From Capitulum mitella (taxonomy: Eukaryota; Arthropoda; Thecostraca; Pollicipedomorpha; Pollicipedidae), in NCBI GenBank assembly GCA_030062745.1, contig CP099841.1:7685001-7749000 (forward strand): DNA of 64,000 bases. Direction: 5' to 3'. The notes under the pieces were generated by a model that made no database searches, was not told the DNA's origin, and worked only from the letters and a program-made list of their open reading frames with translations. Each line of letters opens with the position of its first letter. Positions within the stretch are counted from its first letter, which is position 1. Both the position numbers and the translations under genes were made by a program. Below are positions 1 through 64,000 of the stretch, one piece after another.

Positions 1-45
1 CACTTGGGTCCCGTGGCACCAGGTTCGAGTCCCGGAGGAGGCTCA
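1..45 (+). repeat. tRNA-like B-box fragment at window edge
   Basis: GGTTCGAGTCC at 22-32 matches the RNA polymerase III B box, with partly pairing arms CCAGG and CCCGG around a 7-base loop. Only this 3' part lies in the window, so it could be the end of a tRNA gene or of a tRNA-derived SINE. No A box can be checked. Confidence 0.25.
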
Positions 46-126
46 TTATTATATAGTGGCCAGCTGGCAGCTCACAAGAGGGCGGTCCTGGCACGGGGTG
101 GCCTATTTATCGATCATTCCGCCACA

Positions 127-400
127 CATCCGTTCGCCATTTTTAAATACTGGTTTTACACGTTGCCATTCGGCCGTTCGCTATTTCGCCATCCGCCATT
201 CTGGTATGTCTCCTTTTTTACACGTCGCCAATTAGCCATTCGCTGTTAAGCCGTTAGCCATTTTGGCATGTCACCATTTTCACTTGTCGCCATTTAGCCA
301 TTCGCCACTTGGCTGTTCCTCATTTTAGCATGTCGCCATTTTACACGTCTCCGTTTGGCATTTGCCATCTGGCAGTCGCCAAAAAGGCATTCCCCAGTTC
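127..400 (+). repeat. Degenerate tandem repeat, about 62-bp period
   Basis: The words GGTATGTC, GGCATGTC and AGCATGTC start at 203, 265 and 327, exactly 62 bases apart. Each is followed by a TTTTACACGTCGCCATT-like stretch and CGCCATT/AGCCATT words. Copies are well diverged. The reading frames through it are by-products of the repeat. Confidence 0.7.
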
Positions 401-649
401 TGCATTTGCCATTTTACCCTAGTACCGACTGGGCGGTCCTTTAACACCCCGACCCTGTTTATCTCGAGAACCAACAGCACGTTTCGGCTCATTCAAACAC
501 CAATTGATTGCCCTATCCCTCTCACTTGTCCCTGCACGCCCCCATTCCCTTGCTTGTCCTTTTCCAAGCCGTCCCTTTTCACCATTTTGTCTTAATACCC
601 TTCCAGGCCCGTTCCGTTAGTCCTCATCTCTCTTCTAACCTCATTCAGG
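401..649. other. No gene seen; pyrimidine-rich stretch
   Basis: C/T-rich DNA with short CCCTTNCC and TTGTCC words, similar in style to 33.5-33.8 kb. I see no splice sites, protein motif or clear repeat unit. Confidence 0.5.
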
Positions 650-1055
650 TTCTCCGCGCAGATGTCTGTCCTTGTTCAGCCCCAGTACACCTCCCTGTCC
701 CATTCCAATGCTGGCTCAGCTTATTCAGAGTTTCGAGACGGCCACGTTTTGATAGGTCTTTCAGTGACGTCATATTTCACGGCACATTTGTCAACCGTCA
801 ACGCTTAAAAGTTGGTGGTGATCTGTCTCGCGGAGATGCTCCGTGCATCGAACTCGTGCTAGTTGTTGAGGCGATGGGTGGGTGAATCACTTGAAGAGAT
901 TATTTTGAGGAAGTGGTGATTGTGACAGGACACCAAATGGCTGCAATCGGCCTATTCTTTAATTGCGCATCTTTTGATACCCACAAAGCTTGGTAACTAC
1001 GTGGATTTTTTTACTAATAAGAATGCTTGTGCCTAGAATACCCAAGACTACTGCT
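650..1055 (+). repeat. Solo copy of the fold-back arm (direct)
   Basis: This stretch, from the GAGTTTCGAGAC region through GATCTGTCTCGCGGAGATGC to GTGCCTAGAATACC, is a diverged direct copy of 4560-4990 and an inverted copy of 1372-1790. It places the same mobile arm a third time beside the large fold-back structure that follows. No coding content is credible. Confidence 0.75.
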
Positions 1056-1371
1056 GGTCAGACCAATGATTGTCGACTTCTAAATGAAAACTGGAATGCA
1101 TCACATTGGTTACAGTTTCAATGCTATGGTTTTATCCCAGAACACAATATATTATGCCACCATTTGTCAGAACAAATGAATAGACGTCACTAAAAGTTCC
1201 TTAATATTTTATGAGTTGCAGATGACCCTTAAACTCATGAAACTGTTCAGTGTTCAGCCAGGTTTGAGGTCATTTTTCTGATGCATTGCCAACACGCACA
1301 ATGCTCAATTTTGAGATTACTGGGGCTGCCCATGAACCCCAGAAATATACGTACAACATGGTATTCTAGGC
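1056..1371. other. Spacer between inverted arms; no gene seen
   Basis: AT-rich DNA separating the solo arm from the left arm of the fold-back structure. No motif recognised. Confidence 0.5.
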
Positions 1372-2057
1372 GCAGGCTTTTTTTTCTTTTCTGCACTTCT
1401 TACAACTCCAGAAATCCGCGTAGTCGCCTAGCCATATTGGCACCAACAGATGCGCAATGAAGAAAAATTCCGGTCCAAGGCGTTTTGTGTCTTTTAAACA
1501 CTACGACCTCCCTAAAACAATAGCCTGAAGCGATGGAGTTACCCACCACCTCCACAACTAGCACGATCTCGAAGCACGGAGCATCTTCACGAGACAGGTC
1601 AACGTCAGCCTTTAAAGATCGACGGTTCAGAACGTCTTCTGAAATATGACGTCACTAAAAGATCGATTAAAACGCAGCAGTCTCGAAACTCGAAAGAGGA
1701 TAACAATGGCAGTGAAACGGAACAGGGAGGTGGACTGGAACCGAACAAGGACAGGCATGAGTATCTGGAAGGGGCAAGGGCGGATCCAGGATTTCGCCGG
1801 GAGGGGGGGAATGGTCAGCGCGGAGCTCCCCTCCCGGCTTTGGCCTCCATTTTTTGCTTTTCAGACGTGAAAAGAATTGATCTGTTCGGGTTCTAGCTAA
1901 AATATTTGACACAATTTTGCGCTTTTTGGTGCTTAAAGTAAGCGACAGAATCCAAGCATGTCACTTCATTTGACAAAAATGTTGAGTTTTGTTCCCCTAC
2001 AAGAAAGCCGAAATAAAATATGACAACAACGGTGAGATTTTAGGCTGCGCCCCCCCC
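1372..2057 (-). mobile_element. Left arm of a long fold-back element
   Basis: The reverse complement of 4306-4990 is found here over about 650 bases. The inner part (1936-2055) matches base for base over long runs, including AAGTAAGCGACAGAATCCAA and TTTTGTTCC.CTACAA. The outer part carries CTAGCACGATCTCGAAGCA and TATTCTAGGC. Long inverted arms around an internal tandem array is the structure of Foldback-type elements. No transposase frame is present, so the superfamily is unknown. The inner boundary falls at a C run near 2050. Confidence 0.75.
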
Positions 2058-2089
2058 CCCCCTTCTACATGAAATGTCGTTTCTGTTGT

Positions 2090-2420
2090 CCAGGAGACCC
2101 TCTGTCCTCTCGTAACTTCTTGAGACTTTTTGCTAGCTTTTTGGTGGAACATTGGTCTCTGGGTAACATTGCCGTCTCAGGGGCGTCTGGCAGTTACAAA
2201 GGACTTTTTGGCGGTTTTAGGGCCCCTGTGCAGTGTAAGGGGCTCTCTGTACATCTCCGGTAGTCTCTATGGCTGTATCAGGGGTCTTCTTCTGTTACAT
2301 TGAACATATCTAGCAGTCTTAAGTCTCTCAAGCCGTATCAGGGACCTTGTTGACGCTTCAGGGGCGTCACTGACATTATCAGGGGATCTTTTCTGTGCCA
2401 AAAGCCCGTCTAACATACTC
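2090..2420 (-). repeat. Degenerate minisatellite, reverse orientation
   Basis: Repeated words of the type TATCAGGGGNCTCT occur every few tens of bases. Their reverse complement (AGNGNCCCCTGATA) resembles the core of the array at 2740-4300, so the two arrays face each other inside the fold-back structure. Confidence 0.55.
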
Positions 2421-2739
2421 AAGGGCAGGGACGTAGCCAGCCCAAAATTTTGGAGGGTCCTCACCCAGCGGAGGGCCCCTCACTTCACGTGGGCCCCCTG
2501 GACAAAAATATGTAAACATAAGGTTTCACAAGACGCTCGCGGAGGGGTACAACCGACCCAAAATTTCGGGGTTTGTATGACCAATGGTGTCCGTATCCTA
2601 TAACTACGCCCCCTGAATAAAAACAGCCTGTGAAAATTTTACGATACTGAACGTTTGCCGTTCCTAAACGTCATGAGTTACAACCAGCTGACTTTTCTCA
2701 GATTGTCGATGATCGCGCCAAAAACAATTTTCTACCGGA
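2421..2739. other. Centre of fold-back structure; no gene seen
   Basis: Contains a 'GGGACGTAGCCAGCCCAAAA' word of the kind found at the tips of short MITEs elsewhere in the window (6982, 25143, 51128), then AT-rich DNA. No reading frame of note. Confidence 0.4.
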
Positions 2740-4300
2740 GGCCTCCACAATTGTCAGGGTGCCCCTCCGCAGGCCGTTTGGGAGCCGTCAAGGGTCCCTG
2801 GCAGCCTTCGGAGGTTTTCTGCTGTTTTGTGGGCCACAAGAGGTGGGGGGTCCACTGCTGGACGAGGACCCTCAAATTTTTGCTGGCTTCGACCTGAAGC
2901 TTCCAAAGGGCCCCTGAGGCCACGACAGGGTCTCAAAAAGGCAGATTGCTCCTGTTTCCGCCAGAAGGGTCAGAGGGCCCCTGAGACAGCCAAGATGAGG
3001 AATGAGTCCCTAGGACGGCATAGGGAAAGCTGGAATGCCAAAGCGACCCAGATTGGGTTTCACGGACCTGTAAGAGGACCTGGAGGTCCTTAATGCCATT
3101 ACAGGGCCTCCGTGTTTATGAGGCCCTGAGACGGTAAGATGGCCCCTTAGATGGATACAAAAGCCCCTGAAACTCTCTAAGGGTCCCCGGGGCCAGAGGA
3201 GGTGCCCCAACACGACAAAGGGCCCATGAGACCGTTTAAAGTGCCAGAGAGGCCCATGAGACGGCAAGAACTTAGAGCGTGCCTAGCACGGCATAAGGAG
3301 ACCCTGACCAGCCAAAGGGGCCTCCTGAACAGGTATTCATCACTGACGTTCTCAACTTCGAAAAGGGCCCAAATAGGATATACTGTTTTTTTTTTTTTAA
3401 ACCTGAGGGGTTCTTGATGCAGTCAGGGGACTCGAAAGGCTAGATGGGTCCTGAGACGGCAAAATGGGCCCCTACAAGGCGGATGGCCCCTGAGACCGCC
3501 AAAGAGATCGGAGAGACCCTGCGAGGCAAAGACGATCAGAGGACCTCTTAGGCGGTATGGAGTCTCTGAACGGCCAGAGAGCCCCGAGTGTACTAGGCGG
3601 GCTCTTGGGATAGAAATGGTCCGTTTTTTACTGCCAGTGAGGCCCCGACTGCCAGATACACCTCATGTAACAGAGGAAGACCCTTGGTACTGCCTTGGAA
3701 ACCACCGGTGGTATCCAGAAGGCCCATGACACTGCATAGGGGATCTGAAATCGCCAAAAGATATTTTGTAACTGACAGAGGGCCCAAGAGATGGGAGTCA
3801 TGGTACCCAGAGATGACATGACGAACACTTAGAAGAACAAGGGGTCCACTGAGACTGCCAGAGAAGGGCCTTTGCGGCCTTTGAGACCGCTCACTAGCAG
3901 TCTCTAGCAGGGGCCACTGAGATGACCAGACAGGCTCCTGAAACTATCAAAAGCCTTGAGACGTCCAGACAGTTGCTAAAACGGCCAAAAGACCTAAAAC
4001 ATTGCCAGATGCGCGTTTGTCACGGCAGAGAGGGAGACTTACAGAGGGCCCTGAGGGACTTCCTAGGCGGCAAAAATTCCCCAGGGACGACAGGAGGAAA
4101 CCCGAGATGGTTTAAGAGTCGCTAAAGCTACCAGATGGGTCCTGTCGGAAGTGTCTGTAAAACGAACTTGAGACCACTAAAGGGTCCTGACACGGCAGAC
4201 GATCCTAAACCACCAAGAGACTGACGAAAAGTCTCCAGAAGCTACGAGGTGGCAGAGGGGCTCCTGGACAACAGAAACGATATTTGAAGTAGAGGGAGGG
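2740..4300 (+). repeat. Degenerate minisatellite, CCCCTGAGACGGCA core
   Basis: About 1.5 kb in which variants of CCCCTGAGACGGCAAGA recur every 30-35 bases, for example at 2972, 3121, 3224, 3250, 3450 and 3487. Divergence is high and the strand is G/A-rich. Open frames here, such as 2827-3093, are products of the array and not genes. Confidence 0.65.
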
Positions 4301-4305
4301 ACGAA

Positions 4306-4990
4306 GCCGCCTAAAATCCCACCGTTGTCATACTTCGGCCTTTTTGTAGAGGAACAAAACTCAACATTTTGTTCAAATGAAGTGACGTGCTTGGATTCTG
4401 TCGCTTACTTAATACAACAAAAAGCGTTGAATTGTATCAGGTATTTCAGCCCGGGCCCTAGCAGATCAGGGTTTTTTCATATCTAAAAGCAAAAAAATGG
4501 GGGCTAAGGCCGGAAGGGCAGCCCCTCACTGAACATTCCCCTCCCCCTCCTGGCGAAATCCTGGATCCGCCCTTGCCCCTCCCAGATACTCATGCCTGTC
4601 CTTGTTCGGTCCCAGTCCACCTCCCTATTCCGTTTCATTGCCATTGTACCTATTTCGAGTTTCGAGACTGCTGCGTTGTGGTTAATCTTTAATCTTTTAG
4701 ACGCCATATTCCACGAGGCGTTCTGAACCGTCGATCCGTGAAGGCTGACGTTGATCTGTCTCGTGAAGATGATCCATGCTTCGAGATCGTGCTAGTTGTG
4801 GAGGTGGTGAATAACTCCATCGCTTCAGGTGATTTTTTTTGGGGGAAGCTGTTATGTTCAAAAGGCGCAAAACGCTTTAGATCGGAGTATTTTCTCATTG
4901 CGCATCTTTTGGTGCCATTATGGCACCTACTCGGCAACTGCGCGGAATGCTGGAGTTATGAGAAGTGGGAAGCCTGTGCCTAGAATACCG
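4306..4990 (+). mobile_element. Right arm of the long fold-back element
   Basis: Inverted partner of 1372-2057 and direct copy of 650-1055. It runs from GAAGCCGCCTAAAATCCCAC through GGATCCGCCCTTGCCCCT to GTGCCTAGAATACC. Together with the left arm it would allow a snap-back of more than 3 kb around the two facing minisatellites. Confidence 0.75.
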
Positions 4991-5512
4991 CACAAGTACA
5001 ACAATACCTATGGAAGTCACACAACTATCTCATAGCACTGTAAACTAGAAATAGGTCTCATAATCTGCAGATGATCCAGAGCTGTTTCACAGCACATGCA
5101 AACCGCAAACTGGCATTCATGATGTGCCACACGGTTCAAGCACACTTTTTCCCTATAGTATTTTCTTATAACATAACTGCATTTCGGCAAATATGTTGGC
5201 TTGTTGTTATGCTCTACTTCCCTCCCACCACTTAACCTATCTTATTTGTTTATGTAAAATGACTAGATTCCCAGTGACACGTGTCATTTACCATGTTATG
5301 CCACAGACTTTTCCCTTAATGCTGTTAGTTGTATTCTGCTTGATACAGCCAGGAAGATGCACCACATTTATTGCCATGTGGTTGCCCATTACCCTAAAGA
5401 GCTGCCAGGTTATAAAAATATTAAGTGGCCATTTTTGAAAATAGTATTTCGCACAAATTTAATACTGGGAAGACTACGCAGGATGCAATGCGCATGTAAA
5501 AAATTACCCATA
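4991..5512. other. No gene seen
   Basis: AT-rich unique-looking DNA. The frame 5193-5438 has no codon bias, motif or splice context. Confidence 0.4.
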
Positions 5513-5890
5513 TTGGTTTTAGAACCGACCGAACGTAATGGTGCAACGGTCAGTCTCACCACGCCAGCTCGTCTAAAGTGATCTCCGTCGAGGTCAGACA
5601 AAAAGACAGTATTTCCCATAATCCGACGAAATCCCCCCAGTGGTTTGCTCTTAACATAGGCCATGGTCTCGAGTGAGGTGAACGCTCCGTTTCGTCGTGC
5701 TTGCACCCCAAGGTAGTTTCCCTTCATGCTCATGTTGAAAGAAGCTCCGTTCATGTTGGCAGAATCAGCTTCATGTTGACAGGACCTTCCTGCTCATATT
5801 CCATGACGGCATCGATAGGGCCAGAGGGCCTCCAGCCGTTTATCTGGGTCTGTTTTCATTTCCATGACGTCCTCAGGCGGATCTGAAAGC
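5513..5890 (-). pseudogene. Possible decayed coding region, family unknown
   Basis: Read on the minus strand, 5890-5760 gives a protein-like segment (NGWRPSGPIDAVMEYEQEG). After a frame change, 5754-5513 gives another with charged and hydrophobic alternation (FLSDLDGDHFRRAGVVRLT), ending at a donor-like G|GTAATT at 5513. I do not recognise the family. The join lies in a cluster of short direct repeats of CAACATGAA near 5720-5780, which may explain the frame break by slippage. It could be a host exon pair, an old transposon protein or chance. Confidence 0.25.
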
Positions 5891-6199
5891 AGGCAATTAT
5901 CAGCATTGGCAAACTGCGCTTGGGCTAGCATGCCTTCGACTCGCACCGTGTTGACCTCTCGGGCATTCATCGCAACGGAACACCTGAGCGGCGAAAAAAA
6001 CAGCAGACTGAGTTTTGGCTGTTTGCCGAAACCCCGCAAGCCTCCCCCGACATGGTGTTACACGCTCGGATTCGAGAGTCGTGGAATCAGGCTTGCTGTG
6101 TTTGCGATTTGGTATTTGTTTATTTCTCTTCGTGTTAATTTCCCTCGCCCCCTCATCAACATCGGAACACGAGTGTGCTCAAATTTAGAACGGCGATAA

Positions 6200-7850
6200 C
6201 GATTTAAAAACTATTTCTTTTCATGTAGTACAATAGGGCTAATAGGGAGTATTATCCAGGGTTGGTGTAATAGCTGCCATACCTCCCCTCTGGGCTGCTA
6301 CAACCATGCCCAACAACATGGACGAAGTCATTAGGGCTATTCTCGGTCTCGGTCTATTGGGCAGTGGACGGATAAGACAAATGAGACGGATGGAAAATAT
6401 CACCTGCAAATGCGGCGTACCGCAGATCAGCGTTAACCACATAAAGCATATTCACAGCATGCGGACGCGTTAGCGGCCATTGCAGACGAGAATCTCGAAC
6501 TCTGAAATATACCCATTTGCTCAGCAAATGCGTGAGTAAAGAAAGCCCGCGCCAATTGCCCATATTTGATTTCGGTCTCAAATCAGTCTTTAAAAATACG
6601 ACTTTGAATCGACCTTTTTGGTGCTCATACCGCTACCCAGTTTGATCCTTTTACCACGCGTGGAAGTGAGGCTACCGGTGCTTCCCAGACCGTCAGCACT
6701 TCTCTCCTATCGTCCAGGACAGGACAACCGTGGGACCTGTAGGTCGTCAGACCGGGGATTCCGCTCTGCGGCGCCAGACGGAGGCGCGGCGCCGCGCTGT
6801 GGTCGCCGACTGCTGCGGTGACGCCACTGCAGTGCTGGTGCGGCAGAGCGGCGTACTCGGGGGTTCCCAGCAGTGAAGGCCGATCGTGGGCTGATTGCGA
6901 GGCGCGACAGGTAGTTGCGAGGCGCGACAGCGTTTCGCGAACTGTCGCCGCGCCGCGCGGCACTGATAGTTGGCAGCCACAGGGGCGTAGCCAGGGGGGA
7001 CAAGGGAGTCCTGTCTCCCTTGGAGTCGGGATTTTAACGTTTCTTCACGCACGAAAACGGAAAACAAATGAGCATTTCCTGAACTCGAAAAGTCACCGAC
7101 ACCCGAGGAGTTTCCAATTTTCAGGGGGGTCAGGTGTGTCGTTGCTAATCATCGGCGACATCTTGGCTAAGCCCTGAACTGGCATGTGGATCGATTCGTA
7201 CCAGCCCGATAGATGAGCAATTTCGCTGATTTTTTTTTTAAGTGTCTAAGAATGGTTGTAGGACTCCTCCTTCCGCCCCGCGAGTGTTGTTTGGTCACAG
7301 TGCCACAATGTTTTAAATCCTAAAATGCATCGCGTTCACGAAACATTTGTGTACATTAAAACACCGAGATTAGCCAGTATTGTCCGGAGGCTAAAATTGC
7401 GTGATTCGGTCTACGTGGCTGTTTTAGCGGGGAAGCGTTCGCGAGTCTGGCGTCAGCTGTTTGCACAGACACGCCTGCTTTTTATCACCTCCCACGGCAT
7501 GGGGAGAGTCATGTTGACCACCAGCCTGCGAAATCACACAGATGATTCATGTGACTGTGTCGTCATGTCGCGCGAACGAGCGTTGTCATACTGTTGACCA
7601 CGGCCGCGGCTTTCCCGGATAGGCACGATTGCAGGGCTGAGGGCGTCTGATCTACAGTGCGGCAGTGGTGTCAGAAGATCGTTGCCTCCAGGGCCCGATG
7701 GGTCCTCATGGACGGCCTCACCAAGCACTCAACATTCAGCAGCAATGTCGTTTCAATCGTATTCCCTGACAGTCCGTTTTGCCGTGATAGCCGAATTAAC
7801 ATGCTCCCGAAGCTTATCAGCTGGTACCTGGCGAGTCAAGAACTCCCTCG
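6200..7850. other. No convincing gene; GC-rich island at 6.65-6.97 kb
   Basis: A GC-rich stretch (6650-6970) is open in several frames on both strands, which is expected from its composition, and shows no motif. It contains a direct repeat TTGCGAGGCGCGACAG at 6895 and 6915. At 6982 GGGGCGTAGCCAGGGG resembles a MITE tip. The rest is unassigned. Confidence 0.4.
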
Positions 7851-8680
7851 CTCCAGCCAGACTTGTAAACGATTCAGAATCGAATTAGAGTCGATTCTGA
7901 TTCACCAGCTCTTTTCGTGAATGAGAATCAAAATCACCATACCCTTTTGGGTCTAGGATCAGAATCGAATCGATTCTTAAAGCTCTTGTGAAATGATAAA
8001 GAGAACTGGTTGCCAAATCCTGATTCACTTGAATGCATGCTTTGTTTACCCAATAAATGAGACCATTTATTACCAGTGCTTATCAGAAAAAAAACGTGGG
8101 CTCTTTCGACACTGACAACAGATTACGAAACAAGACTAGGAAACGAAAATTCCAGTTGTGATGCAACAGAAACTAAAATATTTCCCATGCTGTTGTTATC
8201 TCTTCTTGAACATAACTGAAAGAAGCTTTAGTCTGGGTGATTTCTGGTGAACATTTTTATCCTCAGCCTTGATCCCATACACCAGCGCATTTACATACTG
8301 TTGAGACAGTGCTCAATGCCATGCATAACAATGTCATGCGGCACATGGTATACCTTATCGTTGTTCCCTTTACTATCCTGCAAGCTATAGCAGGCCCTGG
8401 GGATAAGCCATGACCCAGGACTTGACTTTTGCATTTATCGCAAAAAATAAACTAGCGCTGTTTTTGTTATACTGTATGAAACTGAATCGTGAATCGAATC
8501 ATGAATCATGGATCGCGAATCGAGTCAATTGCGTGTAGTCAAAACAGTCTCCGAATCGCAGTCAAATCGATTCTCAGTTTTACAGTGCGAATCAGGATCA
8601 CTGAATCACGTTCTTGGGCTATGAATCGGGATTGAATCGACCCCTAATTTCGTGAATCTCTTGCAAGTCTGGCTCCAGCA
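7851..8680. mobile_element. GAATC/GATTC-rich element with inverted ends
   Basis: Outer arms AGCCAGACTTGTAA (7855-7868) and TTGCAAGTCTGGCT (8661-8674) are inverted copies with one mismatch. Just inside, at 7869-7975 and 8475-8645, GAATC and GATTC pentamers recur very densely, while the 500-base centre is ordinary AT-rich DNA. TTAGGGGTCGATT, read on the minus strand near 8635-8650, looks like a hAT-type tip. No transposase frame. Confidence 0.5.
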
Positions 8681-9370
8681 CGGATTACGTGTTTTGTCAC
8701 GAAATCGCCGGTATTTGTGGTGCAACCTGCTTCTTCACGAAAACATGGGTACTAAGTTTATTGTGCAGAATATACTACAAAGAGGTACCTGACTGTCTGA
8801 GGCTTGGTCTCCAGTTGTCATATTCATATAAGCGGTCTCCTTCTGTAATTCATTCCATGCATCACCATGGACCCGATCCTATTTGTATGAGGACAGGTAC
8901 GTTGCCAGGATTTTCCTCAGGGAGGGGCCAAATGTCAAATTTCGTCATATGCCACCGGTAGGTATGCGACGAACTTTGTAGAAAAACGGCAGTTTTAAGT
9001 AACTTACCTCATACTTAACGCACATGAAAACATATAATGTTTGCTTTTGCAACTCATATGATCGTTATAACGTATTCCTGCGAAACCGCTATATATCTAG
9101 TGTAGACAGCTTGGCCCAGAGAGCATGGCCCCCATGGCCCCCCTTGGTCCTGTATGAGGAAAAGGAATGAGGAAAAATCACAGTTTCACTCAAAATAACT
9201 TCTCGGTGCACCGTATATGATGTGCAGGAACAGTTGTCAGCATGCACCGAGACTAGAGAGAACCAGCGCTAACGAATTTATAGAAACGCATGAGGAAGCA
9301 GGTAAAACCAGCGTTGTGGAAATTATCGTCGTTCCATGGTGGCCCGTTACATATTCCACACTAATGCGAT
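8681..9370. other. No gene seen; one half of a dispersed duplication
   Basis: A segment at about 9219-9260 (GATGTGCAGGAACAGTTGTC) reappears at 9543-9580 inside the Penelope-like remnant. CAGGATTTTCCTCAGGGAGG near 8909 resembles a MITE tip. Nothing coding is recognised. Confidence 0.4.
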
Positions 9371-9910
9371 AGTTTGTCAACCTTGTCTCATGTTCTAACG
9401 CAAGACCAAAAAGATGTGCTGAACCTCGGGGTTACCTGCAGTTATTATCCCAGGAACAAGCAGCAAGAGAAAAAGGCTGAACTGAAGTTACTTTACCAAC
9501 AAATCTGTGACATTATAAGGCAGGTAGAATTTGTATTAACCCAGATGTGCAGGAACAGTTGTCAGCAAGCACCAAGCAGAGGGGAAGCACTAAGAGCCGT
9601 CTGGTCATCCCGGGACTCCACGATGCAGCAAAAAAGGGAAACAACTGCGGCTTAATAATTCGTAGAGTTGAGTCATAAATTTTCGTACTTCTTGACCGAG
9701 CTGTTTTAACAAAGTGAATGTGATACTACAGGATGCATCTTAGTTTGAAAAGCTTACCAGAAATCCTACCGAGACACAAAAGAAAGGTCTGAACAAGGCC
9801 ATCGATATCACCAACTGTGAGAACGTAGGACTGAATTTCCTAAAACTGACAGGTGAATATAACCCAGACTATTTTTATGAAAACCTTAGAACGCACAAAT
9901 AAGACATTCT
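9371..9910 (+). pseudogene. Penelope-like element remnant
   Basis: The frame over 9371-9655 reads STLSHVLTQDQKDVLNLG. This matches the pattern 'nLS..vLt..e..vLnlG' that precedes the reverse transcriptase in Penelope-like proteins. A second protein-like piece in another frame (9760-9900) contains KKGLNKAIDITNCENVGLNF. No reverse-transcriptase or GIY-YIG endonuclease motif is present, so this is a short decayed fragment. A different element with a similar pre-domain is possible. Confidence 0.4.
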
Positions 9911-10440
9911 GATTAGACTAATCATTTAGCAGATCCCCGCCCTGGCATATGAAATAGCTCAGCAGTTAAACTCGCTCATATCGCGATATGCACCGAGAAC
10001 TCATTAAAATCATCAGCCAAATTCATAGCACTGGTAAGGGCCAGTAAGGTGACGGGCTTGAATTTTTTCGGCCACTTAACAAAGTAAAAAACGCAAAACT
10101 AAGTAAAATATTTTCCCCTGGGCCCACGCGGATTTACGTTTTCATACCTGAAGGGCAAAAATGGGGGCCGCCCGCAAGGGGGACCTACAATGATAACTGC
10201 CTCCCCCTTAGGTGAAATGCTGAATTCGCTCCTGGCGCGCCCACACGTCCGTCTGCTGGGCGAAGTGAACATCTGCACCGGTCTCGGCAGAATATTGCGC
10301 CGAACCGGGCGTCCGTCCGCAGCGGCGGTGTGCGTCCGGCCAGGGCTGCGCAGCCGACGCGGACGCGGATACCACGCTGGGCTCGCGCCTGGCTCTGCGC
10401 CGCGCCTGCGCCCCGCCGTCGCGGTCGCAATCGCGCCGCC
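9911..10440. other. Upstream region of the IL-17-like gene
   Basis: AT-rich up to about 10100, then increasingly GC-rich towards the promoter. The long open frames at 10190-10834 and on the minus strand extend through promoter DNA only because stop codons are rare in it. Confidence 0.4.
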
Positions 10441-10442
10441 CG

Positions 10443-10476
10443 CTATAAAGGTCGGCCGGCGGCTCGGCACCGCAGT
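10443..10476 (+). promoter_or_regulatory. Core promoter: TATA box and initiator
   Basis: CTATAAAG at 10443-10450 is followed, about 30 bases after the TATA T, by CGCAGTG with a CAGT initiator-like word at 10473-10476. This is the usual TATA-to-start distance. It predicts a 5' UTR of only about 13 bases before the ATG at 10487. Confidence 0.6.
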
Positions 10477-10486
10477 GCCGTCGGAA

Positions 10487-10834
10487 ATGGCGACCGCGAT
10501 ACTGGCGCTGGCCGGCGCCTGCCTGCTGGCGGCGGCCGGGTGGGCGGCGCCCGAGATGTGCCCGCTGCATGCGATGCCCGGCCGACGCATGACGCCGCTG
10601 TGTCCGACGCGCGAGCTGCAGCCGCCGAAGAACAGCCTGCTGACGCCGGTCGAGTGCCTGCATGTCGGCTGTCGGTGCCAGCGGGACCAGCCCGAGCTGC
10701 GCTGCGCGCCGCTCAACACGACCGTCACGCAGCGGGTCGGCGACGTCGAGGTCAACACCACTGTCGTCGTGGCCTGCGTCTGCGCCTATCCTGACAGGTC
10801 TTCCCGGACCGAAGAGGCCTCTCTCCCAGAATGA
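10487..10834 (+). CDS. Interleukin-17-like secreted cytokine
   Basis: The 115-residue product starts with a signal peptide (MATAILALAGACLLAAAGWA, cleavage near residue 20). The mature part has eight cysteines. ECLHVGC (C57, C62) followed by VVVACVCAYP (C97, C99) fits the IL-17 signature C-X4-C ... C-X-C, in which the first and third and the second and fourth cysteines pair. The loop between the pairs is about ten residues shorter than in vertebrate IL-17A, and the region before it is short. N77 and N90 are glycosylation sequons. IL-17s act as secreted dimers in mucosal and antimicrobial signalling. The start was chosen from the TATA box spacing and signal peptide. Frames further upstream cross the promoter. 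It may be a single-exon gene, or a later exon may replace the tail after a weak donor near 10797. Another cystine-knot protein is the main alternative. Confidence 0.55.
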   Translation: MATAILALAGACLLAAAGWAAPEMCPLHAMPGRRMTPLCPTRELQPPKNSLLTPVECLHVGCRCQRDQPELRCAPLNTTVTQRVGDVEVNTTVVVACVCAYPDRSSRTEEASLPE

Positions 10835-11180
10835 AGGCTCCCCCCAGTGAAGACGGCGGCCAACAGTTCCGTCCACCGCGTCAACAAACGACGAGTGTTG
10901 CACACTGGCCAACCGGAAGGCAAAGGCACACTCCTGTCACTTTTGTTGTTGCCAGAGCAATTTGTTATGTTTTCTATTTACGTTAAGAATCGCGACCCTT
11001 ATCATGCGAAGGCAATCACTTTGTTATTCGTCGTATTTTCCTTTGCAGATGTTTTTTACTGCAAGCTCTGCATTCGTTTTCACCACGATGGAATCACTTC
11101 AAAAGTGAGTGACGCGTGGATTTTTTGAAACGTAGTGGACATTGCGTGATATTTAATGTTGCTGTCGACTACGTGTCGAA

Positions 11181-11186
11181 AATAAA
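11181..11186 (+). terminator. Possible polyadenylation signal of the IL-17-like gene
   Basis: AATAAA lies about 350 bases after the stop codon, immediately before the family-A copy that begins near 11188. It is the first good signal downstream. Confidence 0.35.
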
Positions 11187-11187
11187 A

Positions 11188-11975
11188 TACGGTTGACCGT
11201 CTTCCCCTGGGATTTTTCCAAGATTGAGAGAGAACGAACACACGCAGCGCCACGAAACTTCGTGTACATTGCGCTTGATCACTTTTACACATTTTGTTTT
11301 ATTTTTTTATTATTATTTTACTTATTATTTTTATATTTATTATTTCATTTCATTTTTATTTTTTTACACATTTTACACATTACACAGTTTTACACATTAC
11401 ACAACTTTTGACCCCAGGTCCAGTAAGGTGTATGACCTAGGTCAGATCAAATGGACCTATATGCAAAGAAGCTGAGCGCCTTGTAACTTTTTCGCAATCC
11501 ATGATATAACAATAAAACTTTCAGGGCGTTGAGACTTTGATAAATGCAACAAATCTCTTATCTCCGATTTTTTGGAAAGGTCCGGGTCATTGGCCTAAGG
11601 TCAAGACGGTTTTCAACACGTCACCGTTTTCTCAGAATTTGACGGATTTTTTAACAATATGAATGTGGGGAAATCCAGACATCCAGTATCCGTCAATGGG
11701 CAAAGCTTTCATGACCTCCAACTACTGACCTGAGGTTAAGTCACGAATAACTGTTATGAGTAAAAATGCACTGTCATCAAAACTGGCAATGAATGACTCA
11801 GATCGGGTAGAAAATGGCAGGGGTGACTCGCACAGTTGCGACTAATGCCGAGAAGTTCAAAAAGTTAAAAGAACTGGATATTTTGGCAATAAACAGACTT
11901 CTGCGACTAAGGCTCTGCAAACTGTGCAGATTGATAACTAGTGAGTTTTCCATAATTTAAGCAAGGGAATATGTG
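11188..11975 (+). mobile_element. Family A TTAA element, diverged and 3'-truncated
   Basis: Starts with GGTTGACCGTCTTCCCCTGG and continues with the family landmarks GAGAGAACGAAC, GACCTAGGTCAG, ATGACTCAG and GCAGATTGATAACTA, then loses similarity. It is the most diverged copy. The IR1-like site at 11584-11596 has one change (GGGTCATTGGCCT). An AT-rich TTTATT insertion sits at 11295-11395. Confidence 0.7.
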
Positions 11976-12289
11976 GTCAGCATATGCTCGGAAGTTTCTA
12001 AAAGGTCACCATTGCCACAAATTACTTGTTTAAAAGATGCATCTCTTGAAAATTCAAAATTCAAAAAACAAAAATGTAGTTTTATTTTCAAAATCTCCGG
12101 TTGAGTTATTTGATAGGGCAGTTCCACAATGTCTGCAATAAAAAAGGAAAGGGAAATGCAAAGTTCTGACCCTTTACGAAAATTCTGGTTACGTTACTGC
12201 AGGTTTCTGTTGCTTAGGGTTATTGCTAAGCGGCTTATTGGGTGCACTGTTGAATATCCCTCGGCTAACCTGGCGCAACCAACTTAAAC
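11976..12289. other. No gene seen
   Basis: AT-rich spacer between the truncated family-A copy and the C-rich array. Confidence 0.4.
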
Positions 12290-13215
12290 CATGACCGCGC
12301 CGCCGACATTCGAAATGACCCCAGTCATCCTCAACGTGACCCCACGCAGCCCCTGATCCCACACCTCACAGATCGTCACCCGAGTCCATTGACCAGCGAT
12401 ATAATCACGCACAATTTACATCCTGGCCCCCACCGACGCTTACCGACCGTCAACCTAACTCCAGCGACATAACCATATTGATGCCGCCCCGACTGTAGTC
12501 CTTCAGCTTCCCGCCCCCTAAAGACAGTTGGCTGCCAGAGTCTAAACAGTGGGTCTTCCACCCTACTGACACTCGACCGCCGGAGTATAAACAAAGCAAG
12601 GGATATCAGCGGGGGTTTACGTGTAGGTACATAGCCGACTGGCCGCGCGACGGACGCGGTGGCGGCCGAGAGGCAGACGGCGCGATAGCTAGCAGGCGAC
12701 ATCACCTCGCTGGCTTTCACCGTGACGGCACCAGCCCTCACCACACGGATCCACGCTAGTCCAACACCATCGACACTCATCAATACTCCACTGACCCGGA
12801 TTTCAGCTAACACTGTCATACCTCTGACTGTCATCCTATCATCTTGACTCTCACCCTGACCCCACTACTCTTCACCATTACTCCCACAAACCCTCACCCC
12901 GATCCCGCTACCCCTTCTCCCTTATTCCCACCAACGCACGAACCGACTACACGGGTCCGCACTTCAGGCTCACCGACACTCACCCTGACGTAGCTGACCA
13001 TTACACTGATCCCATCAGTCCATCAACTCCGACCTCAACGATGGCCACTCCCCTTCCCCCAAGACTCCACCAGCCTTCACCCTGGTCTCACCGACCCTAG
13101 CCCGTCCCTTATTGACTGTCCCCTGACCCCACCGACCGTCCCCTGGGCCCACCGACCCTTACCTTACTTCGACCCCCATATTGACCTACCGAACCCCACC
13201 CTCACTCCACTGACT
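12290..13215 (+). repeat. C-rich, G-poor degenerate tandem array
   Basis: About 900 bases made of variants of CCACCGACCCTCACCCTGAC with spacing near 22 bases, clearest at 13060-13180. Base skew is strong (C much greater than G on this strand). The 152-residue minus-strand frame at 12376-12834 comes from this skew and is not a gene. Confidence 0.6.
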
Positions 13216-13226
13216 CTCAGATTTGC

Positions 13227-14546
13227 TTAACACTGGCACTGGAAGGGGGTCTTTTTGTGTCCCCCCATCTGTTTTTCCTGAATATCTCGAGAAGGGATCG
13301 GAGCTGGTTACTGCTACTTTGTGACATTTATGGAAATTGAATAACTGGTCGAATGACGCCAAAAAATCGGAAATCGGCCGGAAATTGAAGTCAGACAAAC
13401 ATGGCGAAAGCGACGGTTGTCGCTTCCAAATGAGAGCTTTGTGAAAGAACCAGCGTTCTACTTACGACTACCGTGTAAACGCAGTCGGGCGATGTCATTT
13501 GGGCATAAATGATGGATGTACCAAGACCATAGCCAGGGTCAATAGGGGTCAAGGTCATCTAAGGTCAAGAGCAAACAGCTTGTGACGTGATCGATTTGTT
13601 TTGCAACATGTCATTATATCTGAAATATGCATTCGGAGGCCCTAATAAAAACATGTGTGCGCACACTAATACTCTTACATATACCAAGGTCAGTGGAGGT
13701 CAAAGTCATTAAAGGTCAAGATCAAATATCTTGTGATCTGCCCAGATTTGTTCTGCTACATGTCGATTTGTATCCCTAATAAAAACACGTATGCGCACAT
13801 GGATACGCACACATATATACCAGAGTCATTTCAGGTCAAGGTCATCAAAGGTCAAGGGCAACTTTTTTGTGACCTGGTTCAGATCTGCTTTGCAATATGT
13901 CGATTTGTATGAAATATGCATTTAAAGACCCTATTAAAACACGTTTGGCACATTAATACTCATATGTATATAGATATATACATATGAGTATATATATACG
14001 TAAATACATACATACATACCTACATACATATGTAAATAAACGCTGGAAGTGACCAAATGTACCGATGTTGGCTACGTTCACTGCAAATACACCAAAAGAT
14101 ATATGTTGCGCCCTCATGTGTACTCTCAAACTGTCCCGTGTTGTTCGAAGTCTGATCTGCAAATGATGAAGAAATGACGCCATAGGTCAATGACCTGACA
14201 TGACCTGGACCCAAAATCCTTAGTTAAGACGCCAAACGAATGGAAGTTGTCGTATTCCACGTTTCAACGGCCAAACGAACACCCTTTTCCCGTTTCGTTT
14301 GAAATGTTGTACGGAACGGCCTGTTTGGGCCGAGAAAGTGTCCAAGGTTGCCCTTTTCGATCTCATTTGACCTTCAAGATATCAACCTAGGGTCATGAAA
14401 ACTGCACACAACGTAAATCGTTCTAGCCCCAATCTCTCCACAAAATTTCATGTTTCTAGCTCTACCCGTTTCCGAGATCGGAGGGGGCAATTTTAGACCG
14501 CCCTTCCAGTGCGCGTTAGTGCGAAACCCCCTTCCACTGCGGGGTG
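13227..14546 (+). mobile_element. Family M TTAA element, full length
   Basis: Begins TTAACACTGGCACTGGAAGG and ends in CCCCTTCCACTGCGGGGTGTAA, so the tips are inverted copies. It carries three tandem internal units of about 150 bases starting near 13527, 13682 and 13828. Each contains two or three AGGTCA-type half-sites and one (T/C)CAAGGTCA, at 13549-13557, 13684-13692 and 13836-13844. A microsatellite-like ATATAC stretch lies at 13970-14040. No protein is encoded, so it is non-autonomous. The TTAA flank suggests piggyBac-type mobilisation. Confidence 0.7.
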
Positions 14547-14996
14547 TAACCAACCCCCACCTTGGCTCTGGCGGATATCATTTCGGTCCGGTCCATTGTT
14601 CTTTTATTTCGGTCAATTGTTCTATTCTTCGCTGACTGCAGTACCTTCAGACCTTCCCCGTGCTATTCACTGGGATATGGCGGCCGCTGTGGTCGTCTAC
14701 GGGCCAGCTTTATCATTTACATGTCTTCTCAATTACATATGCAAGTTGTTGGCGGCGATCCATCCAGGGGACTTCACTGGTCGCTGGTGCGGATTCCGCA
14801 GATGATCGCGTCACGGGGCCCACGGGGCGGCCGGCGGTGCTCGGTCCACGAAATGCTTTGAGGGACCGTGGCATTTTAGTTTTGTGGCGTGTAACTGTAT
14901 TGCAGTCCGTGCAATATTGCAAATAAAAAGAAAAAAACAACTGCGGAAGCCTTCAGGTTTTCTGGTGGAGTTTGACATCGTGGGCACGTGGTGGTG
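14547..14996. other. Unassigned; possible transcript 3' end
   Basis: Moderately GC-rich stretch with overlapping open frames and an AATAAA at 14922-14927 followed by an A-rich run. It could be the 3' end of a host transcript or of a retroelement. No protein family is recognised. Confidence 0.25.
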
Positions 14997-15025
14997 TCAG
15001 CAACGATCCGGCCGATCGTTGCTGA
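14997..15025. other. Perfect 12-bp hairpin
   Basis: TCAGCAACGATC (14997-15008) and GATCGTTGCTGA (15014-15025) are perfect inverted copies around CGGCC. It is followed by repeated GCAACRTCGTGCAA words at 15038-15075. Confidence 0.6.
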
Positions 15026-15440
15026 GATAAAGACTTTAGCAACATCGTGCAACAGTCTGCAACGTCGTGCAATATCGACAAGGTCGTTGCCCGAGGTCGC
15101 CGAAACGTGTCTCAGACCATTCCAGGTGCGATGCGAGTCCCCTCTGACAGTACCGCCCTGCCAGATACAGCTGTTGCCGCTGGGGTAGAACGAACACACT
15201 TGTACTCTTGACACCTAAGCGGAAGGAGGACTGACGACGGCACGGGGCAAGGGCGCCACGGCAGGTAAGCTGAGCGATCATGGAGGTTATCGCGGGGGTG
15301 GCGGCCGCGGCCCCGCCACGGCCACCGGACGACCATACTCAATTCCAACGCGGCTTTTTGAAGGCAGAAAAATGTAACCACGTTACAGTTCGTTCTTTGT
15401 CGTCTGGGTTCCGGTTAAAATATCACGCAAAAACAAATAG
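15026..15440. other. Unassigned GC-rich stretch with a strong donor site
   Basis: GGCAG|GTAAGC at 15262-15271 is a near-consensus 5' splice site, preceded by GC-rich DNA without a long frame. It could end a non-coding first exon. No coding claim is made. Confidence 0.25.
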
Positions 15441-16550
15441 TTAACCCGCCCCCGACTGGGGGGGGACGGTTGACCGCCCCCTGGAGTTTTTCCAGGACTG
15501 CGATAGAACGAACAAACGCAGCGTCACGAGACTTCGTACACCTTTTGCTTGATCATGTTTACACCTTACGTCGAAGTTTTGACCTCAGGTCTAGTCAGGC
15601 GTTTGACATAGGTCATGTCAAGTGGACCTATGTCCATAAAAGTTTAGCGTCCTTTAACTTTTTTGGAAAACATGTCACAAAAAACTTCTAGGGATTAGAG
15701 ATCTTGTTGAATGCAACAAACCTGCTATATCACATGTTCCAGAATTTTCCAGGTCACCGATCTAAGGTCAAGTCCATTTTTGAGACATGTGGTCGTTAAC
15801 CTAAGGCCAGGTCACAAGAAACTTTTATGAGCGAAAATGCACCGCAGTCAAAATCGGAGATGAATTACTCAGAACGGGTTGAAAATGGCAGAACTGGCTT
15901 GCACAGCTATGAGTAATGCCAAGAAGTTAAAGAATTTCAAGACCTGCATATTTTGGAAATCAACAGACTACCGCCAATAAAGCCCCGCCAATTATGTAGA
16001 TTGATAACTACTCGATTTTTCCAAAATTTTAGCATCAGGAACCATCACAAGGACCACTAGGATTAAGGAATATTATATAGAAGGCCTATTTGGCGAAAAT
16101 AAAGAAACGCTAAAATCATTTCCTGTTAATTTCGTACTGCGTTCGGCTACGGTGTCGTCGGCAGTCGGCGCGAAAATCGCCGTGTCTTTTTCCGTCTGTG
16201 TCAACGTTTCGGAATATATATTAAACAAATCAGAGGAATTTGACGCGTATCGGCATTTGCAGAATTTTATCCGTTCATTGGTGCCTTTATCCAGCCTTTA
16301 TCAATGACAGCCCTTGAGATCCAGACTGTTTTTCGGTTTCATGCAGTCGGCTGCGAGAAAACATATATAGAGTGTAAAAGACTTGCATAATGTCCAAAAC
16401 TAAAAATGAGATCATTTATGAACTCTATTTGCCACGAGTTTACCAATGTTGTGCTTATTTTTGTCGTGCGACCAGCCGTTCGTGCGTTGGGGGGCAGTCA
16501 ACCCACCACCAATCGAGCGTGGTCCACGCCGACTGCCAGTCGGGGACGGG
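15441..16550 (+). mobile_element. Family A TTAA element, near full length
   Basis: Starts TTAACCCGCCCCCGACTGGG and ends CCAGTCGGGGACGGGAAA, where the closing TTAA is lost. Family landmarks are present in order: GAACGAACAAACGCAG, TTACTCAGAACGGGT, ATGCAGTCGGCT and TCGTGCGACCAGCCGTTCGT. The IR1 site is degraded (near 15754). Confidence 0.8.
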
Positions 16551-16729
16551 AAAGAAGAGACGAACTTGATCCAATTCTTTTTGCGCATGCCTGTATTCAG
16601 CGAGGAATAACCAAGCTCAGGCTTCAGAAGTGGAGTTTTCCAAGAGCGATCCATGAAGATAAGGAGGAAGAGGATCGGCGGCTGATCCAGCAGCCGGCTT
16701 CTGCAGTGGAGTCTACCCCCTTCACGTAC

Positions 16730-17130
16730 CCCTCCCCTCTCAGCTCCCACACCGCACTTTTTAGAGCGCGTGTAGTAGCTTTATCCCCTTCCTGTCTTGT
16801 ACTGTCCTTGTAAGGGCGGTACAGGGTGGTTCCCCGCTTCCTCCCCACCCTTCCTCCCTCCCCCTTTGTCCCCCCCCCCAGTTCCACACCGCAATTTTCA
16901 GAGCGTATGTGGCTGATTCCTGTCCCTCCACTCCTTCTGCATTGCCCTTGTGAGGGCGGTGCAGGATGACAACCCCGCATCTCCCCCACCCTCGCCTCGT
17001 TCCCCCCCGGGGACAGCACATCGCACTTTGTAATGCGTGTGAATCCCCTCCCCCTTCGGTGCTTCCACCGTAAGAGCGCCACCCTCGCTTCGGTGACTGG
17101 TACCTCCCTGCCCTTCTTAGCGTGTGTAAC
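16730..17130 (+). repeat. Tandem monomers in the LINE 5' region
   Basis: Three units of about 135-139 bases start at 16741, 16880 and 17013. Each begins with a CACACCGCACTTT-like word plus AGAGCGYRTGTG and later has a TGAGGGCGGTGCAGG-like word. They lie directly upstream of the LINE ORF1, in the position of 5' UTR promoter monomers known from some L1 families. Confidence 0.55.
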
Positions 17131-17472
17131 ATACTCCCCGGTGACCCGGTGATCGGCCTTGTGACCTGCTTCCACCGAGTAAGCGGCCTCCCTGTTTTCT
17201 CTTTGCTATCCTGAGACTTTTTCACTCCAAAACCTAAGCCACTGGGGAAACCCAACGGTGTACGGCCTCCCCACTTGGCCCTCCCGAGGTGGTGCGGAGG
17301 TTCAAAGAACCAGGTGCGCTCTTTAGCTCCTCTTCACTCCCTCTTCTAGACCCACTCTATCGCACCTTTCCATCCTTGCAGTCGTCACATATCGTCCCAC
17401 TTCGCTATATATTACACAGGAAACAGTGCCCTTCTCACGCATCCCACACTCAATTCTCTTAGGTTGTCGAAA
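17131..17472 (+). mobile_element. LINE 5' untranslated region
   Basis: Non-coding DNA between the monomers and the first ORF1 ATG. No other gene seen. Confidence 0.5.
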
Positions 17473-18767
17473 ATGTCCTCCCAGGACCCCCGAGAGAAGG
17501 TCCCCCGGAATCGGGTGGTGCCCCTCAGGTAGCGCATCTGCCCCCCGAGTTTCTGTCGCCTCTGGATGAGGCTTTTATCTTTCTGCGACCTCTTGAGGGT
17601 CGCTTTACCAAGAACCCGTTTATTCTCAAGAGGGAGCTTGACTCATCCCTGGGCCCGGTCCGCACTGCCAAGGTGGTGCGGTCCGGATCCATCCTGATTC
17701 AGACACAAAACAAAACGCAAACAGCAAAAATGGGGCTGACTTCCTTCCTGGGGGTCGCTGTGAGGCTGGAGGTGGCATCTGCCCCTGACGCCACTTCTGG
17801 CATGGTGTACGTCCCAGACCTGACGGATATGTCGGAGGAGGAGCTCCTGGCCAAGCGGCGGTCCCAGGGGACCTGCCAGGTTTCCCGGCCTCCTTCCCGG
17901 GGACAGGGTCCGGCCCCAACCATCAGGGCAGCCTTTTGGGGCCCCCGCCTCCCCCAGCGTATTTCTGTTCGCTACCTCCGTCTCCCAGTCCAACCGTTTG
18001 TGCCCGCCTCCAAAAGATGCCGGCACTGCCAGCGGTACGGACATATCGAGAAAACATGCCGAACAAAGACGCCCATCTGTGGCATGTATGCGGCAGCCCA
18101 TGGTACCCGGGCCTGCCCTGAGGACGCCTCCCCTCTGTGCGCCGTCTGCGGCGGCCCGCATCCCGTTTGGGACGCGGGCTGCCCACGATGGGCGAACTTC
18201 TGCCGGATGGAGGCAGAGAAAGTCCAGAGGCGCCGTCAGGCCTCAGACCTCCCTCCTCGCAGCCGTCAAGAATGGCCGACGCCTAGCGAGGCCCACGGAG
18301 GTCAGGGACCTGCCTCCCTGGCCCCTCTCAGGCCGACAGGATCCGCGAGGCGGATCCTGCTTCCCCGCTCCGCGCGGGGTCCTCGTCCTCGCTCCCGGCC
18401 GCAACCATTCCCGGCCTCCTCAGTGACCCAGCCCGAGGCGGTCCTGAGCCCGTCCTTCCGGAGCGTCTCCGGGAGCGACTCCTCTCCCCCTCCCCTGGTT
18501 CCCAGGTCGGGGAGGAGGTCTCTCTCTTGTCCCGAATCCTGCCCGTCCTTGGGGGTCCTGACGTCAGGCCAGGCAGGGCAGTTCTCCCCTGCGTCCTCCA
18601 AATCGGAGTCGACTCCTGCCGAGTCTGAGGGAACCCCCAGTCCCCCGACGCCGCGGGCTCGCTCGCAACTGCGACGGGCAGGGGTCTCCGCCGGACGCGC
18701 GATCCCGGTCCTAGCCATTAGTGACGACTCGAAGTGTCTCCAAATTTCCGCTCCAGTGGAGTACTAA
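17473..18767 (+). pseudogene. LINE ORF1 (Gag-like, three zinc knuckles), broken
   Basis: The best start is the ATG at 17473 (MSSQDPREK), but the frame must shift by one near 17525 to reach the long frame that ends at 18767. That frame holds an RNA-binding-like region (KVVRSGSILIQTQNKTQT) followed by the 'PQRISVRYLRLPVQPFVP' strand typical of jockey/I-group ORF1. Three CCHC knuckles follow: CRHCQRYGHIEKTC (18018-18059) is intact, the second (18078 onward) has tyrosine at 18087-18089 where the second cysteine should be, and the third (CAVCGGPH, 18135 onward) is intact. A proline- and serine-rich tail follows. ORF1 binds the element RNA. The TAA overlaps an ATG (TAATG, 18765-18769). Frameshift and lost cysteine mark it as inactive. 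Confidence 0.8.
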
Positions 18768-20135
18768 TGGACTGGTGGGCCACTGGGCGGAATTCAAAGA
18801 GTATATCGTCAAAAGAGACCACTAGTTGCCGACATTCAGGAAACCCATTTTCTCGACTCTAATCAGAACAATTTCAACATTTCTGGCCATTCCCTTCGCA
18901 AGCACTGCTTTAACGTAACTCCCCGTCGAGGTGGCACGGCTCTCTTTGTCTCTAATTCTCACTTGCACTCTAGAATTTACCCCAGAAGTACCCTTGATTT
19001 TCTCGTCATCAAAATTCAACTTGCACAGTTTCTCGCCACCTTGTTCTCGCTCTATCTATCTTCCTCTGACCGCAATGTCACTCACCTTTTTCTCTCCACT
19101 TTGTTTCACCAGATCCCCGCCCCTTGCGTAATTTTGGGTGACTTCAACGCCCATCATACTGCACGGGGTTGTTGCACCACAGACACCAGGGTACGGTTCA
19201 TCGAAACGATTCTACACGACCACGACCTAGTATTCCTCAATGACCGGATTCCCACACACGCAGCTCAGTTCAAATCAAATCAAATATCAATCAGCCACCA
19301 ATCTCTCTCTCTCGTTCCCACTAACATATCTGTAAAACTTACGTGGCGCATACAAACAGACAGATACTTAAGCGACCATCATCCCATACACATCCATTTG
19401 CATGACACTCCCTCAGGCCAACACGGTTACCGCTTCCTACCAAGGTGGAACATTAAAAGCGCGGACTGGCCAACCTACAACATGCAAATTGACGCTAGTC
19501 AGCCTGCAAATTCGACGCCTCTGCTTGCACAGTTCCTGGACACAATTCTTCAAGCAGCACACAACAACATTCAACACACCTCACGACCACACGGCCGCAG
19601 GCACATGGCTTGATGGTCGGACGACTGCCAGAAAGCAGTGGCGATCCGGCGCCGAGCCGAGCGAGTTTTCAGACGCCTTGTCTGCAGCCCGCGCGAGGAG
19701 GCGGCTAGACAGGCACGTACACAGTGCAGACGCATAATTCTTGCAGAAAAACGCAAATCCTAGGAACAGAACTGCAACAGTTTCAACAGATTCACCCCTC
19801 TTGCAAAGATTTCAAAGCTTGTACGCCCCTTTTCTACGAAATTCTCATCCCCAAAAGCTTTTCCACAACTGACTATACTTGGCATGACTTATTCAGAACC
19901 GAGACAGGTCGTGACACAGTTTGCATATCACTACGTGCCAGTCTCTGCCAACTCACAGTACAGCCAAACCACATTCTCCCATTTAAATCTGACACTGCAG
20001 GCATGCCACTTCCGCTCAGACAACACACAGGCATACAATCAGTCATTCACCCTGGCAGAACTCACGCACGCTCTCAGCAGGTGCGGCAACGCCTCAATAG
20101 GACCGGATCACAAAGCGTATCCTTTTTGCAAAATC
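18754..20135 (+). pseudogene. LINE ORF2 remnant: endonuclease, truncated before RT
   Basis: QWSTNGLVGHWAEFKEY starts the apurinic-like endonuclease in one frame. A frameshift near 18825 leads to the frame with IQETHF, RRGGTALFV, VILGDFNAHH (19131 onward) and SDHHPIHI (19372 onward), the catalytic signatures of non-LTR endonucleases. The arginine-rich linker at 19610-19750 has a stop. The frame with SFTLAELTHALSRCGN and IGPDH (20040-20110) marks the start of the reverse transcriptase. Similarity then ends at about 20135, so all catalytic RT motifs and the 3' UTR are missing. It belongs to the jockey/I group; the exact clade cannot be fixed. Confidence 0.75.
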
Positions 20136-21234
20136 TCTGAATTCGGTCAATACCATAGATAACAGAGCGTATAAGTATGGGCCAGCAGTCCGACGAAGCC
20201 TTGCTTGGTGGCCGATATGAGGTTATGGAGTATTCACAAATGATGCTACAGTCCTCACATTTCATCTTTTTTCGTTCACGCATACCTCAAAATGCTGGGT
20301 CTCCGAGGACCGAGAACACTGTTCTGCGTCAGCTAATGCGAGTCATCTTCTCATAACGCTGCCTAAGACAGGACATGGAAAAAGCAGGCGAGCAAGAACG
20401 ATGCCGGCCGATTCCAGAACAGCCAAGTGCGCCAAGCATTCCGCGGTGAGACTGTTCGATCGGCAGCTGCCGTCGGGACCATGGGTGTTATCTCGGCGAG
20501 GGCCGCGCGGAACATGTCCCACGCAGTGTTCCAGAGTTGGTGATTTGTTCCCCAAATTTTTGAGGTATTAGATACGTATTTCCCACTGGTGACAATTTCT
20601 TGGATCTCGAAAGCTAACAAAAATGTTTCAACCGTACTTTGTCATGCGGTCCCCGAAAAGTGACTGTACCGCCCCCCCCCCTCCCCACCCTTCCTATTGG
20701 CGGATTGCAATCAGCTTGCTCCCCCCCCCCATTTTTGAACCGTGGCAACACCCATGGTCGGGGCACATGCCAGAAGAGGGAGGGGTGTGTGCTGTGCCCT
20801 CCCCCGCCACTCGTCGCTCACGCCACCCCCCCCCCCCACTCGACAGCGGACCGATCGCTCGCCGTGCACGCCGGCCGGACGCCGTATCGGCGGCGTGCCG
20901 AGCCGGGGGAGATCAACCCGGCGCCAGCTCGACAAACGGCGCAGCGCTACCCGGCTCAGCAGAGGATGGAGGTACTCAGGCGGCCAGCACCGAGGGTCCG
21001 GGACGCCGCCCGTTGCGCGCGACGACTACAACACCCACACCGTCTCCCCACGGAACAACCGGAGATGGTGATAATGACGCGGCCAAGAGTTTTTGGAAGG
21101 GGTCCAAGCATGTGGAAATGTTCTTTTAAGCAAAGGTCCTTTGAGAGACCCCAAACAACCGTACCCCATAACAGCGGCGAAGGCCCTTACCTAGCCTGGG
21201 TCCTGAAAACTGCGCGTCTACCATAAAAGGAGAC
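20136..21234. other. No gene supported; GC-rich C-tract region
   Basis: Contains long C runs (20671-20683, 20716-20730, 20827-20838) and a GC-rich stretch open in three frames at 20640-21100. Multiple overlapping frames without a motif point to composition, though a host exon cannot be excluded. Confidence 0.35.
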
Positions 21235-21271
21235 TGGGTTAATCCAGCGCCCAATGGGCTGGATTAACCCA
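21235..21271. other. Perfect 14-bp inverted repeat
   Basis: TGGGTTAATCCAGC (21235-21248) and GCTGGATTAACCCA (21258-21271) pair perfectly around a 9-base spacer. Each arm holds TAATCC/GGATTA, the K50 homeodomain (Otx/Bicoid type) core. Confidence 0.65.
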
Positions 21272-22338
21272 ATCCACTTCCAAAATCCCGGACCCTGGTC
21301 AATCGACGTGCAGGTTCGTGGTGCCGCCGGTGTCAGTCTTTTCAGCCGATATTCGGATACATGCGATTTCAGGACAAATGCATGTAAAGCTAATTCTCTT
21401 TTACCAAAAATAAGATTTCCATGCGTGAATTCGTGCGTGCGTTACTCTCCGGTATTTTTTGATGACCTGGTGCACCGGATGGTACATTGCACGTGCACGA
21501 AATTTGTTCACGTGATCAGTTCTATGCGAACTTAGATTTTATTAAAATACGGTACCCGTGCGATTGAAATTCACGACCCCCACGGTGGTTCGTGGCACGC
21601 ACAGACATTTGCCGCAGAGTCAGCACATGATTACGGAATGTACGAGACACTGATGAAACTCCCAGTGGATATGGACGACATTCTTGAGTAGACCCCGTAA
21701 GGGAGCGGGCTTCAGAAGCCCCCTTCCAGTCTTGAACCGCCATTTCCAGGGTTTTTCAAGTAGCTTCATGACACCTGGTGACTATTCCTACCCATTCTTT
21801 TTACGTCTTATGCCACATTTTCATAATGTTACTCCAGGGGTGGAACCACTTCACGTTCCTGAGAGGCATCTCTGGTCATTTTTTGACCCTGTTAAAGGTA
21901 AAAGAAAAATGTCGGTCAAAAATCACCTTTAACGATGGAACTTCTTTACATGACCCTTTAGGCCATGGCTGAGCAAAAGTAGAAAAGAAAATTGTTGCTC
22001 TTAGGTCATGTTATAACGTCAGGTAAAGGTTAAAAGTCAAAATTTAGTGTAACGTTGAAATTTTTGACGCCTGTTTTCAAAATGCAAAACCCAGAACCTG
22101 TATGACTCAGTACAGTGTCCTCTGCCTATTTTTACTGCAAGTTCCAGGTCGATATCAGGTCGGATCACGGTACTATGACTTAAAATGCCCGCCAACGTGT
22201 CCTTTATCGCGGAAGCCATTTAAACAGAACTCTCATAATATAAAAGTCCTGTTATGGTTGAAATGACTCCAGTCCTTTGAATTGGCTTGAAAGAAACCCA
22301 AGGCCATTCCATGCAACTCTAGGATCATTTGAGGTCAT
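21272..22338. other. No gene seen; scattered TGACC/GGTCA words
   Basis: CCCCCTTCCAGTCTTG at 21720 resembles the tip of a family M element, and several GGTCA half-sites follow. It may be an old, unrecognisable relative of the M copies next door. Confidence 0.35.
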
Positions 22339-22757
22339 TTAAACCCGCCCTGGAAGGGTGTACTTTTGTACCCCTTCCCCGTTTTGTTTTTTTGTTTTTC
22401 TTGAAAATCTCGAGAACGGATCGGAGTTGGCCACTGTTGCTGTGTGACATTTTGGACAATTTAATAAACTCTTATATAGACTGACGCAATGAAATAAAAA
22501 ATCAATCCGACATTTTTGAACTTGAAAGCATTTAAAGCCAAGCAAACACAACGAAAATGACGGTTGTCGCTGACAAACGGGAACTGTGCAAAAGGACTAG
22601 CGTGCTATCTAAAATTACCGTTTGAACATAATCAGCCGACATCATTCGGGCATAAGTGATGGATGTACCAAGACCAAAGCAAGGATCAGTAAGGGTAAAG
22701 GATGTCAAAGGTGTTTTGCAACATGTCTGTTGGTATGAAATATGCATTCAAAGACCC
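22339..22757 (+). mobile_element. Family M TTAA element, 5' fragment
   Basis: Starts at TTAAACCCGCCCTGGAAGGG and carries the M landmarks CTCGAGAACGGATCGGAG, GACGGTTGTCGC and ATGGATGTACCAAGACCAAAGC. It stops at the TTAA (22758-22761) where the next copy begins. Confidence 0.65.
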
Positions 22758-23400
22758 TTAACACGCACAATGAAAAGGGGACTCTTTCGTGCCCCCCCCC
22801 CCCACTTGTTTTTCGTGAAAATCTCGACAACGTATCAAAGCCGATCGCTGCTACTTTGTAGCAATATGGTAACTGAATAACTCGTGGCAACAATACTGAT
22901 TAACACCATGGCAACTGAATAACTCGTCGGTTTACGCAAAAATCGAAAATCGGCCAGAAATTTTTGAATTTGCAAGCATCTGAAGTCCAACAAACCTAAA
23001 GAAAATGACTGCTGTCGCTGACAAATGGGAACTTCGCGAGAGGACTAGCGTTCTACGTAGGATTACTGTTTGAACGTTATCAGTCGACATCATTCGGGGA
23101 TAACTGAGGATTTTGGATGTACTAAGACCAAAGCCAGGGCCATTGAAGATCAAGGCCATCAAAGGGCAAGGCCAACCAGCTTGTGACCTAATCCAGATTT
23201 GCTTTCCAACATACCGATTTGTATGAAATGCGTATTTAAACAACATAATAAGGAAATGTTTACGCTCATTGGCAAGGTCATCAAAGGGCGAGGTCAAACA
23301 ATTTGCGACCTGCTCCAGATTTGCTTTGTAACATGTCGATTTGTATGAAATACGTATTTAAATACCCTTATAAACCCACGTTTGTGCAGATTGGCACAAT

Positions 23401-23452
<52 letters not shown>

Positions 23453-24115
23453 TTTCACGTTCTGCAACAATTAAATCATGCAGTTGGACTTATTATCACG
23501 AAATAACTATAGTGCAAACAGTTGGCTTAGAACTTATTTTGGGTCAAAAACTTCATCCAAGGTCAATGATCTCGCTTCATCTGATTTGGCTTTGCGGAGG
23601 TCAGTGAACGCTGAAAGTGACCACATGTACCGATATTGACTATCTTTACCGAAAATACGCTAAATGATGCATTTATTGCGCTTGTTTCCACTCAGGCCAC
23701 ATCAGTTTCCCGTGTTGTTCGTAGTCCTATCTGCAGATACAAAAAACGACGTCATAGGTAAATGACCTGGCATGACCTCGACCACAGATCTTCATCCAAG
23801 ACGTCAGTTGAATGGAAATTGTCGTATTCCGCGTTTGAACGCTCCTGCTCGGCCCTTGTCCCGTTTCGTCCGAAAAGCCGTGTGGAAGGGCCTGTGCGGG
23901 CCGAGAAAGTGACTCAAGTTGATTCTTCGACCTCATTTGACCTTGGAAATATCAGCCTAGGGTCATGAAAATTGCACGAAATGTTACTCTCTATGGCCCC
24001 ACCTTATTTCTTACGATTTCATGTTTCTAGCTCTTTCCATTTCAGAGATCGGAGGAGGAATAAAAGTGTCCCCCTTCCAGGGCGCGTAGGCGCGAAACCC
24101 TTTTCCAATGCAGGT
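22758..24115 (+). mobile_element. Family M TTAA element, near full length
   Basis: Begins TTAACACGCACAATGAAAAG and ends CGAAACCCTTTTCCAATGCAGG, homologous in order to 13227-14546. It holds TCAAGGCCA (23151-23159) and GCAAGGTCA (23273-23281) FTZ-F1-like words and a TGACCTTGG at 23938-23946, plus a 47-base TA microsatellite. Non-coding. Confidence 0.65.
23403..23449. repeat. (TA)n microsatellite
   Basis: Uninterrupted TA dinucleotides within the family M copy, at the place where the 13.2 kb copy has a shorter ATAC-type run. Confidence 0.95.
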
Positions 24116-25142
24116 GCCAAAGATCAAAGTTCGTTATTTGACCTGATGGACATGCAACCAGGCCAGTTTCTTTTTTTCATGCCCCCGTGCTACTTATGCC
24201 AAGATTATACAAACAATGTAATGCGATTTGTACTCTGGAGGTATAACATGATTGGTAGAGGCTAGGAAAATATTTTAACTTCAATGTTGTTTTATTAAAA
24301 AAAAACATTTCTTTCATTTTTGAAAGCATGTGGTCGCCTACGTATTTTCTCACAATTTCGAACGAAGTCAGAAACTGTTCCTGTTGTGATATGTTTGATT
24401 TTTGTATCCATTCCTTTCAAAATTTTCGAGACTTTTCCATAAAAATGTAGTTAACGTCATGGCGAATCGACCGCCTTTGTTACGATGAAATCGGAAGGAT
24501 AGTTTTCGAGTTCTGAGTGGAGGGTCCGAATAAGACCCCCCATGCGGGAATGTGCCTTAGTGTTATGGGTACGGGAATAGGGTTAACAGAAGTGTTCTCC
24601 GAAATGTAATCAGAATTGTTAACAGAAGTGTGAACAGGAGGATTAAGAGAAGTAACAGCATTCGGTTTATTTTTAGACCAACCAGCGGGAGGTCGAAAGG
24701 GTCTGGTACCGACCTTACAAAAGGATGGATTTGTCTGTGCATCGAGATGGCGTGTTATTGTTTGGCTAATCGTAATGACTGTTGAAGACCAAATGGCCAT
24801 TACCTAAATGTGGCCAAGCAAGAGCATGAAGCAGAGCAGGAGACGAGCAATCCTTGCCCTGCAGGCTGTGATGGAACGCCCAATTCGTAGCCTGATTTGG
24901 GTGGCACCGCGGGGGAGAGAAAGACTGACTCATTTGATTTTTTTATTGTTGTCGAGGCTGCCGAAAAACGAGCTGTAAATACGAAAAATGCCATTGGACT
25001 ATGAAATTGCCATTGATGAAATGGTACTAATATTGGCAAAAAAACAAATGCAATTTACATGCAATATGTGCATTTATATCAGCAATGCCACAGGATTTCA
25101 AAGACCTCAAAGACTTCATTACTTATACAAATGTACATGAGT
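24116..25142. other. No gene supported
   Basis: AT-rich. Two adjoining minus-strand frames (24480-24800 and 24800-25039) have no motif, bias or splice context and are not called. Confidence 0.35.
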
Positions 25143-25376
25143 GCAGCCAGGATTTTCTTAAGAGGACGGGGAGCTCAGCTCTGAGAACTGGAACCAAACG
25201 CAAACCGTTTGTTAGGAAGACGGTGTCCAATGGGTTTCAAGAAGACTTATTGGTCACTGGTATGCATCACCGCGAATGGAGTTTGGAAAGACACACAGTT
25301 CACTGCGTCCGTAGTAAAAAACTAGAAAAAATGAGGGCGCAGGGGTATCCCCGGTCCCACCCCTCTGGCTGCGCCG
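25143..25376. mobile_element. Short MITE with GCAGCCAGGATTTTC tips
   Basis: The left tip GCAGCCAGGATTTTCTTAAG faces the right tip CCTCTGGCTGCGCC, an inverted match over the outer bases. The same tip type occurs at 50797-50945 and 51122-51330. Non-coding and about 235 bp. Confidence 0.5.
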
Positions 25377-25938
25377 GCGTAAATATAAACTTTCACAGTA
25401 CCAGTCGACAAGCACCTTTTTGTGATGCCGGATTGCTCCATGAATGTTGCAAATTGTTAAACAAGTCATGGCGCATTTAGAGGCCACACCAACACATTAT
25501 GCCATGTGTGATCAAAGTGACAATCCATCTGGACCGTGGAGATCCTTCGGGAGAATAACTCTTGAGTTGCGCAGTTTCTCTGAATTTGTCCGTCGGTCAC
25601 GGCCACAACATTTTTCTCCTGCACTGCACACACCAGCTCACGCTCGTCTCTGAAAGACCAGCTTCACCGTCGCCGCTCGGTCCCAGATATCATTTGCATG
25701 CTCGCAACACCGAATCATAAAGAAAAGGGAGGCATGAAAATAACGCACCGATCGAAGTGATGCGGACACCGACATCCGCATCGCGTTTCGAATCCACTTG
25801 GAATCTGCCACGAGACGAAAGGCTGCGCGTCTGTCAGCTGAACCGCCGCCGCGAAGTCGCTTTAACGCTGTGGACATGCGGAGAACCGCTGCACGCTACT
25901 GTCCAAAACACTCTTCTGGGGGCAGTTTTGTCCGGCCG
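25377..25938. other. No gene supported
   Basis: Mixed-composition spacer between the MITE and the nested family-A elements. Short frames near 25650-25930 lack motifs. Confidence 0.35.
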
Positions 25939-26861
25939 TTAGCCCACGCCCGACTGGCGTTCGGCGCCGATCACGCCAACTGCGGGAGGAGGGGCAACTG
26001 GCCGTCCCGTCTTCCTCTCGAACGGTCGGTCACGCGATAAAAATAACATAAAAATAATAAAAATGAGGCCACACGATAAATAAGAAAAAAGAAAAATCAT
26101 GTTGGAATGCTCGTGAAGAGTAGAACTCAAAACTGGTCTCCTTTTTGGTTTTGGATAATATGTGAGCCAATTACGTCGGATATGTTTTTCACAACCTACT
26201 GCATGAAACCGAGAAGCGGCCCCGGTCTCAAGGGTCGTGATTAATAAAGTCTACGTAAAGGCACCAACGAACAGGGAAGTCCGCAGATGCTGATACACGT
26301 CTAATTCCTCTTGTTTGCTTAATATATACGAAAAGGCGTTCAGTTAAAGACACGGCGATTTTCGCGCCGACTCCCGGCGGCATCGTAGCCGAATGCGGTA
26401 TGAAATTAACGGGAGCTTATTTAAGCGTCTCTTCATTTTCTCGACACAAGCCTATCCATGTAATGTTTATTGATCACAGTGGTTTTTGTGATGGTTTCTC
26501 ATGCTTCAATTTTGGAAAAATTCTGTAGTTATCCATGTACACAACTGGCGGAGCTTTATTCGTGAGAACCTGTTCATTCCCAAAACACGCAATTTTTGAA
26601 AGTTTCTGAACTTCCTGGTATTACCTGCAAATGTGCGAGCCAGTTCTGCCAGTTTCTACCCGTTCTGAGTAATTCATTGCCCATTTTGACGACGGTGCAT
26701 TTTGGTCCATAACAGTTACTCGTGACCAGATCTCAGATCAATGGCTGCAAGTCAGTGATATTTCGCCCACTCACGGTAACGAGATGTCTGCATCGCTTCA
26801 CACTAGAAATGTCATAGAAAATTCCGTCAATTTCCGAGAAAAAAACGCAAACATGTCTTAA
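25939..26861 (-). mobile_element. Family A element, host copy, first part (interrupted)
   Basis: Minus-orientation copy entering at TTAGCCCACGCCCGACTGG and running through GATACACGTCTAATT and CACACTAGAAATGTC to ACATGTCTTAA. At that internal TTAA (26858-26861) the second element is inserted. Similarity resumes on the far side at 28079. Confidence 0.8.
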
Positions 26862-28082
26862 CCCGTCCCCGAATGGGGGGGGGGGCAGTTGACTGCCCCC
26901 CTGAGGTTTTTCTGAGATTGCGAGAGAACGAATAAACACAGAGTCACGAAACTTTGTGTACCTTTTGCTTCATCAATTTTACATCTCATGTCAAAATTTT
27001 GACGTCAGGTCACGTCAGGTGCTTGACCTAGGTCAGGTCAAACAGACCTATGTCAAAAAAAGTTTAGCGCACTCTAACTTTTTCGCAAAACAAGATATAT
27101 CAATAATACTTTCAGGGATTAGTGAACGTGATAAGTGCAACAAATCTGCTATCTCAGATTTTTCGGAATTTTGCGGGTCATTTACCTAAGGTCAAGCCCA
27201 TTTTTAAGACGTCGTCGTTTTTTTCGGAAATTGACGGAATATTCCATAACATTTTTAGTGTGGAGTGAAGCAGACATCTAGTTACCGTCATTGGGCAAAA
27301 TATCAATGACTTTCAGTCACTGACCTGAGGTCAGGCCACGAATAACTGTAGTGAGCCAAAATGTACCACCGGCAAAATCATCGATGAATTACTCAGAATG
27401 GGTAAAAAATGACAGAACTTAGCTTGCACTGACGTAAGCAATACCAGGAACCTTCAAAAGTTTGAAAAAGTGCATATTTTGCAAATAAACAGGCTCTCGC
27501 GAATAAAGCTCCGCCAATTTTGTAGGTTGGTAACTAATGCATTTTTCCAAAATTTAAGCATGAAAAACCATCACAAGAACCTCTAAGATCAATAAAATAT
27601 ACATGGATCGTCTTTTTCGCGAAAATAAAGGAACGCTAAAATTAGTTCCCGTCAATTTGTGGCCGCATACGGCAGCAGCGCACCTCTAGCAGCACGGCGA
27701 GAAATGCTGTGTCTTGAACTCAACGTTTCGGCGTATATATTGAACAAATCTGGGAAATTAGACGTGTATCGGCATCCGCGGACCTTTACTTCTGCGCTGG
27801 TGCCTTTACCTAAGCATTTTTAGTCACAGTCCTTGAGATTCAGGCCATTTTTCGGTCTCATGCAGTCGGCTATGAGAAAAGATATATATAGGGCGTAAAT
27901 TGCTTACATATTATCTAAAACTAAAAAATGAGACCAGTTTCGAGCTCTACTCGTCACAAGCTTTCCAACGGTATGCTTATTTTTATCGTGCGACCAACGG
28001 TTCGTGAGTTAGAGGGGGGCGGTCAACTGCCCCCCCCCAGTCGCCGGTGTTCGAAACGGACCGACGGTCGTGCGCGGGTTAA
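26858..28082 (+). mobile_element. Family A element, full length, nested insertion
   Basis: TTAACCCGTCCCCGAATGGG at the left and GTCGTGCGCGGGTTAA at the right, about 1.22 kb. Both ends carry a subterminal palindrome of the GGGGGCAGT/ACTGCCCCC type, one base changed at the right end. It sits inside a minus-strand copy of the same family with TTAA on both sides, as a TTAA target duplication would leave. Its IR1 site at 27175-27187 has one change (GGGTCATTTACCT). No coding frame longer than noise. Confidence 0.85.
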
Positions 28083-28453
28083 AATGGGCTTGACATTACG
28101 TCAATGACCCAGAAATTTCTTAAAAATCTAAGAGAGCAGATTTGTTGCATTTATCAAATCTCTAATCCCTGAAATTATTATTATATATTATTATATTATA
28201 AATTATTGTGATATCATGTTTTCCGAAAACGTTACCGGGCCCTTAACTTTTCTGGACATAGGTCCCTTTGGTCTGACCTAGGTCAGACATTGAGGTCGAC
28301 CTGAGGTGAAAACTTTGACACAAGGTGTTAAAATGATCAAGCAAAAGGTACATGAAGTTTCGAGGCGCTGGGTTTGTTCATGCTCTCGCAATCTTGGAAA
28401 AACCCAGGGGCCAGTCAACCGCCCCCCCCCCTCCCCAGTCGGGGACGCGTTAA
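28079..28453 (-). mobile_element. Family A element, host copy, second part
   Basis: Continues the copy begun at 25939, from TTAAAATGGGCTTGACATTAC to the 5'-type end CCCCAGTCGGGGACGCGTTAA. The IR1-like site is ACGTCAATGACCC (28098-28110, one change). Removing 26862-28082 restores a colinear element of about 1.3 kb. Confidence 0.8.
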
Positions 28454-29458
28454 GGTGATTTAGTGCGGCCCATGGACATACACATCCCGATTTACAGACC
28501 AGCGTCAGGAAACGTGACTGGCGGCTAATGGCTCGAAGTTGATTCGATCCATTAAGTCGATTAACTAGCGTGCATGACCACGGGCTCTTTGTTGCGCGTC
28601 CGATTCAATCAACTTTCCAGCGCCCGATCTTGGCGACGCCTTGTTCTACCGAGACCAAACCGGATGCTATCAATACAAAATCCATCGGAGATCGCATTGC
28701 GCGAGAAACGGCGCGTGTGGATTGGCGGCCATTGTAAAAATGACTGGTGCCAGCACGTGTTGCGTGCTGGCAGAGGGAACGTGGAAAAGCGCCGTCTTAC
28801 AAGATTTACAAAATAGAGTGCGGATAAATGAACCAGTAACGGTAACAACATGGGCACTATTCAGCTTGACGTCATAAGGAACCAACTACAAATCATGCCA
28901 TAGGCTGGACGAGGTACGCGATAGCCGTAGCACGCTCTTGAAATGATGGCATTTTCGGTTTTTGAGTTACTTGTGTTTACACTGCGATTGTGACCGCATG
29001 CGAGGTCCAGACAGGATTATCATTCATGCTGAATGGAGGACCTGTTTTTGGTCGTTCTAACGCTGTAATAAAACAGCCATAGTTCGCAAAGCTTTCCGTA
29101 CCGTGATGCATCAGGTGAACCAGCGCAGTCTGTGATTTCATGCACAGTGGACACCATTCTTCTTGTTCGTGCTAAGCTGAAGACTGTGCCGACGTTATTG
29201 AGAGCATGCGGTTAAAATATTACCATAGACGTCCTTGATCAATTCTGCACACCTACGAATAACCATTAGTCATGTTTCTTGGCGGTTGCCTTAAATGTAA
29301 GTGAACACAACACGTCTACATGTCGCGTTTTGTTTTTTGCCGATCGCAATCCCAACCATCCTCTGTTGCTCAGAGCTGAAAATGAAATTGTTCGATATCG
29401 TGCTGGGTTTGAAAGCCCTTCGATTTTGGGATTTCAGAGGCGTTAAAAAGCGCAAAGC
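28454..29458. other. No gene supported; one hairpin
   Basis: Frames overlap on both strands at 28570-28885 with no motif. TGCCAGCACG (28748-28757) and CGTGCTGGCA (28763-28772) form a 10-bp stem with a 5-base loop. Confidence 0.4.
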
Positions 29459-31083
29459 TTATCCCGTCCCCGACTGGGGGGCAGTTGACTGCCCCCCCTG
29501 AGATTTTTCTGGGACTGCGAGAGAACGATCAAACACAGAGTCACCAAACTTTGTGTACCTTTTGCTTCACCAATTTTACATCTCGTGTCAAAATTTTGAC
29601 TTCAGGTCAGTCAGGTGCCTGACCTAGGTCAGGTCAAACAGACCTATGTCAAAAAAGTGTAGCGCACTCTAACTTTTTCGCAAAATAAGATATCTCAATA
29701 ATACTTTCAGGGATTAGTGAACGTGATAGATGCAACAAATCTGCTATCGCAGATTTTTCGGAATTTTCCGGGTCATTGACCTGACATCAAGCGCATTTTT
29801 AAGACATGTCGTCGTTTTTTCGGAAATTGAGGGAATATTTCGTAACATTTTTAGTGCGGAGTGAAGCAAACATCTAGTTACCGTCATTGGGCAAAGTGTC
29901 AATGACTTCCAGCCATTGACCTGAGGTCAGGTCACGAATAACTGTAGTCAGCCAAAATGTTCCACCGTCAAAATCGGCGATGAATGACTCAGAATGGGTA
30001 GAAAATGGCAGAACTAGCTTGCACAGACGTAAGTAATCCAGGAACCTCAAAAAGTTTGAAAAAGTAGCAAATTTTGCAAATAAACAGGCTCTCACGAATG
30101 AAGCTCCGCCAGTTGTATAGATTGGTAACTAATGATTTTTTCCAAAATTAAAACCATCACTGGACCACTAAGATCAATAAAATTTACACAGATCGTCTAT
30201 TTTCGCGAAAATAAAGGAACACTAAAATTAGTTCCCGTCAATTTTTTACCGCATACGGCAGCAGCGCAAGCCTACAGCTGGCGCGAAAATTGCCGTGTTT
30301 TTAACTCAACGTTTCGGCGTATATATTGAACAAATCTGAGAAATTAGACGTGTATCGGCATCCGCGGACATTTACTTGTGCGCTCGTGCCTTTACCTATG
30401 CGTTTTTAGTCACAGCCCTTGAGATTCAGGCCATTTCTCGGTCTCAGAGCCTGTTTATTTCCAAAATATGCTACTTTTTCAAACTTTTTGAGGTTCCTGG
30501 TATTACTTACATCTGTGCAAGCTAGTTGTGCCATTTTCTACCCATTCTGAGTAATTTATCGTCAATTTTGACGGTGGTACATTTTGGCCCACTTCAGTTA
30601 TTCGTGACCTGACCTCAGGTCAATGGCTGGAAGTCACTGATACTTTGCCCAATGACGGTAACTAGATGTCTGCTTCACTCCACACTAAAGATGTGATGAA
30701 ATATTCCGTCAATTTCCGAAAAAACGGCGATATGTCTTAAAAATAGGCTTGACCTTAGGTCAATGACCCGGAAAATTCCGAAAAATCCGAGATAGCAGAT
30801 TTGTTGCATCTATCACGATGACTAATCCCTGAAAGTATTATTGAGATATCTTGTTTTGCGAAAAAGTTAGAGGGAGCTAAACTTTTTTGGACTTAGGTCT
30901 GTTTGACCTGACCTAGGTCAGGCACCTGACCTGACCTGAGGTCAAAATTTTGACACGAGACGTAAAATTGATGGAGCAAAAGGTACACAAAGTTTTGTGA
31001 CTCTGTGTTTGTTGGTTCTCTCGCAATCCCAGAAAAACCTCAGGGGGGCAGTCAACTGCCCCCCCCAGTCGGGGACGGGTTAA
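29459..31083. mobile_element. Family A chimera with two 5'-type ends
   Basis: 29459-30446 is a plus-orientation copy from its 5' end (TTATCCCGTCCCCGACTGG) to GGCCATTTCTCGGTCTCA. At that point it switches to a minus-orientation copy (30447-31083) starting AGCCTGTTTATTTCCAAAAT and ending with the other 5' end and TTAA. The whole is a 1.6 kb palindrome-like unit. Both halves keep a perfect IR1 (29770-29782 GGGTCATTGACCT, 30757-30769 AGGTCAATGACCC). Confidence 0.85.
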
Positions 31084-33871
31084 AGGGCGCCATATCCCAT
31101 AACGTCTAAGACTGTGTGACATTCTGTAACAAGCTGTCTGGTGTCCATCAATGCATTTGAAAGTGAAAAGTTTTATTTCATGTCTTACTTCCACGGGACA
31201 CGACATTTTTGTCGTTGCGTTCCGGTATATTTTCTGGTTGCGAAGCAAACAATATGCATGCTGCTGTCCGAGCAGGCCTCCCCCAACCTAAGGCCTAGCC
31301 ACCCCCTTCCGCTCATGGAAATCATGGGTGCGCCGCTGACCGTTGTCTTTGTCTGTTACACACGTCTGAAACATGAAGCGTTAGTTCTCGGCTCAGGTAG
31401 ATTAGGGATATAGTTTAATTCACGACTGAGAAAATCTGGTACTTAAATGTTTCATGCGGGCATATTCCGAATGGATATGAGCATAACAGTCAGAATTTTC
31501 GACCATACATCATCGTGCGAGTATATACGATGCCTCAAAATAGAAAGTGAAAATATATGACGTAAAAGATGAGATACAAAATAATGATGAGAGGACGATT
31601 GACGACTGGGATCGAGGAATAAATGACTGTTTTGTGAGAAATACTACAGATAGTTTGCGCAGCGTAATTATTTGAATCATGAAGTGTTTCAGCATTAATT
31701 AAGCTCTTCAACCCCAGAGCTACTGGAGCCATTTTTGCTCCCCTTTGGCTTTTACAACCATAGCTTCTAAATGACAAAAGCGATCTACCCCAAATTTTCA
31801 GTACCTGTTCCTGAGCAAAACTGTCATCTTTGCCAGAAAAGAATTAAATGGCCGCCGTAAGTCAGGCTGCATCACGTCGTAGGCTTAATCAAAGACGCCG
31901 TTTTCAGATACTATCGGGACTCCGGCATCTGCCTGTTTCCTTTCACACCACTTTCAAGAAGCTCATCAGCGATGGCACAAAGACCAAGTGTCAGGTCGCG
32001 CAAGTCAAAAGGAACCTGAAGAGGGGTCAACGTTGGTCGGAGTGGTTAGCTTTGCACATATTTTGCCTACACTCTAAGAGAAATCCTGCTCTAGCAAGAA
32101 AAAGTATGAGATAGAGAAAGACTACTGCCATTTTCGGTCTTCCCAAAAAACACTGAGTCAGAAAGAAATGAAATGTCATAGGTCAGTTGATGAGCTAATT
32201 TGTCATCCTTGTCTTCTTCTCACGCTATTTTGCTAAAATATTGTCCATGGTGCAAAAGAGTTATGCGTATATGCATTTCATACTACAAATGGCCATTTTT
32301 GACCAATGTTATTCTGCTTATGTGTTGCTGAACCCGTTGGCAAGTAGCCTTCATTCTCAGGGCTTTGACCTGACATGTAATATCATCAACGACCTTGACG
32401 CCAACAGATGAGGAGCATGGGGGGTCGCAGGGTAACGGGCTATTGTCATCTCAGTCGTCGAAATCGGACCATCGTTTCTCGAAACAAATGGGTAAAGAGC
32501 CCCCGGTGGCTAGAACTTGGCGAATCTTGGTCATTTGGCACACCAAAATGATATTTGGTTGGCATTTTTTTTACAGCGAACAATTTTTTGTACTGTGATT
32601 GTTTTGACTTTAGTGTCGTGTGATATACACTTCACACTCGCGGACGTGTGTGCAAAGGCGCGTACGGCAGGCAGGGCAGCGGCCTGCTGCTTGATGCTTG
32701 CGGTGGGTCTACGAATTTCGAATCGTTTTGACATGAATTCTTTAACGTCGTATGGAAGGAAATTGCCCCCCGCCAAAAAAAAAAAACGTTGACGCTGCGA
32801 ACTTTGAACACGCTCCAATACTGCTGTTTATGGAAGCAGAGGTCAAGAGTGCATGACATATTCACTCCTAAGCTCAGATGCGTTGACTTTGAAGCCAATA
32901 ACAACAATATCATAACGACTTCGCTGTTTTTTTTTTTTTTTTACACGACTACCGGTCTAACATAGAACCAACCAAGCATCCAGAAATCCAAAGGATACGG
33001 GCTAGAAATCAGTGACGTTGCAAAAAGAGGCATCTTCTCCAATACCGTTGCAGCCACTTTTCATTTAGGAGACGCTGAAAAACGTATAAGATTATTCCTT
33101 GACTCAGCGCTTCGGCACTAGGCCCTTTTCCGTAATGGTCCCCCCAAAATATCGCTCCGAAGTTTGATTTGCATTTTTTGTATTTTTGGGGTCGATTTTT
33201 TGTTGTTATTCGTGGCGATGGCTCACTGTCGACCGTTCAGTCAGGTTTTAGGTTTGCATTTATTTGCGTAAGTACGTTTGGGTTACATAACCTAGAAGGC
33301 CCCGTTAGGCGTTGCGCAATTTCCATGAAAAGAGCATTTGTCTGCAGATTTGTTTTAACCTGGTGGTTTCGAAACAGATATTACGCAGCTACCCGCGTTC
33401 TGGCCCGTGTGCGCGATGCACAAATTGAACGTGATGATGGTTCTCCGTCCTCGTTGCTGTCCCTAGCCTTTCCCCGTTTCTGATCGGATTTTATCATCGT
33501 TTCAGTCTCCATCTCTCTCCTCTCCTGTCCCAATGCCAGTCCTGGTCCTTTGTCGCGGTCCATTGCTCCAGCTCCCTTCCCCGTGTCTTTCTCTCTCGAA
33601 TTTCTTTTTTTCTCACCCCTTGATGCTCCTTCCGGCCCCACTTTTTTGTTCCTTTTCCCGTTCCGATTATCTTGTCCCTGGTGCCTGTCCCACTGTCCAA
33701 TCCCGGTTTCTTATCTAGATTCCTGTCCCTTATCTAGGTATCCTTTCCCTTACGTTTTCCTGGACCGGCCCCATGTTCTGATTCTGACTGTGTGCTGATC
33801 CAGAACCTGTCTGTCGGTCTCTGCCTACTTGTGTCTATCTCTGCCGATATCTGTCAAAATACGTCGTGAAT
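31084..33871. other. No gene supported over 2.8 kb
   Basis: Ordinary AT-rich DNA. A frame at 31848-32114 starts with a good ATG context but shows no domain. 33500-33800 is pyrimidine-rich. A 19-base T run lies at 32924-32942. No exon, RNA gene or repeat family is recognised. Confidence 0.4.
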
Positions 33872-35215
33872 AATAATTCGCGCACGACCGTCGGTCGGTT
33901 TCGAACATGCGCGACTGGGGGGGGGGGGCAGTTGACCGCCCCCCTCTAACTCACGAACCGTTGGTCGCACGATAAAAATAAGCATACCGTTGGAAAGCTT
34001 GCGACGAGTAGAGCTCGAAACTGGTCTCATTTTCAGGTTTTTCTGGGATTGCGAGAGAACCAACAAACACAGAGTCACAAAACTTTGTGTACCTTTTGCT
34101 CCATCAATTTTACGTCTCGTGTCAAAATTTTGACCTCAGGTCAGGTCAGGTGCCTGACCTAGGTCAGGTCAAACAGACCTAAGTCCAAAAGAGTTTAGCT
34201 CCCTCTAACTTCTTCGCAAAACAAGATATCTCAATAATACTTTCAGGGATTAGTCATCGTGATAGATGCAACAAATCTGCTATCTCGGATTTTTTGGAAT
34301 TTTCCGGGTCATTGACCTAAGGTCAAGCCTATTTTTAAGACATATCGCCGTTTTTTCGGAAATTGACGGAATATTTCATCACATCTTTAGTGTGGAGTGA
34401 AGCAGACATCTAGTTACCGTCATTGGGCAAAGTATCAGTGACTTCCAGCCATTGACCTGAGGTCAGGTCACGAATAACTGAAGTGGGCCAAAATGTACCA
34501 CCGTCAAAATTGACGATAAATTACTCAGAATGGGTAGAAAATGGCACAACTAGCTTGCACAGATGTAAGTAATACCAGGAACCTCAAAAAGTTTGAAAAA
34601 GTAGCATATTTTGGAAATAAACAGGCTCTCGCGAATAAAGCTCCGCCAACTTTCTAGATTGGCAACTAATGAATTTTTCCAAATTTTAAGCATGAGAAAC
34701 CATCACAAGAACCACAAAGATCAACAAAATTTACATAGATTGTCTTTTTTCGCGAAAATAAAGGAACGCTAAAATTAGTTCCCGTCAATTTGGTACCGCA
34801 TACGGCAGCGGCGCACAGTGACGCCTGACGGGAGAATTACGGTGTCTTTAACTCAACGTTTCGGCGTATATATTGAACAAATCTGAGGAAATTAGACGTG
34901 TATCGGCATCCGCGGACATTTACTTGTGCGCTGGTGCCTTTACCTATGCGTTATTAGTCACAGCCCTTGAGATTCAGGCCATTTCTCAGTCTCATGCAGT
35001 CGGCTATGAGAAAACATATATAGGGCGTAAATTGGCTTACATATTATCTAAAACTAAAAATGAGACCAGTTTCGAGCTCTACTCGTGACGGGCTTTTCAA
35101 CGGTATGCTTATTTTTATCGTGCGACCAACCGTTCGTGAGTTAGAGGGGGGGCAGTCAACTGCCCCCCCCCAGTCGACGGTGTTCGGGACGGACCGACGG
35201 TCGTGCGCGGGTTAA
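33872..35215 (+). mobile_element. Family A chimera with two 3'-type ends
   Basis: The first 160 bases (to about 34034) are the 3' end of the family in reverse (CGCACGACCGTCGGTCGGTT, CTAACTCACGAACCGTTGG). They join directly to GGTTTTTCTGGGATTGCGAG, the region just inside the normal 5' end, and the rest is a standard plus copy ending GTCGTGCGCGGGTTAA. The 5' tip is thus replaced by an inverted 3' tip. The IR1 site is perfect (34306-34318). Confidence 0.85.
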
Positions 35216-35597
35216 CGCAAGTTCATGCTGTTTACATGCCCGCGGAGGCCTCCTTCACAGACCTTATACTTCAGCAAGGGTTCAGAATCGCACCATATGC
35301 ATAAAAAAGAACGCAACAAAATTGTTCGACCTAAACCGCGTTTATGAATGTGGTTGTCCACAAGTTCACGGAGGTCTTCTTCACAGTTCAGACGGATCTC
35401 TTGTAGGTTAGCGAAGGCTCCGAATCACATGCATAAAAAAAACGCTAAGGCGAAAACGCTTTTCACGGGACTGAAAAAAAACAAATCAAAACTGCCGTTC
35501 TAACTGCAATTGTGGATGTCAGTTTTAGTCTGCCACAGACTGTCACAGAGTGCCAAATGTTATCCGATATGGCGGCCTGTAAAGAGAGTTCATGTTT
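35216..35597. other. Spacer between two family A elements
   Basis: Short unassigned DNA. No gene seen. Confidence 0.5.
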
Positions 35598-36828
35598 TTA
35601 ACCCGCGCACGACCGTCGGTCCGTCCCGAACATCGGCGACTGGGGGGGGGGGGCAGTTGACTGCCTCCCTCTAACTCACGAACGGTTGGTCGCACGATAA
35701 AAATAAGCATACCGTTGGAAAGCTTGTGAAGAGTAGAGCTCGAAACTGATCTCATTTTTAGTTTTAGATAATATGTAAGCCAATTTACGCCCTATATATG
35801 TTTTCTCATAGCCGACTGCATGAGACCGAGAAATGGCCTGAATCTCAAGGGCTGTGACTAATAACGCATAGGTAAAGGCACCAGCCCACAAGTAAATGTC
35901 CGCGGATGCCGATACATGTCTAATTTCCTCAGATTTGTTCAATATATACGCCGAAACGTTGAGTTAAAGACACCGTAATTCTCCCGTCAGCCGTCAGTGT
36001 GCGCCGCTGCCGTATGCGGTACCAAATTGACGGGAACTAATTTTAGCGTTCCTTTATTTTCGCGAAGAAAGACGATCTGTGCCAATCTTATTGATGTTTG
36101 TGGTTCTTGTCGTGGTTTCTCATGCTTAAATTTCGGAAAAATTGATTAGTTGCCAATCTACAAAGTTGGCGGAGCTTTATTCGCGAGAGCCTGTTTATTT
36201 CCAAAATATGCTACTTTTTCAAACTTTTTGAGGTTCCTGGTATTAATTACGTCTGTGCAAGCTAAGTCTGCCATTTTCTACCCATTCTGAGTAATTCATC
36301 GTCGATTTTGACGGTGGTACATTTTGGCTCCACTGCAGTTATTCGTGACCTGACCTCAGGTCAATGGCTGGAAGTCACTGATACTTTGCCCAATGACGGT
36401 AACTAGATGTCTGCTTCACTCCACACTAAAAATGTTATGGAATATTCCGTCAATTTCCGAAAAAACGGCGATATGTCATAAAAATGGGCTTGATCTTAGG
36501 TCAATGACCCGGAAAATTCCGAAAAATCTGAGATAGCAGATTTGTTGCATCTATCACGATCACTAATCCCTGAAAGTATTATTGATATATCTTGTTTTGC
36601 GAAAAAGTTAGAGTGCGCTACACTTTTTTGGACATAGGTCTGTTTGACCTGACCTAGGTCAGGCACCTGACGTGACCTGACGTCAAAATTTTGACATGAG
36701 ATGTAAAATTGATGAAACAAAAGGTACACAAAGTTTCGTGACTCTGTGTTTGTTAGTTCTCTCGCAATCCCAGAAAAACCTCAGGGGGGCAGTCAACTGC
36801 CCCCCCTACCCAGTCGGGGAGGGGTTAA
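35598..36828 (-). mobile_element. Family A element, full length
   Basis: Canonical 1231-bp copy with TTAA at both ends: TTAACCCGCGCACGACCGTC at the left (3' end) and CCCAGTCGGGGAGGGGTTAA at the right (5' end). The IR1 site AGGTCAATGACCC (36498-36510) is perfect, with further everted AGGTCA pairs near 36358 and 36650. Non-coding. Confidence 0.9.
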
Positions 36829-37760
36829 AGGCGCACGGAGGCCTTCGCAGATCAGCAAGGCCCCGCACTGCAGCCCTTATGGGCCAGTTGTGATCTTCCT
36901 TACAGGTCAGTGAGGGTCCAGAGAGGGAACAGCATTAATTTTAATAAGGGCCAGTGCCGTTTTCCAGTGGATACCTCTTTACGAGCACAGGAGCCCTGCA
37001 CTATCAGATGGAGACCACTTTTCAGGAAGTCACTGTTCTCTTTACAGGCCGGCAGCTGCAAAGGTTCCTTCACAGAAGTGCCGGGACCCCTTTAGTGGCC
37101 AACTTTTGAAGCTCCTTGCAGGGGCACCTCTGCAGACCCTATACACTATACTCTGCAGGGGGCCTGTATACAGGCCGGCAGAGGGTTCCTACACAGGCCA
37201 ACAGCGAGGCCCGTTACTGGCCAGTAGGTTGACCCTCTAGAGGCCAACGGGGCATCTCATTGGTCTGGAGACCCAGCAGCAGAGAGCCCCTTTAGATGCC
37301 AGCAGGAAGCCACTTAAGGCCCACAGGTTTGTCCTTTGGTGGACAGAACAGGCCCGTTATAGGTTAACAAGTCATTCCAACGGACTCTTTACAGGTCTGC
37401 AGGTTTTTAAAGGCCAGCGGGGCCCCATGTACAGGTTGTAGGCACGTATTTTACAGGCCAGTAGGGCCCTTCTAAGGGCCACCAGAGAACCCTTCACAAG
37501 CTGGCAGAGGGCCTCTTTATAGGGCCCCTCTACAGGCCCGCAGAGGTCATTTGTAGAGTGACACAGGGCCTCTTTAGATGCTAGCCAAGGACCCTTAAAA
37601 TGTCTTCAGGGCGCCAGTCTGCAGGTACGTAGGTAGACCTTTCACACGAAGGCAGGGACCTTCTGCAAGCCGGTAGGAGACCTCTTTGCCGGCGAGCAGG
37701 TATCTCCTTTACATTCCAACAGGACCCTTAGCCAGCCAGGTAGCTCTAGCTAGTACCTTA
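36829..37760 (+). repeat. Degenerate minisatellite, ACAGGCCAGCAGGGCCCC core
   Basis: Variants of TTTACAGGCCAGCAGGGCCCCT recur every 30-40 bases over about 900 bases, clearest at 37165-37560. The style resembles the 2740-4300 array but the core differs. Confidence 0.6.
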
Positions 37761-39375
37761 GTAAAAGTGGCCCCGTACAGTGGTGCCTCCTGCCCGAGGG
37801 AACCGAAAGCAGAATAGTCTGTACATGTCTTTGCACATAGCACGGAGGAGCTCCTTCAGACCCAATTCCGGGATCTCTCCGCGTTGCACGCGGAGGCATC
37901 CCAGATTTGCACCGGAGGGGACTTTTCGTGCTAAGGGGGCCCCTAAGCCCTCATCCCACCTTGGGCGCGCCTCTGCAACGGATTCAGACAGTCTGCCGTG
38001 GCAGTCGACCCTCGCGGGCTGAAATCAGCAAACACGTAGCTAACCTCAAGAGCTCTGATATCACGTTCGCATACCAGGCTATCCTGCCCCGTTGCCTTAT
38101 CGGTACCTCCCGGGTAACTCGACTCTGTTTATCAAGAGCGCGCTGACACCGCACTGCCACGCTGGCTTTTTTCGCTCAGCCGCCCTGGAATTCCTCAGCC
38201 GGTCGGTGGTTCCCCGATAATGCGTCGCAGCTGGGCTATCAGGGGCGAGGTCAGGCCCGCGGACCAAGTGCGCCGTCGGCCCGGCGCCTGACAATGGATG
38301 ACCGCCGACGGCACGAGAAGTGCACGGTCGGGTGCGCCCGAACAATAATGACAAACGACGGCACAGGCACGAACGAGCACGAGGCACCGGCCGACGCGTC
38401 CCAGCACCTTGGATGAGGCCAGTCCGGGAGCCTGACAGCGTAGTCGGAATGCATTATAATGTAAGAACATACTTGGGGTCGGTTGGCAGTTTTTCCAACC
38501 ATTTCCGTCCATGTTTGCATCGCATTTTTCTTGTCCGAAGTGTCGTTGCGGTTTGCCACGTTTTTTTTTACGCCAGTCGTTGTGATGTTATTAACATTCT
38601 TCCGTTCCATGGCCACTCGCCGTTCACCTGCAGCGCCTCTACCCTACGTTGCACAAGCGCCCCTGTTCCTTCCAACCCGCGCAAAGTACGACGAGCCGGG
38701 AATGCGGTCAAGGCGTCACTCCAAGTGTATTTGTCCGGTTCATTCGCACAGGTGCACGAACGTTTCAAAAGCCGATAGCAGCCGCACAGTAGCGCCTGGC
38801 TGGGAATGGAACCCTGCCTGGGTGCCATTCCAGGACAGGAGAACGAAACTTTAGCCGCTGCTGTCAGCGTCTAACCATGCTTCGCGATAATTTCAGCAAC
38901 TGAGTGCACGCTGATAGAACGTTCTAAATCTCCACTTCAGCTTAAGCGCTGATTCCCGGAAAAGATTCGGCCAAAATCGTATAACAAATAAGAACATTTC
39001 TCTCATACACTTAACGTTGAGAAATCATGATGACTCGCCATCCCGGACAGATGTTATTTAGATATGACAGCATGCATTCAGTGGTTGACTCCATCCACTA
39101 CCGCAGACGGATTCTCATCCATACCGGGAGAGAAAGAACCCCGATATATTCATACGTTTTCATACACTGAATATTCGGAGAGAAGCCCGCATAGGTGGAT
39201 TCTTGACATCTGTCAGTTGTCGGACATGCTCCACAGCACCTACGTGGTCGGCAGCCCGATCAGGATGGATCGCCGTCATCTAAAAGCTCCACCGTCGGGG
39301 TCGTACTCTCGGCCCTCACTCACCCTGTATGCCCATCACTGATGAACAAACCATCCTCGACAGTCGGGTTCTCGC
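37761..39375. other. No gene supported over 1.6 kb
   Basis: Frames on both strands overlap at 38195-38850 in GC-richer DNA without motif or splice support. Confidence 0.35.
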
Positions 39376-39406
39376 TCCCCCCCCCCTCTCTCTCTCTCTC
39401 TCTCTT
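39376..39406. repeat. C tract and (CT)n microsatellite
   Basis: A run of C followed by about eleven CT dinucleotides. Confidence 0.9.
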
Positions 39407-40491
39407 TTTGGAGAATTTGAAATTCTAAGTTCTGAAATTTAAAACTGAGTATGAACGTAAAATTTCTACAGGTCTGCCACGAAATTTCTTTTATATTTTA
39501 AATACTCGTATTTTGAGGTTTTGGGCATGCACAAAGCCATCTGGTGGCTGGAGTTTCACTTGAGCGCCCCATTCTTCGGAAGAGAAGTACTGAAATACAT
39601 CGATAAACTTTTTCTTGTATTGCAAAATGCATAAAGAGACGCAAGATCCAAACAGCAACGAAGCAGTCTTGTTCATCCTACGCACCACGAGACTTCTTAC
39701 TGGTATTCGCGATCCGAAAGGGATCCGCGAACGCTGAAACGGGCGCGACGACGTGAACATTTAAGCAAGACTACGTGAAGAGCTGTGGGAAATTCGGTCT
39801 TCACCCCAGCGGCTACTCCCCGCTCGATGGATACGGCCGGGTCGACTGGCCCGCGCCGGCGACCGCCGCACGCAAGCGTGACGCTGAGAGGCCGCGCAGT
39901 ACTTCCTACTACCGGCGCCAGAATAGCAGGCGCCAGTCGAAGACGAACCAGCACCGCTTCAGGACACGGCAGCAGGCAGCACATTCATATTAACCAGCCA
40001 CGTTCAGGAAGAAGGTAAACGCTCGGTACTCGTGTCAACGAGAACCAAAATAATCACCAAAGAAATTCAGAAAAGACTAAGATATCAACTACCCAGCCAG
40101 AACAAATTAAGAAAATGAAGCAGTTTGGACAAGAGCAAAACAAGTTGACAGCAGACCAGATTAGACCACGAGAATTCCACGAACAAGGGTAGAATCAGCC
40201 AACGCTACTTATTACAGATCAACCAAGCCGCATTAATGGGGACTAAAGAATGGGATATTGCCTAATTTTAACTTCATGGGGAAGCACAATGAAGAATGTA
40301 AAAGCACAACTTCCAATGCGCGTCGCCGCCCGCCGGCATTCGATGCCAGTGTAAACTGGCCTTTATGCTCTCTAGTCAACCCAATATAAACCGGGGGTTG
40401 GCCCCACTCGGGACACTGTCTGACTGCGACCACCGCTAGAGACGCCGTCGCTGCGGCGATGCACGTTTGGGGAGCCAGAGCGCCGGTCGCC
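39407..40491. other. No gene supported
   Basis: A GC-rich stretch (39790-40015) is open in two frames up to an AG|GTAAAC donor-like site at 40012. There is no ATG in good context, so an exon is possible but unproven. Confidence 0.3.
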
Positions 40492-40635
40492 TGACGCGCC
40501 GCGCTCTGCGCCGTGCGTGCGGCGTGAGGCGCTCGTGACGCGCCGCGCTCTGCGCCGTGCGTGCGGCGTGAGGCGCTCGTGACGCGCCGCGCTCTGCGCC
40601 GTGCGTGCGGCGTGAGGCGCTCGTGACGCGCACGG
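40492..40635 (-). repeat. 44-bp GC-rich tandem repeat, three copies
   Basis: The unit starting TGACGCGCCGCGCTCTGCGC begins at 40492, 40536 and 40580 with no base changes between units, and a partial fourth starts at 40624. The absence of divergence points to recent expansion, unlike the other minisatellites here. Confidence 0.95.
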
Positions 40636-41225
40636 CGCTGTCAAGTGGACGCAACCGTGTGCCTCTTCGTCTCGACATATGATCTTGTTTCAAGCTCCAT
40701 GATTATTTTGTCGCTGCTTGTATATGACGTGATCTGACCTGGCAGGACCTGGTAACCTGGAAATCTCTGTGTCATTTCCAGGTTGCCCCTAATGATGTTC
40801 TAGTCTCATTCTTTCGTTCCTTTTTAGCGGGGGTGGTTTTGTTTGCTAGTTCGTGCGTATTATATCCGCGTACGTAAAGTTTCCGGCATATGTACGCATA
40901 TATGTATTGCAGTCTATGGCTAGGGTATGAGTGTGCTGTGTAACATATTTGTAACGGCAGACAGAGTTTGTGACGATAGCAATGAGTAGCACACAACAAC
41001 GCAGATCCCGAAGGAGAGATGAACATATAAGAAAGCTATGTTTGCAGAGCGATCAAGTAAATTATTCTCCATTCACAAATGCTGAAAAAGAGAATCATCG
41101 GCCCAAACGATCTGTGTACCTAGGAAGCTTCCTTTCCACCAAAGCTGAAATGCTAGGGTAATTCCCAGCATTCCCGCACAGACGTCAAACATGGTCGGTA
41201 CTGGCAAATGTAATATGGAATGAAC
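40636..41225. other. No gene supported
   Basis: AT-rich DNA. AACCTGGAAAT at 40753 is repeated inverted as ATTTCCAGGTT at 40774. Confidence 0.4.
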
Positions 41226-41659
41226 CAGGGGCGTCGATTTCTGTAAATGACTGGGGGGTGGGTGGGAGAACCGATGGCCCAACAACATAAACTTCCCCAA
41301 ATGTGGGTTTCTCAACGGATTTAGCCCACTTTAATTTGACCAACGGAAGCTTGTAAGTTTTTTGTAACTGTTAATTAAATAAAATTGTATATATCCCCCC
41401 CCCACACATATGTATATATATATATATGTGTGTGTGTGTGTCTGGAAGATACAAAGATAGACAGATACACCATTTTTTTGCTTTATCCCATACTTTTTAC
41501 CAATCTCTTATCTACTGTGGCCGTTCTTTTCGTTATTATTGTCCATTTCCATTTAAAACCAGGAGAAAATATTGGGGCGGGGGCCCAACCAACATTAGAG
41601 GGGCGCAATCCAGCATGTTGGGCAGGGCCCTCTGAAAAGAATATAAATCGACACCTCTG
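41226..41659 (+). mobile_element. hAT-like non-autonomous element
   Basis: Inverted tips CAGGGGCGTCGATTT and AAATCGACACCTCTG, flanked by GAATGAAC and AAATGAAT, an imperfect 8-bp duplication as in hAT elements. Inner landmarks (GTGGGTTTCTCAACGGATTT, CCGTTCTTTTCGTTATTATT) are shared with 57144-58151. A TA/TG microsatellite lies at 41403-41443. No transposase. Confidence 0.7.
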
Positions 41660-42769
41660 AAATGAATGTATTTTGCCACGAAAAAAAACGTATTTTAGGA
41701 AAAGTGACTCGAGGTCGATTAAGTAACAACCGACTATTTCACAGGTAACTGATGTAAAATTCGAAGAAAAGTTCAATGAGTGGCATTTATTTTCCCTTCT
41801 CTGGAATATTTTGGCCACCAGAGGCATCAGCAAACAGGCTACAATGACGCTGAAAAGTCGGCAAGTGGCCTTCATAGTCCTCACTTGAGGTCACATGGAA
41901 CGCGCATTGCACAAACGCACTGCGCCGGTCAGTCGCGATGTCAAAACCTTCCAGATGTCAAAACGAGTCGCGTCTCATTGCCTTCTAAGGTACCATCGAT
42001 TGCGGTACCGCAGCGCATGCGTCGACGTGAAGTCGGCTCTGAGTAACAGAATGTGAACGTCGCATCAGCCCTCGTGCCGGCCGCCGTTTGCAGGCGATTT
42101 CTGGGGAGCGGGAACCCCACAGTTGGCCGGGGGACGGGCAGAGAACCATTCGGGTCAATGCTTTCCAGTCAACGCCCAATGTTAGGCCTCAAAAAGGTTG
42201 GGGGGGGCGCTGCCCCCCACCCACCCGCTTCCCGCGCTTGGATCGTTTACACGTTGACGCGAATGAGCCGTTGACCCCGGTCAACCACAGCTTTACTACA
42301 CTTTTAGTAGGAAGTCGGGCAGTCATAGCGTAAAGACAGGAACGACCCCAACCATTCGCCTGTTTTTACGTAATGGCATGCATGCTTCCTGATACGCTGC
42401 GTGAAAAGCAGCACCCGTGATATTTCACGAGTCCCGTGAAATATCATTCAAAGTGAACAACTCTGTGGCCCTATCTGGGGTATCTAACCGCATTGCTGAA
42501 GGTTTCAGCTGCCAAAAGTAACCGCGTTTGTCATAGTTCTCTGGCTCTGAGATGAGTCCTGGTCACCTCTGCTGAGCGCATGAAACCGTGCTGCGTAATG
42601 TGCCCGACTATGAATTATCTACGAATTAATAAGACTCTTTAATGAACACTGTCAGGGGGACAAGACACTCGAGCCGCGCCTCCAGAAAGCAAAGCAGCCC
42701 AAGGTGAATCGTCATGATCTTATCTTCATTCACAAAGCAGCGTTACGTTGCAATGGTAAACCTGCGTGT
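41660..42769. other. No gene supported; one perfect hairpin
   Basis: GATATTTCAC (42419-42428) and GTGAAATATC (42436-42445) pair perfectly around GAGTCCC. The remainder is unassigned, including G and C runs at 42197-42220. Confidence 0.45.
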
Positions 42770-44098
42770 TTAACCCGCCCTTACCGGCTGACGGCTCCCT
42801 GAGGTTTTTCTAGGACTGCGAGAGAACGAACAACCACAGAGCCACAAAACCTCGTGTACCTTTTGCTTCATCATTTTACACCTTGTGCCAAAGTTTTGAC
42901 CTCAGGTCAGGTCAGGTGTCTGACCTAGGTCAGGTCAAACGGACCTATGTCCAGAAAAGTTTAGCGCCCTGTAACTTTTTCGGAAAACAAGGTATCACAG
43001 TAATACTTTCAGAGTTTAGTCATCTTGATGGATGTAACAAATCTGCTATCTCAGATTTTTCGGAATTTTCTGGGTTATTGACCTTAGGTCAAGCCCATTT
43101 TTAACACATGTCGTTTTTTTCGGAAACTGGCGAATTTTTCATAACATTTTTAGTGTAGAATGAAGCAGACATCTAGTTACCGTCACTGGGAAAAATACCA
43201 ATGACTTCCAGCCATTGACCTGAGGTCATGTCACGAATAACTGCTGTGAGCCAAAATGCATCACAGTCAAAATCAGCGATGAATTACTCAGAATGGGTAG
43301 AAAATGGCAGAACTAATTAGCACAGACGTAAGTAATATCAAGAACCTGAACAAGTTTAAAAAAATCGCATATTTTAAAAATAAACAGGCTCTTACGAATG
43401 AAGCTCCGCCAGTTGTGTAGATACGTAACTAATAAATTTTTCCAAAATTTGAGCATGAGAAACCATCAGAAGAACCCCTAAGATCAGTAAAATTTACATG
43501 GACAGACTTATGTCGCGAAAATAAAGGAATATTAAAATTAGTTCCCGTTAATTTCTCACTACGTACGGCTGCGGCGCCCGCCGACAACCGGCGTGAAAAC
43601 TGCCGTGCCTTTAACTCAAGGTTTCGGCGTTTATACTGAACAAATCTGAGAAATTAGACATGTATCGGCATCTGCGGACCTTTACTTGTGTGTTGGTGCT
43701 TTTACCTGTTACGTTTTCCTAACTGCCTTCAGCTTTTACGTTTCGGCGGATATATTGAACAAATCTGAGAAATCTGACATGTATCGGCATCTGGGGACTT
43801 TTTGTTGTGCGTTGGTGCCTTTACCGTTATTAGTCACAGTCCTTTAGAATTAGGCCGTTTCTCGGTCTCATGCAGTCGGCTAGGAGGAAACATATATAGG
43901 AGGTAAATTGTTGATATATGATCTTAAACTAAAAATGAGACCAGTTTCGAGCTCTACTCGTCACAAGCTTTCCAGGGCTGTCTTTATTTTTATCGTGCGA
44001 CCAACCGTTCGTGAGTTAGCGAGGAGGCGGTCAACCGCCGCCCCCCCCCCTCCCAGTCAAGTGTGATCGTCACCGACTCAAGGTCGTGCGCGGGTTAA
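42770..44098 (+). mobile_element. Family A element with internal duplication
   Basis: TTAA at both ends (42770-42773, 44095-44098). It is about 100 bp longer than the 1.23 kb standard because TTTCGGCGKNTATAYTGAAC and the following 80 bases occur twice in tandem, at 43620 and 43740. The outer G/C palindrome of the 5' tip is lost. The IR1 site at 43072-43084 has one change. Confidence 0.85.
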
Positions 44099-45789
44099 CA
44101 GCACTGGTAAACACAGAGGTCTCTTCACCCTCACAATTTTACAGCCTACGACGTAAAACACTCTTATATTCGACTACTTTATCCCGGGTACGCTTAGCAC
44201 TAAGAATGACCGGAAATAAATGGTCTGTACAATGGCGTATTCAAGTGGTGAACAAAATCCAAACATCCTCAAACTGTCCAAGCTATGTCGCTACCGCTCC
44301 AGGGGTAAAAATATCACTGTTTTTGCCGAATGTGTCTGAACTTTAGATGTTGAGACAAAAGTTCCACACCTGGAAGCCGATCAGTTTCACACATCGTGAC
44401 GTCAAACATACTTATATGCGCTGAATTTTCCCGAAACTGGGAGCAAAATTATAACATGTCATAAGATATGCGGCCGAGTACGTCGGCCAACGCGAGGTAA
44501 GCTTCTATTCTCTCATGTTATCATATACTTTACATCACCTAAGCAACCATTCGGACCAGATAAAAAAAACGGTGTTGTCATGCGTCCACAGAAAATACAG
44601 GAAAATGCACACGGTCTCGTAGAGAATTAAACAGACAATCGAAAGTTATGAATACTTTACCATCTGATTTCAATGGTGGAAGTTAGCGGACCTACGAACT
44701 TGGCTTTGCCTTTTTAAATGCATGCGTCACATGTTACATATACGGACTTTGTGTCACCGAAAACGGTCACCAGACGGCTACAGACCGCCTACAAATCCCT
44801 GGGGACAGCAGGACCTAATTTTTGCTAGTTAGTTATTTTTCCACCACGATCAGATTCTTCTCTATAGCAGAAGGGATTCCTCTCCAGGAGCAGCGAGTGC
44901 CTAACTATGACACCCTCGGCTACAGTAAATAACAACCAAAGCCAAGAATAAGAGCGTCCAAAAAAAGTGCGAGGGGCCAAAGACCTTCTTCCATGGGGCT
45001 GGTGTTAAACTCCCCAAAGGCGGGGATTGGGAATGGAATAAAAAAGTGGGAATGGGGAAGTAGGGATAAATTCCCCCCCGTTCCCACGCCTAGGACCGAA
45101 ACCATCACGCCGGAAGAAATGCCTTACCGAGAACCCTAACGGAGCTCCTTCGAACGTTATGAGCCAAATATCGTTTTCCGGTGACTGGCAAATGATCTGT
45201 CACAAATAACATGTTTTCTGAGTTATTTCAACACCGGCGGCGTCCGCATGTACATCCGTGCGATTTACCTGTACGAGACGATCGGTCCCGGGAACAACTG
45301 ACGCCTGCCGAGTTGATGATGCAACTGCTCGCAAAAACAATCGGAATAAGGATTACCTGGATCACGTTCACGGTTCGGGCACATAAGCTAAACACATGAG
45401 GGTTCACAATCTTTGTAGGTTTCAGCAAGTATTCAGTTTATGTACTGACTGGCAAACATTAACTATCATAGGTATCAACAAACGCAGGTATCAGCCCAAC
45501 TGGCATCGAACCGACTAGCTCCGAATTCGACTGATGGATACAGCTGCCTGTATCAAACTTTGCTCCTCTTATTTCATTATTTTTTTTTGTTTTTGTTGTT
45601 ATTTTTGTCTTCTGGTAACACATACGCTTATATGATCGATCACCAGATTTTTGAGCAAGTCTTCTTCAACACGGATCGTTTTCACAGCCATCTTTGTATC
45701 TGTATGGCATCTTTACTGTTGTTAATCTCTCATCTCAGCTAGACATCAGGATCACTAAAGACATGACATACATATAAAGCTGATTTGTA
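44099..45789. other. No gene supported
   Basis: AT-rich, unique-looking. The short frames have no recognisable protein. Confidence 0.4.
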
Positions 45790-46295
45790 CGATTCGATGA
45801 ATTCACCCTCATTCTAACCCTCGTTAGGCAATTTTTATCCTTTGCACCACCACTATCCGGCACATGTAAGCGCAATCTTCCCCTGTTCCTTAATCCCAAA
45901 GCTCCGCACTGATCGAACGGGCTGAAGGATCTCTAACCAAATACCCGCCCCTTCGATGAATCATCCTCCCTCCCTTCCTGATTCTTAGCCGTTACACCAC
46001 CTCTATCCGGCACGTCTCAGTGCAACTTTTCCGCATTCCTTCATCCCATGAATTCGCAATGTTCTAACAGGTCAAGGGAGCTTTAATCCGATAAATATGG
46101 ATACGTGAATACGCCCTTCGACGAACATGGTTGCTCCCTCTCATCCTCGTTTTTCCGATCCTTATCCTTTAAATCAGCCATTCCCGGTATTTCGCGTGCC
46201 TCTTTTCCCTGTTGTTTCATCCCATAACTCCGCAATGATCCGGCGGGTCGAAGGAGCTCCAACCAAGAACCAACCCAAACGTCGACGAATGATCT
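45790..46295 (+). repeat. Diverged tandem repeat, about 163-bp unit, three copies
   Basis: The word CCCTTCGAYGAAYNATC ends units near 45955, 46118 and 46281. Each unit also has TATCCKNYACATSTNAG-like, TTCATCCCATRA and CGCAMTGATCNANCGGG words in the same order. The start of the frame 46127-46708 lies inside this repeat, which argues against a gene. Confidence 0.6.
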
Positions 46296-48190
46296 CTTCA
46301 AGTGTCATTTCAGACGCCATAATACATAGACAGCCTGAAGTTTACGGCGTGCAACAAGCCTCAGATCCCGAATTGCCCCGGCCGGGGGTCGACCGCCCTA
46401 TCGCACGGCACGGGCGAGCGGCCACTGAGGTTCAGGTCTGTAGCGTGCTCCTTGATCGCCTCCACTCCGCAGCCGGCGCACCGCAGCCGGCGTTACACAA
46501 TGAGCTGCACAACGCGGTTCTGTGTTCTCCGTCCGACGTGACCACGCGCCGCGCTCAGATTCCGTTTACTCACTGCTCTCAGCCCGCACCAGGGCGTTCG
46601 GAGGGGGGGGGGGGGCAGCGGACAAAGGGGCGAAGGACAAAGCGACATGTGACTCACAAGCGCCCCTATATGGGTCGCCCTCCCAAGTATGGGCCACGGC
46701 CCGGGTAGCCGCACGACCAGTGCTGTAAGGTCATACTTTACAGGTTTACGGCGCACCCGTCGGCCGGGAAGGGACTGTGCGCTGCGGGCAGAGGAAGAGC
46801 AACAACATCCTGCTACAAGCTAACAACGTGGAAGTTTCATTCGATAAGGCACCGACCCATCCCGAAAAGAGGACTTAGTCCCCATTACCTGACATTTCCG
46901 AAAATTATTTGGAGAGGCAGAAGGTCGAACGGGATTTCAGACGATTTCCTTTTAGTCACTACTATGCGCCAAAAGTTATCATGATACTGGGTACGTCTGT
47001 GAAAAGAGTGCGTATGAGTGTGTGTGTGGGGGGGGAGGGTATGCCTCACCCCAAAATACCATGTTGTCATATTACATTATGTTATTACTATGTTGTGTTT
47101 ATGTCATGTTGGCCCCTCCCTTTACGGAATTCTGGATGTGCTTCTGCTAACCAGTAGCCCATGATCGTACCCAGCTCTGCACCTCAGCTGATACAAAGGA
47201 CGGGACATACTGGCGTTCTGCAATGGACCTGCTGCGATGGCTAAAAACTGTCACCGCTCCCACTGGAACGAAACGAACACCATTCGGCTTCTCTGGGGCT
47301 ATTTAACGAGCCACCAGTAGCTTCAGACAAAAATAATAAATATGAACATAAATATATATAAATATATAAAAAATATAAATATATAAAAAACAAAATATAT
47401 ACATGATATAAATATATATTCTCCCTTTACGTTCTGTCTCAGCCGTTTCCAAAAATCAACCCGATCCACGTATTCCTTGACGCGATAAGAAAATATGTGG
47501 AATGCTCGATTTGGATTACCTAATGATTAAGGTAAAGTCGGATAACACGACACGTACTGGGTGCTTTGTCGTTTTCAGCTGCCTCCTAATCAGAAGATAT
47601 TCTCATTCCAGATATCGATCCAATCCAATCACTTCTTGGCACATTACGGAAAATTTGTGAAATACTCTCTCTGATAAGAAAACAAAAATGGAATTCTACT
47701 GATGGATCTTGAACAAAATGTTTTTTTCAATATATTTTGTCCTAGTCAGTTGAATTCAGGTGTAAACTACGTGCTCACAAGTGTCTCAATTTCATAGCGC
47801 ACATCCAACAACATGTAATAAGGGACGTCAATTCTGACCCGACCTGTGATCTTTACCTTTCATGACATTGTAACTTTGGGTCACGTGGCACTTTGTATAG
47901 AAGATCAAAGCGCCAGGAGCGTATTGCCACGCCAATTCCATTCTCGATCTGCTTTTCATTATGAGTAGGCAACTCCGGAGAAAATTGTCACTTTTTCGTG
48001 TTTCATCTGACCTGTGACGGCACCAGGGATCCAACAGTACAAAACGTTTGTCACAGGACGGTAAGGGTCGGCGCCAGTGTTGGAAACCTGGTTTCTCTTC
48101 CTGATGTTGGAGTACAGATTTTCTTTTGGAGTATAAAATGTCATGCGTTTATGTGAGAAACATGGACTGATTAGGTGTTTTGCAAGCATA
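46296..48190. other. No gene supported
   Basis: Includes a G run at 46604-46615, a GC-rich patch at 46370-46720, and an AT-rich stretch with ATAAATATAT words at 47336-47420. No motif. Confidence 0.4.
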
Positions 48191-50796
48191 TGTGGCCAGC
48201 AGAGGCGGATCCAGTAACTCCGTTTGAGGGGGGGGGGGCAAGCCAGTTTCCTGTGTCTGCATGGTAGGTCAGCCGAGTCGATGACCGAGGGGGGGGGAGG
48301 AGGTGGAAGGTAGCTGGCCGCTGGTTCGGAGTGTACTTCAGCGGCCGAGTATGAATGGTAAGCCATCAACCAGGGGCGGGGGAAACGTTGGGCAACTTCA
48401 AACTCTGGTTGAATAGGAATACCAATGTCTTTTGGGGAGGTGGCAGATGACCATTTTAAAGCACAACATTTTTATTGGAATGTAAATTTTTTGGTGTTTC
48501 TTGACACCAGAAAACGACAGTTTTCAAACACTGGTGGGTGCTATCGATTGCCGTTTGCAGCCCAATCGGGTGATTGGTTCTTGATGGGGGGTGCGTTAAG
48601 CGTCCCTCTCCGTCAGTGGAAGGTGTCGAAATATCCCACTCAATGACGGATTAAGAACCGACTTTCGCGGTTCTGATCTAAATCAAAGCAATACCTAAAT
48701 CAGACCAATGCTAAATCAAACCAAAACCAATGAACTTCCCATTGCCAATTTACTTGCTCCCGAAAGCCCCCGGGATCTCAGATCAAATATCTGATAGTTG
48801 AAACAGTACTTGCATTTTGCTACAAAGGCTAACTGATGTAAGTTCCATTTCGATCGGAGCAGTGGGAGTTGGTCATTGGCCATTGCAGCAGAATGCAAAT
48901 AGTGCTCCAAGTACGAAGTACTTGACCTGAAGTCATGCTTCTTGTCACCACGTAAATAGCACCAGATATTTCGATTGGTGTTGGTTTTATTTCGATCAGA
49001 GCAGTGAAAGCTAGCGTTATGCCATCATAGTAGGTACATTGCAGCACACCAGTGCGTCCCAAAATGCCACATTTTCCTCGCTCCTTACCCACTACTGAGG
49101 TATGCACGACGGTTGGTTCCATGACACACTTCATAAAAAATTATTCAGTAAGCTTGCTCTGGACAAGTCGCCCTTTTCCATTCGATACAAGCAAATTTAT
49201 GTGTTGTCGGCTACAAATAAATATCGCGGACAGCGGATGAACCCTTGCGCACTATGCCGCGCTGGCGATGGCGGCAGCCATTGTTTTCTCCTGCAGTATT
49301 TTAATTGCTTTTTTATTTTGTTTTCATTTTATTATTAATGTCCAATATTTTTGCTAATCAAACTATGAAATATTTTGTTGCTATATTTTTTGATATAATA
49401 CTATTATTAAATGATTTCATATTACTATACATTGCAAATGTATATTACATTATGTTACATATATACTGATAATAACATATTATTATATATTAATAAATGT
49501 TTTTGAAAATTTTAGCACCAAACATGTTTGTTAACATGACAAATTGATAACTGCGTAAAAGTCGAATAGCAGTTTTAAAAACACACTTGAAAGAGCAGAA
49601 CACGTTTATCTTTTGCGTGCCCAGTTGCGTCCGTGCGTGTACGTATAGCTTAGGGACAGAGAGGTGAAGTGACGAATTACGGTGTAGCGTGGTGGCTGCG
49701 GCAGCTAATTTGGTGCGGTAATGAGGGATCTGGGTGCTGGTTGGGTAGGATGGAGACATTCAAATTAGGCTTTATGTTATCAGAAGACCGTAAGCCTTTA
49801 AAATAGTTGCATTTGGTTGCACCTCATCAAATGCCCGAATCATGCTTTGTAGCACAGTAGAGATTACGCTGCTCTCCCCGTCCTGGCAAGGCCGTTGTGG
49901 TCACTTCGGCGCTCGATCTTTGGGCCGTTGGTGAACTGTCAGCTGGCTATATATCGTCTACCATACAATTTTTTCATGCTCTAGACGCACGATAGAATGT
50001 CAGTCCACCAAACCAATTGTTCCCCGACAATGCACGACTGGGTGTGGCGCTCAGCATCTGTTCATTAATCCGTGTCGACTTACTGAGCACTCAGACTGCA
50101 AAGCGTGGTATGTGCACGACCGAGATGCGCCGTGATTATCGAGAATATACGCCTGGCGTGCGCCAGGACCAGTTTATCGCACGCCGGGTGCACACGGAAC
50201 AACAACATTGCGCTCCAGGGAAAACCCGGTCGTTTCGGTCCATTTGCTGTATTACAATCCAGTCTAGTGCCAGTTTTGCTTCTTCGGCTCTTTTTTTGTG
50301 GCAAAGGCTGCTTGTGACTAATCAGCTTTATATAGCCAACAAAAGAACGAAATATTAGTGATGCTCTGATATTCATTTCTGATAGAGGACGCACTGCGAT
50401 TTCACGGTTGAGTCCTGCAGGGTTATATAATATGCATACTCATAATACACAGGTTCATAAGAACAATGAATGTCTTAGACTAGGTACACAGACACGCCAT
50501 TTATCGCAACTTACCAGCTTTTGACGACTTTCTTCCAAAACATGTCTTGTAATTTATGCTACATATTCAAACGTCAAAATCCACCGGAGGAAGAAATTAT
50601 AAGGCTCATTTTTTTGTGCCAAAAGACGTCTTAACCTTCACCTGTATAGGGGGAAATGCAACCCCCTGAGATTTTCCGAAGATAAGTTGCGAATAATCTA
50701 TTTGATCTGTCTGAAACTTGGCGTACCTTTTGGGGGCATTCGTTCCACGTCTTATGGTGAAAAACTGCGTTGCCATGGTAAAGAGCTATGACCACA
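48191..50796. other. No gene supported over 2.6 kb
   Basis: CAGAGGCGGATCCAGTAACT at 48199 resembles a MITE tip, and G runs follow (48230, 48290). A very AT-rich segment runs from about 49300 to 49510. Frames at 50017-50400 are open on both strands without a motif. Confidence 0.4.
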
Positions 50797-50945
50797 GGCG
50801 CAGCCAAAGAGGGCCCGGGCCCCATCTTGGACCAGCATTTTTTGCGAAAACCATTGCGCATCGTATTCGCGGCAGGCAGTTTCGTATGATTTCATTTCCC
50901 ATTGAGCTCCGGGACCCCCTAACGAAAATCCTGGTTGCGCCCCTG
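50797..50945. mobile_element. Short MITE with GGCGCAGCCA tips
   Basis: CAGGCGCAGCCAAAGAGGGC at the left and AATCCTGGTTGCGCCCCTGG at the right are inverted matches over the outer bases. The inner segment GCGAAAACCATTGCGCATCG appears inverted in the neighbouring copy at 51190-51235. Confidence 0.6.
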
Positions 50946-51121
50946 GCTATGACGTCATAACGGGAACTATGTCAGCCGTTTTCGCGCGCCGACGCCGCCG
51001 GTGTACAACGGTCTCAGTTTTGTCTCACTGTAAGACGGCTGGAGAACACAAATAAAATAAAATTTATATCAACAGACTTAAGACTATACATAGATATAAT
51101 ACGTTTATCCTCACTCGGGAT

Positions 51122-51330
51122 TATCCAGGGCAGGGCGCAGCCAGAATTTTCTTAAGGGGGACCGAAACTTAATGTGAATTGAAATAATTGCGAAAACCGC
51201 CTGCTGGGAAGACGATGTGCATTGGTTTCCACAAAAAAATCGGGCCTAGGGGGCGGGGATCCTTCCCCTTTTGGCCTCACCTGTGATCGAGGGTGTAAAC
51301 GGAGGTCATGGGGCACGACGGGAAACATGT
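51122..51330. mobile_element. Related MITE copy, opposite orientation, one tip clear
   Basis: CAGGGCGCAGCCAGAATTTTC at the left is the common tip. GAAAACCGCCTGCTGGGAAG is the inverted counterpart of the inner part of the previous MITE. The right end is not defined. Confidence 0.45.
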
Positions 51331-51660
51331 TACTTTTTATCTTTGGGAATCCCATGGGGAATAGGTATCGAAAAACAGCCTATATATTCGGATTGCATGA
51401 GGTGCAAGGAGTCGAATGATGTAAATTTGGTGCAATTTATGTTTTATTTCATCAAAGAAGGGCGCAATCCAGCGAACGCCTAACGCTTGCTCCGACGGAC
51501 AGAGCAGCGTCCGCCGCGTAAGTCTGCAATATCACGACGTGCCTGAAATTAGATTTTGAGCTCGTGGATATCAGCTCGAAAAACGCTTTTAAGACATCAA
51601 AATGATGAATTTTAACTCATCCGAAGTCATTCTAGGTCATTGGTTTCAGACAAACTTTGA

Positions 51661-51696
51661 TAACCTAAGATGACCTCGGATGACCTAAGATGACCT
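51661..51696 (-). promoter_or_regulatory. Four nuclear-receptor half-sites as a DR4 ladder
   Basis: TAACCT, TGACCT, TGACCT and TGACCT start at 51661, 51671, 51681 and 51691, each followed by a 4-base spacer (AAGA, CGGA, AAGA). Read on the minus strand this is AGGTCA repeated directly with spacing of four (DR4), three times in phase at one helical turn. A further AGGTCA on the plus strand lies at 51634-51639. It lies about 950 bases upstream of the zinc-finger coding start. Confidence 0.5.
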
Positions 51697-52646
51697 TTAT
51701 ATGCTTTTGACAATAGTGCTTGTATCTGAGGTGATAAATTTGACTTCAGCATGTATTATCTTCAGAAATGCTTCTGCAGCTCCGAGAACGCATTTAAGCC
51801 GACGACCCCGCTTGACAAGGATTGACCTAGCATGGCAAGGATCGGACTCCATAGGTAGAATACAATCATGTAGGGTACAGATAGACTCATAATTGATTAA
51901 TGAACACCATGATATCTGTTTGGTTTCATCATCCTGTATTCTTTGGCGTTCATTTACGCTTAAGCTCGAAAGAGCACCACTTTCTGCCAATTTTGGGTCT
52001 TTGACCCGACCTGGAAGATCATCTGTTGACTTGAGACCTGAAAACGAGAAGCCAATCGCGAGATCTCGTCACGCACAGCACGCTGGTTTATTTCTGCCAC
52101 GCTGTAGGACGAACGGTGTGGAAAGTGTAGAAATGGCCAGGGGGATCGTACCAACCCCCTCCCGCTATACGTCCGGGTTATCCAGAACGCCGTGTACGGT
52201 CGAGTGTTAGATGACTTAATCAGCACGAGCTTCAACAGATTTGTAGGTTGACATAGCTTTCCAGTAAGGAATGTTCGAATATGGTGGTAATTTGGAAACT
52301 ATTGAATGCGACAGTTCTGTCGCAGATCTCTTCTTCGCGCTTTGATTCCTACTGTGGAATTATTTTTCTCCTTCAGTGAATTTTTTTAATCAGTGATTTT
52401 CTCAAAGCAGTTTTTAGCGATGGCGCATGCCGTGCAACGCCTGAAAAGCACGCAGTGCCAAAACCTGCCACGGCTTGCAGTCTGGCTGAGCACGAGGTTA
52501 GATGAAACATGACGAATTTCCCAGTTGGTTTATAAAAATACTATACAAAACAACGGTGCTTTTTGACCAGGGGCATAACACAACATTCGGGGGTGACATG
52601 GAATTCCGTTTCATGGTTCCAGGTGTCAGTTTTGGAGAACTTCACT
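51697..52646. other. Upstream region of the zinc-finger gene
   Basis: No exon is certain. TTTTCTCAAAGCAG at 52389-52411 and TTCCAG at 52617-52622 are possible 3' splice sites leading into the coding exon. Confidence 0.35.
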
Positions 52647-54848
52647 ATGAGTACCGATGTCGAGAACACCACGGAAGTGCAGACTCAGACCGGCGCCTCT
52701 GGTGACACCGCTTTGCTCCCGACGCCTCATGTGCTGCGCTTCAAGCGCTCGAGCGCGGCTCGGAGCCAGCGCTCGCTGGTAATGGAGCTGTACACGCCGT
52801 CGGAGGAGAGCCCGCTGGCCCTGCATTCGAGCGACCCTGGTTCCGTCCGGACACCGTCCTCTGCCACGTGCAGCGCCGCCTCATCGGCGACCGGGGCGGC
52901 GCCGAGCGCACCCGATTGCGATTCGACCGGCAGCCCGTGCCTGACGGCGGCCGGCGGCCAGCTGCCGTGGTGTCCGTCCGAGACGTCCGGCTCGCCGTGC
53001 CTCTGCCACGCGGACGTCGTTCACCTGCCGCTGGGCTGCGACGTGGCCGACGCCGTCTCGGCCATGCTGCGGCTGGGGCCGGCGCCGGCGGCGGACGGGT
53101 CGACGCCCTGTCAACCAGCTGGCTCTCCGGCGGGGCTGCCGCTGGACCAGGCCATGCTGAGCGTGGGTCCGGCGCTGGCGCCGGCGGCCGCCCCGCTGAT
53201 GCTGCACGCCGCCGTGCTGACGCCCAGCCTGAGTGACCCGTTGTCGTTTGTGTCTCCGCTGCTCGGCTCCGAGGTGCTTTCCGAGGCGGAGATCCCACTG
53301 CAGGATGAGCATGTCATCGCGGACGACGACGCCGGCGGCCCCGACCTGCCGGAGGACCTGTTCCCCAGCCCCGGCAGCTCGTGGCGCAGCGGCTCATCCC
53401 AGCCTGGAAATGACAGCGGGAACGAAAACAGCATTCAGCAAACGAGCGACTTGTCCCTTACGGCCGACCTGGATCAGCTGCTGTGCTGCGATGCGCCAGT
53501 CGGGGATTACCAGGTGGCCTCGGGTTACAGATGCTACTTCTCCAAGGCATATGATAAGCAATCAGTGCACTCCAACCTATTGAATGTGCAAATTCTGCCC
53601 GCCGACCCGTCAGAGGCGGTGCACCGCTCTGGCGTCTGGCCATCTGAGGAGCGTGGCGTGCCTGAGAGCAAGGCCAGTGTGGCCATCCAGCGGCTCATCA
53701 GCTCCGTGGTACCGCCGATCAGCGCCGACCTGGTCCGGCCTGAGCTCTGCCTGGACGGTGACTCAGCGACGCTGGCCGACCGCGTCGTCTGTCCTGCCAC
53801 GCTCGACGACGCGCCGGTGTCTGCGACCGCCGGCCCGGCGGCTCCGTCCGACCCACTCCGGCGCGCGCCGCCGGCGGAGGACGCCGGTCGCCTCGCAGAC
53901 TGTGACGTCCTGTTCACGCCGTGCGCGGGCCGTGCAGAGGACGACCTGGACGCGTTCACGCTCTCGGAGGAGTCTGTGGTGTTCTTGAATGAGATTGACA
54001 TGATGGACACGTCAGAGGTGGAAGTTCCGCCGGAGGAGGCCGACCCGGTATCGGCCGGCGGTCGCCGCGGTCGCCGCGGTCGCGGCCGGCGCCCCGCTGC
54101 CGGTCGCGGCCACTGGACTGTCCGGCGCGAGGTCGAAGACAGCGGGGTCGGCCGTCGCGGCAGGAGACGTGGCCGCGGTCGGAGACCAGGGCGGGCTGTG
54201 GTCGTCCCGGGGGATCCCCCGGACGGCTGCAGCGAGACAGACCGGGGCGGCCAGCGGCGGCGCGGCCAGCCGCGCAGCTCGGTTTTCGTCACTGGGCGAG
54301 GTCACCCGGACTCGTGGGCTGGCCGGGAAGCGGCGCCCTGCCCTGCCTCGCTCGACTCTCCGCCGCCGGCGGACGGCGCGGGCGACGCCGAGCCGGCCGT
54401 GCCGTGCCGCCACTTCCGTAAGGTGGTGGTCGGCCTGGCCGACCTGGGGCCAGAGCCGCTGGCGCCGACCCAGAAGTACGACCTGTGGCGCCGGCTGAGC
54501 GGTATGGCCGTGATGCACGACCTCTGCCACTGTCTGGACCTCAGCTACAGCGTGGTGACGGCCGCCGACGGCCGCGCCGGCTACCGGTGCAACATCTGCC
54601 GCAAGGAATTCGCGCTGCATTCAAGTGTTCGCCGCCACCACCGCATGGTACACGACGACGAGCGGCGCTACAGCTGTGCTGAGTGTGGCGCCAACTATTT
54701 CCAGCTGTCAGACCTGAAGCGCCACCTGCTGGCGTCGCACACCCAGCTGAAGCCGTTCGCGTGCGAGCTGTGCGGCGACAGGTTCTCCCGGCCGGCCGAA
54801 TACAGGAAGCACGCCAATATGCACTGGCGCGGCGGCTTCGTCCGCTGA
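52647..54848 (+). CDS. C2H2 zinc-finger protein, three C-terminal fingers
   Basis: The 733-residue frame has strong GC-rich codon bias. The first in-frame ATG is at 52647 (MSTDVENTTEVQ); no ATG precedes it in frame. Residues 1-460 are Ser/Pro/Ala/Asp-rich and probably disordered, with acidic patches as in activation regions. Residues about 470-515 are Arg/Gly-rich (GRRGRRGRGRRPAAGRG) and repeat after a short gap. Three C2H2 fingers follow, starting at C648 (CNICRKEF), C677 (CAECGANY) and C706 (CELCGDRF), with X12 spacing and H-X3/4-H. The last linker (LKPF) resembles TGEKPF. It is most likely a nuclear DNA-binding regulator. Three fingers with the last ending near the C-terminus allow sequence-specific binding, but I do not recognise an orthologue. 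A non-coding upstream exon is likely. It lies about 1.25 kb before exon 1 of the next gene, same strand. Confidence 0.88.
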   Translation: MSTDVENTTEVQTQTGASGDTALLPTPHVLRFKRSSAARSQRSLVMELYTPSEESPLALHSSDPGSVRTPSSATCSAASSATGAAPSAPDCDSTGSPCLTAAGGQLPWCPSETSGSPCLCHADVVHLPLGCDVADAVSAMLRLGPAPAADGSTPCQPAGSPAGLPLDQAMLSVGPALAPAAAPLMLHAAVLTPSLSDPLSFVSPLLGSEVLSEAEIPLQDEHVIADDDAGGPDLPEDLFPSPGSSWRSGSSQPGNDSGNENSIQQTSDLSLTADLDQLLCCDAPVGDYQVASGYRCYFSKAYDKQSVHSNLLNVQILPADPSEAVHRSGVWPSEERGVPESKASVAIQRLISSVVPPISADLVRPELCLDGDSATLADRVVCPATLDDAPVSATAGPAAPSDPLRRAPPAEDAGRLADCDVLFTPCAGRAEDDLDAFTLSEESVVFLNEIDMMDTSEVEVPPEEADPVSAGGRRGRRGRGRRPAAGRGHWTVRREVEDSGVGRRGRRRGRGRRPGRAVVVPGDPPDGCSETDRGGQRRRGQPRSSVFVTGRGHPDSWAGREAAPCPASLDSPPPADGAGDAEPAVPCRHFRKVVVGLADLGPEPLAPTQKYDLWRRLSGMAVMHDLCHCLDLSYSVVTAADGRAGYRCNICRKEFALHSSVRRHHRMVHDDERRYSCAECGANYFQLSDLKRHLLASHTQLKPFACELCGDRFSRPAEYRKHANMHWRGGFVR

Positions 54849-55524
54849 GGCCGTCGCGCTTCGGCGGCCAGCCGCGAGCGTTTTGAACACCAGCACCCGT
54901 CCTCGCGGAAATTTTACGACACTTCGCAGACTTTTTTACTTCTGGACGACCCATGCGACCTCATCTGCCGGCTCTCCGGTCCATCTGATTGTCGACTCCC
55001 GGCGAGTCGTCATTCTCCCATAATCATTCTAACCACGAGCACCGAGAGGCTTAACATTTTATAGCTGTATTGTCACATCGAGGTTTCTGATCTTTCCCAT
55101 GAAATATGGAGGCATTCAAGCCGCAGCAAGACAGCGATGTACTTGTTAAAACCTTTCAATTTTAGCGTTCCTACCATGATGTAATTTAAATATACGGGAA
55201 TCGGACAACCGGATGTATCTTCTACCATCATGGCGAGCGGATACTGACATGGCTTGAACTGTGCAGCTCTTGTAATTGTAGCTGAATCGCACTTAAGCGA
55301 TCCTTGTTCCGGACGAACTTTACAGCGCATCCTACTTCACGTCCTCGCTGTGCGTGCTGTGTTTACTGTACTCGATAATCCAGGACTGAAGTGTTATCAA
55401 GCACACGAAACTACAGTCATTAATCTCGTGGACATCAAGATAGAGGTGCTCATGTGATAGTTTCCTTGGGAATCTCATTGGAGTAAACACCGTGAACAGA
55501 ATGGCGGTTGTTGGTTAAACCCGC

Positions 55525-55530
55525 AATAAA
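55525..55530 (+). terminator. Possible polyadenylation signal of the zinc-finger gene
   Basis: AATAAA about 680 bases after the stop codon, the first clear signal downstream. Confidence 0.4.
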
Positions 55531-56101
55531 TGTGACCGAATTCCTTCATTGCTGGTGAAGTCCGCCTACATACCAGCAAAAGACGTCTTCTTGCATGAAG
55601 TCATTTACGGCTCGGGCTCAGCTGGGTGTCCTGCCCACAGAACTTCACAATGACATTCCAAACGTCAAACCACCCTAACTAGCCGTCTTGAATCACGCGA
55701 AGGCTTCTGCAACGCCCGCAGGCCGTGCAGATACAATGCAAAACGCTGCATGTGCAAAGCGAGCACGTGCCTCTGTCCAATGAGTAAACAAAAGCGAGCT
55801 CGCGCTCATGACCTATGGGTTCACCTTGACTGCCGGGAGGCACCCGTGGCCGCCTGTTTCCAAGCGCTGCCCGCGCCCGTTCCTGAGCACGTGGAAACAG
55901 AGACCGCTCCCGGCGGCGGCGCGGCGCGGTCGTGCCGCCGCGCGCCCCACCGAAGGCTAGTTCGTGCCGGCCGGACTGCCGCGCGGACTGCGCGCGCCGG
56001 CGGCGGTCACGGTCACGGAGACCCGATGACCCGGCCGGCGGCTATACCCGGCCGGTGGCGACGGCGGGTCGCACTGCCGCGCCGGCCGCCACGTCGCCGC
56101 C
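55531..56101. other. Intergenic DNA and GC-rich promoter region
   Basis: GC content rises steeply from 55840 towards exon 1. GGCTATACCC at 56040 is a weak TATA-like word about 60 bases before the ATG. The frame 55750-56280 crosses this promoter and is not taken as coding. Confidence 0.4.
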
Positions 56102-56275
56102 ATGGCTCCTCAGCGGCGTCCGGCCGTGGCGCTGGCGTACGCGGCGCTGGCTGTGAGCGCGCTGAGCGCCGCGCAGAACCACTTCCAGGAGAGGATCCTG
56201 CAGCACCAGCCGAGGCGCTTCAACCGGTCCGGTCCCGGCGCCGCCGAGCAGGACGTCTTCTCGAGCGAGGACGAG
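56102..56275 (+). CDS. Exon 1 of candidate TNF-like ligand: signal anchor
   Basis: ATG in a good context (CGCCGCCATGG) starts a 58-residue exon. MAPQRR is followed by a hydrophobic segment (residues 7-24, AVALAYAALAVSALSAA) and then QNHFQERILQ. With only six residues before it, the segment could be a cleaved signal or a type II membrane anchor. N41 is a glycosylation sequon (NRS). The exon ends GAG|GTTAGC at 56275/56276 in phase 0, an acceptable but not ideal donor. The pairing with exon 2 rests on matching phase, composition and order. Confidence 0.6.
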
Positions 56276-57143
56276 GTTAGCCGCGGAGCTGAGGGTCCAG
56301 GCCGCTGCGGCGGGGGGTTGCCCCACTCCGCTCGGCTACAGCCGTCGCTGTCCGGCTGGTGGACCTACCGCGCGGCCCGTTATTCGAATCGGTTCGCAGG
56401 AGACTGGCGATTTACAGGACTGGCGGAACTGATATCAAGGACTGGTATGCCGTTCTGAGCGCAACTTCGGCTGGCGCGAGTCAGACAGATCGCTTGTTTA
56501 ATCATCATCGCCCAACTTAAATATTTCTGTGGTACCGAAAATACCTTAGGTTCATCAGATAAAGCTTTTATTGGTATGACAAGCAGAAGCGCAGCACGCC
56601 GTTCTGCAAGTGTTTCCACCAGTACTCATGCCGTGCTTGAAGGCACGTGAGCCCACTGCCCGTGCTGCGCGCCCCGGATTGTTTACTACCGCCGTGGTTG
56701 GTCACCCTGCTGACTGCTTCCGTCCTGCTTCACCTGGGGCCTCCTTTGGTGGCTGCTCTGGAGTTTCCGCTGTCGGAAGACTGGGCGCGGAGCTGTCCAG
56801 GGGCAGCTGAGGCATCTGTCAGGCTCTTGGGAAGGTCGAGAACTAATCGGAACGTAAAATGTCAATGAGAGTCGATTGGCAGAGAAAACCAGAGGTTTTG
56901 CCCGTTTATGAGATGAAATGACATCACAACCATGCCCCCCTTATGAGATGTTCATGACTGCAGCGCAGAGAACAAATGATATGACGTGAAATCCCTGGCG
57001 AATCCTTCCACGATAGCCAGAACCCGATTCTTTGTGGTTTCCAGGTAAGCGTGTCACGAGGTTGAATCGTTTGACAAAACAGTATGTTCGCATTTGAAAA
57101 CGTCGTCTCGATTAGCGCTGAAGCAATTTGAACCGATACTCAG

Positions 57144-57522
57144 CAGGAGTGCCGTTTTGTGTAAATGATTGGGAGGGCCAAGCCCAGGGCCCGGCAAGGT
57201 CACCCCTCCCCCCATCTCAAATGTGTGTTTCTTATCGGAATTAACCCACTTTATTTTGACCAAGGCAAATTTATAAGCTCTTTTACTATTTATCAAACAA
57301 AATGGTGTATGTATCCTTATCTTTATAAGGATATATATATATATATATATAGTATGTATTCTCCTATCTTTATAAACATATATATATATATATATTCTCT
57401 TATCTTTAAAAGCATATATATATATGCTTGTAAAGTTAAGGATACATACACTATTTTGTTTGATAAATAGTTAGAGCTTATAAATTTGCCTTGGTCAAAA
57501 TAAAGTGGGTTAATTCCGATAG

Positions 57523-57598
<76 letters not shown>

Positions 57599-58151
57599 GG
57601 AGAGAGAGAGAGAGAGATAGATAACAAGATAATTAGATAGATGAATGTATATAGAGCTAGATATGCACGATATGGATATACCTGCACTCTCAGTCTGTTG
57701 CATGAAACCCATGATTCTTGCTTATATCCTTTATTCCAAAGGCGTTTTTCACATGAGAACATACAGTTGTAATTTAAGATTTGTTTTTTAACAAAAGAAG
57801 TTGGCAAGGCCCAGAGGAACACTGACATGGCTGAAATCAACATTGGTAGGCCTACCACTATCAGACCAGGCCACTACCAGACCTATGAAACCGACCCCAC
57901 TGAACACTTTGTCCGTTTCATCACGAAATCTGCCACTATTTCTTTTCTAAATGGTTTAGATCACTTTATGCATTCGTGTGTACTTTCTGCCTATCTCTCA
58001 TCTATTGCAGCCATTCTTTTCGTTGTTATTGTCTATTTCCCTTGATAAAATCAGCAGAAGATGTTGGAGGCCCAAACTAACATGGGATGGCGCAAATCAA
58101 CATGGGGAGGGGGCCAGGGCCCTCACAAAAGAAAAGAAATCGACACCCCTG
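57144..58151 (+). mobile_element. hAT-like non-autonomous element in intron 1
   Basis: CAGGAGTGCCGTTTTGTG at the left and AAATCGACACCCCTG at the right, flanked by ATACTCAG (57136-57143) and ATAGTCAG (58152-58159), an 8-bp duplication with one change. Internal landmarks match 41226-41659. Inside, 57230-57325 reappears inverted at 57430-57525 with TA runs between and after, making a large hairpin. No transposase. The right end lies about 175 bases from exon 2. Confidence 0.8.
57525..57616. repeat. (AT)n then (GA)n microsatellite
   Basis: About 70 bases of AT dinucleotides followed by GAGAGA, inside the hAT-like element. Shorter AT runs lie at 57330-57351 and 57379-57394. Confidence 0.95.
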
Positions 58152-58326
58152 ATAGTCAGTGTGATCTTACTGTGCCCGTGCCATTTCGCCTTGGCCCTGC
58201 TGCTTGCCTGCACGGAATCAGCATCCCCAGCCGCGGCCGAGCTACGATCCTCCGCCTATCCCGTGCCTCGACACTGCCCCGTGCCACCTCTCGCGCTGCG
58301 CCGTGACACGGCCTGGTCCCCGGCAG

Positions 58327-58534
58327 GGAGTTCCTCGGCGGCGCGTCTGGCGGCTGCCGCAACCGCTGCCCGCCTCGCTGCTGGAGGCGCTGAGAATAGC
58401 GCGCTCCTACGAGCCACCTCCCCGTCGGAGCCCCGGCACCGGGCCCCGGTTGCCGCCGCAGCAGCAGCAGCCCGGGGTTCGCTGGTCCGAACCGGAGCAG
58501 ACCGACGACATGGTCAACATCACACAGGGCAAAG
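58327..58534 (+). CDS. Exon 2 of candidate TNF-like ligand: stalk
   Basis: Acceptor CCCCGGCAG at 58318-58326 and donor AAAG|GTACGG at 58534/58535 bound 69 codons plus one base. Phase in is 0 and phase out is 1. The product begins GVPRRRVWRLPQPLPASLLE, continues proline- and glutamine-rich (PRLPPQQQQPG), and ends RWSEPEQTDDMVNITQGK with sequon N-I-T. It would be an extracellular stalk leading to the C-terminal domain. Basic RRR near the start could be a processing site. GC-rich codon bias contrasts with the surrounding intron. Confidence 0.55.
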
Positions 58535-58885
58535 GTACGGGCCGGGCGGACGGCCGGACTTCCGCGGTGCGCAGTGCCCTGGGAGCGGAGCACGCAGAAC
58601 ATTAGTTATTGGTACTGTACTGGACACCAATCCCTCATCGCGCCACGGTAGTTAGTATGCTGCCCGCGTGTTTTATCAGCCCCTCATGCTGACTGAGATT
58701 CTTTCTGGACACGCATGAGGAAAGGTGTCCTTTTAGATTATAAAAATCCCATATATTTCAGCTTCAATTGATATGCCTTTGTCAATAGGTTATGCTCGTC
58801 ATTCACACCACTGACCAAGGCATATCAGTTAATTTCTAAATGCGGGAGAGTTTGTGGCATAAAAAGCCCATTAAAATTGCACAGT

Positions 58886-59474
58886 TTGGAAATAAATGGA
58901 CTTTCGCGAATAAAGCTCCGCTAGACTGATAACTTCCGAGTTTTTCCGAAATATAAGCGTGGGAAATCATCCCAAGAACCCCTAGGATAAAAAAACAACA
59001 CTTGGAATGACATGTTTCACGGAAACAAAAGAACGCTAAAATTGGTTCTCGTTAATTTCATATCGCCCTCGTCGGAGGCGCCCGCCATGCAGCGATGCGA
59101 AAATCACCGTGGCTGTAACTCAGTGTTTCCCCGTACGTATTAAACAAATCAGAGAAATTAAACGGGTATCGACATCTGTAGAATTTTACCTGTGCGCTGG
59201 TGCCTTTATCTGGACTTTTTAGCCACAGCCCATGAGATCCAGGCCGTTTCTCGGTCTCATGCAGGCGGCTATGAGAATACATATATAAAGCGTAAATAAC
59301 TTACATATCATGCAAAACTAAAAATGAGGTCCGTTTCGAGCTCCACGCGTCACGAGCTTTCCAATGGTGTGCTTATTTTTATCGTGCGACCAATCGGTCG
59401 TGAGTTGGAGAGGGGGCGGTCAATCGTCCCCCCCCCCAGTCGGGCAAGCATGACCACAGTCGGGGGAGGGTTAA
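58886..59474 (+). mobile_element. Family A element, 3' half only, in intron 2
   Basis: Begins GGAAATAAATGGACTTTCGC and runs to the 3' end with CGTGCGACCAATCGGTCGTG and closing TTAA (59471-59474). The 5' half is missing, so it has no IR1 site. Confidence 0.8.
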
Positions 59475-59945
59475 ATAGCACCGTTTGCGTTTAGCTGACA
59501 CAAAGGGCGTACTTCACGTCAGGGGTTTAGCGCACGCGGTCCGGATGCTTCCCGAAACTTAACGTCCGCTTAGCTAGATCTTGAGTAGTTTCGACTGCCC
59601 TGAGGCTCATTGGTATCAGGTACTTTTTGCTCGAAGGGCCGCGCCACAGTGGGAGACGGATTCTCACAAAAGTTTGCCAAATTTAACATCGCACCAATGA
59701 TTGCTGCGTGGAAGGATGATATTTAAAAAATGCAATGTTCCTTAGCTTTTGACCTCCGATGCACCCCCAGCATTATCTCCTCAGATGGACATTTGCGTGT
59801 ATGGAGGGTTTTTAAAGCTGGTGTTGCCAGAGCCGTTTTGAGGCCATTCCTTTCCAAGCAACACCACTGGAGCTATGTTAAAATCTCCAAAGTCGACAGG
59901 GCCCCCGTACCCCGCAGGAGTTGACCCACACCGCCGTCGGCTGAC

Positions 59946-61175
59946 TTAACCCGTCCCCAATTGGGGGGGGGGGCAGTTGACTGCCCCCTGAGGTTTTTCT
60001 AGGATTGCGAGAGAACCAACAAACACAGAGTCACGAAACTTTGTGTACCTTTTGCTTCATCAATTTTACATGTCGTGTCAAAATTTTGGCATCAGGTCAC
60101 GTCAGATGCCTGACCTACGTCAGGTCAAACAGACCTATGTCCAAAAAAAGTTTAGCACCCTGTAACTTTTTCGCAAAACAAGATATCTCATCAATACTTT
60201 CAGGGCTTAGTGATCGTGATAGTTGCAACGAATCTGCTATCTCAGATTTTTCGGAATTTTCCGGGTCATTGATCTAAGGTCAAGCCCATTTTTGAGACAT
60301 GTCACCGTTTTTTCGGAAATTGACGGAATATTTCATAACATCTTTAGTGTGGAGTGAAGCAGACATCTACTTACCGTCATTGGGCAAAGTATCAATGACT
60401 TGCAGCCATTGACCTGAGGTCAGGTCACGAATAACTGTAGTCAGCCAAAATGTACACCGTCAAAATCGATGATGAATTACTCAGAATGGGTGGAAAATGG
60501 AAGAACTAGCTTCCACAGACGTAAGTAATACCAGGAACCTCAAAAAGTTTGAAAAAGTTTTATATTTTGGAAATAAACGGGCTCTCGCGAATAAAGCTCC
60601 GCCAATTGTGTAGATTGGTAGCTAATGAATTTTTCCAAAATTTAAGGATGAGAAACCATCACAAGAACAACAAAGACCAACAAAATATACATAGATCGTC
60701 TTTCCTTGCGAAAATAAAGGAACGCTAAAATTAGTTCCCGTCAATTTGGTACCGCATACGGCAGCGGTGCACGCCTACAGCTAGCGCGCGAATTGCCGTG
60801 TCTTTAACTCAACGTTTTGGCGTATATATTGAACAAATCTGGGAAATTAGACGTGTATCGGCATCCGCGGACTTTTACTTGTGCGCTGGTGCCTTTACCT
60901 ATGCGTTATTAGTCACAGCCCTTGAGATTCAGGCCATTTCTCGGTCTCATGCAGTCGGCTATGAGAAAACATATATAGGTCGTAAATTGGCTTACATATT
61001 ATCTAAAACTAAGACTGAGACCAGTTTCGAGTTCTACTCGTCACAAGCTTTCCAACGGTATGCTTATTTTTTATTGTGCAACCAACCGTTCGTGAGTTAG
61101 AGGGGGGCGGCCAACTGCCCCCCCCCCCCCCAGTCGCCCATGTTCGAAACGGACCGACGGTCGTGCGCGGGTTAA
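59946..61175 (+). mobile_element. Family A element, full length, in intron 2
   Basis: TTAACCCGTCCCCAATTGGG to GTCGTGCGCGGGTTAA, 1230 bp with TTAA on both sides. Subterminal palindromes are kept. The IR1 site GGGTCATTGATCT at 60263-60275 has one change. It carries further everted AGGTCA pairs near 60110 and 60410. Non-coding. Confidence 0.9.
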
Positions 61176-62518
61176 GAGACAGACAGCTGTCGCTGAGCCG
61201 CACGGTGACAAAACTCGTGGCCTCAGCCAACTCTGGGAGACGATCTGTGGGCCGGTGACGGCGTCCTTGACACGCCGCTCTACAATGGGATAGGCAGGAC
61301 GCTGCGTGCCGAGCGCGGTCTCAATGCCGAGGCGATCACGGTGTCAACACAGTTGACTCGGCGACGGCCGGCCGCACCGTGTTATGTTCAAACACCACCG
61401 ACCACGACCGCGACCCATTTCGAGAGCCGCCCGGATGACCAGGTGACCTGGTAACACACTGGCCGCTCCTTGATGCATGCTTGATCTGCACGAGGCGTCT
61501 TGCGCTGCAAAGGGGTTGGGCGATATCGCGTTCCTCGAACATCCGAAGGTCTCTTTTGAACAGATGTCGTGCTGCAAACGTGATCAAACTCACTGGCTTA
61601 TCCCTATTTTCGTATGTGTGTGTGAAGGGGAGCCCCTCCAGCCCGCCTCTCAGGTTTGTTTTTTGCTTGCCATTTCTAGGGTTTTGAAGAAGCTCCACGA
61701 ATCTTGGTGGCTTTTCTTACATATTCTTTCTTCGTATAAGCCAAATTTTCATGATTTTTTTCTGCTCAGAGACGGAGCCAGGCCACGTTTTTGGGAGGCA
61801 ACTCAGGCCATTCTTGACGACGTTGGAGGTAAAAGAGAAATGGCTGCTAAAAACATAGCCTTTGAGATGGAACTTAACACGTTGTATCAGTGTGAAGATA
61901 AACAACTGGACAAACATTCACAAGTAAGTTTGTTGATAGGAAACCACTTGACAAGGGCAGGTCAAAGCCAACCGTCAAAATTTGGCTCTGTTTAAATGTT
62001 TTTGGCATATATTTTTACAATGCAAGATCCGGGATAACGTGAATCAAGACATTATTTTCCAATTGCGTTTCAGGTCTCAGGTCGATATTAACAGGATTAT
62101 TAGAAATGTAGTCAGTTCAGATGATGTTTTTTTTATTTCAGCCAGGTCCGTCCCGCCGCAGCCGGCTGCCCTGACGGAACAGCGACAAACATCTCCGTAA
62201 CGAAAAACTATCCCAAACAAAACAGGGGTAGTCACCTGGCTGGACGGGACAATGACAGACACCCGTACAACGTCAGACGGCACCAGACAGGAGCGCAAAA
62301 GGCGTAATACGACTTCTCCTTGAGCCGTGACTCAGCCTGAACAAACGTTAAAGGAGTTCTCCCTGAGCCGTGACTCGCCCTGAACAGACGTAATAGGAGC
62401 TCTCTTTGAGCCGTGACTCTCCCTGAACAAGGCGGTGTCACGGTCATAAGAGGGACAGACACCCCGCTCCCACCCGCCCTCCCCGGGCGGCCGAGTGTCA
62501 CGCCGCCTCTGCCGACAG
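61176..62518. other. Rest of intron 2; no further exon chosen
   Basis: A strong acceptor (TTTTTTTTATTTCAG, ending 62141) is followed by a phase-1-compatible frame (RSVPPQPAALTEQRQTSP) that stops at 62199. It could be an alternative last exon. The frame 61477-61995 has no motif. Short CTGAGCCGTGACTC direct repeats lie at 62320-62425. Confidence 0.35.
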
Positions 62519-62901
62519 ACTGCGGCTGTGACGGCGGCTCGGACAGCCTGCAGATTCTGTCGTTTCCGGCGCGGCGGCTGCAGTTGGGCGTTGAGTGGCT
62601 GCTGGAGCTACAGCTGCCGCTGGCCGGCGGGCCGCCGCCGCGCACCGGCCGGCCGCTGGCGGCGCGGCTCGCCAGCTGCGGTCCGGACGGCGTCGGCACG
62701 CGCATCGTCCGCGCCGCGCTGCGGCCCAAGCCGCGGCCCGACCGGCCCGGCTGGGCGCACGCGTTCGTCGGCGACGCCGTGTCGTTGCTGCGGCCGCGGG
62801 TGGACGAGTGTCTGCAGGTGGAGGTGGCCGCCGGCCGGCTGGCGCTCGACCCCGACCAGCGCGCCGTGCTCACCGTGCGGCCGGCCGACGCCTGGCTGTA
62901 G
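62519..62901 (+). CDS. Exon 3 of candidate TNF-like ligand: C-terminal domain
   Basis: The acceptor GCCGACAG (ends 62518) enters in phase 1, so the G left by exon 2 completes GAC (Asp). The exon encodes CGCDGGSDSLQILSFPARRL and a 126-residue domain ending in TAG. LQLGVEWLLELQL could be the TNF 'G-Y-V-Y-x-Q' strand. AHAFVGDAVSLLRPRVDECL followed by QVEVAAGRLAL could be the 'GGVVxLxxGDxLxVxV' hairpin, with the chain ending at the expected distance. The usual final FG pair is replaced (ADAWL). A 254-residue total with a membrane anchor fits TNF ligands, which signal as trimers through death-domain receptors. The call rests on pattern only; a C1q-like or unrelated secreted domain is possible. GC is very high. 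Confidence 0.5.
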
Positions 62902-63260
62902 CCTGCGGCGCCGCGCGGCCGCGCACCTCTGGGCCGAGCTCGCGCCCCAGGCGCCCCGACAACGCCGTCGACACGCGGACCCAACCTGGGATGGAGCTGA
63001 GCCCGTGGCTCAGACCAGGAGCTGGAGAGGGACTCACGCGCTGTCGTTCAGATCAGGCGCTGGAACTGAGCTGACTGCCCAACCCAGGAACTGGAGATGG
63101 ACTCACGGTTAAAACCAGGAGCTCGGGTTAAACTCACGGTCCAGACTAGAAGCTGGAGCTAAGCTGACAGTCGATCCCAGGAGCTGGGGCTGAGCTCACC
63201 GGCCAGCCCCTGGAGCTAAACTTGCCGTATAGATCCCCGGGACTTAGGATGAACTCATAC
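62902..63260 (+). repeat. Tandem repeat in the 3' UTR, CAGGAGCTGGAG core
   Basis: From about 63000, CCAGGAGCTGGRG...GACTCACGG-like units recur every 30-35 bases (63015, 63080, 63114, 63176, 63205), with divergence. They follow the stop codon and would lie in the transcript. Confidence 0.6.
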
Positions 63261-63829
63261 TCCCGCCCCACAATTGGAGCCGATCTCCTCGTTCCAACGG
63301 ATGGCCGCCCGCTAGCCATAACAGTGACCTAACTGACCTTTGAATGGATCTGTACATAACACTCGGGCGGCTAGCAGAGAAATTAGGTTCCACGTAGAGT
63401 TCGTTCTACGATGTATTCTGTGTTTTATATTATGTTTGTCACCTTTTAGGGATTTTTTGATAGCATGGAACTCTTTGGATGTGGCAGCAGCACTGTCCTC
63501 AACTCCGTTTGCCTGAGAAGCGTTTGGAATCCACAGCACTGCTCCGAATGTAGCAGGTTTTAGAAAAAAGTGGTGTAGTTTCCGCCTAATGCAAACACTG
63601 CGGATGTGACGTGAATGCAGAAGCGCTGCTGTATGGCCCTCGAATGCAGAATGATGTATTATGCAGGATTACTGATCTGGTAACAACGGGTTATCTTTCT
63701 GAGCATAGTGCAGCCATCCCTCGGTCTTTAGTACTTATTTACTTCTTTTACGGGTCATTTTTATGACGAATGAGTACACTACCCTTTGCCTGCAAGGCAG
63801 GGACCGCGGAACAGAGGGGACGGCGGGGA
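63261..63829. other. No gene seen
   Basis: AT-rich DNA. A short minus-strand frame (63312-63539) has no motif. No clear AATAAA for the preceding gene in the first 300 bases. Confidence 0.4.
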
Positions 63830-64000
63830 CACGACCCCACCACTTCCGGTACTAGTGCCCCAGAAACCCTCTCTTAGAAATATGTCAGGAGGCTCCTAAT
63901 TGCCCTAAAACATTGTCAGGCCCCTTTCTTAGCACGGGAAGGCCTCTTACCACGCCAGGAGACCTACTTGCCGCAGAGGTGCCCTCAGAGAGAGAGTCCC
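63830..64000 (+). repeat. Start of a further degenerate minisatellite
   Basis: CAGGAGGCTCCTAATTGCC, CAGGCCCCTTTCTTAGCAC and CCAGGAGACCTACTTGCC-like units spaced about 30 bases apart continue past the window edge. Confidence 0.4.

Follow-up and report, generated by a model that had tools for sequence, protein, structure and literature searches.

A high-copy, probably piggyBac-like transposon family carrying an IR1 nuclear-receptor word in Capitulum mitella

Analysis of a 64-kb window of the Capitulum mitella genome (the window being the whole stretch of DNA analysed) indicates, with a probability of about 0.83, that the repeats referred to here as family A are a high-copy, non-autonomous piggyBac-like transposon, whose inverted-repeat word resembling an ecdysone response element (IR1) was inherited from the founder and is lost at about the rate of the element itself.

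Copies of family A and their IR1 sites

Family A elements are ∼1.2 kb long and non-coding (no long open frame), are flanked by TTAA, and end in CC...GG. Alignment of 11 copies or arms, from 10 elements, gave a consensus of 1,220 bp that contains an exact IR1. A scan of the window with the ecdysone response element pattern RGKTCANTGAMCY, which the family A sites match, revealed 16 matches with at most one mismatch, as compared with 1.92 expected and a maximum of 5 in 100 shuffles. An earlier note had reported perfect matches to RGKTCA-N-TGAMCY at four family A positions, and these were confirmed with 0 mismatches at 29770, 30757, 34306, and 36498, as were five family A sites with a single change (11584, 27175, 28098, 43072, and 60263) and everted AGGTCA pairs within the same elements, where both TGACCTAGGTCA and TGACCTGAGGTCA are present. 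The remaining seven of the 16 matches lie outside family A (14184, 17299, 18299, 23560, 23598, 23756, and 51995). The first of these, at 14184–14196, is perfect, was absent from the list in the earlier note, and sits in a different, unrelated repeat family.

The fold-back copy at 29455–31086, with TTAA on its right and TTAT on its left, consists of the left end and body (consensus position 1 to ∼990) followed by an inverted second left part (∼655 to 1), and its description as a typical long-inverted-repeat element was dropped on account of this second arm. Its left arm carries the IR1 word GGGTCATTGACCT at 29770–29782 (forward strand), together with the everted AGGTCA palindromes TGACCTAGGTCA (ER0) at 29620–29631 and TGACCTGAGGTCA (ER1) at 29917–29929, corresponding to consensus positions 162 and 460, respectively; its right arm carries an IR1 at 30757–30769 (reverse strand) and a further TGACCTAGGTCA at 30909–30920. 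A forward-strand copy at 33879–35215, which has right-end sequence at both ends and TTAA on the right only, holds GGGTCATTGACCT at 34306–34318 (forward) and TGACCTAGGTCA at 34155–34166, and a full-length reverse-strand copy with TTAA on both sides (35596–36830) holds an IR1 at 36498–36510 (reverse). The four perfect sites thus belong to three elements and do not represent four independent events, because 29770 and 30757 are the inverted arms of one fold-back copy and the stretches containing 30757 and 34306 are 99.5% identical over 595 columns.

The single-change sites are found in five further copies. A full-length forward-strand copy at 26858–28082 (IR1 at 27175–27187) lies at a TTAA inside an older reverse-strand copy spanning 25939–28453, which it splits into two segments (25939–26861 and 28083–28453; IR1 at 28098–28110), and joining the flanks restores the family sequence as an empty site. 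The others, all on the forward strand, are a copy at 42770–44098 (IR1 at 43072–43084) and a full-length copy at 59946–61175 (IR1 at 60263–60275), both with TTAA on each side, and an old partial copy at 11192–11969 (IR1 at 11584–11596). A usable IR1 is absent from two forward-strand copies, namely an old copy with an internal deletion at 15441–16545, whose site has two mismatches to the pattern, and an old 3′ fragment at 58873–59470, which is without the site.

Across the Capitulum mitella genome (477 Mb) the exact word GGGTCATTGACCT occurs 3,666 times, as compared with 17 times for the reversed word, and all eight of the sites inspected among these 3,666 fall in family A. The right-end 16-mer of the family is present in at least 2,572 copies genome-wide. 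Judged by sequence, family A does scatter putatively receptor-competent words through the genome.

Decay of the IR1 site and the everted palindromes

Decay of the site was followed in 80 family A copies that were chosen by the right end and not by IR1, of which 74 were usable (57 of 60 and 17 of 20); these share an exact right-end 16-mer and all come from contig C1, and the sample leans to young copies. In the 57 copies, IR1 divergence was 7.0% as compared with 6.3% (sd 1.1) in base- and CpG-matched columns, with 76% of null draws as low or lower, and the exact word was kept in 40% of copies, where 13-mers across the whole stretch were kept in 39% on average. When 37 subfamily-variable columns were retained, the values were 7.0% for IR1 and 7.7% overall. 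A prediction fixed beforehand, that IR1 would not rank within the top 20% of 13-mers, held in the 17 further copies, where IR1 diverged by 3.7% against a mean of 4.4% and 37% of 13-mers were equally or more conserved. Among 10 arms from the window, 39% of 13-mers were as conserved as IR1 or more so; four intact sites were found where 3.5 were expected, and nine changes within IR1 where 13.4 were expected, with 26% of shifted positions as low. Comparisons leaning toward conservation of IR1 were slight, none of them strong. Taken jointly, the IR1 and AGGTCA columns were low in the window copies (0.8–3.5% of shifts as low) and not low in the 57 copies (44% of null draws as low).

Conservation of IR1 beyond its surroundings was therefore not found in the window arms, the 57 copies, or the 17 copies. 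The earlier note had named an IR1 that evolves as fast as the element and shows no receptor binding as the outcome that would count against hormone-response sites, and the first half of this was observed: in copies chosen regardless of the site, IR1 is no more conserved than matched columns. Its remark that shared ancestry alone would also give shared sites is, on the same evidence, the better reading. Losing its sequence no more slowly than the surrounding element, IR1 looks like a passenger rather than a site maintained for a function; it came from the founder and evolves approximately neutrally. Averages of this sort would not reveal a minority of copies that may have been co-opted.

The everted palindromes are a more regular feature of the element than IR1. 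The consensus contains 11 AGGTCA half-sites as compared with 0.5 in shuffles, and six palindromes with arms of at least 6 as compared with 0.7. Four of the six are of the form TGACCT-N0/1-AGGTCA, all inside the left 480 bp (modules at 138, 162, 320, and 460), and three of these four then carry a further GGTCA. Their number and their placement at one end suggest, tentatively and by analogy, that they are perhaps binding sites for the transposase at the left end and that IR1 is a by-product of the third. In piggyBac, the palindromic internal repeat of 19 bp is bound by a dimer of the cysteine-rich domain (CRD), and asymmetry of the ends is a requirement in cells (PMC7351741). The family A palindromes, however, lie much farther in than those of piggyBac, at 138–480 bp from the end, and no transposase domain was found in the window stretches scanned. 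Conservation speaks on both sides. The palindrome at 460 is the most conserved of 527 18-mers in the 57 copies (2.8% of 18-mers are as low once variable columns are dropped), but it missed the expected top 5% in the next 17 copies (10%); the pooled value for 74 copies is 0.6%, most of the pool being the data that suggested the module. The modules at 138, 162, and 320 were not conserved in either sample chosen by the right end, and module 162 was conserved in the window arms (1.9%). As a set, the AGGTCA hexamers showed somewhat low divergence in the window copies (2–8% of shifts as low) and no such tendency in the 57 copies (31% of null draws). Conservation of the AGGTCA modules was set aside. 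Should the palindromes have a function, attachment of the transposase to the left end of the element would be at least as likely as a hormone response.

Host receptors and the hormone response

The host genome encodes EcR and RXR/USP, both seen as DNA-binding exons. The best solved match of one translated exon (L126) is the ecdysone receptor (1.2e-25), a second exon (L128) is like L126 in 45 of 48 residues, and the best matches of a third (L118) are RXR-alpha and USP. Family A shares the exact arrangement RGKTCA-N-TGAMCY with the IR1 elements of EcR/RXR and FXR/RXR, and the EcR/RXR DNA-binding domains have been solved on an IR-1 (1R0N, cited in PMC4759630). What defines the known IR1 response elements is that they bind receptor and respond to hormone, whereas the family A sites are defined by a sequence match.

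These likenesses raise the possibility that the family spreads working ecdysone-response elements, with EcR/RXR binding IR1 in some copies and nearby genes being hormone responsive. In its favour are the exact consensus match, the receptor exons, and a match to the pattern in about half of the sampled copies (30 of 57; 10 of 16), together with a vertebrate precedent, the DR2 of Alu repeats, where several copies recruit the receptor (PMC1785376). The absence of significant excess conservation of IR1 in three samples nevertheless makes it improbable. In addition, a match to IR1 does not single out one receptor, because AGGTCAATGACCC, the opposite-strand reading, differs by one base from the core of a consensus FXR/RXR IR-1 probe (PMC4759630), and IR1 is one of several words that are read, EcR-USP reporter strains having also been built with IR0, DR2, and DR4 words (PMC5494300). 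Thus, of the earlier suggestion that the family may spread hormone-response sites, the spread stands, with thousands of exact words, all eight inspected sites in the family, and both receptors in the host; a regulatory role is not supported, IR1 showing no extra conservation.

Like family A, Alu is a high-copy transposon scattering a nuclear-receptor word genome-wide (PMC1785376), and it also carries HNF4 sites (PMC3252374). The two differ in motif (IR1 and DR2, respectively), host, and transposon class, and receptor recruitment has been demonstrated at several Alu copies whereas family A is known from sequence alone. A literature search for ecdysone response elements in transposons gave no paper on the subject by title.

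Element class and origin of the sites

Family B combines IR1 with direct AGGTCA repeats at a 4-base spacer, and family A combines it with everted palindromes. That the two families share IR1 through homology was rejected, as four alignment scores (22–30) fell inside the range obtained from 60 block-shuffled versions in each case (largest 29–34). It is conceivable, and quite unlikely, that two or more unrelated families of this genome acquired AGGTCA-rich words independently and that the elements exploit the moulting-hormone receptors of the host, for example to become accessible or transcribed in germ cells driven by hormone; thousands of EcR/RXR-competent sites would then have been left in the genome, a few of them now driving host genes.

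PiggyBac termini follow the rule of CC ends. Flanking TTAA on each side together with CC...GG termini was seen in four of the seven window copies in which both ends were inspected and in five of the six inspected among eight genomic copies chosen by IR1. TTAA target site duplication is likewise evident in the window and genomic copies and in the nested insertion. The consensus begins with CCCGTCCCC and finishes with GTGCGCGGG, each abutting TTAA, and thus has the 5′-CC...GG-3′ form of piggyBac; CGACTGGGGGGGGCAGTTGACTGCCCCC is inverted near both ends, and the outermost repeat is only ∼8 bp including TTAA. The flanks and ends therefore fit a non-autonomous piggyBac-like transposon and not Kolobok, the other TTAA-duplicating superfamily considered, which shares the TTAA flanks but ends in 5′-RR and YY-3′ (PMC9587614), making membership very unlikely. 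Chance matches picked from a motif-rich window, a concern in that a known motif was sought after the sequence had been seen, are ruled out by the window count and by the genome-wide counts of the forward and reversed words.

A typical MITE is shorter than the 1.2 kb of family A. With the non-autonomous (MITE-like) members of piggyBac, family A shares the TTAA duplication, 5′-CC...GG-3′ ends, putative subterminal inverted repeats, lack of a long open frame, and high copy number, and it differs from them in its length, its very short outermost repeat (TTAACCCG), its G-run palindromic subterminal repeat, its fold-back variants, and being known here without a linked transposase. MITEs related to piggyBac have been described in corals as CMITEs (PMC2872659). 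A search of viral_contigs with three patterns for relatives elsewhere gave no exact match.

We propose that the founder of family A carried four everted AGGTCA palindromes (TGACCT-N0/1-AGGTCA) in its left half and that GGGTCAT beside the third would have produced the IR1 word GGGTCATTGACCT; an IR1 by chance in the founder is not expected (0.002 per shuffled consensus). Transposition into TTAA would then have multiplied the word thousands of times, each copy subsequently losing it about as fast as the remainder of the element decayed, as shown by the 74 copies. Copies with an intact word fit the EcR/RXR consensus and would presumably bind these receptors in vitro, but they are kept by no general selection, and most are probably passive.

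Were receptors to occupy some of the intact IR1 words, which number several thousand, family A would be the counterpart, in a host with EcR, of the retinoic-acid sites of Alu, and would offer a ready test of hormone-network rewiring by transposons. For the present, the result serves mainly as a warning that even a perfect receptor site found thousands of times over can simply be hitch-hiking, as its rate of decay reveals.

Structure and classification of family A

The consensus of family A, a non-coding repeat present in several copies in the window, spans 1,220 bp and was derived from an alignment of 11 copies or arms (10 window elements). It starts with TTAACCCGTCCCCGACTGGGG and ends with GTCGTGCGCGGGTTAA, and the subterminal sequence CGACTGGGGGGGGCAGTTGACTGCCCCC is found inverted near both ends, the two occurrences differing by a single substitution and a single inserted base. 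TTAA was observed on both sides of four of the seven window copies with both ends printed, and of five of six genomic copies picked via the IR1 word (two more, with rearranged ends, were left out). The copy at 26858–28082 sits at a TTAA within an older, opposite-strand family A copy, and its flanks, once joined, give back the family A sequence at that place. TTAA duplication is common to piggyBac and Kolobok, the termini of the latter being described as 5'-RR...YY-3' (PMC9587614), whereas those of family A are 5'-CC...GG-3', which speaks against Kolobok as so described. On the basis of the TTAA duplication and these ends we provisionally call family A piggyBac-like. In the window stretches scanned against Pfam (eight open frames, plus frames read through stops), a LINE endonuclease and zinc fingers were the sole matches and no transposase was found; the family A copies, the gaps at 28454–29454, 35220–35595 and 59471–59945, and all three reverse frames at 11970–15440 lay outside this frame-by-frame scan. 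Full-length family A copies contain no open frame of at least 140 codons.

A non-LTR retrotransposon remnant at 17463–19613 has an endonuclease domain (Exo_endo_phos_2, 1e-11) downstream of a frame in which CCHC-like knuckles were read by eye, with no match in Pfam. The 770-codon open frame at 52536–54848, which lies in a GC-rich stretch (61% GC) and carries C-terminal C2H2 zinc fingers, is probably a host gene.

IR1 sites in the window and the genome

The 13-bp inverted repeat RGKTCA-N-TGAMCY (IR1) was confirmed in family A at the four perfect sites reported in the earlier note (29770–29782, 30757–30769, 34306–34318 and 36498–36510) and at its five sites with a single change (11584, 27175, 28098, 43072 and 60263). 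The window holds 16 near matches against 1.92 expected, far over chance, with nine in family A and seven elsewhere. Two of the perfect sites, 29770 and 30757, belong to the same element (29455–31086), in which the left part is repeated, in inverted orientation, as the right part. Across 595 aligned columns the stretch 30446–31041 (site 30757) shares 99.5% identity with 34035–34629 (site 34306); given the 90–95% identity of five other compared pairs of family A copies, the two are recent copies of each other. This identity stops where the structures of the two copies diverge, one having two left ends and the other two right ends, a pattern that points to a recent event of gene conversion or of template switching in gap repair.

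In the whole genome (477,042,490 bases, 16 contigs) the exact word GGGTCATTGACCT was found 3,666 times and the reversed word 17 times, while the right-end 16-mer of family A gave 2,572 exact matches, with a control count of 0. Eight of the 3,666 places were cut out, and family A was present in all eight. Family A pieces numbered three in twenty arbitrarily placed 10-kb stretches.

An unrelated AGGTCA-rich repeat, family B, has window copies at 13220–14570 and 22370–24140, which are 73% alike across their last 500 bases, and two further copies in genomic stretches L011 and L016. Its commonest AGGTCA pair is a direct repeat with a 4-base spacer (DR4), and it carries a perfect IR1 at 14184–14196 and a one-change site at 23756. 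Outside family A, AGGTCA occurs 61 times against a median of 21, at the top of 180 hexamers of the same composition.

Decay of IR1 and the everted palindromes

The comparison of substitution rates in IR1 and the flanking element, proposed in the earlier note, revealed no slower change of the site. Copies were picked by a right-end word, ∼770 bases away from IR1, and 551 bases around IR1 were read at the first 80 of 100 places among the 2,572 matches. In the first 60 copies, less three with too short an alignment (n = 57), 7.0% of IR1 cells were off consensus compared with 6.3% (sd 1.1) in non-motif columns matched for base and CpG state, with 37 subfamily-variable columns removed; 76% of null draws fell at or below the IR1 divergence. 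With the variable columns retained, the values were 7.0% for IR1 and 7.7% overall. The exact word was intact in 23 of 57 copies (40%, against a mean of 39% over all 13-mers) and the degenerate pattern in 30. In the next 20 copies, less three (n = 17), IR1 divergence was 3.7% where the mean was 4.4%, and 37% of 13-mers were equally or more conserved; of the 16 among these copies that retain the whole site, 10 had the pattern. Ten window arms showed nine IR1 changes, where the overall divergence of each copy predicts 13.4, and four intact sites against 3.5 expected, with 26% of shifted positions as low. As none of these samples showed significant excess conservation, IR1 decays at about the rate of the rest of the element. 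The sample is biased toward young copies, those in which the right-end word is intact, comes from a single contig (C1) throughout, and its averaged rates are compatible with co-option of a few copies.

Within family A the AGGTCA palindromes are more regular than IR1. The consensus contains 11 AGGTCA half-sites, against 0.5 in shuffles, arranged as four everted palindromes (TGACCT-N0/1-AGGTCA) at consensus positions 138, 162, 320 and 460, IR1 being formed where GGGTCAT stands ahead of the third. By analogy with piggyBac, in which the ends are asymmetric and an internal repeat of palindromic form is bound by the transposase through a dimer of its cysteine-rich domain (PMC7351741), these could be putative transposase sites. 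That reading is weakened by their location deep in the element, by the apparent conservation of only palindrome 460 in the 57 copies, and by the failure of a prediction for 460, set beforehand at 5%, in the next 17 copies (10%).

Host receptors and the spread of IR1

A search of the genome for the nuclear-receptor DNA-binding domain gave 49 matches. Locus L126 codes for a DNA-binding exon that, among solved structures, matches the ecdysone receptor best (1.2e-25), a second such exon in L128 is identical to it at 45 of 48 positions, and L118 matches RXR and USP; with such exons encoded, the host could in principle read the IR1 word. A word one base off the family A IR1 is a consensus FXR/RXR probe (PMC4759630), so an IR1 match by itself cannot name the receptor. 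Seven nuclear-receptor DNA-binding domains or exons, two EcR-like ones included, occur as near-identical pairs with members on different contigs (L109/L110, L111/L112, L113/L114, L115/L116, L121/L123, L124/L125 and L126/L128; from 57/61 up to 38/38 residues alike), a possible sign that the whole host genome, or a large segment of it, was duplicated.

Scattering of nuclear-receptor words by transposons is already known from Alu, in which several DR2 elements recruit retinoic acid receptors (PMC1785376) and HNF4 words occur (PMC3252374). Family A is of the same kind in its sequence, with a candidate receptor word where several Alu DR2 copies have one that recruits its receptor. A limited literature search found by title no study of ecdysone response elements in transposable elements, although print may hold some.

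The IR1 of family A is real and occurs in high copy number, and shared descent explains it well, as the earlier note had cautioned in proposing that the family may spread hormone-response sites. The rate test argues against general selection on IR1; what stands of the proposal is that family A has passively spread a receptor-competent word through the genome.
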